The position numbers and the translations under genes are program-made. Positions 1 to 64,000 of a DNA stretch of 64,000 bases are shown one piece after another. The notes beneath the pieces were generated by a model. The model saw only the letters and a program-made list of their open reading frames with translations. It did not search any database and had not been told where the DNA came from. Numbering within the stretch: the stretch's first letter is position 1; each line of letters opens with the position of its first letter. This DNA comes from Microbispora amethystogenes (GTDB lineage: Bacteria; Actinomycetota; Actinomycetes; Streptosporangiales; Streptosporangiaceae). The stretch lies in NCBI RefSeq assembly GCF_016863015.1, contig NZ_BOOB01000019.1, forward strand, positions 62,001 to 126,000, written 5' to 3'.

Positions 1-363
1 GCTCACGTCGTCGGAACTGGCCGTGCCCAGCGGCACCACGGCCAGCCGGCTCGCCGCCACCGCTGTGCCGGCGGGCCGCCGTACGGGCTCCGGCGTCGCC
101 GCCGGTCCGGCTCCCGCGAGGAGCACGGCCGCGCCGACGGCCAGCGCCGCCGCGCCCGCCAGTCCCGCCAGGAGGGGCCGGGGTCGCGTACGGAACGCAC
201 GCCGGGTGAGGGACGTCCTGTGCTCGTCGTTGACGATCTCTGCCATGAAGTGCTCCCTGAGGATCCGGAGACGGTCGGCGTCGAGATTCGAAGTCGCGGG
301 CACCGGGAGCTCGTCCCTCCGGTCCGCCGGCTGGTCGGTGCCGCGGTGCTGGTGCGCGTTCAT
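1..363 (-). CDS. CU044_5270-type membrane protein, N-terminal part (runs off the window)
   Basis: Only 121 codons are visible, read leftwards from the ATG ending at 363; the rest lies outside the window. The first 60 or so residues are polar, then comes a basic patch (RRAFRTRPRP) and one hydrophobic stretch of about 20 residues near positions 63-85, followed by a Pro/Ala/Thr-rich part. That is an N-in single-pass topology. The ATG overlaps the stop of the upstream sigma-factor gene (ATGA), so the two are translationally coupled. In Streptosporangiales, CU044_5270 family proteins commonly follow ECF sigma genes and are presumed to act as membrane-bound partners or anti-sigma factors. The family call rests on this context and the N-terminal layout; the external domain cannot be checked. 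Confidence 0.7.
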   Translation of the reverse strand, partial: MNAHQHRGTDQPADRRDELPVPATSNLDADRLRILREHFMAEIVNDEHRTSLTRRAFRTRPRPLLAGLAGAAALAVGAAVLLAGAGPAATPEPVRRPAGTAVAASRLAVVPLGTASSDDVS

Positions 364-998
364 CGGATCGTCTCCTGTGTCGACCGGGCCGTCTGGAGAC
401 GGCTCACCAGGTGCTGTCCGCCGGGCAGGGGCCGTTCGGGTTTCGCACGCGTCTTTTTCAGTTCCTCGTCGGTCAGCTTGGTGAGGCGGGTACGCGCGCG
501 GGAGAGGCGAGAGCGCACCGTGCCCTCGGGAACGCCCAGCGCCTCGGCCGCGGCGGCATGGCTCAGCCCGGCCCAGACACACAGCGTGAAGACCTCACGG
601 TCGGCCCGGCGCAGCCTCGCCAGGGCCGCCCGTACGGCATGCAGCTTCTCGGCGTCGCCCATCCGATCGACCGTCTCGTCGGCGAAGTCGGTCACGACCT
701 GTCGCGGAGGCAGCCTCGCCAGCGCCTCGCGGTGCCGCCGGGCGGCGCGGGCCACGTTGCGGTGGACATTGGTGGCGATCCCCAGCAGCCAGGGCAGCAG
801 GCTGTCCCCCTCCGGGCGCAGCCGGTGACGCCCCTGCCAGGCCTCCAGGAACGTCACCGACACCACCTCTTCGGCGACCTGCGGGTTCCCCGACAACCTC
901 AGGGCGTGCCGATAGACGGCCTGGGCTTCCCGGTCGAACAGCTCACCGAAAGCCGCGGGGTCGCCCTGCCGCACTCTCTGGCGCAATGAATGGTCCAC
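360..998 (-). CDS. ECF-type RNA polymerase sigma factor
   Basis: A 212-residue sigma-70 family protein with only regions 2 and 4. Region 2 starts at about residue 10 (DPAAFGELFDREAQAVYRHA) and ends with the acidic and aromatic EEVVSVTFLEAW motif. Region 4 has the helix-turn-helix LGVPEGTVRSRLSRAR near residue 160. It would recruit RNA polymerase to a small regulon. The GTG at 998 is preferred because region 2 begins directly after it; an upstream start at 1109 would add 37 residues with no family resemblance and would use the whole divergent promoter region. The next gene overlaps by ATGA and is the probable membrane partner. A short basic C-terminal tail follows region 4. The intergenic gap 999-1117 must hold the promoters of this gene and the divergent P-loop gene. 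Confidence 0.88.
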   Translation of the reverse strand: MDHSLRQRVRQGDPAAFGELFDREAQAVYRHALRLSGNPQVAEEVVSVTFLEAWQGRHRLRPEGDSLLPWLLGIATNVHRNVARAARRHREALARLPPRQVVTDFADETVDRMGDAEKLHAVRAALARLRRADREVFTLCVWAGLSHAAAAEALGVPEGTVRSRLSRARTRLTKLTDEELKKTRAKPERPLPGGQHLVSRLQTARSTQETIR

Positions 999-1117
999 AC
1001 AGCGTCCTATCCGCCATCCGCCGTCCGTTCGAGTGATCCGGCTCACACCAGTGCGCCACGGCTCTCGGTGTCCGTTCCCAGGGCCCGGCACAGCCGCACG
1101 ACGTAGCATCGGGCTCC

Positions 1118-1639
1118 GTGATCGTATGGCTCAACGGCACCCACGGCGCGGGCAAGACGACGACCGCTGCCCTCGTACAGCCACTGATCCCGGACTCACG
1201 GGTGTTCGACGCCGAGAAGGTGGGCGAGACGCTCATGGACATCACGCCGGGGCTGCCGGCGACCGACAACTTCCAGCACTGGCCGCCGTGGCGGCCACTC
1301 GTGGTCGAGACCGCCCGCCGCGTACTCGACTACGCCGGCGGCACTCTGGTGATGCCCATGACCGTCCTGGTCGAGCAGTACTGGCGCGAGATCAGCACGG
1401 GCCTCACCCGGCATGCCATCCCGGTACGGCACTTCGTCCTCCACGCCGACCAAGACACCCTCCGCAGGCGCATCGAGGGGGACACTCTTCTCGGCCCCTC
1501 GCCCTTCCGTCTCAGATACCTCGAGCCCTACGCCGAGGCGGCCCGCGCGTGGCTACACGACGAGGCCGAGGTCGTCGACACCACACACCTGACACCCGCC
1601 CAGGCAGCACTGCAGATCGCAGAGGCCGTCAAAAGTTGA
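1118..1639 (+). CDS. Small P-loop ATPase/kinase-like protein (TmrB/AAA type)
   Basis: A 173-residue cytosolic protein. The Walker A motif GTHGAGKT lies at residues 7-14, almost at the N terminus, and a late basic segment (DQDTLRRRIEGD) resembles the LID arginine region of nucleotide kinases and TmrB-like proteins. TmrB relatives give resistance to tunicamycin in bacilli by sequestering it, and other members phosphorylate small molecules such as antibiotics; the substrate here is unknown. It starts with GTG at 1118 and is divergent from the sigma-factor gene, with about 120 bp between them. No partner gene follows, because the next gene is a pseudogene. The fold assignment is confident; any resistance role is only a possibility. 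Confidence 0.72.
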   Translation: MIVWLNGTHGAGKTTTAALVQPLIPDSRVFDAEKVGETLMDITPGLPATDNFQHWPPWRPLVVETARRVLDYAGGTLVMPMTVLVEQYWREISTGLTRHAIPVRHFVLHADQDTLRRRIEGDTLLGPSPFRLRYLEPYAEAARAWLHDEAEVVDTTHLTPAQAALQIAEAVKS

Positions 1640-1733
1640 GGTTCGCCCCCACGCGGAAACCGTGCAAGCCGTAGGCGGTTGCATCGCCCGGCCGCAGCGG
1701 CGGCTGCTGGTCGGCCCCGCCTAGGGTGGGCGC

Positions 1734-2944
1734 ATGGCCGAACGGCGTCCCCTGATCACGCGCAGGCTGCGACCGGGACACTGGGTCGCCGTCGACGCGT
1801 TGGCGGCCGTTGCCCTCGCCGCCGGATTCTCGGTGGCGGCGGTGCTGGCGCCGGAGTCCGCCGGAGTGCCGCCGTATGCGGCTGTGCCCATGATCGCGCT
1901 GGCCTGCCTGCCGCTGGCAGGGCGGCGCCGGTGGCCGGTGCTGGTCTGGGCGCTGGTTCTGGTGGCGGCGGTGTTCGCGCCGTTCGCCGGGTGGGAGGAG
2001 GCGGTCGCGCTGCACGCGGTGGCGCTCCTGGAAGCGCGCCGGACGGTGGTAGCGGCGCTGACGGCCACGCTGGCGGTGACCGCCGCCGGTGCCGCGATCG
2101 GCTCGCCCTCGTAGATGGAGGCGGTGTCGGCGTGCGGATTCGCCTGGCGGGTGCTCGGACTGGCATGGACGATCGGGCTCGCCGTACGGGAGCAGCGCGC
2201 GCGTACGCCGCGCAGGCCGTCGCACGGTCGGCGCAGGTCGCGGCCACGGCGGAACGGCTGCGCATGGCTCGTGACGTGCACGACGTCGTCGCCCACAGCA
2301 TGAGCCTGATTTCCATGCGGGCCGGCATCGCCAACCACGTCGCCACCACGCACCCCGAGGAGACGGGCGAGGCCTTGTCGATCATCGAGGAGACAAGCCG
2401 GAAGGCGCAGGGGGACCTGCGCCGCCTCCTCGGTCTGCTCCGCGACGCCTCCGGGGACCAGGACGGCCCGCCGTACACGCTGGACTCCCTGCGCGAGCTG
2501 GTCGCGGCGATTCCGGTCGGCGACCTCTGCGGGACCGGAGCCCGGAGGCGGCTTCGCCGTTCGCGCAAGTCTGCTGTTGCCGGGCGGTTCCGGGGAGGAC
2601 GACCGGGCGACCCGCTGGAGGCATTGCGCATTGTGGGGGAGGGACAGGCGCTGCTGGCCCCGTCGGTCACCACGCGGCTGATCGGGGAGTTCGCCCGGCG
2701 CGAGCCCACCGGAACCCCGGCCCGGCTGGCGGCGGGGCTGACCCGGCTGTCCAGCCGGGAGCGGGAGGTGCTCGTGCTGGTGGCTCGAGGGTTGACCAAC
2801 CCGCAGATCGCCGAGCGACTCGGCATCGGGCCGGCCACGGTCAAGACACATATCCGCAGCCTGCTGGCCAAGCTCGCCGTGCACGATCGGGCGCAACTCG
2901 TCATCGCCGCCTACGAGGGCGGCGTTGTCACGGCCGGCGGGTAG
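1734..2944 (+). pseudogene. Collapsed two-component system: histidine kinase front end joined to a LuxR response-regulator tail
   Basis: Three reading-frame pieces together give a damaged gene. Frame A (1734-2111) encodes an N-terminal membrane domain with four to five hydrophobic segments and ends at a TAG at 2112. The same frame continues after the TAG (GLAVREQRA) to about 2205, where an apparent 2-bp insertion shifts into frame B. Frame B gives the HisKA_3 dimerisation helix with the phospho-accepting His (RMARDVHDVVAHSMSL). After about residue 80 of this piece the kinase stops: no HATPase domain follows. The frame runs instead into the end of a NarL-type receiver (EALRIVGEGQALLAPSV) and a complete LuxR HTH (LTNPQIAERLGIGPATVKTH). 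The kinase ATP domain and the receiver with its Asp are missing, which suggests a deletion of more than 1 kb across a former kinase-regulator pair. Confidence 0.8.
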
Positions 2945-2950
2945 GCGCCG

Positions 2951-3831
2951 TCAGCGGCGGTAGGAGACCTCGGGGAAGGCGGCTGACGGGCCCCGCAGCA
3001 ACGCCTGCGGACGGCCGCGCAAGTGCTGCTCGAAGAAGGCCGGCGGGTAGGCGCGCTGGAAGGCCAGCGCCCGCTCGGCCGGGATCGTGCCGACGACCTC
3101 CTCGAGCTGCTCCTTTCCCAGCCCCAGCGGCTCGGCCGACATGGGGATGAGCAGGACGTCGTCGCCGAAGGAGTTGTGCGCCGCCCCTTTGAGCGTCACG
3201 TTGAGCCGCCAGCCCCGCAATCCGTCCCAGAAGGTGCGCAGCGTCGGATTGGTCGCCATGCCGCCCTTCCCATCGGTGTCGACCACCATGTACGGCCGGT
3301 CGAGGCCGGACTGCGCGACCTTGCCGAAGACGGCGCCATCCAGGCCCAGCCCGGCCTTGATGCGCGGGTCGGCGTACATGGCGGAGGAGGTGGCCGCGCC
3401 GCCGAGCGAATGCCCGAACATTCCGATCCGCGCGAGGTCGAAGAGCGGCTTCCCGTTACGGCCGGGCAGCTTCTCCTCCAGGGAAGGCAGGCTGTCCAGG
3501 ACGAAGCGCACGTCGGCCACCCGGACGTCGACTGCCTTGGCGAAGTCGGTCAGCTCGGCGCCCGCCTCTACTCGGCCGCCGGGGAACTCCACCACCGCCG
3601 CGTCGTAGGGGTGATCGACGGTGACCACCGCGTACCCCCGGCTGGCCAGCTCCTCGACGACGCCGGTCCCGTACGCGCGCGAGGCGTTGGCGCCCGGCGA
3701 GTACAGGACGACCGGCATCTCCCCAGCGGATGCGGGCCCGTCGGCTTCGGGACCGTCAGGCGCTGCGGTGGGATGGAGCCACATCCGGCCAGCATGAGGG
3801 CCAGGGCGGTGATGAGGAGTGTCCGTTTCAC
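2951..3831 (-). pseudogene. Decayed secreted lipase/alpha-beta hydrolase (lipoprotein type)
   Basis: Reading from the GTG at 3831, the first frame gives a lipoprotein signal (VKRTLLITALALMLAGCG, lipobox LAGC) and the start of a mature protein that matches its intact neighbour (VPKPTGPHPLG against LPQPTGPREIG). The next residues are out of frame: the hydrolase body (PVVLYSPGANASRA) continues in another frame from about 3740 to 2951. The neighbour has about 90 residues between these points that are missing here, so an internal deletion plus frameshift occurred. The body keeps the nucleophile elbow GHSLGG, a late His (KGAAHNSF) and the family C terminus. An internal ATG at 3784 could still give a 277-residue unsecreted product. 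Paralogue of the gene at 4008-5192. Confidence 0.72.
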
Positions 3832-4007
3832 CCCATTGACGATGCCGGTCGTGTACGGCTGCCGCCTCTGGCGTGGGGAGGATCTCCGGCTCAACCCAGG
3901 AGGGTAAAGCTCGACGACAATCGTTTTTGGGGATGATGCTTATTGCGCCGGCCTCTACTTACGAGGTGCCACTTTGTGGATCCGAACCCCGTACGAGCCC
4001 GGGCGCC

Positions 4008-5192
4008 CTAACGGGCGATCACCTGCACCTCGGGAAACCGCGAGGAACGTCTGTCGAGCAGGTTGCCTTTGTGCCGTAGATGGAGATCGAAGAAGGCCAT
4101 GGTGTAGGCGCGGGTGACGGCCACGGAACGCGCCGCCGACAGTGTCCCGTTTATCGCTCGCAACTGCTCCTTTGACAGGCCGATCACCGGGCCCGCCTGC
4201 TCGTACAGCAGCGGCAGGTCGGTATAGGAATTGTGCTTGGCCCCCTTGGTCTTCACGTGCAGCCGCCAGCCCTTCAGCCGGGACCAGAATGCCTTCTGCC
4301 CGGGGATGGGCTTGTCGAAGATCTCGGCCTCCATGAGCATGTACGGCTTTGCCAACCCTTTGGCGGCCACCTTGCCGAGGGCGGGTCCGTCCAGGTTGAG
4401 AACCGCCTTGACCCGCCGATCCTCCAGCATCGTCGCGGCGGCCGTCGCGCCTCCCGCGGAATGGCCGAACATGCCGACCCTGCTCAGGTCGAACGCGCCA
4501 CGCAGCCCCTCCGGCAGCTTCCGGCCTTCAGCATCAGGGTTCCGCCCCTTGTTCAGCTCCTTGAGCCGGTCCAGCACGAAGCGCGTGTCAGCCACCCGCA
4601 CCTTGATCTCTTCGGCCTTCTCGTCCAGCCGGCTCACCGGGACCGGCTTCAGGACACGGTCGGTGACCGTGCCGTCGGGGAACTCCACCTCGCCGGCATC
4701 GCCCGGATGATCGATCGTGACCACCATGTAGCCCCAGCTGGCCAGTTCTTCGACCGTGGTGGTGTTCATGGAACGGTCGGCGCCGTTGCCGGGCGAGAAC
4801 AGTACGACGGGCAGCCCTCGGCCCGCCACACGGGCCCCTTCGCGGCCATGGGTCGAAGGCAGGCTGACAGCCGCAGGCGAGAGGCTGTTGTCGCGATAGA
4901 AGGCCTCGGCGGCGCGAGGCGGCAGCCAAGGTGCGGCGGGGTGGCCGTCCGGACGACGCGTGGGGTACCACAGGCTGATCATCAGCTCACGCCGGTCATG
5001 TGCCTTGATCCACGGGTCGGCCCTGGAGCCGTCACGCAGGTGCAGCGCGACAGTGCCGATCTCGCGTGGACCTGTCGGCTGGGGCAGGGCCACAGTGACG
5101 GGCTTTGACGCGGCCTGTACGGCGGGCCCGGTGAGCAGAAGGCCGACCGTCACGGCAGAGGCCACGCCCCCTCTGAGCAGTGCGCAATTCAT
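4008..5192 (-). CDS. Secreted alpha/beta hydrolase (PAF-acetylhydrolase/lipase-like)
   Basis: A 394-residue protein with a cleavable signal peptide (about residues 1-27, ending AVQA) and a PAF-AH-like hydrolase domain. The nucleophile elbow GMFGHSAGG is near residue 240, the strand-and-oxyanion region is PVVLFSPGNG, and a late histidine sits in KGAKHNSY. An Asp in VVTIDHPGD is conserved in the decayed paralogue next door. Members hydrolyse short-chain esters such as platelet-activating-factor analogues or polyesters; the substrate here is unknown. The ATG at 5192 is chosen because it places the signal peptide at the N terminus; frames extending to 5369 add an unrelated leader. It faces the divergent histidine-kinase gene at 5376, with 183 bp between. 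Confidence 0.82.
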   Translation of the reverse strand: MNCALLRGGVASAVTVGLLLTGPAVQAASKPVTVALPQPTGPREIGTVALHLRDGSRADPWIKAHDRRELMISLWYPTRRPDGHPAAPWLPPRAAEAFYRDNSLSPAAVSLPSTHGREGARVAGRGLPVVLFSPGNGADRSMNTTTVEELASWGYMVVTIDHPGDAGEVEFPDGTVTDRVLKPVPVSRLDEKAEEIKVRVADTRFVLDRLKELNKGRNPDAEGRKLPEGLRGAFDLSRVGMFGHSAGGATAAATMLEDRRVKAVLNLDGPALGKVAAKGLAKPYMLMEAEIFDKPIPGQKAFWSRLKGWRLHVKTKGAKHNSYTDLPLLYEQAGPVIGLSKEQLRAINGTLSAARSVAVTRAYTMAFFDLHLRHKGNLLDRRSSRFPEVQVIAR

Positions 5193-5375
5193 AACGGCCA
5201 CGCTAGGGAGGCTCGCTGTCCGGAAACTCCCCACCGGAGATGATTTCGGCACTCGTACGAATGAAGGAAGCACCCGTCCACCCGGAGGGGAGGTCAAGGC
5301 CAACTTGAGCTTGACACTGAGGGCACTCCCCGCTAGGCCCTGCCACCCCCGCCGCGACGCGGAGACCATCGCACT

Positions 5376-7409
5376 GTGCTGTCACGTACGGAATCACTAG
5401 GCTTGCTCGGCGTGCTGTCGGGCTGGCTGTGGTGGGTTGTGCCGCTCATCGTGACCGTGGCGCTGTACGGCCTGGCCCTGCGGCGGACGGCAGGGGTGGC
5501 CGCCGGGGGCGTCGTGGTCGCGTTGGTGCTGACCGCGGGGACGGCGAGCGCCCTGGGGGAGTCGCCCAGGTCCGTCACCGGCGTGACCCTGCTGGCCGCC
5601 GGACTCGCCGCGGTTACCTGGGCCCTGGGCAGGGCGCGGCGGCGCGGCCGGGCGACACGCCGGGCCGTGGCCGTCTTCCGCGCGGCCGCGCCCGATGTGC
5701 CGGGCGTGGCCGCCGAGGCCGAGCGGCACCGGATCGCCGCCGAACTTCACGACACCGCCGCCCACAGACTCACCGGCATCGCGGTCGGTGCCGCCTCCGC
5801 CTTGCGTCTCGCCGACCCTGCTCTCGTGGCGGAGGCGGCCCGGTACGCCGCCGAGACCGGCCGCCTGGCCACCCGGGAACTGGAGCGGCTGACCACCAGC
5901 GGCACCGGTAGCGGCATCGGTAGCGGCTCGGCCGATCTCGCCGACGTGGACGCGCTGGCCGCCACATGGCCAGAGCCGCGTCTCACCTACGTCAGAACAG
6001 CCGGGAGCGCCCCGTCTGAGATCGCCGCCGTCGCGTACCGGGTGGTTCGCGAGGCGCTGACCAACGCCCTGCGATACGCGCCGGGAGGCGCCGTACGGGT
6101 CGGCGTCGACCGTGAACCCGGCCGCCTGGTCGTCACGGTCGTCAACGATCCTGGCGAGCCTGTCGTGGACAACGCGGACGTGGCACGCGGGATGGGCGGT
6201 GGATACGGGCTCGCCGGGCTCAGGACGGCGGTGGCCGCTTGCGGAGGGTTCCTGTCCGCGGGCCCGGATGACCGGGGATGGGCCGTGCACGCCGAATTCC
6301 CGCTCACCTCTGACGAGGGCCCGGCGTCGACGTCGTACGAGTGGCGTGGCCGGCAGGCGTCGGACGCCGCGCTTGCGATCCTCGCGGTGGCGCTGTCCAT
6401 CGGTACGAGCCTGTTGACGACCGACACGCCGGAGAGTCTCCCCGGAGAGGCCGCCCTGCTGGTGCCGCTCTTCTTCGCGCACGCCCTGCCGCTCGGCCTG
6501 CGCAGGCGGGCGCCGCTTTTCAGCCTGGCGGCGGCGTTGTCGGTCTATCCGGTCCTGCTCGGCGCCGGACTCCTCGGCTGGACGAAGCAGCCCGCAGGGG
6601 ACGTGTTCCTGTGGTGCCTGTGGGTTGAGCTGGCGCTGCTCTACGCGCTGGGCGCGTACGGCCCTCGCGCACGCCGGCGGTGGGGGGCTCTCGCCACGGC
6701 GGCTGTGGGGGCGACAGGCGGGCTTGCTCTGGCGTGCGGGCCGGGGATCGTGGGAGACCGGGCAGCCGCGTGGGCGGTGCTGGCCCTGGGCGTCTCGGTC
6801 CCGTCGGCGGTGGCGTGGGGGCTCGGCCTGGCGGTGGGGTCAAGGCGTGCGCGGCGCCATGCGGCCGTGGCCTGGGAGCGGGATCTGCTCGGCCGCGAGA
6901 CGGCGACGGTCGTGCTGGCGGAGCGGAACCGGCTGGCCGCGGGCCTGCGCCGTTCGGCCCTGCGACATGCCAGGGCCATCGTGGTCGCGGCGGACGCGGG
7001 GCGGTTGGACACCGTGCTGGCCGAGGCCAGGGCCGGGCTGGCCGCGCTCAGGGAGTCGCTCGGCGAACTGCGTCGCCAGAGCGGCGACGACCCGCCCCCG
7101 ACCATCGCCGGAATCGCCCTGCTCGCCGTGCGGCACCAGGGCACCGTCCGGTACGCCGGAGCCCGCCGCGAAGCGTCCCCCAGCGTGGAGGTCGCCGCGT
7201 TCAGGGTGGCCGAGTTGATGCTGCGCGGCGGCACACGGGATGAGCGGGTGATCACCGTGGCCTGCCGCGCCGACGGCGTCGCGGTCTCGGGGCCTTCCGC
7301 CACGAGCGAGGATCGGCGGGTTCGGGCGCTGGCCGACGCGGCCGGAGGTAGCGTCTCGGACGCCGGGGACGGGATGGTGAGGGTGTGGCTTCCGGAGGTG
7401 CTCCCTTGA
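5376..7409 (+). CDS. Double NarL-type sensor histidine kinase: active first half, degenerate second half
   Basis: A 677-residue membrane protein built as an internal duplication. The first half has about four hydrophobic segments in residues 10-85, a HisKA_3 motif with the phospho-accepting His (RIAAELHDTAAHRL) and an HATPase N-box (REALTNALRYAPGG) with a GGGYGLAGL glycine loop. The second half, from about residue 330, repeats the plan: several hydrophobic segments, then a DHp-like helix where the ELHD motif has become GLRR, and an ATPase remnant with no N-box (ELMLRGGTRDE). The second half should therefore not autophosphorylate and may serve as a sensor or dimerisation module. Overlaps the response regulator gene by TTGA, so both form one operon. 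The GTG at 5376 is the plausible start. Ligand unknown. Confidence 0.85.
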   Translation: MLSRTESLGLLGVLSGWLWWVVPLIVTVALYGLALRRTAGVAAGGVVVALVLTAGTASALGESPRSVTGVTLLAAGLAAVTWALGRARRRGRATRRAVAVFRAAAPDVPGVAAEAERHRIAAELHDTAAHRLTGIAVGAASALRLADPALVAEAARYAAETGRLATRELERLTTSGTGSGIGSGSADLADVDALAATWPEPRLTYVRTAGSAPSEIAAVAYRVVREALTNALRYAPGGAVRVGVDREPGRLVVTVVNDPGEPVVDNADVARGMGGGYGLAGLRTAVAACGGFLSAGPDDRGWAVHAEFPLTSDEGPASTSYEWRGRQASDAALAILAVALSIGTSLLTTDTPESLPGEAALLVPLFFAHALPLGLRRRAPLFSLAAALSVYPVLLGAGLLGWTKQPAGDVFLWCLWVELALLYALGAYGPRARRRWGALATAAVGATGGLALACGPGIVGDRAAAWAVLALGVSVPSAVAWGLGLAVGSRRARRHAAVAWERDLLGRETATVVLAERNRLAAGLRRSALRHARAIVVAADAGRLDTVLAEARAGLAALRESLGELRRQSGDDPPPTIAGIALLAVRHQGTVRYAGARREASPSVEVAAFRVAELMLRGGTRDERVITVACRADGVAVSGPSATSEDRRVRALADAAGGSVSDAGDGMVRVWLPEVLP

Positions 7410-8059
7410 TCAGGGTGACGGTCGCCGATGACCAGGCGGTGGTGCGGGCGGGCATCGCGGCGGTCCTGGACGCCGAACCCGATCTGAGCGTCGTGGGCCA
7501 GGCCGCGGACGGCGAGGCCGCCGTGGCGCTGGCTGTCTCGCTGCGGCCCGATGTGGCCCTCATGGACATCCGGATGCCGGGCCTGGACGGGTTGCGGGCG
7601 ACCGCTCGGATCGGAGCAGAAGCGCCGGGCACGCGGGTGGTGGTGCTGACGACATTCGGCCTCGACGAGTACGTGTTCTCGGCGCTGAGGGCCGGCGCCG
7701 GCGGATTCCTGCTCAAGGATGCCGAACCGGAGAGAGTCGCCGACGCGGTCCGGGTGGTGGCCTCGGGAGACGCCCTCCTCGATCCGGGGGTCACCCGGCG
7801 CCTCATCGATCGGTTCGCGTCCGAGCCGGAACCTCGTGACGCCGCCGTCCTCGGCACGCTCACCCGGCGCGAGACCGAGGTGCTGACGCACGTCGCCCGC
7901 GGTCTCACCAACGCCGAGATCGGCGAGGTTCTCCGGATCAGCCCCTCGACCGTCAAGGACCACGTCGCGGTGATCCTCGCCAAGCTCGGCGTCCGCGACC
8001 GCCTCCAGGCGACCATCACGGCATACGAGACCGGCCTGATCCTCCCGGGCAGGCGCTGA
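7406..8059 (+). CDS. NarL/LuxR-family response regulator
   Basis: A 217-residue regulator with an N-terminal receiver and a C-terminal LuxR HTH. The receiver has the acidic pair VADDQ, the phospho-acceptor Asp at about residue 54 (LMDIRMPG), a Thr in VVVLTTFG and the Lys in FLLKDAEP. The HTH is LTNAEIGEVLRISPSTVKDH. The TTG at 7406 is taken as start because it overlaps the kinase stop (TTGA) and has GGAGG at 7393-7397 with 8-nt spacing; a GTG at 7385 in the same frame would add seven residues and lies on the wrong side of that SD. It is the cognate partner of the upstream double kinase and probably activates or represses nearby genes. A GC-rich palindrome follows the stop directly. Confidence 0.9.
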   Translation: MIRVTVADDQAVVRAGIAAVLDAEPDLSVVGQAADGEAAVALAVSLRPDVALMDIRMPGLDGLRATARIGAEAPGTRVVVLTTFGLDEYVFSALRAGAGGFLLKDAEPERVADAVRVVASGDALLDPGVTRRLIDRFASEPEPRDAAVLGTLTRRETEVLTHVARGLTNAEIGEVLRISPSTVKDHVAVILAKLGVRDRLQATITAYETGLILPGRR

Positions 8060-8077
8060 CCCCGCCGTACGGCGGGG
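8060..8077. terminator. Palindrome after the response regulator
   Basis: An 18-base perfect palindrome centred on GTAC (CCCCGCCG/CGGCGGGG) directly after the stop codon. Strong stem but no T-tract, so it could be a weak terminator or an mRNA stabiliser. Confidence 0.45.
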
Positions 8078-8135
8078 GTGACGACGGTTCCACGGGAGGA
8101 GGTCGACGCGGGTTCGGCTTCCTAGCGTGGCTCGC

Positions 8136-9395
8136 ATGAGATCCAAACTGTTGTCCGGCGGCGCGTTGTCGCTCGCCGGGGTGATCGCGGCCGCCGTGGC
8201 CGGGATGGTGGCCTTCGTCGGGACGGCCGCCGCCGTCCCGGCCGTGATGGTGTTCTCCGCGGCCGGCCTCGTCGCGGCGGCGGGAACCGCCTGGGTGTTC
8301 GGGCGGGCCGCGACCAGGCGGTTCGGCAGCCCGCGGGCGCTGTGGCCGTACGTCGCCGGCGTCGTGCTCGTGACGGCCGGGCCCGCGGCCCTCACGGCGA
8401 TGCGCCCCTTCCCCGTGCCGCCGACGGCCGCGGCCCCGCCCGGCGTCTCCCACTGGGACCTGCCCACCGGATCCCGCATCGACTACGTGAAGATCGCCGC
8501 GTCCGGTAGGCCGCGCCCAACGCCCGTGATCTTCCTGCACGGCGGCCCCGGGACCCCCGGAAAGGGCGTACCGGAGGGCGGGCGGGAGCTGGCCGCGGCC
8601 GGTTTCGACGTTTACGCCTATGACCAGGTCGGCGCCGGCCGCTCCACCCGGCTGGCCGACGTGAGCGGCTACACCGTCGCCCGGCACGTCGCCGATCTGG
8701 AGGCGATCCGTCGCGCGATACACGCCGAGAAGGTCATCCTCGTGGGCAGGTCATGGGGCGGGACCCTGTCGGCGGCGTACATGGCCGCCTATCCCAGCCA
8801 CGTCGCCAAAACCGTGCTCACCTCACCGGGCGCGATCTGGGAACCGGCCTTCCCCGGTGGACCGGGGAGTCCCTGGGACCGTCTCCCCCCGGCCCAGGCC
8901 GAACGCGCCGACGAGCTGACCTCCAATCCCCGGTTCCTCCTCCAAGCGCTCCTGCTCCAGGTCAACCCGGCTGCCGCGCACGCACTCGTGCCCGACGCCG
9001 AGGCCGACGCGTACTTCCGCGAATTGCTGATCACCGCCAAGGACGCCACCGGATGCCCCGGAAGCCCGCCCGCCCCCGTCCACGACAACCCGCCCGGCTT
9101 CTACACCAATCAGATGACGTCCGCCGACGCCGCCACCGTCCCCGACCCGCGTCCGAAGCTGCGGACCGTCCATGTGCCCACGCTCATCGTGCGTGGCGAG
9201 TGCGACTACCTGAAATGGACGGTCACCTACGAGTACCGGCGCACGCTTCCCGAGTCGACCCTCGTCTACGTGCGCGGCGCGGGGCATTCGATCGCCAACG
9301 GCCGCCCTGACCTCTACCGCGATCTGCTCATGACGTTCCTTCTCGACCGCCCGCTGCCCCTCCCGCCGGTCACGTCGGCGGACGAACCCGCCTGA
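8136..9395 (+). CDS. Membrane-anchored alpha/beta hydrolase (prolyl-aminopeptidase-like)
   Basis: A 419-residue protein. Residues 1-90 form about three hydrophobic segments, then an alpha/beta-hydrolase domain begins near residue 128. It has the oxyanion segment FLHGGPGTPGKG, the nucleophile Ser at about 206 in VGRSWGGT, an acid in RGECDYLKW and a His in GAGHSIANG. HGGPG with GxSWGG is characteristic of proline iminopeptidases and related amidases and esterases, so N-terminal proline cleavage is possible, but the membrane domain is unusual for that family. The ATG at 8136 is favoured; a GTG at 8127 adds three residues. Substrate unknown. The gene ends 76 bp before the left end of an insertion sequence. 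Confidence 0.8.
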   Translation: MRSKLLSGGALSLAGVIAAAVAGMVAFVGTAAAVPAVMVFSAAGLVAAAGTAWVFGRAATRRFGSPRALWPYVAGVVLVTAGPAALTAMRPFPVPPTAAAPPGVSHWDLPTGSRIDYVKIAASGRPRPTPVIFLHGGPGTPGKGVPEGGRELAAAGFDVYAYDQVGAGRSTRLADVSGYTVARHVADLEAIRRAIHAEKVILVGRSWGGTLSAAYMAAYPSHVAKTVLTSPGAIWEPAFPGGPGSPWDRLPPAQAERADELTSNPRFLLQALLLQVNPAAAHALVPDAEADAYFRELLITAKDATGCPGSPPAPVHDNPPGFYTNQMTSADAATVPDPRPKLRTVHVPTLIVRGECDYLKWTVTYEYRRTLPESTLVYVRGAGHSIANGRPDLYRDLLMTFLLDRPLPLPPVTSADEPA

Positions 9396-9557
9396 CCCGC
9401 GCGACGGCGACGACCTGAAACAGCCCCGGGGCCCTTGCGAGGTAACTCGAATCCCGTCGACCTTGCTGAATGAGCCATTTTCATCCTGATCATGCTGGTC
9501 AGGATGGGTGCAGGAGGGCCGGCGGGCCGGAGGAGTTGGGGGTGAGGTGAGGCTCCC

Positions 9558-9618
9558 GGTAAGACAGCAGTCGACCAAGATCCGATGCCCCAACCGGAAG
9601 CCTCGATGCTGTCTTACC
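9558..9618 (+). promoter_or_regulatory. Hairpin over the transposase start
   Basis: A 12-base perfect inverted repeat, GGTAAGACAGCA at 9558-9569 and TGCTGTCTTACC at 9607-9618, separated by 37 nt. The loop contains the ATG at 9585, and the second in-frame ATG at 9606 is at the edge of the right arm. In RNA read in from outside, the stem could hide the translation start, a known way for insertion sequences to avoid activation by external transcription. The function is inferred. Confidence 0.55.
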
Positions 9619-10388
9619 CTGCCGCGATTCCCCTGTCGAACCGCACCCTTGCTCGTTTGTCCGAACTCATCCGCGCCCGCCGCGCCGAACACCGCAGCCG
9701 GTGGCGGCGTCTGAACCCCGGGCAGCAGGCGCTGTTGGTACTGGCTCACCTGCGTAACGGGGATACCTACGCTCGCCTTGCCGCGGGCTTCGCCATCGGG
9801 ACCACCACCGCCTGGCGGTACGTGCGCGAGTCGGTCGACCTGCTCGCCGCCTTGGCCGACGACGTCCAGGCCGCAGCGCTGCGAGCCGCCAGGCTGGCCT
9901 ACGCCATCCTCGACGGCACGCTCATCGCGATCGACCGCATCGCCGACCAGAAGCCCTACTCCTCCGGCAAGCACAAGCACCACGGGGTGAACGTCCAGGT
10001 CCTCGCCGACCCCACCGGCCGCCTGGTCTGGGCCTCTCCGGCTCTACCCGGGGCCGTACACGACCTGACCGCAGCTCGCATCGTGGGCCTGATCGACGCC
10101 CTAACCGCCAACGGCGTCATGACCTTCGCCGACAAGGGCTACCAAGGCGCGGGAGGCACGATACGCACGCCATTCAAGCGCCACCGGCACCGCCCGCGGC
10201 TGTCACGTGGGCAGAAGGACGTCAACTGGGCACACGCGCGAATCCGAGCCCTCGGCGAACGCGCCGTCGCGACCCTGAAAGCGTGGAAGCTACTGTCAAA
10301 GCTCCGCTGCTGCCCTCACCGCGCCACCCCGATCGTGCAGGCCATCCTCTTCCTGCAAGCCGTCGAAGACCACCGCTGGTCAAGATGA
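9585..10388 (+). CDS. IS5-family DDE transposase (DDE_Tnp_4)
   Basis: A 267-residue transposase carried by the insertion sequence at 9472-10398. The N-terminal part is a winged-helix-like DNA-binding region (NGDTYARLAAGFAIGTTTAW). The catalytic triad can be seen as Asp110 (AILDGTLI), Asp183 (FADKGYQG) and Glu225 (ALGERAVATLK), in the usual DDE_Tnp_4 order and spacing. It cuts and rejoins the element ends in the DNA. Length and all catalytic residues are intact, so it is probably active. The start could be ATG 9585 or ATG 9606; both lie within or beside a 12-bp hairpin that may limit translation. Confidence 0.92.
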   Translation: MPQPEASMLSYPAAIPLSNRTLARLSELIRARRAEHRSRWRRLNPGQQALLVLAHLRNGDTYARLAAGFAIGTTTAWRYVRESVDLLAALADDVQAAALRAARLAYAILDGTLIAIDRIADQKPYSSGKHKHHGVNVQVLADPTGRLVWASPALPGAVHDLTAARIVGLIDALTANGVMTFADKGYQGAGGTIRTPFKRHRHRPRLSRGQKDVNWAHARIRALGERAVATLKAWKLLSKLRCCPHRATPIVQAILFLQAVEDHRWSR

Positions 10389-10467
10389 AAATGGCTCAAT
10401 GATCGGCCTACTCCGGCCGCATGGCCCATCTCGACCGAGAAGCCCAAGGTCAGATGGGGTATGGAAT

Positions 10468-10511
10468 GGTGGGGCGCCAGGGACTCGAACCCTGAACCGA
10501 CGGATTAAAAG
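10468..10511. repeat. Attachment-site copy of tRNA-Lys 3' part (outermost)
   Basis: 44 bp identical to 19367-19410 and 26171-26214. On the minus strand it covers the tRNA from the anticodon loop to the CCA end. No 5' half follows, so it is not a tRNA gene. Confidence 0.9.
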
Positions 10512-10923
10512 CGCCCTTGATCAATGCCGCCGCGTGCCGCCTTCTACCATTTCGTCCGCTGCTGCCCCGGGAGTTTGCCGCCTAATCACGCTGGGTGCCC
10601 CGCCGTACCCGTACACGCGAGCGACCACTGAGCAACCATGCGTCCTTGACCATTGAATTCGTCGACGACCCTGCGCACTCGTCGACACTGGTGCCGTCAT
10701 TACAGTCGGCGCGCAGGTCGCTTCGAAAGCGTGGTGCAGGCGCTCAGCGCGGCGTTTCGCCGGGATGCCCCACTATGGGCCGGCCTCCTCGACGAGGATT
10801 GCCCACGCCTCGTCGAGGTGGGATTCTCAGGCTTCTTCAGGGGAGCCGGCTGGCTCGACATGGCCGCGGGTTGCCCAGCGTGCTCGGCGTATCGGCGGGT
10901 AGGGCGTAGGCAGCGATGGATCG
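10512..10923. other. Stretch without a recognisable gene
   Basis: The 412 bases between the outermost attachment copy and the SpoIIE-type phosphatase hold only short open frames without recognisable motifs. It probably contains the phosphatase promoter and decayed islet-edge DNA. Confidence 0.5.
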
Positions 10924-12648
10924 ATGGAAGGCAGAGCGGCGATGAGGCGGCATCTGCCCAGTGCGCGTGGCCATGCCGGGCTGCCCGACCAAAGGTTGGT
11001 GCAGGCGGCCTTCGACAGCGCGGGGGCGGGTATCTATCTGACTGATCATTCTGGGCGTATCACCATGGCGAATCGGCAGGCCGGGGCGTTGCTGGGCCGT
11101 TCCGTGGCGGAGATGGTGGGCGCCGATGCCCACGATCTGCTGCACAGGGGCCCTGACGACGGGCTGACTCCTCGCTCCCCCTGTCGGCTGATGGGAGTGC
11201 TGGAGCACGGTCGTCCGGCGCGTGGCGATGAGTCGATCTTCCTGCGGGGTGACGGCAGCCTGCTGCCGGTCTCCTTGTCGGCCGCTCCGATAGTGCAGGA
11301 GGGCGGGCAGGTGCTCGGGCTGATCGTCGTCTTCACCGACATCACCGAGCGGCTGAACCTCTCTCGTCAGCAGGCCGACCAACTGGCCATGTTGGAGGAC
11401 TTCAACGCCCGCCTGACGCTGGTCACTGAGATCACCTCTGTGCTGACCCAGACGCTGGAAGTGGACGAGGCCTTGCGACGGCTGGGCAGGCTGATCGTCC
11501 CGCGGCTGGCCGACTGGGCGGTGGTGGATCTGCGTATCGATCACGATGAGGTGGAGCGGGTGGTGGTGATCCCTCCTGCGGATGAGGCGAGGAGGTCCCC
11601 GCTGCCCGAGCCCTCGAGTCCCCTGCTGGCGCGGGTGCTGGATCGGGGTGAGACCGTTTTGTTGGGCCCGGATGAGATGGTCGGTGAGGCGGGCTCCTGC
11701 ATGGCCGCCGCGCAGCGTGAGCTGTTCGCGGTCCGGGGAGCGGTGTCGGCGATCATCACGCCGCTACGCACCCAGCGGCAGGTGCTGGGGGCTCTCACTG
11801 TGGCGCGCACCGACCCGGCCCGCCCCTTCGACGCCACCGATGTGACGCTGGTCACCGACATCGGGCGTCGCGCGGGGCTGGCGGTGGGCAACGCGCGCCT
11901 GTTCGGCCAGCAACGCGAGGTGGCCGAAACGATGCAACATCACCTGTTGGCTCCCCTGCCGAAGGTGGGTCACCTTCAGTTGGCCGCGCGCTACTTGCCG
12001 GCCCCGGTGGGGTCTCAGGTCGGGGGTGACTGGTACGACGCCTTCCTGCTGCCCGACGGCGTCACCGCCCTGGTCATCGGTGACGTGGTGGGCCACGACA
12101 TCACGGCCGCCGCCGAGATGGCCCAGCTGCGCAGCATGGTGCGCACGCTGGCGTGGGACCGCTGCGTTTCGCCCAGCCTGGTCGTCAACCGGGTGGACCA
12201 GGCGATGTCCGCCGTCACAGACGTGCCCATGGCCACGATGATCTTCGCGCGTGTGGAGGGCCCCGAAGGGGGTCCCTGGCAGTTGCGCTGGAGCAACGCC
12301 GGGCATCCGCCGCCTCTACTGGTCACCCCTGACGGGCGTGCCCGCTACCTGGAACAAAGGCAGGATCTGCTGCTCGGGCTCCGCCTGGGTATCGAATCAA
12401 CCAGGCGCGACGCCGTCGAGCCGATGCCGGCCGGGAGCACCCTCGTGCTCTACACCGACGGCCTCGTCGAAAGCCCCGGCAGCGACCTGGCCACCGGACT
12501 GGCCCGGCTGCTGCGTCAGGCCGCGGCCGCGGCTCACCGCCCGCTGGAGGACTTGTGCGACGAGATCGTCCGACGCATACCCCTCGGAACCACCGACGAC
12601 GTCGCCCTTCTCGCGCTACGCCTTCCCGCGTGCGGCGCTTACACCTGA
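10924..12648 (+). CDS. PAS-GAF-SpoIIE serine phosphatase
   Basis: A 574-residue cytosolic signalling protein. Domain order: a PAS domain at about residues 25-140 (IYLTDHSGRITMANRQA to VVFTDITERL), a GAF domain at about 160-315, and a PP2C/SpoIIE phosphatase at about 345-565. The phosphatase keeps its metal-binding acids: GGDWYDAF, VIGDVVGHD and the final GTTDDVALL. Such enzymes dephosphorylate STAS-domain anti-anti-sigma factors and so free sigma factors in stress partner-switching. A STAS protein lies 3 kb downstream on the other strand (15672-16625), but it lacks the usual Ser, so it may not be the substrate. ATG 10924 or ATG 10942 may be the start. First gene of the outer tRNA-Lys islet; convergent with the desaturase genes. 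Confidence 0.88.
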   Translation: MEGRAAMRRHLPSARGHAGLPDQRLVQAAFDSAGAGIYLTDHSGRITMANRQAGALLGRSVAEMVGADAHDLLHRGPDDGLTPRSPCRLMGVLEHGRPARGDESIFLRGDGSLLPVSLSAAPIVQEGGQVLGLIVVFTDITERLNLSRQQADQLAMLEDFNARLTLVTEITSVLTQTLEVDEALRRLGRLIVPRLADWAVVDLRIDHDEVERVVVIPPADEARRSPLPEPSSPLLARVLDRGETVLLGPDEMVGEAGSCMAAAQRELFAVRGAVSAIITPLRTQRQVLGALTVARTDPARPFDATDVTLVTDIGRRAGLAVGNARLFGQQREVAETMQHHLLAPLPKVGHLQLAARYLPAPVGSQVGGDWYDAFLLPDGVTALVIGDVVGHDITAAAEMAQLRSMVRTLAWDRCVSPSLVVNRVDQAMSAVTDVPMATMIFARVEGPEGGPWQLRWSNAGHPPPLLVTPDGRARYLEQRQDLLLGLRLGIESTRRDAVEPMPAGSTLVLYTDGLVESPGSDLATGLARLLRQAAAAAHRPLEDLCDEIVRRIPLGTTDDVALLALRLPACGAYT

Positions 12649-12805
12649 TCGTGTAGGGGTCATGCCTGCGGCCGGGGCGTACGGTCGTTCCGCAAGCAGG
12701 CCACACAGACACGCCTTTCGGTTCTGGCCCATATTCGACGGGCATCTGGCCCCGGGCTCTCCGCGAGTCCGGTGCCGTGTCATGCGGCAGTGGATCCGCT
12801 CGGGC

Positions 12806-13915
12806 TCAGGCCGCCGCCTTGAACGACGCCGGCGGCCCGGCCGCTGGTCGCCGCGGGCTCGGCCCCGGCAGGGCCATCCGCAGGACGCGTTTCCAGACCG
12901 AACCCGCCTGCCGGGCCAGCGATCCGGACGTGTACGGCAGACCGAATCGCTCGCACAGGGCGCGGACCCGCGGCGCGATCTCCGCGTACCGGTTGCTGGG
13001 CAGGTCGGGAAACAGGTGGTGCTCGATCTGGTGGCTGAGGTTGCCGCTCATTATGTGGAAGAGGCGTCCGCCGTCGATGTTGCACGAGCCGAGAAGCTGC
13101 CGTACGTACCACTCGCCGCGGGTCTCGTTCTCGAGCCGGTCCTCGGTGAAGACCTCCGCGCCCTCCGGAAAGTGGCCGCAGAAGATGATGGTGTGCCCCC
13201 ACACGTTGCGCGCGATGTTCGCGGTCAGATTGCCGAGCAGGACCGGGAGGAAGGCCGGACCGGCGAGCAGCGGGAACGCGACGTAGTCCTTGACAACCTG
13301 GCGCCGAATCTTGCCCGCGACGGCACGGAGCTGGGTCAGGGCCTCTTTGAGGTCCTTCTTCCCTGACGGGATGCGCTCGAGTTCCAGGTCGTATATCGCG
13401 ATGCCGTACTCGAAGAAGAGCGCCAGCAGCGCGTTGTAGAACGGCTGGGCGAGGTAGATCGGATGCCATCGCTGCTCCGGGCTGATCCGCACCACCGAAT
13501 AGCCGATGTCCCGATCCTTGCCGAGCACGTTCGTCCAGGTGTGGTGGACGAAGTTGTGCGAGTGCTTCCACTGATCGGCCGGGGAAGCGAAGTCCCACTC
13601 CCACGTGGTCGAATGGATCTTTGGGTCCCGCATCCAGTCCCACTGCCCGTGCAGCACGTTGTGACCGATCTCCATGTTCTCCAGGATCTTCGCGACGGCC
13701 AGTGCCGCTGTGCCGGCGGCCCAGGCGGGGGGCAGCCAGGAGGCGAACAGCAGGGCCCTACCTGTCAGCTCCAGCTTGCGCTGGGCCGCGATGAGACCCC
13801 GGATGTAAAGCGCGTCCCGCTCGCCGAGGCTCGCGAGCACCTCGTCGCGGATCTTGTCCAGCTCGCGGCCGAACTCTTCGGCGTCGACTGGGGCCAGATG
13901 GGATGTGGCAGGCAT
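12806..13915 (-). CDS. DesA3-like acyl-CoA/lipid fatty acid desaturase
   Basis: A 369-residue membrane desaturase with the three His boxes that bind the di-iron centre: GHNVLH at about 84-89, HSHNFVHH at about 118-125 and HQIEHH near 305. Hydrophobic segments near 55-75 and in the middle fit a membrane protein with both termini in the cytosol. The family (mycobacterial DesA3 and actinobacterial linoleoyl-CoA-desaturase-like enzymes) puts a double bond, typically delta-9, into fatty acyl chains using oxygen and electrons from a flavin/[2Fe-2S] reductase. That reductase is the upstream gene, 11 bp away on the same strand, so the two form an operon equivalent to desA3/Rv3230c. Regiochemistry is assumed from the family. 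The pair is cargo of the outer islet. Confidence 0.92.
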   Translation of the reverse strand: MPATSHLAPVDAEEFGRELDKIRDEVLASLGERDALYIRGLIAAQRKLELTGRALLFASWLPPAWAAGTAALAVAKILENMEIGHNVLHGQWDWMRDPKIHSTTWEWDFASPADQWKHSHNFVHHTWTNVLGKDRDIGYSVVRISPEQRWHPIYLAQPFYNALLALFFEYGIAIYDLELERIPSGKKDLKEALTQLRAVAGKIRRQVVKDYVAFPLLAGPAFLPVLLGNLTANIARNVWGHTIIFCGHFPEGAEVFTEDRLENETRGEWYVRQLLGSCNIDGGRLFHIMSGNLSHQIEHHLFPDLPSNRYAEIAPRVRALCERFGLPYTSGSLARQAGSVWKRVLRMALPGPSPRRPAAGPPASFKAAA

Positions 13916-13926
13916 GCGTGTTCCTC

Positions 13927-15015
13927 TCAGAGCTCGATCTCGACTGGGCCGGCCGCCACCGACACGCAGGGCTGGATCATCTCTCCCGCGTCTCCGTGCA
14001 CCTGGCCGGTCCGTACGTCACGTACCTGACCGGAGCGAAGGCGCGCGACGCATCCGTAGCAGATGCCCATGCGACAGCCGCTCGGCATGAGCACCCCCGC
14101 GTTCTCACCGACGGCCAGCAACGGCGTCTCGCCGTCGGCCTCGGCTTCTCGGCCGCTCCTGGTGAAGCGGACGTGTCCCCCCGAACCCGCTGCCGCTGCC
14201 GGCACCAGACTGAAGCGCTCGACATGGAGGCCGTCCGCGGGCCCGGTCCAGTACGCCGTGATGTCGTCGAGCATCGCCGGTGGCCCGCACGCCCAGATGG
14301 ACCGCTCGGTCCAGTCCGGGCAGAGCCGGGCCAGCTCCGCGGGCCGCAGCCGCCCCTCAGAGCGTGTGTGCCGTTCGTGCAGGCGCAGCCGCGGCCATCG
14401 CGCGGCCAGGCTCCGGAGCCGCCCGCCGAAGATGACGTCGGCGGATGTCGGCGCCGAATGAACCAGTACGACGTCCGGTCCGTCCGCATTGTCTAGACGC
14501 AGGCCGTCCAGCATCGCCATCACCGGTGTGATGCCGCTCCCGGCGGTGACGAACAGCAGGCGCGGCGGTGGTGGCTCGGGAAGGACGAACGCTCCCTCGG
14601 GCCGGCTCAGCCTGAGCACCGCCCCGGGCGCTGTGCTCCGCACCAGGTAGTTGGAGACGAGCCCGCCGCGCACGGCCTTTACCGTGATGGTGACGCAATC
14701 GCCGGACCTGCCCGGGGCCGACGACAGTGAGAAGGTGCGCCAGTGTCGCCGTCCGTCGATGTCGACGCCGATCCGGACCCATTGGCCGGGACAGTGTGCG
14801 ATCCAGCTCCGGCCCGGGCGGATGATCAGGGTCGCCGCGTCGGCGGTTTCCGCGTGCACCGCCTCGACTCGGCCGCACAGTTCCCCCGCGCCCCAGAGCG
14901 GATTGATCAACTCGAAATAGTCCTCGGGAACCAGCGGCGACGTCAGCCACTGCGCGGCTGTCGCCAGCCGGCGTAGGAGTGCCACAGGGGATGCGGACGC
15001 ACGCGTAAGGATCAC
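13927..15015 (-). CDS. Ferredoxin reductase with C-terminal [2Fe-2S] domain (desaturase partner)
   Basis: A 362-residue electron-transfer protein. It has a flavin-binding beta-barrel with the HWRTFSLSSAP motif (the RxYS-type FAD site, here RTFS), an NAD(P)H domain starting with LLFVTAGSGITPVMAML and a CGPPAML motif, and a C-terminal plant-type ferredoxin domain with CRMGICYGC plus a later Cys (IQPCVSV). It carries electrons from NADPH through flavin and the iron-sulphur cluster to the downstream DesA3-like desaturase, as Rv3230c does for DesA3 in mycobacteria. First gene of the two-gene operon; ATG at 15015. All cofactor motifs are intact. Confidence 0.92.
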   Translation of the reverse strand: MILTRASASPVALLRRLATAAQWLTSPLVPEDYFELINPLWGAGELCGRVEAVHAETADAATLIIRPGRSWIAHCPGQWVRIGVDIDGRRHWRTFSLSSAPGRSGDCVTITVKAVRGGLVSNYLVRSTAPGAVLRLSRPEGAFVLPEPPPPRLLFVTAGSGITPVMAMLDGLRLDNADGPDVVLVHSAPTSADVIFGGRLRSLAARWPRLRLHERHTRSEGRLRPAELARLCPDWTERSIWACGPPAMLDDITAYWTGPADGLHVERFSLVPAAAAGSGGHVRFTRSGREAEADGETPLLAVGENAGVLMPSGCRMGICYGCVARLRSGQVRDVRTGQVHGDAGEMIQPCVSVAAGPVEIEL

Positions 15016-15298
15016 AGAGCCTTCCCGAGGCAGTCGAGGATCCAGGCCTTGAACGGGCTATCCACACGGACATGTACCCGGCGCCCGCGTCCGGCAGCCG
15101 TGGGCCGTGGCCACGAAGGGCTCAGGAAGCGGTTCAGGACCGGTAAGGCCGGCCGGGCCCGTCGGAGGCCCGTCGGCAGCACGGCTACAGGAAGAGGTTC
15201 GCGAAGCCCGCCCGAAGCGGCGACGCGGATGCTACGCGGAGGGCTTTGCGGGGATACCCATGTGGACCCGGTCCCCTCCTTACGATGAGGAGCAGCGT

Positions 15299-15550
15299 AT
15301 GACCATGGACGCTCCAGCCGGGCTGCTCTACTTGCTGAGCGTTGGCAAGGAAAAGGAACTGATTCTCCGCGTGCACGGCACGATGCCCGCAGTCGAGAGA
15401 CTCGTTAGCTGGATGGAGCAGGGCACTGTGGTGTCCCTTCAGATTTCCCACGAGGGCGAGCAGGATACGTTCACCTACGTGGTCAACTTCAGGCACGTGG
15501 TGGCAGCCCGCTTCGCTCCCTACGCGACGACACGAATCAGCAGCTTCTGA
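15299..15550 (+). CDS. Small hypothetical protein (83 residues)
   Basis: Starts at ATG 15299 with GAGGAG about 6 nt upstream. The sequence has no signal peptide or membrane segment. It reads as a small alpha/beta protein (LLYLLSVGKEKELILRVHGT; VSLQISHEGEQDTFTYVVNF) ending in SSF. I do not recognise a family. It stands alone between the reductase gene (divergent) and the STAS gene (convergent), within the outer tRNA-Lys islet. A good Shine-Dalgarno sequence and regular codon use support it being real. Confidence 0.6.
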   Translation: MTMDAPAGLLYLLSVGKEKELILRVHGTMPAVERLVSWMEQGTVVSLQISHEGEQDTFTYVVNFRHVVAARFAPYATTRISSF

Positions 15551-15671
15551 GCCGTCGCGTAGAGCCTTGTGCGGTGCTCGGCCCCCGTCTCCCGGGTCAC
15601 TGGCTCGTTCGCGGCCGCGCCTGTTGTGTGGCGAGGGCTTGCCGCCTGCGTCGCGGATCGAGGGCCTTCGG

Positions 15672-16625
15672 CTACGCCAGCATCGGGATGGTGCGGTCCA
15701 GGCCGTTCACATGCAGTAACCGAGACATGTACGGACGGGGTGTGCTCAGGGAGAGGGTGATCCCCATCGTCTTGGCGCGGCGCTGGATGCCGACCAGGAC
15801 GCCCAGCCCGCAGGCGTCGCATGCCGCCACACCCGACAGGTCGAGAATGAGCAGGCTCCTGCTGTAGCGCAGGACGTTCAGCAGATCCTCGCGCAGGTCG
15901 GGACTGGTGAAGATGTCGATCTCACCGGACAGCCGGATGGTCGTCGGAACCGACGGGTCGGCCCTGCCAAGTGGCGCGGGGTCACGGATGGCGATGGAAT
16001 GCTCCGGTCGGCAACGAGACGGGTCCTCTGGCGGCAGGCTTGGCAGGTGGGCGTCCGATCGGCGGTTTCGGCATCCGCGGAGCAGGTCCGCCGGCAGCGT
16101 AGTGATGTGCACTCCCTCGTTCTCCCCGTCCGCATCCCGTGTACCGATGGCGTGGTGGGCTGCGGTGGTGAGGAGGTCGAGCGGGAGCGGGCCGAACGTG
16201 CCCTTACTGGCGAGCATGAGCGCCGCCCCGGCGGGACCGTCCGCGGTGTATGGCGGGACGACCAGCAGGATGACAGGCTCAGCCTCCGCGAATGTCAGGG
16301 TGACGAGGCGAGGATCGGCACTGTGGAACCAGCCCACTTTGACCTGGCGTCCGCCGGCCTGGACGCGGTGGGGGATGTGGTCCCACGCGTCGACGTGCAC
16401 GCCGACGCGCAGCGTCGTCAGGCCCAGTCGCTGGTCGACGGCGGCGATGAGACCCGGTAGCTCCACCGTGGCGTCACGGGAATGCGGCCACCACGCCCCG
16501 TCCACGGTGCCCCTCAGGCCAAGGACGGGAGCCAACCGTAGCCGAACGTCGGAGCCGATGACGGGTGCTGTGCCGGCAGGGGGGCTGGACGGTGTGATGG
16601 AAGGAGAGAGCAGCGTCGGTGTCAT
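15672..16625 (-). CDS. DUF5994-STAS fusion protein lacking the phosphorylatable serine
   Basis: A 317-residue protein. Residues 25-160 resemble DUF5994 (RLRLAPVLGLRGTVDGAWWP to VDAWDHIPHRVQAGGRQVKV), an actinobacterial domain of unknown role. Residues about 230-315 form a STAS domain of the anti-sigma-antagonist type (TTIRLSGEIDIFTSPDLRED; LLILDLSGVAACDACGLGVL). The usual D-S-S-G phospho-site loop is D-A-C-G here, so the classical kinase/phosphatase switch cannot work; the protein may be constitutively active or use another mechanism. The ATG at 16625 is chosen because the stretch to 16703 has no similarity to DUF5994. A 12-bp palindrome (16751-16762) lies in an AT-rich patch upstream and may be an operator. 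Confidence 0.75.
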   Translation of the reverse strand: MTPTLLSPSITPSSPPAGTAPVIGSDVRLRLAPVLGLRGTVDGAWWPHSRDATVELPGLIAAVDQRLGLTTLRVGVHVDAWDHIPHRVQAGGRQVKVGWFHSADPRLVTLTFAEAEPVILLVVPPYTADGPAGAALMLASKGTFGPLPLDLLTTAAHHAIGTRDADGENEGVHITTLPADLLRGCRNRRSDAHLPSLPPEDPSRCRPEHSIAIRDPAPLGRADPSVPTTIRLSGEIDIFTSPDLREDLLNVLRYSRSLLILDLSGVAACDACGLGVLVGIQRRAKTMGITLSLSTPRPYMSRLLHVNGLDRTIPMLA

Positions 16626-17175
16626 GATCGCCTGGCCTGTCTTGGTCCTCGAAAGGACCGCGTCCTGATATTTCGCCGTGGGCGACGCCGACCTGAGTGC
16701 CAACGCACGAGAAGTCCTCGGTGTTTAGATATTACCTCCTGGTTTTCTGGAATGGCGCCATTTTGGAAAGTAAAATGCCCGTGACTTTCAGAGCCGTGCA
16801 GGCGCGGGTGCACGGGTCGGGAACCATCCGGAATTCCATGAAAGAGATCTCACGGGCTTGGGTCACTCGCCGGAGCGACCTCACTGACGGGTGCCTCCAG
16901 GTTCATCGCTGGGTGCGACGTCGCGCCCCTCACCCGTATCGGGCCGCCGCGCGCGGCGGCCCGGCTCCCGATCTCTACCCTGCCGCCGCTGTCCCGTCCG
17001 GACGGTGCCCGCCGAACGAGCTGGCGGAGACTGTCCCGCCGCGCTGGCCGGCACCCCGCCTGCCCTGACCGATCGGGCGCGGATGCCCGGCGGCAGTCAC
17101 TTTTCCTGATTAGATTACGCTGCCGAAAATTCGCGGGTTCGCACAACCTGGAAGCGTGAGAGATCCGGTGGTGGC
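16626..17175. other. Non-coding stretch with an AT-rich patch
   Basis: No convincing gene in 550 bases. An AT-rich patch at about 16725-16790 stands out in this GC-rich region and holds the perfect palindrome AATGGCGCCATT at 16751-16762, a candidate operator for the STAS gene. The rest looks like decayed sequence. Confidence 0.5.
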
Positions 17176-18156
17176 CTAGGGGGCGGCGATGGGCAATTGG
17201 AGGATGAAACAGGCGCCGCCGAGTGGGGAGGGTTCGACCCAGACGGTTCCGTGGTGGGCCTTTGCTATATCGCGGGTGATGGCCAGGCCGAGGCCGGTGC
17301 CGGGACCGCCCCGCTGGGAAATGGTTTTGAGCTGGTACATCCGGTCGAAGATGCGTTCCCTGTCCTTCTCCGGCACGCCGGGGCCATCGTCGGACACCGT
17401 CAGTAGCGCACTGCCGTCGCTGCGGCCGACGTGGACCTGCACCTGCTGGGCGGCGTGGTGCTGTGCGTTGTCCAGCAGATTGGTGATGATCTGGCAGATC
17501 CGCGTGCGCATGGCTGTGACCAGGACACCGGGAGCGCAGATGACTTCGATCGAGATGGGGTCGTTCCGGTCTGCGACCTCCTGCCTGACCAGTTCACACA
17601 GGTCGACCCGTTCCCAGTCGGCTTGGGCCGCGCGGGAACGGGCGATCAGAAGAAGTGCTGTAGCCAGCGCATCCAGTCGATCCACTCCATGTACTACCGC
17701 CTCCAGCACGCGGGGGTAGTCCGCTTCGCCGGGACGGGCAGTCGCTTCTTCCACCGTGACGCGTATCCCGGCCAACGGGGAGCGGATCTCGTGGGCGATG
17801 TTGGAGGCGAACTGCCGCTCACGGTCCAGCATGTCCAAACTCGCGTTGATGTTGTCGACCAGCTGCGTTACTTCCTGCGGGTCATGTCGCTGAGCAATTT
17901 GGGCGTGTTCATCGCTGATGTTGATGTCGGCGAGGTCACCGGAGATAGCCCGCACGCGTCGCAGCAGCCGGCGGACCAGCACCCGGCCCGCGACCGCGGC
18001 GGCCAGCATCAGGACGAGGTTCCACCACCGCTTGTGAGAACTGGTGCCTCTCCCTGGACCGGCGCGCTCCAGCCGCTCACTCAGGAATGATCTGCCCATC
18101 AGATGCCCCTCACGAACCATCCCGCTGTGTAGGCTCCCTACCCTCCGATCAGCCAC
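17176..18156 (-). CDS. Orphan, probably N-terminally truncated sensor histidine kinase
   Basis: A 326-residue kinase with one hydrophobic segment (about residues 45-60), a HAMP linker (RAISGDLADINISDEHAQIA), a HisKA domain with the phospho-His (SNIAHEIRSPLAGIRV) and a full HATPase with N-box (TNLLDNAQHHA), G1 (DDGPGVP) and G2 (GTGLGLAI) motifs. The C-terminal half is thus intact. Kinases of this class usually have two membrane helices around a periplasmic sensor; here the first helix and the sensor are missing, and no response regulator is nearby. The gene faces the decayed integrase at 18217, so the 5' part was probably lost in rearrangement at the islet end. A start at 18099 (MGRSFLSERL) is also possible. 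Confidence 0.75.
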   Translation of the reverse strand: MADRRVGSLHSGMVREGHLMGRSFLSERLERAGPGRGTSSHKRWWNLVLMLAAAVAGRVLVRRLLRRVRAISGDLADINISDEHAQIAQRHDPQEVTQLVDNINASLDMLDRERQFASNIAHEIRSPLAGIRVTVEEATARPGEADYPRVLEAVVHGVDRLDALATALLLIARSRAAQADWERVDLCELVRQEVADRNDPISIEVICAPGVLVTAMRTRICQIITNLLDNAQHHAAQQVQVHVGRSDGSALLTVSDDGPGVPEKDRERIFDRMYQLKTISQRGGPGTGLGLAITRDIAKAHHGTVWVEPSPLGGACFILQLPIAAP

Positions 18157-18216
18157 TTACCTCGATCAATTGCCGGCAAGTGGGCCGATACGTGGGCGAC
18201 CTCGTCGCGTACGTCG

Positions 18217-19350
18217 TGCTCGGCGCACGACCTGACCGCCGCCCGCACCGCAGATCGGATCGTCGCGCGGTGGCTCCGCTGCTGGCTGGAGCTGCAGCAC
18301 GGACTGCGGCCCAGCACCCGCAAATCCTACGCCGATCACGTGCGGCTGCACCTCATCCCACATCTGGGCCGGGTCGAACTCACCGAACTGACGGGCCGCG
18401 ACATCGCACGGATGTTCACCGTCCTGGCGAGGCACCGTAACCGGTACGGAGCACCGATCGCGTCCTCCACCGGATCCGAGCGACGCTACGCGCCGCGTTG
18501 AACGCTGCGGTCCGTGAGGGGCTGATCGAATCCAATCCGGCACGCATGATCCGGCTGCCCGCCCCCGGACGGCCGTATCCGCAGGTGTGGACCGACCGGT
18601 GGGTCGCTGCCTGGCGGAGTAAGGGGCAGCGTCCTGCGGTGGCGGTGTGGACCGCCGACAGACTCGCCCACTTTCTCGCCTTTGCGCGAGGGGACCGGCT
18701 GTATCCGCTGTGGCAGCTGATCGCGCTGCGTGGGCTGCGCCGCGGTGAGGCGATCGGGCTGCGCTGGGTAGATCTCGATCTGGACCGGCGGAAGCTCACC
18801 GTGAGCCGGCAGTTGGTCCACGTCGACGGGCAATTGATCGAGTGCCCCCGAAAAGTGCAGCCAGCCGTCGGGTCATCGCGCTGGACAGCGAGACGGTCCG
18901 ACTGCTGCGCCGCTACGAGCAGGCCCAGAGGCGACACCTGGGCGATGCGTGGCTCGAGTCAGGGCCGATCTTCGCCCGGCCCGACGGATCTCCGCTGCGG
19001 CCGGACTATCTCAGCGTCCGATTCCGCGAATGGGTGCACGCCAGCGGGCTGCCACCGATCCGTTACACGACCTGCGCCATGGCACCGCAAGTCTTGCCCT
19101 GGCCACAGGGGCGGATCTGCGGGTGGTGCAGGGCACGCTCGGGCACGGCAGCATCGTCGTGACCTCCGACATCTACACCTCCGTGTTGCCGGAGGTGTAT
19201 CACCGGTCCGCGCAGGCCATCGCGAGGCTGGTCATGGCCAGGGCTCGCGCGACCGCCCGGGAGGCCCGGAAGATCGCGGCCTGGCCGCATGACGCAGGTA
19301 TGCCCCATACGTGTCTCACGATCAGTAGGAGGCTTCACGGTTCGAGGTTA
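18217..19350 (+). pseudogene. Decayed tyrosine integrase of the outer tRNA-Lys islet
   Basis: Pieces of one tyrosine recombinase in several frames. The core-binding part (STRKSYADHVRLHLIPHLGR) comes first, then after a shift near 18480 the catalytic start (ALNAAVREGLIESNPARMIR to LRGLRRGEAIGLRW with the first Arg). Another shift near 18850 gives SAASRRVIALDSETVRLL, and one near 19070 gives HDLRHGTASLAL, LGHGSIVVTSDIYTSV. The RHRY residues can be traced, but at least three frameshifts break the gene and about 70 N-terminal residues are missing. It is closely related to the intact integrase at 24802-26106 and ends just before the 44-bp attachment copy at 19367, the same relation the intact one has to the tRNA. 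Confidence 0.88.
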
Positions 19351-19366
19351 AATCTCAGGTCGCAGC

Positions 19367-19410
19367 GGTGGGGCGCCAGGGACTCGAACCCTGAACCGAC
19401 GGATTAAAAG
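19367..19410. repeat. Attachment-site copy of tRNA-Lys 3' part (middle)
   Basis: Identical over 44 bp to 10468-10511 and 26171-26214; flanking bases differ on both sides, which sets the limits of the repeat. Junction between the outer and inner islets. Confidence 0.92.
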
Positions 19411-19420
19411 ATCGAGTTGG

Positions 19421-19738
19421 TCAAGCGATCGCGGCGATATCGCCGTCATCGAAGTAGATCGACTGGTGGAGTCGGCCTCCGAGGGCGGCCGCGTAGCGGG
19501 CGAGGATGTCCTGGCCGGAGATCTTGCCCTGTTCGATTTGGGAGATACGCCCCTTGGTGACCCCCATGCGCTCGGCCACCTGCTGCTGAGTCAGGCCACG
19601 GCTACGGCGGATCTCCGCCAGCCGATGCCCCTGGACCTCGGCCAGAAGCTCCCGCTTACCGGCTTCGACCGCTTCCTCTCCGCCGGCCCGCTCGACATGC
19701 TCCGCCCGGATATCCTTCCAGCGAACGTACCCGCTCAT
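19421..19738 (-). CDS. XRE-family antitoxin (HigA-like)
   Basis: A 105-residue protein with a helix-turn-helix at about residues 42-85 (LTQQQVAERMGVTKGRISQ). The N-terminal part (MSGYVRWKDIRAEHVERAGG) is typical of antitoxins that pair with RelE/HigB-like toxins. It should bind the toxin and repress the operon. The ATG overlaps the stop of the upstream toxin gene (ATGA); toxin first and antitoxin second is the HigBA gene order. The stop lies only 10 bp from the 44-bp attachment repeat, so the pair is at the very edge of the inner islet, where it may stabilise the element. Confidence 0.85.
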   Translation of the reverse strand: MSGYVRWKDIRAEHVERAGGEEAVEAGKRELLAEVQGHRLAEIRRSRGLTQQQVAERMGVTKGRISQIEQGKISGQDILARYAAALGGRLHQSIYFDDGDIAAIA

Positions 19739-20097
19739 CTGCCCTCCTCCTGCTGAGCGCGCTCCTTGAGATAGACCTCAAACCGGTGCTCGGCCAGCGG
19801 AATGGCCTCCTCGTACCAGCTTTTCCACCGCCCGGCCTTGTCGCCGGCTACCAGCAGGATGCTGGAGCGCCACGGGTCAAAGGCGAACAGGATGCGTACC
19901 GTGCCGGGCCGGAGTTCCTTGAGGTTCTGAATGGACGATCCACTGATCGTATCCACCAGCGGCCGTCCCAGCCCGGGGCCACCTTCGGCGAGCGCGTCGA
20001 TTGCCTGCACCACCCTGGTGTGGGTGGCGTCGTCGAGTTGCTCGATCCATTCGCGGACCTCGGTCACGACGTAGACGTCCCATTCCTCTCCGGCCAC
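19735..20097 (-). CDS. RelE/HigB-type toxin
   Basis: A 120-residue protein of the phage-derived Gp49/HigB-like toxin group: EVREWIEQLDDATHTRVVQA, then IQNLKELRPGTVRILFAFDP, then ILLVAGDKAGRWKSWYEEAI. These toxins cut mRNA at the ribosome. The late basic and aromatic residues (KAGRWKSWY) match the conserved active region. It overlaps its antitoxin by ATGA. The GTG at 20097 lies only 6 nt from a TATACT -10 box, and there is no Shine-Dalgarno, so the mRNA is probably leaderless. An imperfect palindrome at that box is a likely operator for the antitoxin. Length is normal; the toxin appears intact. Confidence 0.87.
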   Translation of the reverse strand: MAGEEWDVYVVTEVREWIEQLDDATHTRVVQAIDALAEGGPGLGRPLVDTISGSSIQNLKELRPGTVRILFAFDPWRSSILLVAGDKAGRWKSWYEEAIPLAEHRFEVYLKERAQQEEGR

Positions 20098-20103
20098 CTA
20101 TGA

Positions 20104-20122
20104 AGTATAGCAATAGGTATAC
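20104..20122 (-). promoter_or_regulatory. Promoter/operator of the HigBA-like pair
   Basis: An inverted repeat with arms GTATA (20105-20109) and TATAC (20118-20122) overlaps a -10-like TATACT (minus strand, 20104-20109). Placed right before the toxin GTG, it fits autoregulation by the HTH antitoxin and a leaderless transcript. I see no clear -35. Confidence 0.5.
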
Positions 20123-20202
20123 CCCGAGGATCCATGAGGTCGTGTCCTGTCTCTGCATTGCCGTGAGCAGGCCCGGCGGCTCCGGCGATCGTTCTGACGG
20201 CT

Positions 20203-20333
20203 GCCGACACCAGCGCGGGCTTGAGCGCACCACCTGCGGTGACCGCACGTCCGCTCCCCGCCCACGATGCCAGAGCACGAGCGGCGGCGAACACGGCACC
20301 ATCAATCGGCATCGTGCGGGTCGGCGCCGACAC
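20203..20333 (-). pseudogene. Possible N-terminal remnant of an islet gene
   Basis: From ATG 20333 the frame reads as a regular protein start for about 45 residues (MPIDGAVFAAARALASWAG; AVTAGGALKPALV), resembling the W-x-G-x-GRxVTAxGxLxxA pattern found in some actinobacterial plasmid-type proteins. It then loses that character and runs into the toxin promoter. No downstream part of such a protein is present. Best seen as a truncated stump; the assignment is weak. Confidence 0.3.
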
Positions 20334-20354
20334 GCCGGCGGGCTGGATAGATGG

Positions 20355-21998
20355 TCAAAGGCCACGCCGCTGGAGTTCCGCCATGAAGTTGCGCTTGCGC
20401 TTGTGGGTGATGCGCAGCCGCTCCACATAGGCGCGTCCGTCGGCCTCGCGACCGAGCCGGTCGTAAAGCTTTGTGATTTGTACGGCCAAGCCGGCAGCCT
20501 CGGCGTAGGCGTCGTTCTTCATCAGCGAGATCTCGCTCTCGGCCAGGCGCTCATAGACGGGAATCGCCTCGGCGGGGTGAGTCTCCGCCCGCAATCGAGC
20601 CAGCCGCAACCACTGGCCGTCGACGGCGCCGAACTCCACCGCCGCCTGCCACGCCTCCTCGTTGCTGTTCTCCCATAACAGCACGTCCACGAGCATCGAG
20701 GGTGACTGCCATCCGGGCAGACCACGCCGCGCCGTGCTCGCGTCATAACGGAGTAACCCCAGCGCCCAGGCGCGCAGTTCCGGCCAGCGGTCCGGCGTCG
20801 CCACCGCGTGCAGCGCCTGGTAGACCGCGAGGCATCGGTCGCGTTCGAACTGGGCACGGCGCAGTGCCAACGCCTCATCGCCATGACCTGCGGCGGCATG
20901 GGCGGTGGCGGCGAAATCAGCCAGGCGTCGATCGTAGGTGCCGTCGGCGGCGGCCAGGCCCCGTTCGGCCCACTCCAGCGCCTCCCGGTCGCGGCCCGCC
21001 TCGGTCAGCACACCGACGATGGCCGGGTAGTCAGGACGGCTTCCGCGAGCGAGCACTGTTACCAGGAGGTCGATGTCTCCCCGCGCCCTGGCGTACTCGC
21101 GCATCAGCGCGTCCGTACGCCAGTCCGTGCGGCGCGAGCGCTTCTCCCGGATCCGCCGCAACTGGTCGCCATAGGCGGCCACCCCCACCTCGCCGAGCGC
21201 GTCCGCGTAGTCGCCGATCGACAGTTCGGGCACGTCGGCATCGCCAAGCTGCCGCTCCAGCAGCCATGAGGCCAGCGTCACGGGATCGCCGCCGGTGGCG
21301 GCGCAGGCAGCGGCATGGACCACGACCAGCGCCCGGCTCGACTCGCCGATCTGGCCGTCTGAGTCGTCGAAGAACTCGTAGTTCTCCGCCACCCGTTCCA
21401 TGGCCCGCTGGGCCAGGGAGGCCACGGCGGCGCCCTGCCCAGCCTGACGCAGCCGTTCCAGTTCTTCGGCGATGCCGCCGATGGTGTTCGCGTAGTCCCA
21501 GCCGCCGTCCCAGTCGACATGACCACGGACCCGGAGTGCGCGGTCGATCCGCTTGCGTAGATCCTGTGCGTCGGCCGCTCCGACCGGATCGCCAGCGGCA
21601 CGCGCCTCCAGCCGGCGTCGGATGTTCCGGTCGCCTTCGGCCAGCTCCATCAGCAGTGCGACGAGTTCCTGTGCGTCGAGCGACGTCAGATAGGAACGCA
21701 GATCGAGCCGGTCGGGCACGGCCTCGCCGTGTTCCCGCCGGCACAGGTAGACCAGGCCGACCGCGACGCAGTGCTTGCAGAAGTTGCCCTCCTGCCCCCA
21801 CGGGCAATCGCACACACCGTCCAGGCCACGACGGCCGACGGTCAACTCCACCTCGTACGGCTCCGTGCCGTACACGGTCGCGAAGATTTTTCCGCCGTCG
21901 ACCTGGAGGTCATCGACGTCGTCGACGTAATCGACACCGCGGTCATAGGACTTGACTCCGGCCAGAGCCCGCAGGCCGTCCTTGGTGAACGCGGTCAT
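20355..21998 (-). CDS. SWIM zinc-finger protein with helical repeat region
   Basis: A 547-residue protein. Residues about 45-80 hold a SWIM finger (CDCPWGQEGNFCKHCVAV, CxC...CxH), a zinc-binding fold that contacts DNA or protein. The N-terminal part (SYDRGVDYVDDVDDLQVDGG) is the usual lead-in of SWIM proteins. From residue 100 to the end it is alpha-helical and TPR-like (REALEWAERGLAAADGTYDR; AIPVYERLAESEISLMKNDA). Members occur in actinobacteria next to a second helical protein of about 340 residues, here the frameshifted gene 3 bp upstream. The molecular role is unknown; a stress or defence function is a guess. Intact and in one operon with 22002-23043. Cargo of the inner tRNA-Lys islet. 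Confidence 0.85.
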   Translation of the reverse strand: MTAFTKDGLRALAGVKSYDRGVDYVDDVDDLQVDGGKIFATVYGTEPYEVELTVGRRGLDGVCDCPWGQEGNFCKHCVAVGLVYLCRREHGEAVPDRLDLRSYLTSLDAQELVALLMELAEGDRNIRRRLEARAAGDPVGAADAQDLRKRIDRALRVRGHVDWDGGWDYANTIGGIAEELERLRQAGQGAAVASLAQRAMERVAENYEFFDDSDGQIGESSRALVVVHAAACAATGGDPVTLASWLLERQLGDADVPELSIGDYADALGEVGVAAYGDQLRRIREKRSRRTDWRTDALMREYARARGDIDLLVTVLARGSRPDYPAIVGVLTEAGRDREALEWAERGLAAADGTYDRRLADFAATAHAAAGHGDEALALRRAQFERDRCLAVYQALHAVATPDRWPELRAWALGLLRYDASTARRGLPGWQSPSMLVDVLLWENSNEEAWQAAVEFGAVDGQWLRLARLRAETHPAEAIPVYERLAESEISLMKNDAYAEAAGLAVQITKLYDRLGREADGRAYVERLRITHKRKRNFMAELQRRGL

Positions 21999-22001
21999 GG
22001 T

Positions 22002-23043
22002 CTACCAGCCGGACAGCTGGTCAGACACGCGCCGTGCCCGTTCCGGAAACTCCGCGCCGATCTCCCGGGCGAAGTCGAGGAACTGTGTGTGACCTGGCAG
22101 TTCATTCAGGCAGTCGCGGATCAGGGTACGCGCCGTGTCGTTCTCGCCGCGTCGGCGGGCGAGTCGCGCACGCAGGTAGCGCAGTTCGGGACCGGCCAGC
22201 GCCGGGTGCGTCGCCAGCCTCTCCAGCCGGTCGTCGGCCTCGGCGTCGGCCAGCCGGTCCAGCACCATCAGATGCCAGCCGGCCAGATTCCTGGCCCGCT
22301 CTCCGCGTTCGAAGCCCGTGTCCCGCCACGGCGCCCGTCTCTCGGCGCCACCCCCGGCCAGCCGATCCAGCGCGGCGAGATACCGGTCGGTGAAATCCAG
22401 CCACGCATCGATTCCGCGCAGCAGCCGTGCCAGCACGTCGGCCAGCGTGGTCTCCTTATCAGCCGTCGGCCCGTCCCCACGCCGGGTCCACCCGTACGCC
22501 CGCTCCCAGCCGATCAACTGTGGCGCTGCCCGCTCGGCGAATCCGGAGAAGCCGTACAGGTCGAGATAGGTGGCCCAAAGCAACGCCACCGCGTCCGAGA
22601 CAACGAAACGCGCGGCTGCCATCGGGTCGTCGGAGCGGAAGTAGTCATAGTCACATGTCTCATCGGCCAGGTCGATCAGCAGTTCCAGCGCCTGCCCCCC
22701 GGTGGCCGCGTCCGCCGCCAGCGCCTTCTTGGCGTCCTCGGTCAGCCGGTTGAACGTGAAACGCCACCGGGTCCGCTCCTTGGGGGAGACACGCCGATCA
22801 CCGGCCATGTAGGCGCCGGCCCGGGCGAGTTCCACGAACCGCCGTGCGTCGTCCAGCACCGACTGGGCGTCCCACCGTCTGCGTGGCGCTCTTGGCCGCA
22901 GGCTTGTGCCCATCTGGGGTCCGCTCTGCCTCGATCCGCTCCCTCAGCTGAGCGGATCCGCGCCAGTACAGCGTCCAGAGCGTCTTCTTCAAGCGCTCCT
23001 CGTCGAGTGGAGCCAGCGTGGCATAGAACTGCTCGCGATTCAT
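22002..23043 (-). pseudogene. Frameshifted companion of the SWIM protein
   Basis: Two frames form one protein. From ATG 23043: MNREQFYATLAPLDEERLKK ... TLYWRGSAQLRERIEAE, about 50 residues. The rest starts in another frame near 22880 (RWDAQSVLDDARRFVELARA) and runs to 22002, including VSPKERTRWRFTFNRL, DYDYFRSDDPMAAARFVVSD and ELRYLRARLARRRGENDTAR. Similar proteins precede SWIM-finger genes in other actinomycetes, as one chain of about 340 residues. A single-base shift around 22880-22910 would restore it. It may be a true loss or a sequencing error; an internal GTG/ATG start could also give a shortened protein of about 300 residues. It is all-helical; role unknown. Confidence 0.7.
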
Positions 23044-23267
23044 CCGCTGCACGGCAAAGATCGTAGCCCGAGGTGGTGACCAGCACCTGGCGGTGCGGAC
23101 GTCAGCAGGCGGCGCCGGAGCGCCTCCGAACGCCGGCGGACAGAGGGGAAAGGCCCATCGGCGTGATACCGCCGCTCCGCAAGGTCTGCATGAGCCGGGA
23201 TACGAGACGACTCATTCTGAGACAAGGCCATGTAGCGGACCGTCAGAATATGGAACGCCGTGTCGGG

Positions 23268-24611
23268 TTATCCACTTCCGACATCGGTACGTGGCCGGAG
23301 GGCACGGGCCCGCAGTGCCGCCTGCGCGGCGGCGCGCCCGGCGTCGGTGAGGCGGTCACCGGGATCATCCAGGCTGCGCTGCCGGTGCAACAGGCCGAGC
23401 AGATCCAGGCGGCGGTGGATCGCGCCCATGAGCCAGCCGACGCTTTCCACGGAGATGGGCGTTCCGCTGGCGGGGTCATGCCAGCCCTCGCCGGCCATGG
23501 CTTCGGCGACGACGGCGCGCTGCTCGAAATGGCCGTGGGGAGCCTCGGCGAGGTGCAGCATCATGACGGCCTCCGCTGCGGCCCCCTCGGCGGGATCGGA
23601 TGGGATCAGGGCGGCCGTCACGGCCGACCACAGTGCGGCCGTATCGGCTCCGGCCAGGCGTTTGCCCGCCGGAGTGAGGACCAGGGTGCGCTTGCTGCGC
23701 CGGACGGCACCGAGCTGCCGGACAAACTCTCGCAGTGTCCAGGCTTCGGGGATGTCGGATTCGGAGCGCGGTCTGCCGGTCGATGTGAGCCAGTCGAAGC
23801 GGTGGCAGCCTTCGGCGACGACGGCCCTGGCCAGGGTGTGGTTGGCGGTGAGCGGGATCCCGCCGTCGGTGGCCGCCAGGGTCAGCAGCCAGCGGACCGG
23901 TGCCAGCCGCGCCTCTGCGTCCTCGGGAACCGGCGCCGGTGACATGATCCGCGAGGTGATCATCTTCGTGAGGCGGGCGCGGGCCGCGCCACGAGGGGTG
24001 GCCCAGCATTCCATGCGCTCGGCGTGTATCCGTTCCAGATGGCTCTGCTCGCCCGCGGCCCAACAAGAGGTGAGGAACTCGCCGGCGATTCGCTCGGCGT
24101 CCGCGCGCCATCCACGGGCGCCAGGAGCGAACTCACCCGCCGCGATCGCCATCTCCAGATGGGCCGCCGTCGCCTGGAAGGCGTCGTTTTCCTGAATGCC
24201 CATCACCCGCCCCCAGGTCAGAACCTCTTCGACATCGGGCGGCTGTACGCCGGAGGCGTTCATGGCCTTCTCCAGCGCCTTGAACCCGGCGTCGCGGCCC
24301 TGGTGCCAGGCGGTCAGGACCTGCATGGTCGTCTCGGAAACGCAGACGGCGGCGTACCGGGGCATCTCCAACAGGTCGAACAACGCACCGAGCGCGACGG
24401 CGAGCCGCTGGTGTTCGGCCAGTTCGGTCCACCACTTGGTCGGCAGCAGATACCACAGCCAGTACTGGAGCCCGTACAGGGTGACGGTCTCGACTCCTTC
24501 CCCGAAGGTCAGCGAATCGAACGCGGCGCGCGCCTGACCGGCCTCTTCTGGGTTGCGACGGGCCAGCTCGGCGAGAGCGTCCTCCACCTTGTCGTCCCCG
24601 ATCCTGCCCAC
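23268..24611 (-). CDS. Hypothetical protein (about 447 residues), inner islet cargo
   Basis: I do not recognise a named family. The N-terminal half is helical with an aromatic cluster (LYGLQYWLWYLLPTKWW). The C-terminal half holds a pattern found in actinobacterial winged-helix-like proteins: TDGGIPLTANHTLARAVVAE, then RFDWLTSTGRPRSESDIPEA, then RSKRTLVLTPAGKRLAG. No signal peptide or membrane helix is seen. The GTG at 24611 is preferred for its SD-like GGAGGGGAGG just upstream; a longer frame starts at 24668. It is co-oriented with the SWIM gene group, 224 bp away. It probably forms part of the islet cargo, with unknown function. Confidence 0.6.
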   Translation of the reverse strand: MGRIGDDKVEDALAELARRNPEEAGQARAAFDSLTFGEGVETVTLYGLQYWLWYLLPTKWWTELAEHQRLAVALGALFDLLEMPRYAAVCVSETTMQVLTAWHQGRDAGFKALEKAMNASGVQPPDVEEVLTWGRVMGIQENDAFQATAAHLEMAIAAGEFAPGARGWRADAERIAGEFLTSCWAAGEQSHLERIHAERMECWATPRGAARARLTKMITSRIMSPAPVPEDAEARLAPVRWLLTLAATDGGIPLTANHTLARAVVAEGCHRFDWLTSTGRPRSESDIPEAWTLREFVRQLGAVRRSKRTLVLTPAGKRLAGADTAALWSAVTAALIPSDPAEGAAAEAVMMLHLAEAPHGHFEQRAVVAEAMAGEGWHDPASGTPISVESVGWLMGAIHRRLDLLGLLHRQRSLDDPGDRLTDAGRAAAQAALRARALRPRTDVGSG

Positions 24612-24801
24612 CCTCCCCTCCTTCTCATCCTCCGGGACGGGCCTGTGCCACCTGGGGGCTATCCGCATGGCTGATTTCCGAAGCCTCTCACGGCACCGAC
24701 GTCATAACTGCGTTCGGCCCGCTCGCGCGTGGCGAAGTGGTCAAGCACCCTCGATGCGATTTGACGCGGTCCACGTCGTTTCCTTCTTCGGGAGGAAGGT
24801 G

Positions 24802-26106
24802 ATGGCGATGCGTGAGAGCCATCCAGTGGTTTACAAGCGGTGCGGGTGCACCAGCCGGAGCGGCCGGTGTCCGAGGCTGCTCGAGGACGGGCACGGCTCG
24901 TGGTACTTCGCGGTGCAGATCCGGGGCCTGCCGGGACACCGGGAGCGTGTTCGGCGAGGCGGCTATGCCAGCGCGGGCGAAGCCGAACAGGCCGGGCCGC
25001 AGCTGATCGCAGCCGAGCAGGGTGGCCCGATCGGCGCGGGGTGCACGGTGGCCCAGTGGCTGCGGTACTGGCTGGCGACCGATCAGGGGATCCGGCCGAG
25101 AACGCGTCAGGGGTATGCGGATCACGTCCGGCTGCACCTGGTCCCGGCGCTGGGGCGGATCATGCTGTCGGAACTGTCTCATTGCGATGTACGGCGCATG
25201 TTCGCTGCCTTGGCCGGGCGCCGGAACCGGTACGGCAGACCACTGGCGACCGCGACACTGGAGCGGATCCGTGCCACGCTGCGGGCCGCCCTGAACGAGG
25301 CCGTCTGCGAAGGTCTGATCGACAGCAATCCCGCCCGTGCTCTGAGGTTGCCCGCCGCGCCTCGTCCGAGGGCGCAGGTGTGGACCGACCGGCGGGTGGC
25401 TGCGTGGAAGGCCACCGGCGAAAGGCCCACGGTGGCAGTCTGGACGATTCCGCAGCTGGTGGCCTTCCTGGACGGTGTCCGCGAGGATCCGCTGTACCTG
25501 CTGTGGTGGCTGGCTGCGCTTCGCGGACTTCGCCGGGGCGAACTGGCCGGCCTGCGCTGGGTGGATCTCAGCCTGGAGACGGCCGAACTCGCCGTGGTCC
25601 AGCAGTTGGTGCACGTCAGAGGGAAACTGGTCTCGTTCCCGCCGAAGAGCGCGGCCAGCAGGCGCACGGTCGCGCTGGATCCGCAGACGGTACGGCTGCT
25701 ACTCCGTCATGAACGCGACCGGCGGGCGGAGAAGACACGTCGCGGGGAGGCCTGGGACGACACGGCGCACGTCTTCACCCGTACCGACGGCAGTCCGGTG
25801 GCGCCGGACTACCTGACCTACCGGTTCCATAGGCTGGTGCGCAGGAGCGGGCTGCCGCCGGTGCGGTTGCACGACCTGCGGCATGGTGCGGTCACGCTGG
25901 CGCTGGCCGCGCACGTGGATCTGCCGGTGGTTCAGGACCAGGTCGGCCACGCCAGCATCGTGTTGACCGCCGACACCTACACCTCGGTGCTGCCGGAGCT
26001 GCATCACCGGGCGGCCGGCGCGACGGCGCGGCTGGTGCTGTCGGCAGCGCGTGGGACCGCTCGGAAGGTGCGCAGGGGACGATGCGGCTGGATGACCCAG
26101 GTGTGA
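24802..26106 (+). CDS. Tyrosine recombinase (integrase) of the inner tRNA-Lys islet
   Basis: A 434-residue integrase with all parts present. The N-terminal arm-binding part (about 1-70) contains a Cys-rich start (YKRCGCTSRSGRCPRL). The core-binding domain follows (TVAQWLRYWLATDQGIRPRT), then the catalytic domain with Arg at about 239 (ALRGLRRGEL), HxxR at about 356 (LHDLRHGAV), a His (VGHASIVL) and the Tyr nucleophile at about 392 (DTYTSVL). The ATG at 24802 is chosen because GGAGG at 24791-24795 gives a 6-nt spacing. It ends 65 bp before the 44-bp tRNA-Lys repeat, the classic layout for an integrase using a tRNA 3' end as target. Probably functional; no excisionase is seen. Confidence 0.93.
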   Translation: MAMRESHPVVYKRCGCTSRSGRCPRLLEDGHGSWYFAVQIRGLPGHRERVRRGGYASAGEAEQAGPQLIAAEQGGPIGAGCTVAQWLRYWLATDQGIRPRTRQGYADHVRLHLVPALGRIMLSELSHCDVRRMFAALAGRRNRYGRPLATATLERIRATLRAALNEAVCEGLIDSNPARALRLPAAPRPRAQVWTDRRVAAWKATGERPTVAVWTIPQLVAFLDGVREDPLYLLWWLAALRGLRRGELAGLRWVDLSLETAELAVVQQLVHVRGKLVSFPPKSAASRRTVALDPQTVRLLLRHERDRRAEKTRRGEAWDDTAHVFTRTDGSPVAPDYLTYRFHRLVRRSGLPPVRLHDLRHGAVTLALAAHVDLPVVQDQVGHASIVLTADTYTSVLPELHHRAAGATARLVLSAARGTARKVRRGRCGWMTQV

Positions 26107-26170
26107 CCCATCCGTGTCCCAGGCCATGATCGGGTGATCTCCGGTCGAGGCGAACGCCCAGGTCAGAGGT

Positions 26171-26214
26171 GGTGGGGCGCCAGGGACTCGAACCCTGAAC
26201 CGACGGATTAAAAG
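26171..26214. repeat. Attachment-site copy inside the intact tRNA-Lys
   Basis: The third and functional copy of the 44-bp repeat. It covers the 3' half of the tRNA from the anticodon loop through the encoded CC of CCA. Integration here leaves the tRNA gene complete. Confidence 0.92.
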
Positions 26215-26244
26215 TCCGCAGCTCTGCCATTGAGCTAGCACCCC
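26173..26244 (-). tRNA. tRNA-Lys (anticodon TTT)
   Basis: On the minus strand the acceptor 5' GGGGTGC pairs with GCGCCCC (one G-T wobble). The D-loop, the anticodon stem-loop with CTTTTAA (anticodon TTT) and the T-arm GGTTCGAGTCC are all regular. Discriminator A at 26173, and CCA is encoded at 26170-26172. Host of two tandem integrations at its 3' end. Confidence 0.95.
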
Positions 26245-26366
26245 TTGGTCATGCCCTCCGGCCTCCCGCGTCGCGGTGTGATCCGGCAGGACACTCCCCA
26301 AGATGCAGGGTACAGACAGTACCGCGTACCTGGCGACGTCATTGTCCCCGATCGCCCCATCACCGC

Positions 26367-27524
26367 TCAGCGGAAGGCGTCGAGACTGGTGAGCGCCTTG
26401 CCGAGCGTCAGCAGATGCACCTCCTGGGTGCCCTCGTACGTGAGTACGGACTCCAGGTTCGTCATGTGCCGGATGACCGGATACTCCAGCGTGACGCCGT
26501 TGGCCCCGAGCACCGTACGCGCCTCGCGGGCGATGTCCAGGGCGGCCCTGACGTTGGCCAGCTTGCCGAAGCTCACCTGGTGCGGCTTCAGCGAACCGGC
26601 GTCCTTGAGGCGGCCCAGGTGGAGGGCGGTGAGCCCGGCCTGGCCGAGCGCGACGGCCATCCAGGCGAGCTTCTCCTGGGTGAGCTGGAAGCCGCCGATC
26701 GGCCTGCCGAACTGCACGCGCGTGGTCGCGTAGTCCACGGCCGCCTCCAGGCAGGCCCGGCCCGCGCCGACGACGCCCCACAGAATGCCGTACCTCGCCT
26801 CGGTGAGGCACGACAGCGGGCCCTTCAGGCCCGTCACCTCCGGCAGGACCGCGGACGCGGGGAGCCGTACGTCGTCCAGGTAGAGGGAGGACGTGACCGA
26901 GGCGCGCAGCGAGAGCTTGCGGTGGATCTCGGCGGCGGAGAACCCGGGCGCCGAGGTGGGGACGACGAAGCCGCGGATGCCCTCGTCGGTGCGGGCCCAG
27001 ACCACCGCCACGTCGGCGACCGAGCCGTTGGTGATCCACATCTTGGCGCCGTTCAGGATCCAGTCGCCGGACGGGTCCCGCCTTGCCGTCGTACGCATGC
27101 CGGCCGGGTCGGAGCCGTGGTCGGGCTCGGTGAGGCCGAAGCAGCCGATCGCCTCACCGGACGCCAGCCGGGGCAGCCACTCCTCCTTCTGCTCCTCCGA
27201 GCCGTACTTCCAGATGGGGAACATGGCCAGCGACCCCTGCACCGACACGAACGACCGCAGGCCGGAGTCGCCCGCCTCCAGTTCCCGGCAGGCCACGCCG
27301 TACGAGACCGCGTCGAGCCCGGCGCAGCCATATCCCTCCAGGTGCATCCCGAGCAGACCCAGGGACCCCAGGGCCGGGGCGAGCTCGCGGGCGGGGAAGA
27401 CGCCCCGCTCGAACCACTCGCCGACGTAGGGGAGGACCTTGCCCGACACCAGGTCTGCGACGGTGTCCCTGATCAGGCGATGCTCGGGGTCGAGCTGGTC
27501 GTCGAGGTCCAGGAGGTCGTCCAT
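26367..27524 (-). CDS. Acyl-CoA dehydrogenase (glutaryl-CoA dehydrogenase-like)
   Basis: A 385-residue FAD enzyme of fatty-acid and amino-acid catabolism. It has the ACAD middle-domain motif CFGLTEPDHGSDP, the FAD region ITNGSVADVAVVWART, and the C-terminal helix bundle with the catalytic Glu at about 364 (SVLTYEGTQEVH). LTEPDHGSDP together with TYEGTQEVH is characteristic of glutaryl-CoA dehydrogenases, which oxidise and decarboxylate glutaryl-CoA from lysine and tryptophan breakdown; a related short-chain substrate cannot be excluded. It stands alone, on the opposite strand to the following PspC gene, with an 86-bp divergent promoter region. It is the first gene beyond the tRNA-Lys islets and so is probably core chromosome. 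Confidence 0.88.
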   Translation of the reverse strand: MDDLLDLDDQLDPEHRLIRDTVADLVSGKVLPYVGEWFERGVFPARELAPALGSLGLLGMHLEGYGCAGLDAVSYGVACRELEAGDSGLRSFVSVQGSLAMFPIWKYGSEEQKEEWLPRLASGEAIGCFGLTEPDHGSDPAGMRTTARRDPSGDWILNGAKMWITNGSVADVAVVWARTDEGIRGFVVPTSAPGFSAAEIHRKLSLRASVTSSLYLDDVRLPASAVLPEVTGLKGPLSCLTEARYGILWGVVGAGRACLEAAVDYATTRVQFGRPIGGFQLTQEKLAWMAVALGQAGLTALHLGRLKDAGSLKPHQVSFGKLANVRAALDIAREARTVLGANGVTLEYPVIRHMTNLESVLTYEGTQEVHLLTLGKALTSLDAFR

Positions 27525-27610
27525 GACGGCCAGGCTATCGGGGCCGCTTCGGGGTAGGGCCAGGGGGAATCCCGATGTGCGCCCGCACCCCCAAAAGGCA
27601 TTGTGGAGGC

Positions 27611-28045
27611 ATGAACGAGATGAACACCAATGGTTCGGTCAAGCAGCTCCACCGCACTCGAAACGGCAGGATCGTCGCCGGTGTGTGCTCGGGCGTGTCC
27701 GAGTACACCGGCATCGACGCCAACATCCTGCGCCTCGCCCTCGCCGTGGCGAGCTTCTTCGGCGGCCTCGGCTTCGGCATCTACGCCGTCGCGTGGCTGC
27801 TGCTCCCCGAGGAGGGCAAGCCCACCTCCATCGTCCAGGACCTCATCAACAAGAACAAGGACGGCCACGTCTGGCACGACGCCAAGGCCAAGTGGGACAC
27901 CGTCCAGCAGGGCTGGCAGCAGAAGCAGTCCCAGCCCACCTACACCGGAACCCCGGGCACCGGGAGCTACGAGCAGCACCCGTACGGCCGGCCGTCCACC
28001 GACGGCACGCAGGACCAGGGCGGCCAGGGCACGCCGCAGGCCTGA
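27611..28045 (+). CDS. PspC-domain membrane protein
   Basis: A 144-residue protein. Residues about 10-70 are a PspC domain (LHRTRNGRIVAGVCSGVSEY, then a hydrophobic stretch FFGGLGFGIYAVAWLLLPEE). The C-terminal 75 residues are hydrophilic and rich in Gln, Gly, Pro and Tyr. PspC proteins sense or relieve cell-envelope stress; in actinobacteria many are stand-alone with unknown partners, as here. ATG 27611 has GGAGG shortly upstream. Convergent with the MFS gene, whose stop is 3 bp away. Confidence 0.88.
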   Translation: MNEMNTNGSVKQLHRTRNGRIVAGVCSGVSEYTGIDANILRLALAVASFFGGLGFGIYAVAWLLLPEEGKPTSIVQDLINKNKDGHVWHDAKAKWDTVQQGWQQKQSQPTYTGTPGTGSYEQHPYGRPSTDGTQDQGGQGTPQA

Positions 28046-28048
28046 TCC

Positions 28049-29338
28049 TCAGGCGGCGGCCCGGACCTTGGCGATGATCTCCGTACGCGACTCGGTCCAG
28101 AGCACGGCGAGCACCGCCGCGGCGCACAGCCCGGCGACCCCCGCCAGCGTCACGACAGGCTCTGGACCGAGCCGCTGGGCCGCGGCGCCCCCGACGAGGA
28201 TGCCGGTGCCCTGGGCGGCCATCAGGCCCGACTGCACCAGCCCGAACGCGGCGGCCCGCCCGGACGGCGGCACGCACTGGACGAAGGCCGCGTTCGCCGC
28301 GAGCTGGTACGCCCCGCCCACGCCGGACAGCACCCACAGGGCCAGCACGCCCTCCAGCGGCGGCCGTACGACGCACAGCACGAGCGGCGCGCAGGTCAGC
28401 ATGGCCAGCCAGCCCATTCCCCGCAGCCGGCCGGTCGGCGTGACGAACCGCCCGAAGACGAAGGCCCCGAGCACCGTCCCCGTCGGCATCGCCGCCATCA
28501 GCAGGCCCGTGATCACCGCCACCGGCACCCGCCCGTCGGCCAGTGTCGCGGCGTACGGCGCGGCGATCCCCTCCGGCAGCACGTAGAACCCGCAGAGCAG
28601 GGCGAACAGCACGAGCGTGCGGAGCCGCCGCTCCCCGAAGACCAGCCGGGCGCCGGTCCGCGTCATCCGCCACACCGACGGCCGCTCGCCGTCCTCCCGC
28701 TCGGGCGCCGGACGGCGGCGCACCCCCGCGACGATCACCAGGGCCGACCCGAGGAACGTCGCGCAGTCGAGCGCCAGCGCGCGGTACGGCCCCAGCACGG
28801 CGATCGCGGCGCCCCCGGCGGCGAACCCCAGCATCTGCACGGCCTGGTTCGTCATATTCTGCAGCGCCGACCCCACGACGTACCGGTCGCCCTCCAGCAC
28901 CTCGGGCAGCAGTGCGGCGCGGGCGGCGGAGAACGGCGCGCCGAGCAGGACCACGCAGAAGACCAGCGCGCACAGCACCGGGAACGGCGTGGCCGGAACG
29001 GCCATCGCGGCCATCATCAGGGCACGCAGCAGGTCACACAAGAGCATCACCCGCCTGCGCGGATACCGGTCGGCGAGCCCGGCCAGCAGGGGACCGCCCA
29101 GGATGGGCGGGAGATAGGTCAGCGCGTAGACCGACGCCGTGGCCAGCGGCGACGCCGTACGGCTGTAGACGAGCACGGCGAGCGCCACCTGGGCGAGCTG
29201 GTCACCGAGCATCGACATGCCCTGGCCGAGCCACAGGGACCGGAACTCGGGGATCGCGACGACCTCGCGGTAGGTGACGCGGGTCTCGGGAGGACGGCGG
29301 TGCCGGCCGGACAGCCTGCCGGGTTCGGTGGCCGCCAT
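28049..29338 (-). CDS. MFS transporter (drug efflux type)
   Basis: A 429-residue membrane protein with about 12 hydrophobic segments. It starts with the MFS_3/enterobactin-exporter-like pattern FRSLWLGQGMSMLGDQLAQV, has a motif-A-like ADRYPRRRVML after the second helix, and a long central loop (APEREDGERPSV). Such pumps export drugs or metabolites with proton exchange; the substrate is unknown. ATG 29338 is chosen because it has GGAG just upstream and gives a normal short cytosolic N terminus; the frame extends to 29425 but with low-quality sequence. No neighbouring regulator is obvious. Tail to tail with the PspC gene. Confidence 0.87.
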   Translation of the reverse strand: MAATEPGRLSGRHRRPPETRVTYREVVAIPEFRSLWLGQGMSMLGDQLAQVALAVLVYSRTASPLATASVYALTYLPPILGGPLLAGLADRYPRRRVMLLCDLLRALMMAAMAVPATPFPVLCALVFCVVLLGAPFSAARAALLPEVLEGDRYVVGSALQNMTNQAVQMLGFAAGGAAIAVLGPYRALALDCATFLGSALVIVAGVRRRPAPEREDGERPSVWRMTRTGARLVFGERRLRTLVLFALLCGFYVLPEGIAAPYAATLADGRVPVAVITGLLMAAMPTGTVLGAFVFGRFVTPTGRLRGMGWLAMLTCAPLVLCVVRPPLEGVLALWVLSGVGGAYQLAANAAFVQCVPPSGRAAAFGLVQSGLMAAQGTGILVGGAAAQRLGPEPVVTLAGVAGLCAAAVLAVLWTESRTEIIAKVRAAA

Positions 29339-29489
29339 CTCACTCCGCGAAGATCGCCCCGCCGGCGGCGGCCGCCGGTGCTCGACGCGGCCGGGCAATC
29401 TGACAGTGCGTGGTCGCCATGTCACTTACAGTGCCCGCTGGCGAGGGCTTTTTCAAGCCTTCGGTCATCCCCGGGTCAGGAGGCTGGAG

Positions 29490-29831
29490 TCACCACCCGA
29501 GTTCGTGCAACCGGTCGTCGTCGATGCCGAAGTGGTGCGCGATCTCGTGAACGACCGTGACCCGGACCTCCTCGACCACGTCGTCCTCGGTCTCGCAGAT
29601 CTCCAGCGTCGGGTTGCGGTAGATCTCGATCCGGTCCGGGAGCACCCCCGAGTACCAGTCGCCCCGCTCGGTCAGGGGAATGCCGGTGTAGAGCCCGAGA
29701 AGTCCTGGCTCGGGCGGGTCGTCCACCACCACGACCACGACGTTGTCCATCACCTTCGCCAGGTCGGCGGGGATGGTGTCCAGCGCCTCGGCCACGAGTT
29801 CCTCGAACCTTCTGAGCGGGACGTCGATCAC
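29490..29831 (-). CDS. Zincin-like metallopeptidase family protein
   Basis: A 113-residue cytosolic protein with the zinc motif HEIAHHFGID (HExxH plus a downstream Asp), preceded by EEVRVTVV. The N terminus (PLRRFEELVAEALDTIPADL) matches the small PF06262 metallopeptidase group that is widespread in actinobacteria. Actual protease activity is unproven in the family. It starts with GTG 29831, and lies 12 bp downstream of the ABC permease on the same strand, so it may be co-transcribed with the exporter. Length is typical. Confidence 0.88.
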   Translation of the reverse strand: MIDVPLRRFEELVAEALDTIPADLAKVMDNVVVVVVDDPPEPGLLGLYTGIPLTERGDWYSGVLPDRIEIYRNPTLEICETEDDVVEEVRVTVVHEIAHHFGIDDDRLHELGW

Positions 29832-29843
29832 CGTCCCATCGTT

Positions 29844-30677
29844 TCACCGTGTGGTGGCCGTGCGGTAGCGGCGTACGGCGAGCGGCGCGAACACCGCGAT
29901 GATCAGAACCGACCAGCAGACGGCGGCCGTCACCGGATGCCGGAGCGGCCAGGACGCGGCGGCCGAGCCCGGGTTGCCGAACAGCTCGCGGGCGGCCGAG
30001 ACGACCGCGCTCATCGGGTTCCAGTCCGCTACGGCCCGGAGCCAGCCCGGCAGCCCCTCCAGCGGCACGAACGCGTTGGCCAGGAAGGTCATCGGGAGCA
30101 CCCAGGAGAAGGTCAGCCCATCCGCCTGCGCTCCGCTCCTCGCGAACAGCCCGAGGTACGTGCCCACCCACATCATGGCGAACCCGAACAGGGCGAGCAG
30201 CGCGAACCCGGCCAGCACCCGGAACGGGTTCCCGTGCGGACGCCATCCGGCGACGACCAGGCCGGTGAGCGCCATCATGGCGAGCGAGAGCAGGGCGCGC
30301 GACAGGTCGGCGAGCCCGCGCCCGGCCAGTACGGCGCCGCGCGCGATGGGCTGGGTGCGGAGCCGGTCGATGACGCCGCGCGCCATGTCCTCGGCGACCG
30401 CGGTCGCGGACGACACCGCGCCCATCGCCATGACCTGCATGAAGATGCCGGGCATCAGGTAGTTCCGGTAGTCGCCCCCGCCGGGCAGCGTGATCGCGCT
30501 GCCGAAGACGTACCCGAACAGGACGGTCATGATGACCGGGAAGACCAGCACGGCCACGATCTCGGCGGGCTGGGCGCGCAGCCGGGAGTAACCGCGCCCG
30601 GCCAGCACGAGTGTGTCGGTCAGGCCCCAGCGCAGCCGTCCCAGGCGGGTGGCCGGGGGATCGATGGTGACGGTCAT
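29844..30677 (-). CDS. ABC-2 type permease (DrrB-like) of a drug exporter
   Basis: A 277-residue membrane protein with six hydrophobic segments and the ABC2_membrane motif set (VLVFPVIMTVLFGYVFG, then RLRTQPIARGAVLAGR, then LPMTFLANAFVPLEGLPGWL). DrrB-type permeases pair with a DrrA ATPase to export anthracyclines and other hydrophobic drugs or lipids. The ATG at 30677 overlaps the ATPase stop (ATGA), confirming the pair. The operon is divergent from a TetR gene with a strong palindrome between them, so export is probably induced by a ligand. Confidence 0.9.
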   Translation of the reverse strand: MTVTIDPPATRLGRLRWGLTDTLVLAGRGYSRLRAQPAEIVAVLVFPVIMTVLFGYVFGSAITLPGGGDYRNYLMPGIFMQVMAMGAVSSATAVAEDMARGVIDRLRTQPIARGAVLAGRGLADLSRALLSLAMMALTGLVVAGWRPHGNPFRVLAGFALLALFGFAMMWVGTYLGLFARSGAQADGLTFSWVLPMTFLANAFVPLEGLPGWLRAVADWNPMSAVVSAARELFGNPGSAAASWPLRHPVTAAVCWSVLIIAVFAPLAVRRYRTATTR

Positions 30678-31705
30678 GCCGCGTCCGCTCCCGTCAGCCG
30701 CAGGAACACCTCGTCGAGCGTCGGGCGGCGCAGGCCCAGGTCCTCCACCGCGACGCCGGCGGCGTTCAGGGCGGAGGCCACCCTGACCAGCGAGGCGGCC
30801 CCGTCCGGGACGGGTACGGCCAGCCGCCGCTCGTCGCGGTCGATCTCGATGCCGGTCGCGTCGCCCGCGAGGCCGGTCGGTCCCTTTCCGAAACCCGCTC
30901 CGGAACCAACGCCGGAACCCGCTCCGGGGCCTGCTCCGGGGCCTGTTCCGCGGCTGGGGAGCGCGTCGCGGACCACCTCGGCGCCGCGTGCCAGGTCCGC
31001 CGCCTCGCGGAAGGCCACGTACAGCCGGTCTCCGCCCACCCTCGCCTTGAGCGCGGCCGGTGAGCCGGACGCGACGACCCGCCCGGCGTCGAGGACCGCG
31101 ACGCGGTCGGCCAGCCGGTCGGCCTCGTCCAGATACTGGGTCGTGAGCAGCAGCGTCGTGCCCTCGGCGGCCAGTTCGCGCAGCAGGTCCCACAGGGTCA
31201 GCCTGCTCCGGGGGTCGAGGCCGGTGGTCGGCTCGTCGAGGAAGAGCACGGGCGGCGCGACGACGAGGCTCGCCGCCAGGTCCAGCCTGCGCCGCATGCC
31301 GCCGGAGTACGTCCCGGCCGGCCGGTCCGCCGCCTCGGTCAGGCCGAAGCGCTCCAGCAGTTCCCCGGCCCTGCTCCGGGCCGTACGGCGGGGCAGGTGG
31401 TGGAGCCGGCCGAACAGCTCCAGGTTGCCGCGTCCGGTGAGCAGCTCGTCGAGGGCCGCGTGCTGCCCGGCCAGGCCGATGCGATAGCGGAGCCGGTCGG
31501 CGTCCCGGACCACGTCGCAGCCGGCCACCCGGGCCGAGCCGCCGTCCGGGCGCAGCAGGGTGGTGAGGATGCGTACGAGGGTCGTCTTGCCCGCGCCGTT
31601 GGGGCCCAGCAGCCCGCAGACCGAGCCCTGCGGCACATCGAGGTCGACGCCCCGCAACGCCTCGGCGGGCCCGTATCTCTTGCGCAGTCCTTCCGCCTGG
31701 ATCAC
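30674..31705 (-). CDS. ABC transporter ATPase (DrrA-like)
   Basis: A 343-residue ATPase. Walker A is [10 protein letters not shown], the signature is [12 protein letters not shown], Walker B is [12 protein letters not shown], and a C-terminal DrrA-type domain follows ([20 protein letters not shown]). A Gly/Pro/Ala-rich insert near residue 250 ([19 protein letters not shown]) is low-complexity, probably a flexible linker that grew by repeat slippage. It powers the downstream DrrB-like permease. GTG 31705 is preferred as start: AAGGAG lies 7 nt upstream, whereas the longer frame to 31747 would begin inside the operator. Regulated by the divergent TetR repressor by inference. Confidence 0.92.
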
Positions 31706-31714
31706 GGCCGTCTC

Positions 31715-31744
31715 CTTAACGCCGTTAAATTTAACACCGTTAAG
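31715..31744. promoter_or_regulatory. TetR operator between exporter and repressor
   Basis: A 30-bp palindrome with two mismatched positions. The left half is CTTAACGCCGTTAAA and the right half is TTTAACACCGTTAAG. Each half contains a TTAACxCCGTTAA pattern. Its position between two divergent genes, one a TetR regulator, is typical. The AT-rich centre also fits an overlapping promoter. Confidence 0.82.
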
Positions 31745-31774
31745 CATGGATCTGACGTGGTTAGGCTGTCAACC

Positions 31775-32434
31775 GTGGCACTCGAACGCGGCACGATCGT
31801 CAGCACCGCGCTGCGGTTGCTGGACGAGGTGGGGCTGGAGAAGCTGACCCTGCGCAGGCTGGCCGCCGAGCTGGGCGTACAGGCCCCCGCGCTCTACTGG
31901 CACTTCCGCAGCAAGCAGGAGCTTCTGGACGAGATGGCCGACGCCATCGCCGTACAGGAGGCTCCCTCGCTGCGGCCGCTCGCCGAGGGCGAGCCGTGGG
32001 AGGAGTGGCTGGCGGAGTGGTTCCGCGGCCGGCGCCGCGTCTTCAGGTCGCACAGGGACACGGTCCGCCTCACCGCGGGCACCCACCCCGGTGCCGAGAC
32101 CCTGCGGACCGCCGAGACCATCTTGGAGTCGCTGGTGAGGGCCGGGTTCACGCCAAGGGACGCGTTGTGGGGGATCGGCACGCTCGGGAACTTCCTCGGC
32201 GGGTTCGTGCTGGAGGAGCAGGCCGACCAGGAGCGGGGCATGACCGGCCAGGACACGTTCGAGGAGGCGCTCGAGGCGCTCGCGCCGTACCCCCACCTGC
32301 GTGCGGTCATGGCCGACACCGGCGCGCCGCAGAGCGACGCGGCCTTCGAGCACGGCTTGGCGTTGATTCTGGCCGGGATGAGGACGCGTATCGAAGCGAC
32401 GCGGGGTATGCACAAAAACGATGGAGATCTCTAA
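31775..32434 (+). CDS. TetR-family repressor of the DrrAB-like exporter
   Basis: A 219-residue repressor. The N-terminal HTH ([20 protein letters not shown]) is of the classical TetR type, with ALYWHF rather than the AcrR SLYHHF, and the C-terminal ligand domain resembles TetR_C. It should bind the 30-bp palindrome in front of it and release when a ligand binds, opening the exporter and its own gene. GTG 31775 is likely; GTG 31757 adds six residues. Its 3' end overlaps the following metallophosphoesterase gene by 14 bp, so the two may be co-transcribed. Confidence 0.88.
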
Positions 32435-34040
32435 GGTGAGGGCCTTCGCCCGGAAAGCGGCCGGCAGCCGGACAGCCGCCGTACTCGCGGTCGTGCTGGC
32501 GGCGGTGGTCGGCGGCTGGCTCGGGCTGGCGCTCGGCGCCAGGGTGGACACGCCGGTCGGCCCCGCCGACATCGGCATGTCCATCTCGCCGTCCCTGCAC
32601 GGGGAGACCGTCGTCGACGTACGGCCTCTCGGGACGCTCAACTTCAACACCCACGACGGTCCGGTACGGCTCGGCCTGACGATCGAGGCGGTCCACCCGG
32701 ACGTGGCCGAGGACATCATCAAGAACCCCCGGTGGGCCGACCGGCTCCCGACGACCATCGAGGCCGACGTGATCGAGGGGCTGCGCCGGCTCGCCGTACG
32801 CGCGGCCCTGTTCGCCGTCGCGGCCGGGTTCGTGACCGGCCTGGTCGTCTTCCGGCGCCTGTCCCGGGCGGCCTGGACCGCGGGCGGGTCGCTGGCCATG
32901 GTGGCGGTCCTCGGGGGCGTTTCGGCGCTGACGTTCAACCCTCGCTCGATCGCCGAGCCCCGGTACACCGGGCTGCTCACCGGCGTGCCGTCCCTGATCG
33001 GCAGCGCCGAGTCGATCGTGACCAAGTTCTCCGAGTATCGCGGCCAGCTCACCAAGCTGGTGACCAACGTCTCCCAGCTGTACGAGGTCGGGTCGAACCT
33101 GCCGATCTTCGATCCCGACCCGGACACGATCAGGGTGCTGCACGTCTCCGACCTGCACATCAACCCGATCGGCTGGAACGTCATCAAGTCGCTGAAGGAC
33201 CAGTTCAAGGTGCAGTTCGTCGTCGACACCGGGGACATCAGCGACCACGGCACCAAGCCGGAGAACGAGTTCGTCAAGGAGATCGGCTCGCTCGGGGTGC
33301 CGTACGTCTACGTGCGGGGCAACCACGACTCCAAGAGCACCCAGGACGCGGTCGCCAAGCAGAAGAACGCGATCGTGCTGGACGGCGACGCCGCCACGGT
33401 CGGCGGGCTGACCGTCTACGGCATCGGCGACCCGAGGTTCACCCCCGACAAGGCCGTCCAGGTGGACGGCGACTCCAGTGAGAGCCTCCTCGGCCTCGGC
33501 AAGACCAACGCCCAGAAGCTGGCGCCCCGCGACTGGTCCCGGTCGAAGTCCACCTCCGCCCCCGACCGGATCCCCGCCGACATCGTGGCCGTCCACGACC
33601 CCACCGTGGGCCGCGGTTTCTCCGGGTACGTCCCCCTGGTGCTGAGCGGGCACGTCCACGCCCGATCCACCCAGCTGATGCCCACGGGCACCCGGCTGAT
33701 GATCCAGGGCTCCACGGGCGGCGCCGGCCTGCGCGGCCTGGAGCACGACGAGCCGACGCCGCTCACCGCCTCGGTGCTCTACTTCAACAAGAAGAGCCAC
33801 CGGCTGGAGGCCTGGGACGACATCACGGTCGGCGGCCTCGGTGAGCAGTGGATCCAGTGCCAGCGTCGTATCGAGCCGGACCCGGGCCGTACAATTTTCC
33901 CGGAGTCGCAGCAGGCGCCGTCGCCGACGGCAAGCGGCAGCGGCACCCCGTCGACAACCGCTTTGGCATCGGGGGCAAACGTCCCCTATGCTTCAGAGGT
34001 CTCCGACGGAAGGCGTCACGGAACAAGGCGAAAGCCTTGA
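32421..34040 (+). CDS. Membrane-anchored metallophosphoesterase
   Basis: A 539-residue protein. There is an N-terminal membrane helix (about 17-41), a region before the next two hydrophobic segments (about 125-145 and 150-170), then a calcineurin-like phosphoesterase domain. It has metal motifs HVSDLHIN, VDTGDISDHG, VRGNHDSKS, an isolated H and LSGHVHAR. The family cleaves phosphate esters on nucleotides, lipids or proteins; the substrate is unknown. The last 50 residues are Ser/Pro/Thr-rich, and the stop is directly followed by the first base of tRNA-Glu, so the tRNA promoter must lie inside this coding tail. The ATG at 32421 overlaps the TetR gene. Confidence 0.87.
   Translation: MEISKVRAFARKAAGSRTAAVLAVVLAAVVGGWLGLALGARVDTPVGPADIGMSISPSLHGETVVDVRPLGTLNFNTHDGPVRLGLTIEAVHPDVAEDIIKNPRWADRLPTTIEADVIEGLRRLAVRAALFAVAAGFVTGLVVFRRLSRAAWTAGGSLAMVAVLGGVSALTFNPRSIAEPRYTGLLTGVPSLIGSAESIVTKFSEYRGQLTKLVTNVSQLYEVGSNLPIFDPDPDTIRVLHVSDLHINPIGWNVIKSLKDQFKVQFVVDTGDISDHGTKPENEFVKEIGSLGVPYVYVRGNHDSKSTQDAVAKQKNAIVLDGDAATVGGLTVYGIGDPRFTPDKAVQVDGDSSESLLGLGKTNAQKLAPRDWSRSKSTSAPDRIPADIVAVHDPTVGRGFSGYVPLVLSGHVHARSTQLMPTGTRLMIQGSTGGAGLRGLEHDEPTPLTASVLYFNKKSHRLEAWDDITVGGLGEQWIQCQRRIEPDPGRTIFPESQQAPSPTASGSGTPSTTALASGANVPYASEVSDGRRHGTRRKP
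33963..33992 (+). promoter_or_regulatory. Probable tRNA-Glu promoter inside the upstream gene
   Basis: TTGGCA (33963-33968), 18-bp spacer and TATGCT (33987-33992), about 50 bases before the tRNA-Glu start. It sits within the low-complexity 3' end of the phosphoesterase gene. Confidence 0.45.
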
Positions 34041-34113
34041 GCCCCCATCGTCTAGCGGCCTAGGACACCGCCCTTTCAAGGCGGCGGCACGGGTTCGAAT
34101 CCCGTTGGGGGCA
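34041..34113 (+). tRNA. tRNA-Glu (anticodon TTC)
   Basis: The 7-bp acceptor GCCCCCA/TGGGGGC, the anticodon arm CCGCC-CTTTCAA-GGCGG with TTC, the T-arm GGGTTCGAATCCC and discriminator A are all regular. CCA is not encoded. First of three clustered tRNA genes. Confidence 0.95.
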
Positions 34114-34221
34114 CGTGGAGCGCGTCGAGCGCACCGGAAGACGGAAGGTCGGAAGGCCTCCCGGAAGCTGGTAAGCTAGGCGAGCCGAACAACACGGGAG
34201 CGAAAATCTCCCGGACATAGA

Positions 34222-34296
34222 GGTCCTGTAGAGCAGTTTGGAGTGCTCGCCACCCTGTCAAGGTGGAGGTCGCGGGTTCAAGTCCCGTCAGGACCG
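34222..34296 (+). tRNA. tRNA-Asp (anticodon GTC)
   Basis: Acceptor GGTCCTG/CAGGACC, anticodon arm CCACC-CTGTCAA-GGTGG with GTC, T-arm GGGTTCAAGTCCC and discriminator G. Regular cloverleaf. Confidence 0.95.
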
Positions 34297-34316
34297 CGTA
34301 CGGCGGCAGCCGCCGA

Positions 34317-34390
34317 GGTCAGGTAGCTCAGTTGGTACGAGCGTCCGCCTGAAAAGCGGAAGGTCGGCAGTTCGACCCTGCCCCTGACCA
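34317..34390 (+). tRNA. tRNA-Phe (anticodon GAA)
   Basis: Acceptor GGTCAGG/CCTGACC, anticodon loop CTGAAAA with GAA, T-arm CAGTTCGACCCTG and discriminator A; CCA is encoded at 34391-34393. Its 3' half is found twice more downstream (36909 and 38913), marking it as the attachment gene of two decayed islets. Confidence 0.95.
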
Positions 34391-34408
34391 CCATCTCTGA
34401 ACAACCCA

Positions 34409-34441
34409 AACGCCCCGAGCCAATCACGGACGGGGCGTTCT
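34409..34441 (+). terminator. Terminator after tRNA-Phe
   Basis: Stem AACGCCCCG pairs with CGGGGCGTT, followed by a short T-containing run. A better-preserved copy with TTTTT stands at 38976, after the outermost tRNA-Phe fragment. Confidence 0.75.
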
Positions 34442-34764
34442 TGTTTGCCTTTGACGACAACAGGTTGAGGTGCCTGAGCGGGGCCGCGAGAATCAAGAAG
34501 TGAGCCGCACCGACAACACGATGCCGCTACGTATCCAGGAGCAGGACGGCCGCCGCTTCAGGCATGACGCCGGCGGGTCCTACAAGGGCATCGGCGTGGA
34601 CACGAACATCGCAGAACGGAAGGCGCGACAGCGTGTCCGCCTGATGCTTCTTCGAGCTGAGGAACCGGAGCCGACCAGGCACCGCCACAGTGAGAAGTGG
34701 CTGTACTGATGGGCAACGGAAGTAACGCCCCGCGAAACCGGTGCGCTTCTTATTTGCAGCCAGA
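34442..34764. other. Stretch next to tRNA-Phe without a recognised gene
   Basis: About 320 bases behind the tRNA terminator. A plus-strand frame at 34470-34709 (MPLRIQEQDGRRFRHDAGG) has no family resemblance. The minus strand is the 3' flank of the integrase stump. Probably decayed element DNA. Confidence 0.45.
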
Positions 34765-34960
34765 TCAGCCCTGGGCTTCGCCTGGTCTGCCGAGAGTTGC
34801 ACGCTTCTCGGCAAGCGAGGTGCGGGCGTAGATGCTCATGGTCACCTCGATGTCGGAGTGTCCGGCGATCTAACGCACGATGTGCGGCGATATGCCGAGG
34901 TCGAGGAGGCTCACGCAGGTGTGGCGGAGGTTGTGAAGGCGCACGTCCCGGCCGTCGCCG
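34765..34960 (-). pseudogene. C-terminal stump of a tyrosine integrase
   Basis: The minus strand reads VRLHNLRHTCVSLLDLGISP then HIVR, an in-frame TAG (34870-34872), then IAGHSDIEVTMSIYARTSLA and a TGA at 34765. HNLRH, GHSD and the Tyr in SIYART are the HxxR, His and Tyr motifs of a tyrosine recombinase. The N-terminal two thirds are gone, and an internal stop breaks what is left. It lies close to tRNA-Phe and is unrelated in sequence to the tRNA-Lys integrases, so it belonged to a different element that targeted tRNA-Phe. Confidence 0.85.
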
Positions 34961-35111
34961 TCCTGGTTCCCGGCTCCTGATCGGCTCGCCCGGTCCGCTC
35001 TTCGGGGCACCGGACATTCGGCATGGCCTTGACGGTGGTAAAAATATTGCCGTAGCTTCGGTTGGTCCGCGTTCACAGGACACCTTCCTCTTCCCGTATG
35101 GGAGCGCTTTC

Positions 35112-36518
35112 GTGTCTCGACGCCTCCTTCGCATTCCCGCCGCCGTCGTAGGCTCTCTCGCCCTCGCCGCGGCCACCCTGACCGGAACCGCCGGGGCTGC
35201 GACGGGCACTCGGACCGGCATCACCGCTGCGGCCACCACCCCGTCGCACCTGTCGGGCACCCTCGCGGACGGCGCCACCTGGATCGCCGACGTGCCCGCC
35301 GACTGGAACGGCACGCTCCTGCTGTTCAGCCACGGCTATGGTCCGGCCGTCGCGCAGAACGCGCCTTCCGACGAGGCCCGTACGGCCCTTCTCGCGGAGG
35401 GTTACGCGCTCGCCGGTTCCTCCTTCGATCCGCAGGGCTCGTGGTGGGCGCTGAACAGCGCCGAGCGCGACCAGTTCGCCACCCTCGACGCCTTCCGCCG
35501 TACGGTCGGCCGGCCGTCCCGCACCCTGTCGGTCGGGCTGTCCATGGGCGGCCTGGTCAACGCCCAGATCGCCCGTGACGGGGCCGGCCGCGTCGACGGG
35601 GCCCTCGGGCTGTGCGGCCTCGTCGCGGGGGGCGTCGACCTGGACGACTACCAGTACGACGCCGAATACACGATCGCCTCACTGCTGTTGCCCGGCCAGG
35701 AGATTCGGCTCACCGGGTTCGCCGACGCCGCGGACGCCGCCGCGACGGCGCAGCGGCTGACCGACGCCGTGATCGCCGCGCAGGCCACCCCGCAGGGACG
35801 GGCCAGGATCGCGCTCGCCGCCGCCTACCTCAACCAGAGCGACTGGGCGCCAGGACAGAACCCGCCGGCGCCCGGCGACCCCGAGGGGCAGGAGGCCCAG
35901 CAGTTCGCCTGGCTCTCCCAAGGGGTGCTCGGGTTCATCGAGAACGGCCGCTGGTCCATCGAGCAGTCCGCCGGGGGCAACACCTCCTGGAACGCCGGGC
36001 TCGACTACGCGGCGCTGCTGCGCGACTCCGAGCACGCCGACCAGGTGCGGACGCTGTATCGCAAGGCCGGCCTCGACCTGCGCGCCGACCTGACCACCCT
36101 GACCCGCGGCGCCCACCTGCGCGCCGACCCGGGCGCGCGACGCAGGCTGGAGGCGACCTCCACCGCCGGTCAGAGCCTCGCGATACCGCTGCTCGACCTG
36201 CACACCATCGCCGACCAGCTCGTCCCGGTGCAGCAGGAGGCGGCGTTCGCCGAACGGGTCCGGGCGGCCGGCGACGAACGGCTGCTGCGGCAGGCGTACG
36301 TCGCACGCCAGGGCCACTGCGCCTTCACCACCGCCGAGATCGTCGCGGGCGTGCGGGCGATCGACAGGCGGGTCACGACCGGCCACTGGGGCGACGTCGC
36401 CGAACCCGCCGTCCTGCAGCGCTCCGCTCTGTCACTGAACCTCGGCGAGGCCGCCTTCGTCCGCTACCGGCCCGGCCGCCTCGTCGTCGGCCGGCACTCC
36501 TCCCTGATCGGCTCGTAG
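35112..36518 (+). CDS. Secreted alpha/beta hydrolase
   Basis: A 468-residue protein with a signal peptide (about residues 1-31, ending GAAT/AGAA) and one hydrolase domain. It shows the oxyanion region LLFSHGYGP, the nucleophile elbow VGLSMGG, an acid in LHTIADQLVP and a late His in RQGHCAFT. The spacing suits a serine hydrolase with a large cap region (residues about 200-330). It may act on esters or peptides outside the cell; related secreted proteins are poorly studied. GTG 35112 is chosen for the signal peptide and GGGAG 7 nt upstream. Cargo of islet A; its 3' end abuts a truncated vapC read from the other strand. Confidence 0.78.
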   Translation: MSRRLLRIPAAVVGSLALAAATLTGTAGAATGTRTGITAAATTPSHLSGTLADGATWIADVPADWNGTLLLFSHGYGPAVAQNAPSDEARTALLAEGYALAGSSFDPQGSWWALNSAERDQFATLDAFRRTVGRPSRTLSVGLSMGGLVNAQIARDGAGRVDGALGLCGLVAGGVDLDDYQYDAEYTIASLLLPGQEIRLTGFADAADAAATAQRLTDAVIAAQATPQGRARIALAAAYLNQSDWAPGQNPPAPGDPEGQEAQQFAWLSQGVLGFIENGRWSIEQSAGGNTSWNAGLDYAALLRDSEHADQVRTLYRKAGLDLRADLTTLTRGAHLRADPGARRRLEATSTAGQSLAIPLLDLHTIADQLVPVQQEAAFAERVRAAGDERLLRQAYVARQGHCAFTTAEIVAGVRAIDRRVTTGHWGDVAEPAVLQRSALSLNLGEAAFVRYRPGRLVVGRHSSLIGS

Positions 36519-36519
36519 A

Positions 36520-36610
36520 TGCCGACAAGCAGGCGAAAACCATCCGCACCCACCTCACCCCGGTAGAAGCGGACCAAAGCGCTGGCCTCGATGAGGTTGA
36601 GCTCTGTCAC
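36520..36610 (-). pseudogene. vapC: Truncated VapC-type PIN toxin
   Basis: A GTG at 36610 overlaps the antitoxin stop (GTGA), and the frame reads like a PIN toxin start: LNLIEASALVRFYRGEVG, where most VapC toxins have xxLIDTSALVRxxR. After about 30 residues the frame enters the end of the opposite hydrolase gene and no PIN domain remains. The first catalytic Asp position is a Glu. The toxin was cut off, leaving the antitoxin alone. Confidence 0.55.
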
Positions 36611-36834
36611 GCCACAGCCTGTTGCGCGCCGTCACCCTTCTCGATGGTGGCCGAGAAATCGATCTCTCCCTCGGCCACCATCTCGCGCATACGAGCTATG
36701 GCGGCTGCACGTCTGCGCCGGTCGGTGATCTCCCGTAGAGCCGCGTTGACCGCGTCTTTCTTGGAAGAAGTGCCGAGCGGCTTCGCGGCCTCGGCCAGGG
36801 CCTCGTCGTCGAGGTCGATAAGGGTCTCGGTCAT
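36607..36834 (-). CDS. vapB: VapB-type antitoxin without an intact toxin
   Basis: A 75-residue protein. The N-terminal ribbon-helix-helix (MTETLIDLDDEALAEAAKPL; DAVNAALREITDRRRR) and the acidic tail (EMVAEGEIDFSATIEKGDG) match antitoxins of VapBC pairs, which repress their operon and block the PIN RNase. The overlapping downstream gene should be vapC but is truncated to a stump, so this copy is an orphan and could only act in trans against other toxins. ATG 36834 or ATG 36840 may be the start. Located 75 bp from the middle tRNA-Phe fragment. Confidence 0.78.
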   Translation of the reverse strand: MTETLIDLDDEALAEAAKPLGTSSKKDAVNAALREITDRRRRAAAIARMREMVAEGEIDFSATIEKGDGAQQAVA

Positions 36835-37225
36835 GGACATCGCCTCGCCCGTATATACGAATCTGATGCCCCTGAACATGGTCTCGTTCCGCCGAGCAGA
36901 GTGATTGCTCCGCCTGAAAAGCGGAAGGCCGGCAGTTCGACCCTGCCCCTGACCACCATCTTTGAACAGCCCAAACACCCCGAGCCGATCTTCGAATTCT
37001 TGTCAAGGCGGCGAGGACATTGCTGAAGCGCCCCGTTATGGGCCCCTTGAGTGCTCTTGTTGGGCTCCCATCCTGGCGTTTGGATCTGGGAGAGGCGATC
37101 TTCTGCGGGGCGTCACAAACGGCGGGTTCCAGACGCCTCAACCGTGCCGCCGTTTGTTCTGCCCGGCCTGGTCCTCTCGTAGTGCGCAGGGCATCGACCT
37201 GTGCTGTCCGCCTGGAGAAGGAGTT
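36835..37225. other. Junction region between islets A and B
   Basis: No gene is recognised in these 391 bases. It holds the second tRNA-Phe fragment (36909-36990) and the leader of the repeat-protein gene. Confidence 0.5.
36909..36990 (+). repeat. tRNA-Phe 3' fragment, middle copy
   Basis: Matches the tRNA from the anticodon stem (TCCGCCTGAAAAGCGGAAGG, from 34344) to the CCA end and beyond into the flank, with one change in the T-arm side. The flank matches the outer copy (38913 onward) better than the tRNA itself. It lacks the 5' half and the right arm of the terminator. Confidence 0.85.
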
Positions 37226-38911
37226 GTGGCCTTGACCGCGCTGACCTACACCATCCTCACCGACCCGACATCCCTGGAGGCGTCGGTAGACGGGCGCTCT
37301 CCGTCCACGGGAACGGTGTATCTGATGGTGACCAACACCGGGAAGACGGTGCCCTGGCTGAGGATCGAGGTGAAGGTGCCCGTCGGTGACGGTCCCGGCC
37401 ACCTCACCCGGGACATCGGCACGATCAATCCGAGGGGCGAGTACACCGACACCCAGTCGGGTCCTCAGGCGAACAACCAGCCGGTGATCGTCCAGCCGGT
37501 GATCGTCCAGCCGCAGGGCGTCGACGTCTTCCAGGTCACCACCCAGAGTGGGCGCTTGGAAGCTTTCGCACCTGGCGACTACCTGATGCTGACACTGGAG
37601 AACGTCACCGTCGCCCCCACCGCCGGGGTGGCCGTGCTGATGGTGACCGAGACCACCAGAACCAGCAGAGGGTGGCAGCTCAGCGACGCGGCGGTGCCGG
37701 TGGTCAAGGCCGCTGCCAAGGAGATTCCAGCACCGCGTGACTTCCGCCCGGACAAGGCCATGCTGGACACCGGAGAAAACGTCACGCTGAGCTGGGACGG
37801 GTCCGGCGACTTCGGCTACGAGATCCGGTTCCCCGGTGGGCATGCGGCCATTGCCCCGGGTACGCGTACCTGGTCGCCGGCCGACGCCCCGAAGCGGGCT
37901 ACCACCTACATCTTGGTCGCGACCGACCCCACCACTCAGAAGCAGCACTTCCTCACCACGACCGTTCAGGTTCGCTATCCCGTCCTCGAAACCCTCACCG
38001 CCACGACCGGCATCGATACCCCATGGGTCCAGGGGACGGCGAACAAGGGGCGCGTCACTTTCACGGGCACCGGGGTGGAGATCTTCGGCGACTCCGGCGG
38101 GCAGGGGACGGTGACGGCCGACAGGGCGGATCTCAATGGCGTGAACACCGAGTGGGTGCAGGGGCGGAGCGCCGATGATGGGAAGATCACCTTCCCCAAG
38201 GATGGGCTTGATGTCCGTCAGGGGGGTGGGGCGTGGGGAACCGTGCATGCCGACAAGGCCGACCTCAACGGCATCAACACCGAGTGGGTGCAGGGTCGGC
38301 ACGCCGATGACGGATGGATCAGTTTCCCCAAGGAAGGCCTCAACGTGCGCAGGGGAGCCGGCCAGGCCTGGGGAACGGTGTTCGCTGACAAGGCGGATCT
38401 CAATGGTGTGAACACCGAGTGGGTGCAGGGGCGGAGCGCTGACGACGGGAAGATCACCTTCCCCAAGGATGGGCTTGATGTCCGTCAGGGGGGCGGGGGG
38501 TGGGGAACCGTGCATGCCGACAAGGCCGACCTCAACGGCATCAACACCGAGTGGGTGCAGGGACGGCACGCCGACGATGGATGGATCAGCTTCCCCAAGG
38601 AAGGTCTGAACGTGCGCAAGGGAGCCGGCCAGGCCTGGGGAACCATGTTCGCTGACACGGCCGACGTGAACAGCGTGATCACCAAAGAGGTCCGCGGATC
38701 AGGTGAGGGCAAGGGGTACATCCAGTTCCTGGAGCAGGACAAGGGCGTGCGGATATTCGGTGGCGTGTCGGCCGGCTGGATACGGGGACTCAACGATGAC
38801 GAGGCATGGATCCGCTTCAACGCAAAGGGCATATGGGTGCTCACGCGCCGAAACGGCCAGCGAACGAGCGCGAACGTGAGTTGCGCGACGGTCAATGACC
38901 GGCCCGCCTGA
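37226..38911 (+). CDS. Beta-repeat protein with Ig-like middle domain, function unknown
   Basis: A 561-residue protein with no signal peptide or membrane helix. Residues 1-150 form a beta-rich domain (YTILTDPTSLEASVDG; TGTVYLMVTNTGKTVPWLRI). Residues about 160-250 look like an Ig/FN3 fold (AMLDTGENVTLSWDGSGDFG). Then come six or seven repeats of about 43 residues around TEWVQGRxADDGxIxFPKxG and VRxGxGxxWGTVxADxADLN. The repeats alternate between two types and two 267-bp units are nearly identical in DNA. The fold is probably a stacked beta solenoid or fibre. GTG 37226 is only 2 nt from AAGGAG, so TTG 37232 (8-nt spacing) may be the true start. I know similar actinobacterial hypothetical proteins but no function. 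Sole cargo of islet B. Confidence 0.72.
   Translation: MALTALTYTILTDPTSLEASVDGRSPSTGTVYLMVTNTGKTVPWLRIEVKVPVGDGPGHLTRDIGTINPRGEYTDTQSGPQANNQPVIVQPVIVQPQGVDVFQVTTQSGRLEAFAPGDYLMLTLENVTVAPTAGVAVLMVTETTRTSRGWQLSDAAVPVVKAAAKEIPAPRDFRPDKAMLDTGENVTLSWDGSGDFGYEIRFPGGHAAIAPGTRTWSPADAPKRATTYILVATDPTTQKQHFLTTTVQVRYPVLETLTATTGIDTPWVQGTANKGRVTFTGTGVEIFGDSGGQGTVTADRADLNGVNTEWVQGRSADDGKITFPKDGLDVRQGGGAWGTVHADKADLNGINTEWVQGRHADDGWISFPKEGLNVRRGAGQAWGTVFADKADLNGVNTEWVQGRSADDGKITFPKDGLDVRQGGGGWGTVHADKADLNGINTEWVQGRHADDGWISFPKEGLNVRKGAGQAWGTMFADTADVNSVITKEVRGSGEGKGYIQFLEQDKGVRIFGGVSAGWIRGLNDDEAWIRFNAKGIWVLTRRNGQRTSANVSCATVNDRPA
38141..38674 (+). repeat. Two tandem 267-bp units inside the repeat-protein gene
   Basis: The sequence from 38141 recurs with few changes from 38408, in frame (89 codons). 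Each unit encodes one A-type (SADDGKITFPKDGLDVRQ) and one B-type (HADDGWISFPKEGLNVR) repeat. Likely to change copy number by recombination. Confidence 0.85.
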
Positions 38912-38912
38912 T

Positions 38913-39012
38913 CGCGCCTGGCAAGCGGAGGGTCGGCGGTTCGGCCCTGCCCCTGACCTCCACCTTTGAACAGCCCAAACGCCCCGAGCCGATCACGGCC
39001 GGGGCGTTTTTC
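38913..39012 (+). repeat. tRNA-Phe 3' fragment, outer copy with terminator
   Basis: Resembles the tRNA-Phe 3' half (CGCCTGGCAAGCGGAGGG; TTCGGCCCTGCCCCTGACC) with several changes, followed by the flank seen at the middle copy. It starts right after the repeat-protein stop. Confidence 0.75.
38976..39011 (+). terminator. Rho-independent terminator
   Basis: Stem AACGCCCCG...CGGGGCGTT followed by TTTTT. It is the copy of the tRNA-Phe terminator and now ends the repeat-protein transcript. Confidence 0.8.
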
Positions 39013-39132
39013 GTCTCCGATGACAGTCGACTGCAGTGGGCTTGTGCCGCGGCACTCCCGCCACGGCCGAGACCGTGCCTACCCCTGGCAGAGTGTGGCT
39101 GGCCCGCGAATCGGTCGCGAATACTGTGAGCC

Positions 39133-40014
39133 ATGAACAGCAGACGACAGCTCGGGGAGTTCCTTCAGACAAGGCGCTCTCAGCTGCGACCCGAAGACGT
39201 GGGGGTGGCCACCTACGGTGACCGGCGCCGGGTCCCCGGGCTGCGCCGGGAGGAACTGGCGCTGCTGGCCGGTGTGAGTGCGTCGTACTACTCACGGCTG
39301 GAGCAGGGCCAGGCGCCCAACGCCTCGCCCGACGTGCTCGACGCGCTGGCCCGGGCCCTCCGCCTGGACGATGCGGAACGCCGGCACCTGCACGAACTGG
39401 CCGCCGCCGGCCGCCGCCGGGGCACCGTAAGCCGTGCCGCGCCCGAACGGGTCAGCCCCGCGACGCGTCAACTGGTCGCGGTGCTCGGTGACGTGCCCGT
39501 GCTGGTGCTCGGCCGGCGCGGCGACGTGCTGGCGTGGAACACGCCGGGCCACGCCCTGTACGCCGGCCATCTGGCCCCGGAGGGCCCGGACACACCCCGG
39601 CAGCGGCCCAATATGGCTCGCCTGGTGTTCCTGGACGCGCACACCCGCGACCTGTACGCCGACTGGCCCGCGAAGGCCCGGGGCGTCGTGGCGACCCTGC
39701 GCATGGCCTCCGGCCGCCATCCGGACGACCTGCTCCTGACCGCGCTGGTCGGAGAGCTGACGGTCAAGAGCCCGGAGTTCGCCACGATGTGGGCCGACCA
39801 CCGCGTCAAGACCGACGGCGACACGGTCTACGAGATGCGGCACCCGCTGGTGGGCGCCATGCGGGTGACCCAGCAGACCCTGCGGACCACTGATGACCAG
39901 GCGGTGGTCGTCGCCACCACCGAACCCGGCTCGTCCTCGCACGCCGCGATGACGCTGCTCGTCCACAGCGTGCTGACAGGGCAAACGTCCCGGCGTACCC
40001 GAATCACCAGCTGA
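39133..40014 (+). CDS. XRE/MmyB-type transcriptional regulator
   Basis: A 293-residue protein. The N-terminal HTH (VPGLRREELALLAGVSASYY, residues about 35-60) is followed by a ligand-binding MmyB-like domain (PVLVLGRRGDVLAWNTPGHA; RLVFLDAHTRDLYADW). The family is very common in actinomycetes and often controls a neighbouring oxidoreductase or lactonase gene; some bind fatty-acid-like ligands. Here the next gene, 71 bp downstream on the same strand, is a beta-propeller protein, a possible target. ATG 39133. Intact. Confidence 0.9.
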   Translation: MNSRRQLGEFLQTRRSQLRPEDVGVATYGDRRRVPGLRREELALLAGVSASYYSRLEQGQAPNASPDVLDALARALRLDDAERRHLHELAAAGRRRGTVSRAAPERVSPATRQLVAVLGDVPVLVLGRRGDVLAWNTPGHALYAGHLAPEGPDTPRQRPNMARLVFLDAHTRDLYADWPAKARGVVATLRMASGRHPDDLLLTALVGELTVKSPEFATMWADHRVKTDGDTVYEMRHPLVGAMRVTQQTLRTTDDQAVVVATTEPGSSSHAAMTLLVHSVLTGQTSRRTRITS

Positions 40015-40085
40015 CCTCGCACATTCCCCAGGCGCTCCGACCGGAGCGCCCGATGCCGCACGCCCTCATCCAGACAGGACCAGAT

Positions 40086-41015
40086 ATGCGCACCAGATTC
40101 CTCGCCCTCGCGATCGCCGCCGGAATCGGCCTGACGACCGTGACCCCGTCGGACGCGGCGACGTCCCGGGTAGCGGTCCACTTCGACCTGACGAAGGGCC
40201 AGCAGCCGGAGAACATCGCCCTCGCCCCGGACGGCACGGCCTATGTCACCTTCGCCGCCGCCCGCCAGGTCGCCGCGATCAGCCCGAACGGCAAGATCCG
40301 GATCCTGGCGACCCTCCCCGCCCCGGCTGACGGCGGCGCACCGGCCCTCGGGTTCGCCCTGACCACCGGCATCGTCCGCACCGCCGACGGCACGCTCTAT
40401 TTCCTGTACGCCAGCGGCGACCCCGCGACCACCGGCCTCTACCGGCTGCGGCCCGGCCGGAAACCGCAACGCATCGCCGCGCTCCCAGGGAACGGCCTGC
40501 CCAACGGCCTGGCCTACGACGAACCGGCGAAGACCTTCTACCTCACCGACTCGGTCCTCGGCTCCATCTCCACGGTGCCCCTGCACGGCGGCCCGGCCCG
40601 GACCTGGTCGTCGGCACCGGAACTCGCCGCGGCCGGATTCCTCGGCGCCAACGGCATCAAGGTACGGCACGGCGCGATCTGGGCCACGAATCTCGACCGG
40701 GGCACCCTGCTTCGGATTCCGATCAGACCGGGCCGCCCCGGACCTGTCCAGGTCAAGGCCACCGGCCTGGCCGGCATCGATGACATCGCCTTCGCCGGTG
40801 ACGAGGACGACCAGGTCATCGCGGCCCTCAACGCCCCGAACAAGGTCGTGCGCATCGACACGGACGGCCGTGCCGTGACCCTTCTCACCGCCGGACTCCA
40901 GAACCCCACCTCGGTGGCGGTACGGGGCCGGACCCTCTACGTGCTCAGCGCCGCCTACCTCACCGCCACCGACCCCAACCTGATCCTGACCACCGTTGGA
41001 GCGCCCCATGCATGA
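40086..41015 (+). CDS. Secreted SMP-30/NHL-like beta-propeller protein
   Basis: A 309-residue protein with a signal peptide (about residues 1-24, ending DAA) and repeats of a propeller fold (PENIALAPDGTAYVTFAAAR; LPNGLAYDEPAKTFYLTDSV; VVRIDTDGRAVTLLTAGLQN). SMP-30/gluconolactonase relatives open lactone rings with a bound metal; the metal ligands expected for that activity are not clear here, so it may only bind ligands. ATG 40086 is chosen because it starts the signal peptide. Probably in one unit with the MmyB-type regulator upstream. An overlapping 22-codon frame begins at 41008. Confidence 0.8.
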   Translation: MRTRFLALAIAAGIGLTTVTPSDAATSRVAVHFDLTKGQQPENIALAPDGTAYVTFAAARQVAAISPNGKIRILATLPAPADGGAPALGFALTTGIVRTADGTLYFLYASGDPATTGLYRLRPGRKPQRIAALPGNGLPNGLAYDEPAKTFYLTDSVLGSISTVPLHGGPARTWSSAPELAAAGFLGANGIKVRHGAIWATNLDRGTLLRIPIRPGRPGPVQVKATGLAGIDDIAFAGDEDDQVIAALNAPNKVVRIDTDGRAVTLLTAGLQNPTSVAVRGRTLYVLSAAYLTATDPNLILTTVGAPHA

Positions 41016-41242
41016 GATCGAGCGGCGCGCCGGGTCCTACGGCGTGCGGGAGTGGGTGCCCTTCAGCCGCTACTGACCGCGTCGTCCCCCTCGCCCAAGT
41101 CGGCTCCGGACGTGAATGCCTCATCCACCGCATCGTCAAGACTGGAAGAAGTTGCGCTCAGAGATCAGGCTCCGGGACGTGCCGTCCTGAACATGGCACT
41201 TAGGCTGGCCAGGTCACGTAGTCGTAGTCTCGGGGGTCGTCC

Positions 41243-42181
41243 ATGTCGATCGCGTCTCGTCCGCTCACCCAGACGGAGCTTCTCCTGGAGCTCGAACCCG
41301 TGGTGGAGCGGGAGCTGGATCGGCATCTCGCGGTGGCCAAGGAGTGGTTCCCGCACGAGTACGTCCCGTGGAGCGAGGGCCGGACGTTCGACGGCGTCCT
41401 GGAGGGCGAGGCCTGGTCGCCGGAGGACTCCTCGATCTCCGAGGCCGCCCGTGTCTCGCTCGTCGTCAACCTGCTGACCGAGGACAACCTTCCGAGCTAC
41501 CACCACGAGATCGCGACGACCTTCGGCAGGGACGGCGCCTGGGGCACGTGGGTGCACCGGTGGACGGCGGAGGAGGGGCGGCACGGGGTCGCCATCCGCG
41601 ACTACCTCACCGTCACCCGGGCCGTCGATCCGGTCGCTCTGGAGCGGGCCAGGATGAGCCACATGCAGAACGGCTTCGCCACCGAGTACGACGGCATGCT
41701 CCGGCAGCTGGCCTACGTCTCGTTCCAGGAGCTGGCCACCCGCATCGCCCACCGGAATACCGGGAGGGTATCGGGGGACCCGGTGTGCGAGAGGCTGCTC
41801 GCGAGGGTCGCCGCCGACGAGAACCTCCACATGGTCTTCTACCGGAACCTGCTCGCCGCCGCGTTCGAGCTGGCTCCTTCGCAGACCATGCGAGCCGTCA
41901 CCGATGTCGTGACGTCCTTCCAGATGCCGGGCCAGGGCATGGAGGGTTTCGCCCGCAAGTCGGTGACGATCGCCATGGCGGGCATCTACGACCTGCGACA
42001 GCACTCTGACGAGGTCCTGCTCCCGGTGCTGCGGCAGTGGAAGACGTTCGACATCGAAGGGCTCGACGCCGAGGGGGAGCAGGCTCGTGAGGAGCTGTCG
42101 GCCTTCCTGGCTCAGCTCGACGCGGCCGCCGCCCGCTTCGAGGAGCGACGGGAAGCCCGGCGGGCGAGGGCCGAAGCCTGA
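41243..42181 (+). CDS. Acyl-[ACP] desaturase (soluble di-iron type)
   Basis: A 312-residue soluble protein. The di-iron ligands appear as LLTEDNLPSYH, EEGRHG and DENLH, giving the two ExxH motifs of the acyl-ACP desaturase fold, and the substrate channel region PHEYVPWSEGR is typical (the family contains mycobacterial DesA1/DesA2). These enzymes insert a cis double bond into ACP-bound fatty acids using oxygen and reduced ferredoxin. It is a single gene without its electron donor. About 5 kb from the olefin operon, so it could supply unsaturated chains for it, but no sequence link is seen. Confidence 0.9.
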   Translation: MSIASRPLTQTELLLELEPVVERELDRHLAVAKEWFPHEYVPWSEGRTFDGVLEGEAWSPEDSSISEAARVSLVVNLLTEDNLPSYHHEIATTFGRDGAWGTWVHRWTAEEGRHGVAIRDYLTVTRAVDPVALERARMSHMQNGFATEYDGMLRQLAYVSFQELATRIAHRNTGRVSGDPVCERLLARVAADENLHMVFYRNLLAAAFELAPSQTMRAVTDVVTSFQMPGQGMEGFARKSVTIAMAGIYDLRQHSDEVLLPVLRQWKTFDIEGLDAEGEQAREELSAFLAQLDAAAARFEERREARRARAEA

Positions 42182-42264
42182 AACAGGCCGACCGAAGGAC
42201 GAAAACGGCATCATCTGGGGCATTAAGGTGCGAGCGGTCCCAGGATCAGCACATACTGGAGACG

Positions 42265-42492
42265 ATGAACGCAGCCAGCGGCGAGCACCGCCGTCACCTG
42301 TCCACAAGTCCCTTCAAACCCCCGCCCCCTGCTCCGCCTCTCGAGCGGTTCAGCGTGAACGACCAGGTGACCCATGACCGGTACGGCCTCGGTGTGGTCA
42401 TCGGCGTAGAGGACGGCGTCGCCGTGTTCGTCGATTTCCGGTCGCGGCAGGAGCGGATCACGGCACCGTTCAAGCGGCTGTACAAACTCTGA
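42265..42492 (+). CDS. Small conserved-looking protein (75 residues)
   Basis: The N-terminal third is Pro-rich and disordered. The rest is a compact beta domain, VNDQVTHDRYGLGVVIGVED then GVAVFVDFRSRQERITAPFK, resembling the Tudor-like V-x-H-x-x-F/Y-G-x-G-x-V segment found in CarD/UvrD-type domains. It could bind RNA polymerase or nucleic acid. No operon partner. It probably occurs widely in actinomycetes as a stand-alone protein. Confidence 0.62.
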   Translation: MNAASGEHRRHLSTSPFKPPPPAPPLERFSVNDQVTHDRYGLGVVIGVEDGVAVFVDFRSRQERITAPFKRLYKL

Positions 42493-42620
42493 GACCACCG
42501 CGGCTCAGCAGACCTCGGGTTCGACGAAGAGCCCGAGGTGCTCGATGGCAACCCTGACGGCAACGTCCGCCGCCCCGGCCGTTGTCCGGCAGGGGCGTTG
42601 TCGTGGGGCAAGCTGATGAC

Positions 42621-43622
42621 GTGAGTCTCCACGTACCTCCGGACGATGTAGGAGTCCCACGGGCGCAGGCCGGTCCCACCCCGCAGCACCTGCTCGCGAC
42701 CTTGCTCGGTGAGTACCTCGACTCATCGGACGCCGACCTTCCGTCGGTGGCGGTGGTCGCGATGCTCGGGGAGTTCGGCATCAGCGAGTCCAGCGCGCGC
42801 GCCGCGTTGTCCCGGCTGACCAAGCGGGGCCTGATCGCCGTACGGGGATCCGGGCGGCCGCCCGTGTACCACCTCACGCCTCAGGCGATCGCCAGGCACC
42901 GCTCCCGGATGGATCATTTCCTGAGCTTCGGCGCACACCCGCCGCGGTGGACCGGCGACTGGGTGACCGTCTCCTTCTCGGTCCCCCAGTCCGGCCATGC
43001 CCCACGGCACGCGGTACGCAAGGTGCTGGGGTCGCTGGGCTTCGCGCGGCTGTACGACAGCGTGTGGATCCGTCCCGGAACCGACTCCGGTCCGGTGACC
43101 CAGGCGCTCCACGACGTCCTGGACGGCGTCGACGGCAGCCGGTGGTCGGTGATGCACGCCCGGTTCGACGAGGAGGCCGGCCCGCACGGTCCGGCCGCCG
43201 CCTACGATCTGGCCGGCCTCGCCTCGGCCTACGAGGGTTTCATCGCGCGGTACTCGGACCTGCGGGTGGCCGTCCGCAACGGGGAGATCGACGCGACGCG
43301 GGCGCTGGTGGCCCGGACCTCCGTCATGGATTCCTGGCGGAAATTTCCGGACATCGACCCGAACCTTCCCGAGCACCTCCTGCCGGCGCCGTGGCCCTGC
43401 CAGCCGGCCCGGGGCCTCATGCTGGAGATCCATTCCGCTCTCGGCTCGCTCGCCGAGGCGCGGCTCATCGAGGTCGTGACTCCGTACTGGCCGGACGCCG
43501 CGTCCTGGATCACCCACTTTCAGGCGTCGGAGAGCGGCGTCTCGGTCCCGGCGGCGAGGGCCGGTCGCAGGAAACTTTCACTGACTGGAACTCCTGCCGG
43601 CCAGCCGGAGCGCGTTTCGTGA
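42621..43622 (+). CDS. PaaX-family transcriptional regulator
   Basis: A 333-residue regulator with a winged helix (VAMLGEFGISESSARAALSR; GLIAVRGSGRPPVYHLT), the central PaaX domain (VRKVLGSLGFARLYDSVWIR) and a PaaX_C part (LIEVVTPYWPDAASWITH...). PaaX represses phenylacetate catabolism in E. coli; actinobacterial relatives control varied genes. No paa gene is near. GTG 42621 is favoured; the frame could extend to 42582. Monocistronic. Confidence 0.85.
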   Translation: MSLHVPPDDVGVPRAQAGPTPQHLLATLLGEYLDSSDADLPSVAVVAMLGEFGISESSARAALSRLTKRGLIAVRGSGRPPVYHLTPQAIARHRSRMDHFLSFGAHPPRWTGDWVTVSFSVPQSGHAPRHAVRKVLGSLGFARLYDSVWIRPGTDSGPVTQALHDVLDGVDGSRWSVMHARFDEEAGPHGPAAAYDLAGLASAYEGFIARYSDLRVAVRNGEIDATRALVARTSVMDSWRKFPDIDPNLPEHLLPAPWPCQPARGLMLEIHSALGSLAEARLIEVVTPYWPDAASWITHFQASESGVSVPAARAGRRKLSLTGTPAGQPERVS

Positions 43623-44070
43623 CCATGCGGCCGTCGGCTGCCCGGCCTGCCGCCGCGCGCTGAGATCCCACCCGAGCGCCAGGCCGTCCGGGCATGGTGA
43701 CCTGGGCGGGAGCCGTGCCCGTCGGCCCATTCCCCTGGCGGCGGGCGGCGCCGTCCAGAAGGTCCGCGTGATCGGGCGGCGTACGGGCGTTTCCCGTCCG
43801 CGTGAGTATCGCCTCAACGCGGTGAGTGTGATCGCTTGACACTTTTCGTAACCGCAGTGATATTAACTGCACATTGCTCTCATCGGCTCGTTTCGGCTGG
43901 CAGGAGCGCATTTTGCAGTCGATGGCCCGCCATGTCGATCCTCGGGTTCGGCCGGTGCCGACCGGTCCGGCCGCGGTGGAAGTGGTCGGGTCATCGCCGG
44001 GCTCCGTCGGCGTGCGCCGCGCATGCCGCATCCGACACAGAGCGCCGTCGTGACACCTTCGGAAGGCGAA
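43623..44070. other. Long upstream region of the CBM2 hydrolase
   Basis: A 448-bp stretch without a supported gene. It holds a promoter (TTGACA at 43836, GATATT at 43859), leaving a leader of about 200 nt before the ATG at 44071. The 3' half is more AT-rich than its surroundings. Confidence 0.55.
43836..43864 (+). promoter_or_regulatory. Sigma-70-type promoter with overlapping inverted repeat
   Basis: TTGACA (43836-43841), 17-bp spacer, GATATT (43859-43864). The inverted repeat GCAGT...ACTGC spans the -10 box and could be a repressor site. It probably drives the CBM2 hydrolase. Confidence 0.6.
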
Positions 44071-45318
44071 ATGAGAAAACGCTCGATCATCAGGGCGGTA
44101 CTGGCGGTCGCGGTCGCCCCGCTCTGCGCTGGAATGGTGGCGCTCGCCTCGACGCCGTCCGCCGCGGCGGTCGGTGGCTCGGGCCCCTACCCGGCGGATT
44201 ACGAGACCTCCACCAGCCTGCCCAACCACACCATCTACCGGCCCGGAACCCTCCCCTCCGAGAAGATGCCCATTTTCGTGTGGGGCAACGGAGGCTGCTC
44301 CGCCAACGGGACGGGGCAGCTGCCCTTCCTCCGCGAGATCGCCTCGTACGGATTCCTGGTCATCGCCAGCGGCAGCCCGAACGGTTCCGGTTCGACGACG
44401 TCCCAGATGCTCACCCAGTCCATCGACTGGGCGGTCGCGGAGAACAGCCGCCAGGGCGGCAAGTACAACGGCAGGCTCGACACCAGCAAGATCGCTGTAG
44501 GCGGCTGGTCCTGCGGAGGGCTGGAGGCATACGCCGTCTCCAACGACTCGCGTATCACCACGACCACCATCTTCAGCAGCGGCCTGCTGAACGACTCCGA
44601 CGACTACCAGCTCCGCCGGCTGACGAAGCCGATCGCCTACTTCATCGGCGGGCCGAGCGACATCGCCTACCCGAACGCCATCGACGACTGGGGCAAGCTG
44701 CCGGCGGGACTGCCCGCGTTCATGGGCAACCTGAACGTCGGACACGGCGGCACCTACACCCAGACCAACGGCGGCGAGTTCGGCCGCGTGGCGGTGCTGT
44801 ACCTCAAGTGGCGGCTGAAGGGCGACACGACGGCCGGCACGAACTTCGTCGGCGCCAACTGCGGCCTGTGCAACACCCAGTGGCAGGTCCAGCAGAAGAA
44901 CCTCACGCTCGGCGGCAGTCCGTCTCCGTCTCCCTCCCCGTCACCCAGCAACAGCCCGTCCCCCTCTCCGTCACTGTCACCCAGTGGCAGCCCCTCGCCC
45001 TCCCCGTCACCCAGCGGCGGGACCGGGGGCTGTTCGGCGACCTACACGGTGCAGGACCAGTGGGCCGGCGGGTTCGTCGCGAATGTCAACGTCACCGCGG
45101 GCGGCGCCGCGATCAACGGCTGGAGGGTCGCTCTCACCCTGCCCGGGGGAGCCACGATCACCTCCCTGTGGAACGGCGTCAACACCGGCACCAGCGGCGC
45201 CGTGACCGTCACCAACCAGAGCTACAACGGGCGGCTGTCGGCCGGGCAGAGCACCAGCTTCGGGTTCCAGGGCAACGGAACCGGCGCCGGAGCCACCGTC
45301 ACCTGCACCGCCATCTGA
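44071..45318 (+). CDS. Secreted esterase-like hydrolase with C-terminal CBM2
   Basis: A 415-residue extracellular enzyme. A signal peptide (about residues 1-32) is followed by a hydrolase domain of about 265 residues with the nucleophile region GGWSCGGLEAY and a late His (NVGHGGTYT). Next comes a Ser/Pro linker of about 40 residues (SPSPSPSPSPSNSPSPSPS) and a family-2 carbohydrate-binding module (CSATYTVQDQWAGGFVANV; GWRVALTLPGGATI; YNGRLSAGQSTSFGFQG). CBM2 binds cellulose or xylan, so the enzyme probably removes ester groups from plant polysaccharides. ATG 44071 lies 4 nt from GGAAGG. A long leader with its own promoter precedes it. Confidence 0.88.
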   Translation: MRKRSIIRAVLAVAVAPLCAGMVALASTPSAAAVGGSGPYPADYETSTSLPNHTIYRPGTLPSEKMPIFVWGNGGCSANGTGQLPFLREIASYGFLVIASGSPNGSGSTTSQMLTQSIDWAVAENSRQGGKYNGRLDTSKIAVGGWSCGGLEAYAVSNDSRITTTTIFSSGLLNDSDDYQLRRLTKPIAYFIGGPSDIAYPNAIDDWGKLPAGLPAFMGNLNVGHGGTYTQTNGGEFGRVAVLYLKWRLKGDTTAGTNFVGANCGLCNTQWQVQQKNLTLGGSPSPSPSPSPSNSPSPSPSLSPSGSPSPSPSPSGGTGGCSATYTVQDQWAGGFVANVNVTAGGAAINGWRVALTLPGGATITSLWNGVNTGTSGAVTVTNQSYNGRLSAGQSTSFGFQGNGTGAGATVTCTAI

Positions 45319-45347
45319 TCCCACCCGCTTCGGGCAGGGCATGACAG

Positions 45348-45379
45348 CGACGGGCCGGGACCGATGTCCCGGCCCGTCG
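45348..45379. terminator. Hairpin terminator between convergent genes (1)
   Basis: A 14-bp perfect stem with a 4-nt loop (arms GACGGGCCGGGAC and GTCCCGGCCCGTC, extended by one pair). It lies just after the CBM2 hydrolase stop. No T-run. Confidence 0.65.
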
Positions 45380-45413
45380 TGCTGCCACGAAGCAGTGGCT
45401 CTGTCGACGACCG

Positions 45414-45453
45414 ACGCTGGGCCCGCACCGGCATGACGGTGCGGGCCCAGCGT
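45414..45453. terminator. Hairpin terminator between convergent genes (2)
   Basis: A 17-bp perfect stem, left arm ACGCTGGGCCCGCACCG, with a 6-nt loop. It lies before the stop of the convergent subtilisin gene. Symmetric, so it can end transcription from either side. Confidence 0.68.
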
Positions 45454-45485
45454 GGTGGTGTCGGTCAGGTGATACGAGGGTCAGT

Positions 45486-47021
45486 TCACTGGATGACCGC
45501 GAGGGCGTCGACGACACCGGTGCCGAAGAAGCCGTTGTCGTCGGCGGTGCCGGCGCAGGTCGCGGTGTTCGCCGGGCACGGCTTGGACACGGCCCGTGCC
45601 TTGAGCTCACTGAGCATCTGGGCCGGGGTCCAGGAGGGGTGCGCCGACTTCATCTGCGCCATGACGCCGGCGACGTGCGGGCTCGCCATCGACGTGCCGC
45701 TCTTGGTGCCGTAGCCGTCCGCCCCCGTCCGCGTGTTCCACGTCGTCGAGTAGATCGACGAGCCGGGAGCCGCGACGTCGATCTTGCCGAGGCCGTAGTT
45801 GGAGAAGGACGACCGGACGCTGTCCAGCGTGGTGCCCACGCGCTGCAGGGACGCGACCGTCACGACGCCGTCGAGCTCGGCCGGGATGTCGCTGCAGCCG
45901 TTGTTGATCGTGCGCACGGTCGGTTCCGGCGCGTCGTTGGGGCTGCCCTTGTCCACGGTCTTGTTGGCCAGGTCGTAGTTGGAGTTGCCCGCCGCGGCGA
46001 CGTTGACGACGCCCTGCCTGGTGGACCACTCCACGGCGCGCCGGACGGCCTCCTTGCTGGCGGCCTGGTCGGGCTGGTCGTCACACCAGAACTCGAACGG
46101 GTCGACGTAGTAGGAGTTGTTCGTGACGTCCATGTGCTTCAGGCCCGCCCACATGAAGCCGCAGATGGCGTACTCCGGGTAGATGAAGCCGTCGTTGTTG
46201 ACGACCTTGACGGACGCCATGCGCACGTTCGGCGCGACACCGACGATGCCGATGTTGTTGCGGGCGGCGGCGATGGTGCCGGCGACGTGCGTACCGTGGT
46301 CGCTCGTCGTCGGGCGCCACGCCAGCGGCGTCTGGTCCGGACGGCCGACGTTGGTGCAGTTGACCGAGTTCGCGACGTCGATGTTGGCCTTGAGGTCCGG
46401 GTGTGTCGGCGAGATGCCGCTGTCGAGCACCCCGACGAGCACGTTGCGGTTGCCGTCGGAGACCGCCTGCGCCTGCGGGGCCTTGATCATCTGCATGTCC
46501 CACTGGACCCCTTCGTTGGGGTCGAGGCTCGCGCCGGGCTGCGGGTCAGACGGGATGTCGCCGTTGTCCGGCTTCTTGGCACCCTTCTTGTATCCGCTGG
46601 CGCCGGGACCCCACGGCGGGGCCAGGTCCGTCGGCGTCCCCTCGGAGACCCCGGCCGTACGGGTGGCGCCGACGGAGGCGACCGCGTTGCCGCCCTTGGC
46701 GGTGACGTTCGCGCGGAAGGCCGCACGGTCGGAGTGGGCGACGACCACGCCGATCGCGGGCCAGGACTGGACGACGACCCCTCCGGCGGCCTCGACCGCA
46801 CGCTCGACGAGACGCGTCTGGCCGGGGTTGGCGATCCGGGCGTTGACGACATAGCTCATGAGCATCCCGTCGGGGAAGTCCACGTTGACCGGTGTCGACG
46901 TCGGCTCGTCGGGGGTAGCCGCGCTGGCCGAGTCGGTAACGCCTCCAAGGAAGGCGGCACCCACCATGGCGAACGCCGCGGCGGTGGCCGCGAGGCGTCG
47001 CTTGGGCAGGGCATGCTGCAT
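45486..47021 (-). CDS. Secreted subtilisin-like serine protease (S8 family)
   Basis: A 511-residue protease with a signal peptide (about residues 1-34, ending SASA), an inhibitor-like prodomain (about 50-125, MSYVVNARIANPGQTRLVER) and an S8 catalytic domain. The triad is Asp200 (GVLDSGISP), His242 (SDHGTHVAG) and Ser444 (GTSMASPHV), with the oxyanion Asn in AAAGNSNYD. It ends with paired Cys (SKPCPANTATCAG). It is expected to digest proteins outside the cell. It is tail to tail with the CBM2 hydrolase and lies 232 bp from oleB on the same strand, with its own promoter region. Confidence 0.93.
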   Translation of the reverse strand: MQHALPKRRLAATAAAFAMVGAAFLGGVTDSASAATPDEPTSTPVNVDFPDGMLMSYVVNARIANPGQTRLVERAVEAAGGVVVQSWPAIGVVVAHSDRAAFRANVTAKGGNAVASVGATRTAGVSEGTPTDLAPPWGPGASGYKKGAKKPDNGDIPSDPQPGASLDPNEGVQWDMQMIKAPQAQAVSDGNRNVLVGVLDSGISPTHPDLKANIDVANSVNCTNVGRPDQTPLAWRPTTSDHGTHVAGTIAAARNNIGIVGVAPNVRMASVKVVNNDGFIYPEYAICGFMWAGLKHMDVTNNSYYVDPFEFWCDDQPDQAASKEAVRRAVEWSTRQGVVNVAAAGNSNYDLANKTVDKGSPNDAPEPTVRTINNGCSDIPAELDGVVTVASLQRVGTTLDSVRSSFSNYGLGKIDVAAPGSSIYSTTWNTRTGADGYGTKSGTSMASPHVAGVMAQMKSAHPSWTPAQMLSELKARAVSKPCPANTATCAGTADDNGFFGTGVVDALAVIQ

Positions 47022-47253
47022 GTGTTGCTCCTTGAACAGTGGGATTGCGGCACCTGTCGCCGCGCTCTGGCTGGCCCTAATTCCGCGAGTCCGAAATCGC
47101 CCTTAATCCAGCCTTTCGGGTTGGTTGGTGACGGTAACAGCTCGATCGAGAAGTGTTCAAGAGTTCACCACCGCGCAGGGGCGACCGTACGAACCTGCTG
47201 GTAGCTGATCAGCACGTGCGCCTGGCGGCGTCTCTGGGGCTCCTGAAGACCGT

Positions 47254-48171
47254 TCAAAGGGCGAGGAGGAACGAGCGGATGGCGGGGACGAGGTCGGCGT
47301 GGGCGTCTTCGAGCAGGTAGTGACCCGCGCCGGGATACACGCGGATTCGCGCGGCGGGAAAACGCCGTCGCCATTCGTCCAGTACGGCGCGGTCGAAGAC
47401 CGGGTCGTCCGTTCCCCAGGCGATCAGCGTGGGCCGGTCGGCGAACTGCCCGAGCGACGCACCGGTGGCCTGGAGGAGCCGCCAGGAGGGGTCGCCGGGG
47501 CGCAACGGGATGTCCTGGACGAAGCGCTGGATGGCCACCCGGTGCTCGGGCCGGTCGTAGGGCGCCAGGAACGCCGAGCGCACCGGAGCCGGCATCCGGC
47601 GCCGGACCCCCAGCGGACGCCACGTGGCGCCGCGGGCGAAGAGGTTGTGGCGCAGGAACAGGCGGGTGCCCAGCCGGGTGTCCCGCAGCACCCGGTACGG
47701 CAGGCGCAGCAGGGGACGTACGCGTTCGCCGTGCGGGTTGGGAAAGGCCGCGGTGTTCAGCAGCACGAGGCGGGCGACCCGGTCGGGGTGGCGGCAGGCC
47801 CAGGCCATGCCGATCGGCCCGCCCCAGTCATGCAGGACGAGGGTCCACCCCTGTTCGGGGGCACCGGCGTCGCCGACGAGGTGGTCGGTCAGGGCGTCCA
47901 GGTCGTCCACCCGGGCGGCCAGGTCGTAGGGGTAACGGCCGGCCCCCGGCTTGTCCGACAGGCCCATGCCGATGTGGTCGGGGGCGACGCAGCGGAACTC
48001 GTCCCGCAGCGCGAGGATCGGCCGCCGCCACAGGTAGCTCCAGGACGGGTTCCCGTGCAGGAACAGCACCGGTTGCCCCGCCCCCTCGTCCAGGTAGTGC
48101 TGGCGCAGGCCGTCACGACGCGGGTGGGCGAACCACCGGGAGGTGAACGGGTAGTCCGGGAATCCGGTCAC
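47254..48171 (-). CDS. oleB: OleB-type beta-lactone decarboxylase (haloalkane-dehalogenase fold)
   Basis: A 305-residue alpha/beta hydrolase of the haloalkane-dehalogenase group. Asp115 is the nucleophile (VLHDWGGPI), an acid follows in WGTDDPVFD and the His is near 284 (GAGHYLLEDAH); FLHGNPSWSYLW supplies the oxyanion Asn and halide-site Trp. Alone this would read as a dehalogenase, but its place behind oleA, oleC and oleD identifies it as OleB, which removes CO2 from the cis-beta-lactone to give a cis-alkene. All catalytic residues are present, so the final product is more likely an alkene than a beta-lactone. The GTG at 48171 overlaps the oleD stop (GTGA). Last gene of the five-gene operon. 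Confidence 0.83.
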   Translation of the reverse strand: MTGFPDYPFTSRWFAHPRRDGLRQHYLDEGAGQPVLFLHGNPSWSYLWRRPILALRDEFRCVAPDHIGMGLSDKPGAGRYPYDLAARVDDLDALTDHLVGDAGAPEQGWTLVLHDWGGPIGMAWACRHPDRVARLVLLNTAAFPNPHGERVRPLLRLPYRVLRDTRLGTRLFLRHNLFARGATWRPLGVRRRMPAPVRSAFLAPYDRPEHRVAIQRFVQDIPLRPGDPSWRLLQATGASLGQFADRPTLIAWGTDDPVFDRAVLDEWRRRFPAARIRVYPGAGHYLLEDAHADLVPAIRSFLLAL

Positions 48172-49157
48172 CGGGCGCTCCCCGCGGACAGGTGGGCGGT
48201 GAGCCGGGCCAGTCCTTCCGCCATGCTCACCCGGGGCCGGTAGCCGAGATCGCGGCGGGCCGCGGAGATGTCGAACCAGTGCGCCGTCGAGGCCTGCTCC
48301 ACCAGGAACAGCAGCGGGGGCAGGCGCCGCGTCAACGGGAACCGGCGGACCCGCTCCAGCAGCCGGGCCGCCCGCAGGGCCGGTCCGACGGGCGCCCGGC
48401 GGGTCACCGGAGGCAGCCCGGCGGCGCGCAGCAGCAGGCCGAGCCATTCCCCGAAGCCGCAGGGCTCGCCCTGGGTGATGAAGTAGGCCCGGCCGGCGAG
48501 CGGTGAGCCCGGACGCAACCGGTCGAGCGCGAGCAGGTGGGCGTCGGCGGCGTTGTCGACGTAGGTGGTGTCGATGGTCTTGTCGGTCTCGCCCAGCAGC
48601 CACAGCAGACGGCGCCCCGCCACCAGCCTCGGCAGGAAGTGCGGATCTCCCGGCCCCCAGATGAGGTGCGGGCGCAACGCGACCGCCGTCACCCGCCCGG
48701 CCGCCGCCTCGGCGAGGACGAGCCGCTCGGCTTCGGCCTTGGTCCGCGGATAGGCGGCGGGAAAACGGCGGGCGTACGGCACGGACTCGTCCACGCCCTC
48801 CAGGTCCCGCCCGTCGTGGACGACGCTCGGTGAGGACGTGTGGACCAGGCGTGCCCCGTGACGCGCGCAGGCGTCCAGCACGTTCCGCGTTCCCGACACG
48901 TTGGTCTCCTCGTAGTCCCGGTCCCGTCCGTGTACGCCGGCCTTCGCGGCGCAGTGCACGACCGCCTCGCACCCGGCGACCGCGGCCGTCACCGCAGCGC
49001 GGTCGCGTACGTCGGCCAGGTGCTGGGCGACTCCGAGCGCCGCCAGCGCGGGGCTTCGGTGACGCTGAAGTGCGTGGACGGTGTCACCGCGGGCGGCCAG
49101 CCGCCGGCAGACGGCCTCGCCCAGGAAGCCGCCGCCCCCGGTCACCAGGACCCTCAT
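48168..49157 (-). CDS. oleD: OleD-type 2-alkyl-3-ketoacid reductase (extended SDR)
   Basis: A 329-residue NAD(P)H-dependent reductase of the extended SDR/3-beta-HSD family. It has the Rossmann motif TGGGGFLGEAV at about 6-16, an Asp (HLADVRD), the catalytic Ser/Tyr/Lys region (HTSSPSV; YPRTKAE) and the substrate part FITQGEPCGFGEWL. OleD reduces the 2-alkyl-3-ketoacid made by OleA to a 2-alkyl-3-hydroxyacid. The ATG at 49157 is chosen because it directly overlaps the oleC stop (TGATG); a frame extending to 49190 adds eleven residues inside oleC. Overlaps oleB by GTGA. Confidence 0.88.
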   Translation of the reverse strand: MRVLVTGGGGFLGEAVCRRLAARGDTVHALQRHRSPALAALGVAQHLADVRDRAAVTAAVAGCEAVVHCAAKAGVHGRDRDYEETNVSGTRNVLDACARHGARLVHTSSPSVVHDGRDLEGVDESVPYARRFPAAYPRTKAEAERLVLAEAAAGRVTAVALRPHLIWGPGDPHFLPRLVAGRRLLWLLGETDKTIDTTYVDNAADAHLLALDRLRPGSPLAGRAYFITQGEPCGFGEWLGLLLRAAGLPPVTRRAPVGPALRAARLLERVRRFPLTRRLPPLLFLVEQASTAHWFDISAARRDLGYRPRVSMAEGLARLTAHLSAGSAR

Positions 49158-50794
49158 CACCGGCCTGCCCGTACGCGCCGCGCGGCCCACCGGGCGAGCT
49201 CGTGCCGGCGGATCTTGCTGTTGTGCCGGGCGTCGACCGGGAACCCGCGATGGAACAGCACGTCCCGAATCCCCTCGGTGTGCGGATGGCGGGCCGCCAC
49301 GCTCAGGATGCCGGCCGTCACGCGAGCGTCGTCCCGGACACCCGGTTCGCGCTCCACGACCAGGACCGGACGCTGGGCGCCGGCGTAGCCGACGCCGACC
49401 AGCGCGGTGCGGCGGACCCCGGGTACGGCGGCGAAGACGGGTTCGACCTGGTCGGTGTGCAGGTCGCCGCCGACGGTGCGGACCCGTTCCGATCTGCGTC
49501 CGGCGAACCAGAGCCTGCCCTGCTCGTCGAAGCGGCCGACATCACCCATCCGGTGCCAGACTCGGTCCCCGTCGCGGATCCGGGCCAGCGCGGTCGCCTC
49601 CGGATCGTCCAGGTAGGGGTCGCTGACCGTGGGGGCGGCCACGACGATCTCCCCGATGGCGCCCGGCGGCACGACCAGATCGTCACTCCACCGCTCGACG
49701 GGGTCGTCGCCGAGGGCGATCACGCGCACCTCGGCGCCCGGGAGCGGGAGACCGAGGCAGGTGCCCGCCCCGGCGGCGGTGGCCGCGGCGTGCCCGGCGA
49801 GCAGGCGGCTCTCGATCGCGGCCACCGGCATGCACTCGGTGGCGCCGTACACCGACAACACCCGCGCGTCGTCGCGCAGGCAGCCGCGCAGGCGGTCCAT
49901 GACCGGCATCGGCAGCGGCGCCCCGGCGGACACCACGTCGCCGAGCGTGTCCAGCACCAGATCACGGGCGGCGCAGTGGCGCGCGAGCCGGTCCAGCAGC
50001 GCGGGAGGGGCGAACATCCCGGACACGCGGTAGCGCCGGATGTCGGCGACCAGGGCGGCCGGGTCGGCCCGCACCGGATGCCGCGGGTCCATGTCCGGGA
50101 TCACCACGGTCGCCCCGAACGCCGCCGCTCCGAGGGCGAACGGCGCGAACGTCGACAACACCGGCAATCCCGGTTCCACCGTGCCGAGTTCACCCAGCAG
50201 GGTGAGCTGCGCGGCCAGGTGCCGGTGCCGCAGCGGCACGCCCTTGGGCGGGCCGGTGGATCCGGAGGTGTACGCGATCAGCGCCAGGTCGTCCGGCCCG
50301 GCGTGGCGCCACAAATCCACCCCGGATTCCGCCTCGCGGGGCAGCCGCGCGGGGACGGTGACGGAGACGCGGACGTCCGGGGTCCAGCGCAGCAGCCTCC
50401 TGGCCAGCTGTACGGCGGGAATCGCGACGAACGCCTCGGGCGCCGCCTGGCGCAGGCAGCGCCTGATCGCGCCGAGCGGCAACCCCGGATCGACCAGCAC
50501 CGGCACCGCGCGGAGCCGTATCAGGGCGACGGCGAACGCGCCCAGTTCCGGGCCCGGCGGCACCAGCAGGGCGGTACGCATGCCCGGGCGGATCCCTGCC
50601 TCCATGAGGACCGCGACGGCATGGTCCACCGACCGCGACAGCTGCCCGTAGGTGGTGGCCGCCGGGCGACGGCCGCCGACCTGGCAGGCGATGACGTCGG
50701 GCTGCTCGCGAAACCAGCGTTCGGCGCGGACGATCAGTTCGCTGACCGGCTCGGCCGGGCCGGAGCCGCTCGGAGGAGTCACCTCTGTGGTCAC
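49157..50794 (-). CDS. oleC: OleC-type beta-lactone synthetase (ANL superfamily)
   Basis: A 545-residue adenylating enzyme. Visible motifs: the P-loop YTSGSTGPPKGVP (about 172), YGATE (about 320), MGDVGRFDEQGRLWFAGR and the C-terminal Lys region HNSKIRRHEL. In standard acyl-CoA ligases the Lys helps make the acyl-adenylate; in OleC the adenylate is attacked by the beta-hydroxyl of the same substrate to form a cis-beta-lactone. The call rests on the Ole gene set as much as on sequence. GTG 50794 is used as start; the 93-bp gap from oleA is the only real gap in the operon, and a slightly earlier start may exist. Confidence 0.86.
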   Translation of the reverse strand: MTTEVTPPSGSGPAEPVSELIVRAERWFREQPDVIACQVGGRRPAATTYGQLSRSVDHAVAVLMEAGIRPGMRTALLVPPGPELGAFAVALIRLRAVPVLVDPGLPLGAIRRCLRQAAPEAFVAIPAVQLARRLLRWTPDVRVSVTVPARLPREAESGVDLWRHAGPDDLALIAYTSGSTGPPKGVPLRHRHLAAQLTLLGELGTVEPGLPVLSTFAPFALGAAAFGATVVIPDMDPRHPVRADPAALVADIRRYRVSGMFAPPALLDRLARHCAARDLVLDTLGDVVSAGAPLPMPVMDRLRGCLRDDARVLSVYGATECMPVAAIESRLLAGHAAATAAGAGTCLGLPLPGAEVRVIALGDDPVERWSDDLVVPPGAIGEIVVAAPTVSDPYLDDPEATALARIRDGDRVWHRMGDVGRFDEQGRLWFAGRRSERVRTVGGDLHTDQVEPVFAAVPGVRRTALVGVGYAGAQRPVLVVEREPGVRDDARVTAGILSVAARHPHTEGIRDVLFHRGFPVDARHNSKIRRHELARWAARRVRAGR

Positions 50795-50887
50795 CGGCTC
50801 ACCACCGCACGCCGGCCGCTCGGGAGGGCCGCCCGCGTGGTCACCGTGCTCATCACCGCGCGTCGGCGGTTCCGTGACATCACCGGC

Positions 50888-51919
50888 TCACCACCGTACG
50901 ACGACGATTCCGGCGCTGGCCCCGCTGGCCAGGCCGACGAGGGCGACCAGGTCGCCGCGCCGCACCCGGCCCGAGCCGACCACCCGCGCCAGTTGCACGA
51001 GCAGCGTCGCCGCGACGAGGTTGCCGTGCTGGGCGATGGTGACGACGACCTTGCCCTGCGGGATGCGCACCTGGTCGCAGAACCACCACAGCGTCGGCAG
51101 CGTCGCCTGATGCACGCAGATGGCCGCGAAGTCGTCCCAGGTCAGCCCCAGATCGGCGAGGGGTTTGTGGAACACGGCGTAGTCGATGTTCTCGATGCCG
51201 CGCACCAGCTCGACGGAGTCGACGACGAGCGGCCCGATCGTGGGCCGGCCCGCCGACGGATCGGTGGTGAGGTTGTCCACCGCGGAGACCGCCGCCTGCC
51301 ATCCGGCGGAGTACGCGGAGAACCGGTGGGCGAGCACCCCCGGTTCGGAGGCGGCCTCCAGCAGCAACGCGGCGCCGGCGTCGGAGACGGTGTAGGACGC
51401 GGCCACGGTGATGTACTCCTCGGCACTGGCCACGGTCCACGGCGTGCCGGCGGTGGGCAGCTCTCCGCAGCAGACGAGGACCCGCCGATGACGGCCGGCG
51501 GAGATCAGCGCGTCGGCCACCTGGATGGCGTTCAGCGCGCTGTTGCAGGCGTTGCGTACGTCGAACACCGGGCAGCAGGCCCCGATCTTGGCGGCGACGA
51601 TGTGCCCGGTGGCCGGCTCGACGGCGTCGGACGACACTCCCGCGTAGACGAGCAGATCGAGGTCGGCGGCCCGCAGGCCGTTGTCCTCCAGGACGCGGCG
51701 GGCGGCGTGCGCCGCCAGGTCGGACGGTTTCTCGTCGGGGAGGGCGACGTGCCGGCGCCGTACCCCGCTGTGCTCGTGGATCAGCCCCCGGGGCAGGTCC
51801 AAGGTGGGGTTGCGGTCGGCGAGCCGGTCTTCCAGTTCGGCCGTGCTCAGCGTGGTCTCCGGCAGGTAGGCGGCCACTCCCGCCAGCCGGGTGTGCGACT
51901 GGGTCACTGCGGTCCTCAC
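50888..51919 (-). CDS. oleA: OleA-type head-to-head acyl condensing enzyme (KAS III-like)
   Basis: A 343-residue thiolase-fold enzyme. The catalytic Cys125 (NACNSALNA), His270 (CVHQATLP) and Asn300 (QHGNLVAA) have nearly the spacing of Xanthomonas OleA (Cys143, His285, Asn315). OleA joins two acyl thioesters by Claisen condensation to a 2-alkyl-3-ketoacid. It starts only 12 bp after the PKS stop, so the two are co-translated, which suggests that the PKS product is one of its acyl donors. GTG 51919 is the first start; GTG 51907 has a better-placed GAGAGGTGAGG. No KS III ACP-docking feature can be judged from sequence alone. Confidence 0.87.
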   Translation of the reverse strand: MRTAVTQSHTRLAGVAAYLPETTLSTAELEDRLADRNPTLDLPRGLIHEHSGVRRRHVALPDEKPSDLAAHAARRVLEDNGLRAADLDLLVYAGVSSDAVEPATGHIVAAKIGACCPVFDVRNACNSALNAIQVADALISAGRHRRVLVCCGELPTAGTPWTVASAEEYITVAASYTVSDAGAALLLEAASEPGVLAHRFSAYSAGWQAAVSAVDNLTTDPSAGRPTIGPLVVDSVELVRGIENIDYAVFHKPLADLGLTWDDFAAICVHQATLPTLWWFCDQVRIPQGKVVVTIAQHGNLVAATLLVQLARVVGSGRVRRGDLVALVGLASGASAGIVVVRW

Positions 51920-51931
51920 CTCTCGTTCGCT

Positions 51932-54900
51932 TCAGACCGGCTGCCCGGTACGGGGGCCCGCGGCGGCGGGCCGCTGTTCGCCGCGCGGCCCGAGGCGCAT
52001 GAGGATGCTGGAGGCGATGTCGGCGACGGTGCCGCCGCCGCGCATCAGCTCCATGGGCGGGATGTCGATGCCGAACCGCCCGCGGATGGAGGTCAGCAGT
52101 TCGGTGGCCATCAGCGAGTCCAGGCCGTACTCGTCCAGCCGCCGATCGCGGGCGATCTGGTCGGCCGGGACGAGCATGACGGTGGAGAGCAACCGGGTGA
52201 TCTGCTCGGTGACGTACGCGTAGCCCTGCTCGTAACTCATCTCCGCCAGCAGCGACGGCAGGTCGGGCCCCTGCTCCTCCGCGCCGGGCGGCAGCACCAG
52301 GGACAGCCACGGACGCCGCAGGCCGGGCAGGACCTGCCGCAACCGGCCCCAGTCGCAGCGGCCCACCATGGCGACGTCGGCGTGCTCGCCGAGCATGGCC
52401 TCCACGGCGTCCAGCGCCCGGGCGGGCGGCATCGGCGGGATCCCGGCCTTGGCCAGCGCCTCTCCCTGCCTGCCCCGGGTCAGCACCCCGGTCTCCGCGA
52501 GCGCGCCCAGGCAGGCCGTCAGCGCGGGCAGGCCCTCCCGTCTCCGCCGCCGGGCCAGCGCCTCCAGGAACAGGTTCGCGGCGACGTACGAGGTCTGGCC
52601 GATGTTGCCGACGGTGGTGAGGGAGGAGTACATGACGAACAGGTCGAGGGGGAGATCCCGGGTCAGTTCGTCAAGCACCATGGCGCCGGCGACCTTGGGA
52701 CGCAGGACGGCCCGGATCCGGTCGTCGCCGATGTCGGCGAGCAGGCCGTCGTCGAGGTGCATGGCCGCGTGGACGACGCCGCGCAGCGGATGGCCGCCGC
52801 CGTCCAGGTCGCGCAGGACGCGCCGCATGGCGTCGCGGTCGGCCACGTCGGCGGCGTACACGCGGACCTCCACCCCCGATCTCTCCAGTTCCGCCAGCAG
52901 AGCGGGAGCGTCGGGCGTCTCGGCGCCCCGGCGGCCGACCAGGGCCAGGTGGCGGGCGCCCCGCTGCGCGAGGCGGTGGGCCGTCGCCGCGCCGAAGCCG
53001 CCCAGGCCGCCCGTGACCAGATAGGTCCCCTCCGGGTCCAGGCGCGGCGCCGTCCGCTGCGGCCGTACGGTGACCGGTTCATCGCGTGGGTCGAAGGACA
53101 CCACGACTTTTCCGATATGCCGGGAATGGCGCATCATGGCGAAGGCGTCGGCGACGCGGGCGGCCGGAAACACCGTGTGCGGCAACGGCCGGAACCGCCC
53201 GGTGCGATAGAGGGGCGCGGCCTGCGCCGTGCTGTCCGCCATCAGCTCGGGCGCCTTCCACATCAGCGTGCCGATGTCCACGCCGTGGAACGCGAGGTTG
53301 TCGGAGAAGGGGCGCAGCAGCAGGGACCTGTTCTGGTAGATGTCCCGTTTGCCGAGCTCGATGAACCGGCCGCCGTGCCGCAGGCATTCCATGCCCCGGG
53401 TGATGGCCTCACCGGCCAGCGAGTTGAGCACGATGTCCACTCCCCGGCCTCCGGTCAGCTCCCTGACCTGCTCGGCGAAGTGCAGGCTGCGCGAGTCGAG
53501 GACGTGGTCGGCTCCCATCGCGAGCAGCAGGTCGCGTTTGGCGGCGGTGCCGGCGGTCGCGATCACGCGGGCGCCGTGGTGCCGGGCGTACTGCAGCGCG
53601 GCCAGGCCGACCCCGCCGGCGCCGCCGTGGACCAGGATCGTCTCTCCCGCCCTGACCCGTGCGCAGTAGCCCAGCGAATGGTGCGCGGTGGCGAAGGCCA
53701 TCGGCATGGTGGCGGCTTCGGTGAAGGTCATCCCCTCGGGTAAGGGGACGGCCACCCACGCCTTGACCCTCGCGTGACTGGCGAACCCGACGGGTCCCGC
53801 CGCCATGACCCGGTCACCCGGCCGAATATCGGTGACGCCGGCGCCGACGGTGGTGACGATCCCGGCGCACTCCAGGCCCAGTTCGTGCCCGCCGAACACC
53901 GCTTCGACGGCCTCGGCGGGCAGCAGGTTCACCGCCTGCATCACGTCGCGGTAGTTCAGCCCGATCGCCCGCACCTCGACCACGACCTCGTCGGGCTCGG
54001 GCTCCGGCATCGGGATCTCCTCCCAGGCCAGCGTGTACGACAGCCCCGGATCACACACCTTGAGCCGATAGGCGCCGCCCGAGCCGACGGCCAGGTCGCG
54101 GCCGTGCTCGCCCGGCTCCAGCAGCCGTGGTACGAAACGTCCCCGGCGGGTGAGCAGGATCTCGTCCTCCTCGTCCGGTGCGAGCAGTTCCGCCGCCAGG
54201 CGGCCGGCGTCCCGCGCGGCGTCACCGGTGGGGTGCAGGCAGAGCCGGCGTATCGCCGGTCGCGGCTGCTCGTTACCCAGCGAGCGCGTCGTCCCCCAGG
54301 TCGCCGCGTCCTCGGGGTGGAGCCGGACGTCGGTGAGGTGGGGCTCCGGCAGCGCGCCACAGGGGCGGACCACCAGCCACACCGTGGCCGTGACGTGCTC
54401 GGGCAGCTGCTCGCAGGCCAGCGCGACGGCCCGCAACGCCGCCGCCCGCCGGGTGATCCGCTCGACGGCCGCCTTCGAGTCCGTGTTGTCAGACGCCTCC
54501 GGCTCGGAGTTGCCGGTCTCCTTCGGCTCGGTGCCGCCGGTCGCCTCCGGCTCGATGCCGATGGTCGCCTTCGGCTCGATGCCGCCGGTCGCCTCCGGCT
54601 CGGTGCCGATGGTCGCCTTCGGCTCGGTGTCGTCGGTTCCGCCCAGGACGACCGCGATGGTGACCGTCTCGGCGGTGGGCGGGAAGTGATCGGCCCAGTG
54701 GTCGGGGTCGTCGCTGAGCGGCGAGTGCAGCACGTCACCGCCACGGCTTCGCAGCAGAGCCCCCAGCTCGGCCGTCAGCGCACCGGTGCCGTCCTCACCG
54801 GCGAGGATCCACGTCCCGGCCGCGTCCGGTACGTCGTGCAGAGCGGCCGGAGCGGCCTCGGAGGCGGCCGGTACGTCGTGCGCGGTGTCCGCACCACCCT

Positions 54901-57900
54901 CCATGGTGACCGGAGCACACTCGTCGACGGCCGGAACGCGCGGCGTGGTGGCCGCGGTGCCCTTGGCGGTGGCCGCGGCACCATCAGCGGCGTCCGGTAC
55001 GGCTTGCACGGCGGCCGGGGTGCCCGTGGCGGTGGCGAGCATCACCGAGAAGTCGCCGGCCGCGCGTTCGTCGTCGTCACCGGTCTGGACGACCTCGGTG
55101 TAACCGGCCTCCGCCAGCACCTGCGGCCATTCCTCCCGGGACAGCAGCGGCGAGCGCGGGCGCAGGTGCCGGTCGGTGAAGTCCCAGAACTCCTCCTGCA
55201 CGCCGAGGAACGGCAGCAGGGTCCCCACCCGATGCGGTTCGGCGACGAGCAACTGGCCGCCGGGCACCAGAAGAGCGGACAGGTGGCGTAGCGCGGCGGG
55301 CAGGTCACGGGCCAGGTGCAGGCTGTTCGCCGCGACCACGAGATCGAATCCGCCCGCGGTCACCCCCTGCCCGACCGGGTCGGCGTCCAGGTCGAGGACG
55401 GCGTAGTCGACGAAGTCGAAGCCGGTGAAGCGCTGCCGCAGCCGGGTCAACGCCGCTTCGGCGACGTCGGTGACCAGGTAACGGGTGCGTTCGGCGGGCA
55501 GGACGGGCAGCAGCATGGCGGTGGTGCCGCCGGTCCCCGCACCGGCTTCCAGGACACGGAGCGGCCGGTCGGCCGGCCATCGCCGGACGATCTGCTCGAC
55601 GAGCGCCCGGGTGATCCGGTTGGTGAACAGGTTGACCGGCCCGATGTCGTGGAACTGCTCGATCAGCTCCTGGCCGCCGCCGGAGCCCAGGACCTCGGAG
55701 CCGGTGCGCCGGCCCGCGAGCAGTTCGGGCAGGCACCGTCCGACCCGTACGGTCAAGGCGCTCTGGGCGGCGAAGGCGGCACCCCGGGTGAGAAGGTCCC
55801 GGTGCAGATCTCGGATCAGGTTCCGGTTCAGGTCTCGGTTCAGGTCATGGTGGGGGTCGCGGTGGGCGTCCCCATCGGAGTTCTGGTCCGCGTCTCGGTC
55901 GGAGTCCTGGTCGGCGCCGCGCGGGCCGGACGGGTTCGCATCCGGAGGCGTCGGGCCGGTGCCCCCTGACGCCGGCCGTTCCGAGAGGCCGTGCCGCTCC
56001 AGCAGGGGCAGGGCCGCGTGGAGCATCCGCCGGTGGTGCGCCTCGGGGCACGCCTCGATCAGGTCCTCGACGCCGATCGGCCGCCCGTCGCTCACCCCGC
56101 CGCCCGACTCGGCACTCAGCTCGCCGAGCGCGCCGGCCAGCGTACGGGCGAAGACCTCTTCGAGCCGTGCCGCGTACCGCGGGTAGTCCAGCTCGTGCCA
56201 CGCGGAGCGCAGCCGGTCGATCCGCTCGGCCGCGCCGGACAGGATCTCGCCGGGGCCGGGCGCCGGCCACGGCTCGGCGGGCGCGTCCGCCCGGGGCGCG
56301 GCCCGGAGCGCCGTCTCCCACCGGGTGACCGGGGTGACGTGGACACCGGGCATCCGGCGGAGCCGGCAGCCCTCCACCTCGGCGGCGATCCTGCCGTCGC
56401 CGTCGGCGACCACGAGGTCCCAGCAGACCTCCTCGGCACTGCTGGAGCGTTCCCGCACGTAGACCAGCCCTTGCGCCGACGGCGTTCCCCACAGGCGGAC
56501 GGAGCCGATCGCGGCGGGCATGTAGCCGCGGCCCGACCGCAGCGACTCCACCAGCCACAGCACGCCGGCCTGCAGCGCGCTGTCCAGCACCACCGGATGC
56601 ATCTGGTAGCGCCCCTGCCCCTGCTCCGGGCACGAGTAGGCGCCCAGGACCTCCCGCTCGCCCATCCACAGCTCGGTCAGGACCTGGAACTCCGGCCCCC
56701 ACACCATCTGTCCCTCGGCGGCCCGCGCGTAGTATCCGGGCACGTCCACAGGCGTGCCGATGCGGGCACGCAGCGCGGCCACGTCCAGCGGCGGCGGGAC
56801 CGGGCGCAGCAGCGGCCGTACCCGGGCCCGGAAGTGCTCGCGGGGCTGCTCGGACTGCCGGCCGGCGCTGGCCACGGTGACCACTCCGGTCTCGGCGCAG
56901 AGCGACGTCTGCGCCCACACCGGATCGGCGGCGGCCTGCGACGGCACCACCATGGCCCGGCTGATGTCGACCCTGTCGACCTCCACCGCCTCGGCGGCGT
57001 CCGGCAGGGCGAGGCGGGCGGCGGCGACGGCCATCTCCACATAACCGGTGGCCGGCATGACGGCGGCGCCGCCGGCCCGATGATCGGCCACCCAGGGCAC
57101 CCGTACGCGGTCGATCTCCCCCTGCCAGGTGGGGTCCAGCACCGGAAGCCGCTGTCCGAGCAGCGGATGCTGGATCGTCGTGTCGACGTCGGTCCGCACC
57201 CAGGTGTGCGGTCCGCCGATCCAGTGCCGTTCGCGTTGCCAGGGATAGGCCGGCAGCGATCGCACCGCGCCGGGGCGGGGGAAGTACCGATCCCAGTCGA
57301 GCCGTGCACCGGCCGCGACGAGTTCGGCGACCGCGCGGCGGACCCGCGCCGGGCCCGGCTCATCCCGGCGCAGAGTCGCCACGACGGCCGCGCGCACCCG
57401 CGCGGCGCCGCTGATCCGGCGCAGGTACGAGCGGAGCACGGGATGCGGGCCGATCTCCAGCAGCACGTCGAAGCCGTCGCCGAGCACCCGCTCGGCCGCC
57501 GCGGCGAACCGGACCGGCTCCCGGACGTTCCGCCACCAGTACGTCGCGTCCAGTTCCTCGCCCCGGACCAGGTCGCCCGTCACCGTGGACACCAGGGGGA
57601 CCCGCACCGGGCCGGGCCGGAGCCCGGCGAGTCCGTCGGCCAGGGGCTGCCGCGCCGGATCCATGGCGCCGCTGTGGAAGGCGTAGTCCAGGTCCAGCTC
57701 GCGGAAGAAGATCCTGCGTGAGGAGAGGTCCTCGCCCAGGGACTTGAGCGATCCGTCCGGTCCGGCGATCGTGACGTCGCGGTCGGAGTTGACCGCCGCG
57801 AGCTCCAGGTCCGGGTAGCCGGCCAGGACCTGCCTGGCCGCGGTCTCCGGCAGCCCGAGCGCGGCCATCCGGCCCCGCCCTCTGGTTATCGACTGCGCGA

Positions 57901-59932
57901 CGCCGCGCTCGGAGATCACCTGAGCCGCCTGGGCGAGTGACAGGGCGCCGGCGGTGTAGGCGGCGGCGACCTCGCCCACGCTGTGGCCGAACACCGCTCC
58001 CGGCCGTACGCCCGCCGCCCCGAGCATCTCCACCAAACCGGCCTGTACGGCGAACAGCAACGGCTGCGCCACTTCGGTGGCCGAGAGGCGTGACCGTTCG
58101 GCGGGCAGGGACAGCTCCTCGATCACCGACCAGCCGAGCCGATCGGACAGCTCGGCGTCGACCGCTTCCACGGCCGAGCGGAAGTCGCCGTCGGAGAGCA
58201 GGTCGGCGCCCATCCCGGCCCACTGTGAACCGTTGCCGGAGAACACGAACGCCACCCGCCCGTGCTCCACCGCCTCCGACTCCGCCACCGCCGCGTCCCC
58301 GGCTCCGAGCCGTCCGCCCACTGTCGGCCTATCGGATGAACCGGCGGGGGTGGCCGGCTCCGGGGCGTCCACCAGGCGCGCCAGCGCCCGCGCCGCCGCC
58401 CCGGCGGTGCCGGCCAGCACCACGGCCCGATGCCGGTGGCCGCCGCGCCGCCGGGTCGCGGTGTAGGCCGCGTGGTAGAAGTCCCGCTCGTCGAGCGACG
58501 CGAGGTGCGCGGCGGTCCGTTCCACGGCCTCCCGCAGCGCCGGCCGGCTGCGCGCGGACACGACGACGGGCAGCGCTCCCGCCTGCTCGGTTCCGTACGG
58601 TCCGGGGACGGGTGGTGCGGCCAGCGCCACATGGGCGTTGGCGCCCCCGAACCCGAAGGAGTTGACTCCGACCACGGGCCGCTCGCCTGCTCCGTCCAGC
58701 GGTCGCGGCTCGGTGGCGACGCTCAGGCCCAGGGCGTCGAAGTCGATCCGGGGGTTGAGCGTGGCGGCGTGCAGCGAGGGCGGGATCATCCGGTGCCGGA
58801 GCACCAGCAGGGCCTTGAACAGCCCCGGCATGCCGGAGGCGGGCTCCAGGTGCCCCAGGTTGGACTTCACCGAGCCGATGGGCAGGGCTCCGCGGGTGCG
58901 CCGGGTGCCCAGCGCCCGCCCCAGCGCCCGGCACTCGGCCGGATCGCCGGCCTGGGTGCCGGTGCCGTGCGCCTCCACGTACGCGATCTCGTCGGGGCCG
59001 ACGCCCGCCGTGGCGTACACCTGCCGTAACAGGGCCTCCTGCGCGTCGGCGTTCGGCAACGCCAGCCCTCTGGTGCGGCCGTCGTTGTTGGTGGCGGCTC
59101 CGACGACGACGCCATGGATGCGGTCTCCGTCGGCGATCGCGTCGGCCAGGCGCTTGAGCACCACCACACCGCCCCCCTCCGCGCGGACGAACCCGTCGGC
59201 GTCGGCGGAGAACGCCCGGCACCGGCCGGTCGGCGACAGCATCGACGCCTGGCTGAAACCGATGAAGGGGCCCGGGCCGAGCAGCAGGTTGACCCCGCCG
59301 GCCAGCGCCACCCGGCTGGATCCCTCCGCGAGGGACCGCCAGGCCCGTTCCACGGCCGTCAGCGACGAGGAGCACGCGGTGTCGATGCTCATGCTCGGCC
59401 CGCGCAGGTCGAAGAAGTGCGACAGCCGGTTGGCCGCGATGGACAGGGTTCCCCCCGACATCGAGTACGGGCCCAGGGCGCCCGGCTCCAGCGCCTGCAT
59501 CGTGCCGTAGGCGGGATCCGAGATGCCGACGAACACGCCGGTGTCCGTGCCCGCCAGCACCGCCGGGTCGATGCCCGCGTCGTCCAGGGCCTCGACCGCC
59601 ATCTCCAGGAGCAACCGCTGCTGCGGGTCCATCGAGGCGGCCTCTTTGGGGGAGATGCCGAAATAGGCGGCGTCGAAGGCGGTGACGTCCTCGTCGAGGA
59701 AGGCCCCAGCCCGGGTGTAGCTCCGGTTCGGCCTCGGCGTGGTGTCGTCGACGAACCGATCGGCCTCGAACCTGCTCGGCGGGATCCGGCCGACCAGATC
59801 GGCGCCCTGCCGCAACGCCTGCCACAGCCCGTCCAGGTCTGCGATCCCACCGGGCAGACGGCATCCCACGCCCACCACCGCCGCCGCGTGCTCCGGCCAG
59901 GCCTGTTCCGCTGTCGGGTCGTCCGCGCTCAT
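51932..59932 (-). CDS. Single-module highly reducing type I PKS, KS-AT-DH-cMT-ER-KR-ACP
   Basis: 2666 residues from ATG 59932 (AGGAAGG 5 nt upstream). KS about 15-440 with Cys187 (DTACSSS), HGTGT and KSNLGH. AT about 560-840 with GHSVGE and YAFH, predicting malonyl-CoA. DH about 920-1195 with the His in VADHRAGG and Asp in HPVVLDSALQ. A C-methyltransferase about 1380-1635 has an intact SAM motif (VLEAGAGTGGTT). After a structural region comes ER (HGGAGGVGLAALQ, about 2101), KR with GGLGGFG, an LDD motif (B type) and Tyr in QTSYVAAN, then ACP with Ser near 2606 (YGLDSLMA). All domains look active, so each cycle can give a saturated, optionally alpha-methylated unit. There is no thioesterase, no loading module and no docking domain. 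The layout recalls fungal HR-PKSs and suggests iterative use. First gene of the operon with oleA, oleC, oleD and oleB. Confidence 0.93.
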   Translation of the reverse strand: MSADDPTAEQAWPEHAAAVVGVGCRLPGGIADLDGLWQALRQGADLVGRIPPSRFEADRFVDDTTPRPNRSYTRAGAFLDEDVTAFDAAYFGISPKEAASMDPQQRLLLEMAVEALDDAGIDPAVLAGTDTGVFVGISDPAYGTMQALEPGALGPYSMSGGTLSIAANRLSHFFDLRGPSMSIDTACSSSLTAVERAWRSLAEGSSRVALAGGVNLLLGPGPFIGFSQASMLSPTGRCRAFSADADGFVRAEGGGVVVLKRLADAIADGDRIHGVVVGAATNNDGRTRGLALPNADAQEALLRQVYATAGVGPDEIAYVEAHGTGTQAGDPAECRALGRALGTRRTRGALPIGSVKSNLGHLEPASGMPGLFKALLVLRHRMIPPSLHAATLNPRIDFDALGLSVATEPRPLDGAGERPVVGVNSFGFGGANAHVALAAPPVPGPYGTEQAGALPVVVSARSRPALREAVERTAAHLASLDERDFYHAAYTATRRRGGHRHRAVVLAGTAGAAARALARLVDAPEPATPAGSSDRPTVGGRLGAGDAAVAESEAVEHGRVAFVFSGNGSQWAGMGADLLSDGDFRSAVEAVDAELSDRLGWSVIEELSLPAERSRLSATEVAQPLLFAVQAGLVEMLGAAGVRPGAVFGHSVGEVAAAYTAGALSLAQAAQVISERGVAQSITRGRGRMAALGLPETAARQVLAGYPDLELAAVNSDRDVTIAGPDGSLKSLGEDLSSRRIFFRELDLDYAFHSGAMDPARQPLADGLAGLRPGPVRVPLVSTVTGDLVRGEELDATYWWRNVREPVRFAAAAERVLGDGFDVLLEIGPHPVLRSYLRRISGAARVRAAVVATLRRDEPGPARVRRAVAELVAAGARLDWDRYFPRPGAVRSLPAYPWQRERHWIGGPHTWVRTDVDTTIQHPLLGQRLPVLDPTWQGEIDRVRVPWVADHRAGGAAVMPATGYVEMAVAAARLALPDAAEAVEVDRVDISRAMVVPSQAAADPVWAQTSLCAETGVVTVASAGRQSEQPREHFRARVRPLLRPVPPPLDVAALRARIGTPVDVPGYYARAAEGQMVWGPEFQVLTELWMGEREVLGAYSCPEQGQGRYQMHPVVLDSALQAGVLWLVESLRSGRGYMPAAIGSVRLWGTPSAQGLVYVRERSSSAEEVCWDLVVADGDGRIAAEVEGCRLRRMPGVHVTPVTRWETALRAAPRADAPAEPWPAPGPGEILSGAAERIDRLRSAWHELDYPRYAARLEEVFARTLAGALGELSAESGGGVSDGRPIGVEDLIEACPEAHHRRMLHAALPLLERHGLSERPASGGTGPTPPDANPSGPRGADQDSDRDADQNSDGDAHRDPHHDLNRDLNRNLIRDLHRDLLTRGAAFAAQSALTVRVGRCLPELLAGRRTGSEVLGSGGGQELIEQFHDIGPVNLFTNRITRALVEQIVRRWPADRPLRVLEAGAGTGGTTAMLLPVLPAERTRYLVTDVAEAALTRLRQRFTGFDFVDYAVLDLDADPVGQGVTAGGFDLVVAANSLHLARDLPAALRHLSALLVPGGQLLVAEPHRVGTLLPFLGVQEEFWDFTDRHLRPRSPLLSREEWPQVLAEAGYTEVVQTGDDDERAAGDFSVMLATATGTPAAVQAVPDAADGAAATAKGTAATTPRVPAVDECAPVTMEGGADTAHDVPAASEAAPAALHDVPDAAGTWILAGEDGTGALTAELGALLRSRGGDVLHSPLSDDPDHWADHFPPTAETVTIAVVLGGTDDTEPKATIGTEPEATGGIEPKATIGIEPEATGGTEPKETGNSEPEASDNTDSKAAVERITRRAAALRAVALACEQLPEHVTATVWLVVRPCGALPEPHLTDVRLHPEDAATWGTTRSLGNEQPRPAIRRLCLHPTGDAARDAGRLAAELLAPDEEDEILLTRRGRFVPRLLEPGEHGRDLAVGSGGAYRLKVCDPGLSYTLAWEEIPMPEPEPDEVVVEVRAIGLNYRDVMQAVNLLPAEAVEAVFGGHELGLECAGIVTTVGAGVTDIRPGDRVMAAGPVGFASHARVKAWVAVPLPEGMTFTEAATMPMAFATAHHSLGYCARVRAGETILVHGGAGGVGLAALQYARHHGARVIATAGTAAKRDLLLAMGADHVLDSRSLHFAEQVRELTGGRGVDIVLNSLAGEAITRGMECLRHGGRFIELGKRDIYQNRSLLLRPFSDNLAFHGVDIGTLMWKAPELMADSTAQAAPLYRTGRFRPLPHTVFPAARVADAFAMMRHSRHIGKVVVSFDPRDEPVTVRPQRTAPRLDPEGTYLVTGGLGGFGAATAHRLAQRGARHLALVGRRGAETPDAPALLAELERSGVEVRVYAADVADRDAMRRVLRDLDGGGHPLRGVVHAAMHLDDGLLADIGDDRIRAVLRPKVAGAMVLDELTRDLPLDLFVMYSSLTTVGNIGQTSYVAANLFLEALARRRRREGLPALTACLGALAETGVLTRGRQGEALAKAGIPPMPPARALDAVEAMLGEHADVAMVGRCDWGRLRQVLPGLRRPWLSLVLPPGAEEQGPDLPSLLAEMSYEQGYAYVTEQITRLLSTVMLVPADQIARDRRLDEYGLDSLMATELLTSIRGRFGIDIPPMELMRGGGTVADIASSILMRLGPRGEQRPAAAGPRTGQPV
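54470..54625 (-). repeat. Repeat insert in the PKS between cMT and ER
   Basis: Six or more copies of an eight-residue unit of the type TEPxATxG (TEPKATIG, TEPEATGG, IEPKATIG, IEPEATGG), encoded by a 24-bp DNA repeat, in a linker within the structural KR-like region. In frame; length is probably variable between strains. Confidence 0.85.
55790..55912 (-). repeat. Asp/Asn-rich repeat linker in the PKS before the cMT
   Basis: Degenerate short repeats encode a charged linker (DQDSDRDADQNSDGDAH; DLNRDLNRNLIRDLHRDLL) between DH and cMT. In frame and probably flexible. Confidence 0.7.
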
Positions 59933-60072
59933 GTCGCCCTTCCTGCTCAGGTCCACCACGACTCGGCACTTCGCCGGTCGGCTCGCTGTCTCGGCCAGGG
60001 TTCACCGTGTCTGACGCGCACACCTGACACACGCCAGGCGGATCGGTCACCATGTCATCACAACTGCTGGTA

Positions 60073-60086
60073 TGTGCCTAGGCACA
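60073..60086. promoter_or_regulatory. Palindromic operator candidate upstream of the PKS
   Basis: A perfect 14-bp palindrome, TGTGCCTAGGCACA, about 140 bp before the PKS ATG. A dimeric regulator could bind here. No other function is apparent. Confidence 0.5.
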
Positions 60087-60185
60087 CTCCGTGTTTGTCC
60101 CGAAGAATGATGTTGTGCGAGGAATGGCCAAAACCTTTAGGTCACGCAACCGCCCATCCTTCAGACCGGGACAATCGCCGGTAGC

Positions 60186-60200
60186 ATCAGATAATCTGAT
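60186..60200 (+). promoter_or_regulatory. Operator/promoter of the VapBC-like pair
   Basis: A perfect 7-1-7 inverted repeat, ATCAGAT-A-ATCTGAT, contains a GATAAT -10 box (60190-60195). The antitoxin ATG at 60204 is 8 nt further and there is no Shine-Dalgarno, so the mRNA is probably leaderless and self-repressed. Confidence 0.65.
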
Positions 60201-60203
60201 TGT

Positions 60204-60464
60204 ATGAAGGTGATGACCGCCACCGAGGCGTCCCGAAGCTTCGCGACCGTCCTGGACGAGGCCGAGCGCGGAGAGACGATCGTGGTCACCCGTGGTGGGA
60301 GGCAGATCGCTGTGATCGGTCCTGCCCCCGCGGCCCCAGGTCGTATGGTGAAGGCGTTTCTGGCGAGAAGCGCGGGGAGCCTGGACGACGATTTCGAGAC
60401 CGACGTGGCGGCGGCCCGGGAGATGGTCCGAGACGAGATGAGGGCCACGTGGCCCGACGCCTGA
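60204..60464 (+). CDS. vapB: Phd/YefM-type antitoxin
   Basis: An 86-residue protein. The N-terminal DNA-binding fold (MKVMTATEASRSFATVLDEA; GETIVVTRGGRQIAVIGPA) is typical of Phd/YefM antitoxins that pair with PIN toxins, and the C-terminal part (ETDVAAAREMVRDEMRATW) would wrap the toxin. It overlaps the toxin gene by 16 bp. A perfect palindrome over the -10 box upstream fits autorepression. The pair lies between the PKS operon and the LuxR-type regulator, an unusual place that may stabilise the cluster. Confidence 0.85.
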   Translation: MKVMTATEASRSFATVLDEAERGETIVVTRGGRQIAVIGPAPAAPGRMVKAFLARSAGSLDDDFETDVAAAREMVRDEMRATWPDA

Positions 60465-60856
60465 TTCTGGACACCGGGGTTCTGATCGCCGCCGAGCGGG
60501 GCAAGGCGTCCGTGGACACGGTGATCGGGGACGCGGATGACATCGCGATCGCGGCGATCACGGTGGCCGAGTTGCTGGTCGGTGTGGAACTTGCCGACGA
60601 GACCAGGCACGCGCCCCGGCAGGCCTTCGTGGACGAAGTTCTCGCGTTGATTCCAGTGGAGGAGTACACCACGGACGTCGCCAGGATCCATGCGCGTCTC
60701 ATGGCGCATGTCCGGCGACAGGGTAAGGCACGAGGAGCGTACGACCTGCTGATCGCGGCGACGGCCGCCGCGACCGCGAGGACTGTGATCACGATGGATT
60801 CCTCGGCCGCGTTCGACGATCTTCCCGGTGTGCGCGCTCAGGTCGTTCCCCGCTGA
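60449..60856 (+). CDS. vapC: VapC-type PIN-domain toxin RNase
   Basis: A 135-residue PIN protein. The acidic metal-binding residues are visible: Asp in LILDTGVLI, Glu in TVAELLVGVE, Asp in GAYDLLIAAT and Asp in ITMDSSAAFDDL. VapC enzymes cut tRNA or rRNA and stop growth. GTG 60449 overlaps the antitoxin gene by 16 bp, the usual coupled arrangement. Full length and apparently active. Confidence 0.88.
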   Translation: MARRLILDTGVLIAAERGKASVDTVIGDADDIAIAAITVAELLVGVELADETRHAPRQAFVDEVLALIPVEEYTTDVARIHARLMAHVRRQGKARGAYDLLIAATAAATARTVITMDSSAAFDDLPGVRAQVVPR

Positions 60857-60888
60857 TTCGCCGGTGACATCCCCTGCCGGAGGTTCGG

Positions 60889-63461
60889 ATGGAGCTGTGG
60901 GAGCGCTCCGGGCAACTGGAGCTTCTCGGTGGTCTGCTGCGCGAGACCGCCCACGGCGGCCGCGTGGCGGTGGTGGCCGGCGAGGCCGGGATCGGCAAGT
61001 CCGTGCTCGTGACCGAGTTCGCCCGGCGGTGCGGACCGGCGGCGTGGGTGCTCTGGGGTGGCTGCGACCGGCTGATCACCCCCCGGGCGCTCGGCCCCCT
61101 GCACGACATCGGCCGCCAGACCGGAGGCGCGCTGGCCGAGCGGCCGAGCGGCTGAGCGCCGGCGCCACCCGGGAGGAGCTCTTCACGGCGTTCCTGGACG
61201 CGATCTCCGGCCCCGCGCAGCGCCCGCGCCCGGTCGTCGTCGTGGAGGACGCCCACTGGGCCGACGAGGCCACGCTCGACTGGCTGACCTGGTCGGCCCG
61301 GCGGATCGGACGGACGCCGGTCCTGTTCGCGGTGACCTACCGCGACGACGAGGTGGGCGCCGAGCACCCGCTGCGCGGCGCCCTCGCGACCCTGCCCAGC
61401 GCGATCACGCGACGCGTGGCGCTGCCGCCCCTGTCGCGCGCGTGCGTGGCGGAGCGGGCCCGCCTGACCGGGCGGGATCCGGAGCCGGTCCACCGGTTGT
61501 CCGGCGGCAACCCGCTGCTGGTGACCGAGCTGCTGAAGGCGGAGGGGCGGGCGGCGCCGGCCACCGTACGGGACCTCGTCCTCGACCGGCTGCGGTTGCT
61601 GCCGCGGCCCGCCCGGGAGCTGGCCCACCTGGTGTCGGTGATCCCGACCCGCGCCGACGCCGCCGTCGTGGCGGGAGCGCCGGACCTGGTCGACCTGTGC
61701 GTCGACGCGGGGGTGCTCGTGCCGTCCGGCGACGGTGTGGCGTACCGCCACGAGTTGCTGCGCGGCGCGGTGGAGGAGTCGCTGTCGCCCGCACGCCGCG
61801 CCGCGCTGCACCGGCGGGTGCTGGGCACGCTGGCCGGAACCTCCGGAGTCGACCCGGGCCGTCTGGTCCACCACGCGACGCGAGCGGGCGACGAGGCCGC
61901 CGTCCTGCGGTACGGACAGGTCGCGGGGGCCGACGCCGCCCGGCAGGGCGCCCATCGGGAGGCCGCCGGGTACGCCGACCGGCTGCCGGCCCCGCGACGA
62001 GCCGAGCTGCTGGAGGCCTACGCGTTCCAGGCGTACCTGGCCGGGCTGGCCGAGGAGGGGTTGCGGGCCCGGCGGGCGGCGCTGGCCGTACGCGAGGAAC
62101 TGCGCCAGCCCGGACCGGCCGGGGAGGACCTGCGCTGGATCTCCCGGCTCGCCTGGTGGGCGGGGGACGCGCGGCAGGCCTGGGAGGCGGCCGAGCGGGC
62201 GGTCGCCGTTCTGGAGACCGAGCCGCCGGGCCGGCCGCTGGCCATGGCCTACAGCAACCGCTCCCAGTTGCACATGCTCGCGGGCGAGCGGGAGGCGGCG
62301 GTCTCGTGGGGGGAGCGGGCGCGCGCCCTGGCCGTCCGGCTGGGCGATGTGGAGACCTCCGTCCACGCCGAGATCAACGTGAGCACCGCCCGGCTCGTGG
62401 GCGGTGACGCCAGCGCGGCCGCGGCGCTGCGGGAGGTGCACGAGCGCGCCTCGGCCCTCGGGCTGGCCGACCACGCCGCCCGGGCGCTCGTCAACCTGGC
62501 GACCACGCTGGTGCAGCTCGCCGAGTACGAGGCCGCCGCACCGGCGGTCGAGCGCGCGCTGGCGTACGCCACGCAGCAGGACCTCGACGGCTACCTGCAG
62601 TATCTGCTCGGCGTGCGGGCGGGGGTGCGGCTGGCGCGTTGCGACTGGGCCGGCGCTCTGGCCGACGCGGACGCCGCGCTGGACCGGCCGGTCAGGGACG
62701 GGGTCGCCGTGGTCCCCGCGCTGCTGGCGCGGGGCCGGATCCAGGCGGCCCGGGGCGACCGCGAGGCGCGGGCCACGCTCGACGAGGCCGCCCGCCAGGC
62801 CGAGCGCACCGGTGAGGTGCAGCGGGTCTGCCCAGTGGCGGCGGCCCGCTCGGAGTGCTTCCTGCTGTACGGCGACCCAAAGCGGGCCGCCGAGGAGGCC
62901 CGGCACGGCCTGGACCTGGCCGTCCGGGCCCGCCACCCGGTGTACGCCGGGGAGCTGACCTACCGGCTGTGGCGGGCCGGCGAGACCGGGCTCCCCCGTG
63001 TGGAAGCCGGGCCGTACCGGATGATGATCGACGGAGACTGGGCCGGCGCGGCGGCGGAATGGGCCCGGCGCGGGGCCGCGTACGCGCGCGTCGAGGCGCT
63101 GGCGGGCGGTGACGCGGGCGCCGCGGCGGAGGCCCTGCGGGTCCTCGACGAACTGGGGGCCACGCGGGCGGCGGGCGGCGTGCGGGCCGAGCTGAGAAGG
63201 CGAGGTCTCACCCGCGTGCCGCGCGGCCCTCGCCCGGCGACGGCCGCCAACCCCGCCGGCCTCACGCCGCGCCAGGCGGAGGTGCTCGCGCTGGTGGCCG
63301 AGGGGCTGACCAACGCCGCGATAGCCGCGCGCCTGTCGTTGTCGGTCAAGACCGTCGATCACCACGTCTCCGCGTTGCTGGGCAAGCTCGGGGTGGCCAC
63401 CAGGGGTCAGGCGGCCGCGGCGGCGCGCCGGCTGGACCTGACCGGGAAGCCCGCAAATTAG
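60889..63461 (+). pseudogene. LuxR-family ATPase regulator broken by an 8-bp tandem duplication
   Basis: From ATG 60889 the frame encodes the start of an STAND-type AAA ATPase (Walker A GEAGIGKSVL at about residue 33) and stops at a TGA at 61153. The rest is in another frame from about 61146: GATREELFTAFLDAISGPAQ, Walker B-like VVVVEDAHWADEATLD, a long TPR-like region and a C-terminal LuxR HTH (LTPRQAEVLALVAEGLTNAA; LSVKTVDHHVSALL). The break is an exact duplication: GAGCGGCC (61138-61145) next to GAGCGGCT. Removing 8 bp restores one chain of about 855 residues. Such large LuxR proteins often control biosynthetic operons, so loss may silence or free the PKS-ole operon. A sequencing error is possible but less likely for an 8-bp tandem copy. 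Confidence 0.82.
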
Positions 63462-63550
63462 GGAGTTCTCCCCAGTCGCGGATCGTCGCGGGGACCTACC
63501 GTTCCGCGCGAAGACGCGAAGACCCGAAGACGCTGTCCCAAGGGGGAGAC

Positions 63551-64000
63551 ATGAGCTATCTCGGCACACCTGACGAATCACCCCTCTACGAAGCGGAGCG
63601 GTCCGCCCGGGGGTACGTGCCCAACTACCTGAGGGTGCTGGCGCTGCGGCCCGAGGTCTATGAGGCGTGGCTGCGCCTGGGGGAGGCGGTCAGGGAGGGC
63701 ATGGACCTGCGCCGCTACGAGCTGGTCACGCTGACGGCGGCCCGCCGCCTCGGTTCCTCGTACTGCGGTCTCGCGCACGCGGCCGTGCTGCTCGAACGGT
63801 TCTACGACGACGCGGAGTTGCGCTCGATCGTGGCCGACCACCGCGATGCGGGGCTGGCACCCACGGATGTCGCGGTGATGGACTTCGCGGACCGCGTCGC
63901 CGCGGATCCCACCGGTGTGACCGAGCGGGACGTCGCGGTCCTGCGCGAGCACGGACTGGACGACACCGACATCCTCCAGGTCGTGCTCGCCGTCTGCCTG
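63551..64000 (+). CDS. AhpD/carboxymuconolactone-decarboxylase-like protein (start only)
   Basis: The first 150 codons are seen; the gene leaves the window. ATG 63551 has GGGGGAG 4 nt upstream. The sequence shows the AhpD-like helical fold with NYLRVLALRPEVYEAWLRLG, ELVTLTAARRLGSSYCGLAH and a long helix (VLLERFYDDAELRSIVADHR). The usual C-x-x-C is reduced to a single Cys in SSYCGLAH, as in several CMD-type peroxidase-related proteins. Such proteins reduce peroxides or hydrolyse lactones; the substrate is unknown. It may or may not belong with the olefin operon. Confidence 0.82.
   Translation, partial: MSYLGTPDESPLYEAERSARGYVPNYLRVLALRPEVYEAWLRLGEAVREGMDLRRYELVTLTAARRLGSSYCGLAHAAVLLERFYDDAELRSIVADHRDAGLAPTDVAVMDFADRVAADPTGVTERDVAVLREHGLDDTDILQVVLAVCL

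Follow-up and report, generated by a model that had tools for sequence, protein, structure and literature searches.

Why does a gene for a single-module polyketide synthase (PKS) head an operon that encodes a complete set of OleABCD enzymes, and could the PKS supply the chain that OleA condenses? We addressed this question for a locus of the soil actinomycete Microbispora amethystogenes that lies in a stretch of 64,000 nucleotides (the window), itself part of an 8.1-Mb genome.

The operon and its enzymes

The gene order, read directly from the sequence, is PKS, oleA, oleC, oleD and oleB, all on the minus strand between positions 47254 and 59932. Re-derivation of the gene calls confirmed the common strand, the coordinates and the junctions given in an earlier sequence-only reading: the PKS and oleA are 12 bp apart, oleA and oleC 93 bp apart, and oleC/oleD and oleD/oleB overlap by 1 and 4 bp, respectively. 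Many relatives start OleA four codons later, a start that would widen the first gap to 24 bp. The phrase 'fused in one operon' from that reading is correct as regards a single operon, but no proteins are fused.

The PKS gene (51932..59932) ends with a stop at 51932 and encodes 2666 aa from ATG 59932 or 2675 aa from an alternative GTG at 59959; the ATG is preceded by AGGAAGG and is the likelier start. Pfam places every domain in one protein, a type I PKS of KS-AT-DH-cMT-ER-KR-ACP composition. The ketosynthase (KS; 58766..59881, residues 27-398 from GTG 59959) carries Cys/His/His motifs, the acyltransferase (AT; 57305..58249) a YAFHS motif, the dehydratase (DH; 56339..57169, both parts matched) HRAGGAAVMP and LDSALQ, the C-methyltransferase (cMT; 55097..55612, residues 1450-1621) LEAGAGTGG, the enoylreductase (ER; 53099..53995) HGGAGGVG, the ketoreductase (KR; 52496..53029) LDD, Ser and Tyr motifs, and the acyl carrier protein (ACP; 52010..52207) GLDSLM, all on the minus strand. 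The ACP is the last domain and nothing follows it, in agreement with the earlier description of a single-module reducing, methylating PKS without a thioesterase. We compared 14 active-site motifs across 50 PKS reading frames, some of them cut by locus ends. Each of the 23 long frames (from loci of the OleA clade described below, L069 and the split-contig copy L206) kept all 14 with minor substitutions, and in these frames the AT motif was AFHS or PFHS. We take this motif to be of the malonyl type, and the methyl groups would therefore come from the cMT. The best full-length match of the PKS among solved structures was mycocerosic acid synthase (9d2y), which is likewise a single-module reducing PKS; its chain is released by a separate enzyme. 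Mycocerosic acid synthase differs in using methylmalonyl-CoA, in having no cMT and in its length, the solved chain being 2124 aa.

The remaining minus-strand genes provide the complete, clustered Ole set that had been claimed. They encode OleA (50888..51919), a thiolase-fold head-to-head condensing enzyme; OleC (49157..50794), a beta-lactone synthetase; OleD (48168..49157), a 2-alkyl-3-oxoalkanoate reductase; and OleB (47254..48171), a haloalkane-dehalogenase-like beta-lactone decarboxylase matching the alpha/beta hydrolase family. The best NCBIfam matches were PRK09258 for OleA (147 bits, under the cut-off of 285), the olefin models NF045786 for OleC (541 bits, under 900) and NF042422 for OleD (368 bits, under 580), and haloalkane-dehalogenase models, all under cut-off, for OleB. 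OleC also matches the ligase model PRK09274 at 528 bits, over its cut-off of 478.

Catalytic residues are intact, as judged by alignment, in the enzymes where they were compared. Glu101, Cys125, His270 and Asn300 of OleA align with E117, C143, H285 and N315 of Xanthomonas OleA, which we take to be the catalytic numbering of that enzyme (partly matched by structure entry titles). These four residues are kept in 23 of 23 clade rows; an OleA outside the clade (L086) has Asp in place of the catalytic Asn, and two aligned FabH sequences have Phe where OleA has Glu. The predicted OleA model (pLDDT 91.8) has a thiolase fold. A fold search with this model placed a FabH at the top and the first OleA structure seventh, and thus did not tell OleA from FabH, the model matching both. 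In OleB, HGNP, Asp115-Trp116, Asp256 and His284 are invariant among 14 aligned sequences, and presumably provide the nucleophile, acid and His by analogy with dehalogenase motifs. Tyr136 and Lys140 of OleD are invariant in 16 aligned sequences.

Proposed pathway and known systems

We think it reasonably likely that these genes encode one lipid pathway, in which a chain made iteratively by the PKS is released and condensed by OleA and then converted by OleD, OleC and OleB into a cis alkene. The products would probably be methyl-branched internal alkenes or related lipids. We infer iterative use of the PKS because the module stands alone: malonyl units would be added onto a starter, methyl groups would be taken from SAM, and the largely or fully reduced chain would be left on the ACP. 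OleA would take this chain onto Cys125, thereby releasing it, and with Glu101 as base would condense it with a second acyl thioester, which could come from the PKS again or be a fatty acyl group. OleD would then reduce the keto acid, OleC would close the beta-lactone, and OleB would decarboxylate it to a cis internal alkene that is methyl-branched on at least one side. Because the PKS lacks a thioesterase and oleA comes directly after it, and by analogy with Pfa synthases, we propose that OleA releases the chain through condensation; the sequence-only reading had made the same suggestion, which remains plausible. Supply of both chains by the PKS, giving polymethyl-branched, isoprenoid-like internal alkenes without isoprenoid chemistry, is a tentative extension that we regard as possible but doubtful. 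If the last cycle were methylated and that chain acted as the nucleophile, the Ole enzymes would give a trisubstituted alkene.

The sequence-only reading knew of no Ole cluster with an iterative highly reducing PKS, but supply of Ole enzymes by a PKS has a precedent. According to excerpts of two papers, a Pfa synthase feeds OleA, which is proposed to accept the chain directly from the ACP (PMC6463001); pfa-like genes are found together with ole genes and frequently lie close to them (PMC3098273). The Shewanella Pfa and OleABCD system, whose product is hentriacontanonaene, thus resembles the pathway proposed here in that OleA receives its acyl chain from a PKS-type synthase. It differs in that the Pfa synthase is the product of five genes, pfaA-E (PMC6463001, same excerpts), whereas the PKS of the window is one KS-AT-DH-cMT-ER-KR-ACP polypeptide with one ACP and a cMT. 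In the OleA tree, seven rows from other phyla, most with a Pfa-like KS upstream, form a long separate branch. The OleABCD enzymes of Xanthomonas, described with fatty acyl-CoA substrates in the part of PMC7064751 consulted, are of the same four types, with the OleA catalytic residues kept; unlike them, the window's enzymes fall below NCBIfam cut-offs and their operon is headed by a PKS gene. Producers of lipstatin and nocardiolactone are reported to have oleACD without oleB (PMC7064751, same part). Their clusters share OleA, OleC and OleD type enzymes in actinomycetes with our locus, but here oleB is present, as it is in 22 of the 23 clade loci.

Within the open-licence PMC literature, preprints excluded, the portions of text retrieved held no single-module methylating PKS with ole genes, and Pfa was the only precedent. 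No PKS of the KS-AT-DH-cMT-ER-KR-ACP kind appears in the excerpts of the OleA survey PMC7064751, and a Gram-positive olefin survey (PMC7158056) lacks six terms, among them polyketide, Streptomyces, Nonomuraea and Actinomadura. Another iterative PKS is the subject of PMC13389473, in which the term OleA is absent. As far as these portions extend, a single-module methylating PKS at the head of an ole operon is new, and coupling of a PKS to Ole enzymes is itself precedented.

Conservation of the five-gene unit

Searches with OleA (E <= 1e-40) matched 6 of 15 genomes of the genus and 148 of 341 genomes of the family, the family searches scoring the best 6 candidates per genome for OleA and the best 5 for KS. 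Besides the window, 43 OleA places had at least 53% identity; 42 of these were examined (G138 was left out), together with 18 weaker ones. The order PKS-oleA-oleC-oleD-oleB was present in 23 of 61 loci, window included (L047-L056, L058-L066, L068, L069 and L085 being the others). The PKS of L061 is cut by the contig start, leaving only ER-KR-ACP visible, and that of L085, in which the AT match is in two pieces and no PKS frame longer than 1500 aa was recovered, is perhaps broken by a frameshift. A species-wide contig scan with an OleD alignment and two short peptide patterns covered 84,980 species, one genome each; 518 of 535 stretches were confirmed and the best 80 of the 518 were kept. The same five-gene order occurred in 18 of these best 80, including L117 with its PKS cut, from Planotetraspora, Microtetraspora, Microbispora, Sphaerimonospora, Nonomuraea, Actinomadura and Thermocatellispora; these 18 loci overlap those from the family genomes.

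A tree of 69 OleA rows, from which L098 (18 aa) and L156 (83 aa) were left out as shorter than 250 aa, placed the window's OleA in a clade (support 99/96) whose 23 rows come from 23 genomes. This clade includes Microbispora, Planotetraspora, Nonomuraea, Actinomadura and other genera. Every one of the 23 clade genomes has the PKS, which in 22 lies directly upstream of oleA on the same strand, although such clade and genome counts are not independent because the genomes compared are related. The remaining clade row, L067, is on a contig that stops next to oleA, and the PKS of that genome lies near the edge of another contig (L206). The genes oleC, oleD and oleB follow oleA in 22 of the 23 clade loci. 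The exception is L057 (genome G175), where a PKS-oleA pair with motifs kept has no oleC, oleD or oleB in the 7.4 kb downstream; no OleD was detected in this genome at E <= 1e-50.

A KS of at least 78% identity was present in 23 of 23 clade genomes compared with 1 of the 318 other family genomes (341 searched), a line chosen after the list was seen. That one genome, G262, has its own PKS-oleA-oleC-oleD-oleB. Lowering the line to 74% gave 6 of the 318: G262, G149 and G160, where the PKS adjoins an oleA; G079 and G167, with no ole gene near it; and G243, where it is accompanied by oleC and a partial oleD. The PKS tree gathered 23 of 24 PKS-oleA rows, and L187, in one clade (99/99); the other PKS-oleA row, L080, groups with ole-free PKSs and comes from a PKS-oleA-oleD locus without an oleC or oleB match. 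In a phylum-wide sample, where the best 4 candidates per genome were scored, the only one of 396 genomes with a KS match at E <= 1e-170 was the window's own. Because the five-gene order recurs across species, the association of PKS and ole genes is not due to chance, and the non-random PKS-oleA linkage expected by the sequence-only reading was borne out. That reading would have been refuted if homologues of the PKS never accompanied ole genes elsewhere; the opposite was found, in this clade and in Streptomyces and Lentzea.

The genes flanking the unit in the window were searched in 45 loci. An S8 protease gene beside oleB had strong matches in L047 and in L049 and L111 (judged by length, one and the same contig), and a 30% match in L125. 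Of the 15 genus genomes, 7 have this gene; four of the 7 lack an OleA match (G005, G008, G010 and G011), and in the protease stretches of those four no further shared sequence longer than 150 bp joins on. A large LuxR-family regulator (60828-63461), divergent from the PKS, had a full-length match in L047 only and a DNA remnant in L048, a result that rests on the loci reaching this far because 19 of the 45 stop short of the upstream side of the PKS. The regulator may not be part of the unit. Matches to flanking genes are sparse, which leaves the five genes as the most likely extent of the conserved unit. The flanks compared showed no conserved regulator, transporter or tailoring gene beside them, an absence that would fit a membrane lipid better than an antibiotic.

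Other partners and alternative explanations

PKSs of this family also meet homologues of oleA, oleB, oleC and oleD in other orders. In Streptomyces orinoci and S. roseoverticillatus (KS 70% and 67% identical), the PKS adjoins a divergent oleA homologue (38-39%), with a convergent oleC and then oleB and oleD. S. morookaense has the PKS and a divergent oleA on one contig and a PKS end, oleC, oleB and oleD on another. The order in Lentzea jiangxiensis is oleA-PKS-oleB-oleC-oleD; genes for a KASIII-ACP protein and another KS come next. A second locus of Nonomuraea candida (L071, and L143 6019-20955, one contig as judged by length) has oleA, the PKS and an MMPL gene, with oleB, oleD and oleC on the opposite strand and a stand-alone FabF-like KS.

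Several further arrangements were observed. The ole-linked Streptomyces PKSs L149 and L165 have a degenerate SAM-binding motif in the cMT, and may make unmethylated chains. Some Nonomuraea loci (L073, L075, L077 and others) have a KS match and oleC, oleD and oleB near oleA, with no adjoining PKS of the family. In Allokutzneria (L137:4268-19377 and L146:1218-16392), oleB, oleA, oleC and oleD are followed by a different PKS with two KS matches in a row (33-36% identical), perhaps an assembly-line PKS beside ole genes. Loci L139, L141, L158, L162 and L178, from metagenome-assembled genomes of Planctomycetota and other phyla, have, upstream of oleA, oleB, oleC and oleD, two KS matches spaced by about 1 kb, a pair that resembles the KS-CLF of Pfa.

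Neither partner is exclusive: some related PKSs stand apart from ole genes, and some related oleACDB sets lack the PKS. Twenty further PKS loci were examined (G130, G246, one G264 copy and the G177 split contig were left out), and 18 of them, two of which overlap in one genome, had no oleA, oleB, oleC or oleD match above 35% identity. The other two are the split-contig case L206 and L187:6211-15865, where a PKS without an ACP stands beside oleC and a partial oleD, perhaps as a decayed version of the five-gene unit. An MMPL gene adjoins the PKS in L188 and L189 (KS 75-76% identical, no ole genes), and in L199:3827-12462 the end of a related PKS gene has a 4-bp overlap with a stand-alone thioester reductase gene, which may offer another way to release the chain. 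Thus, partners seem to vary within the PKS family. Conversely, oleACDB is present in G278, a genome with no KS match at E <= 1e-150. In a separate OleA clade, 13 of the 16 rows have no adjoining PKS of the family in the stretches examined, some of which end at contig edges. The linkage noted by the sequence-only reading is conserved in the clade, and the PKS family as a whole is not tied to ole genes.

Such loci bear on the alternative that the Ole enzymes use ordinary fatty acyl chains while the PKS makes a separate lipid with an unlinked release, the two sharing only regulation. The PKS-free oleACDB of G278 and the ole-free PKSs of the wider family are what this would lead one to see. We nevertheless consider it unlikely, given the contrast in KS occurrence between clade and other family genomes at both identity lines, the several gene orders that join PKS and ole genes, the missing thioesterase and the retention in G175 of PKS and oleA without oleC, oleD and oleB.

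Alternatively, the end product could be a PKS-derived beta-lactone of the lipstatin or nocardiolactone type rather than an alkene. Loci L087-L104 (OleA 42-47% identical) had been taken as canonical oleA with an oleBC fusion, an assignment dropped after Pfam analysis of L088, where the 810-aa protein encoded after the oleA gene (11414-14922) is a glycosyltransferase/AMP-ligase fusion. Two L091 frames had no family match in Pfam, and the rows marked 'canon' in the OleA tree are to be read as glycosyltransferase-linked or unchecked OleA, only L088 being settled. The L088 gene set is like one read as a beta-lactone cluster in the excerpts of PMC7064751, and to that extent favours a beta-lactone product. 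OleB, present in all but one clade locus and with its putative catalytic residues invariant, argues against such a product in the five-gene unit, which we think quite improbable.

A priming role for OleA, akin to that of KASIII, would fit the loci of Lentzea, Streptomyces and some Nonomuraea in which oleA precedes the PKS or diverges from it, as well as the fold that OleA has in common with FabH, but is very improbable given the retained OleA-type catalytic Glu and the oleD, oleC and oleB genes, for processors of OleA products, kept beside oleA.

The pathway from PKS through OleA to alkene, if correct, would add methyl-branched polyketide chains to the fatty acyl substrates of head-to-head hydrocarbon synthesis, and would make OleA a polyketide release enzyme that acts through C-C bond formation. 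It would also provide a compact five-gene set for branched hydrocarbon production. Finally, it predicts branched bacterial hydrocarbons in cultured, named strains such as Microbispora rosea, Planotetraspora thailandica and Nonomuraea candida.
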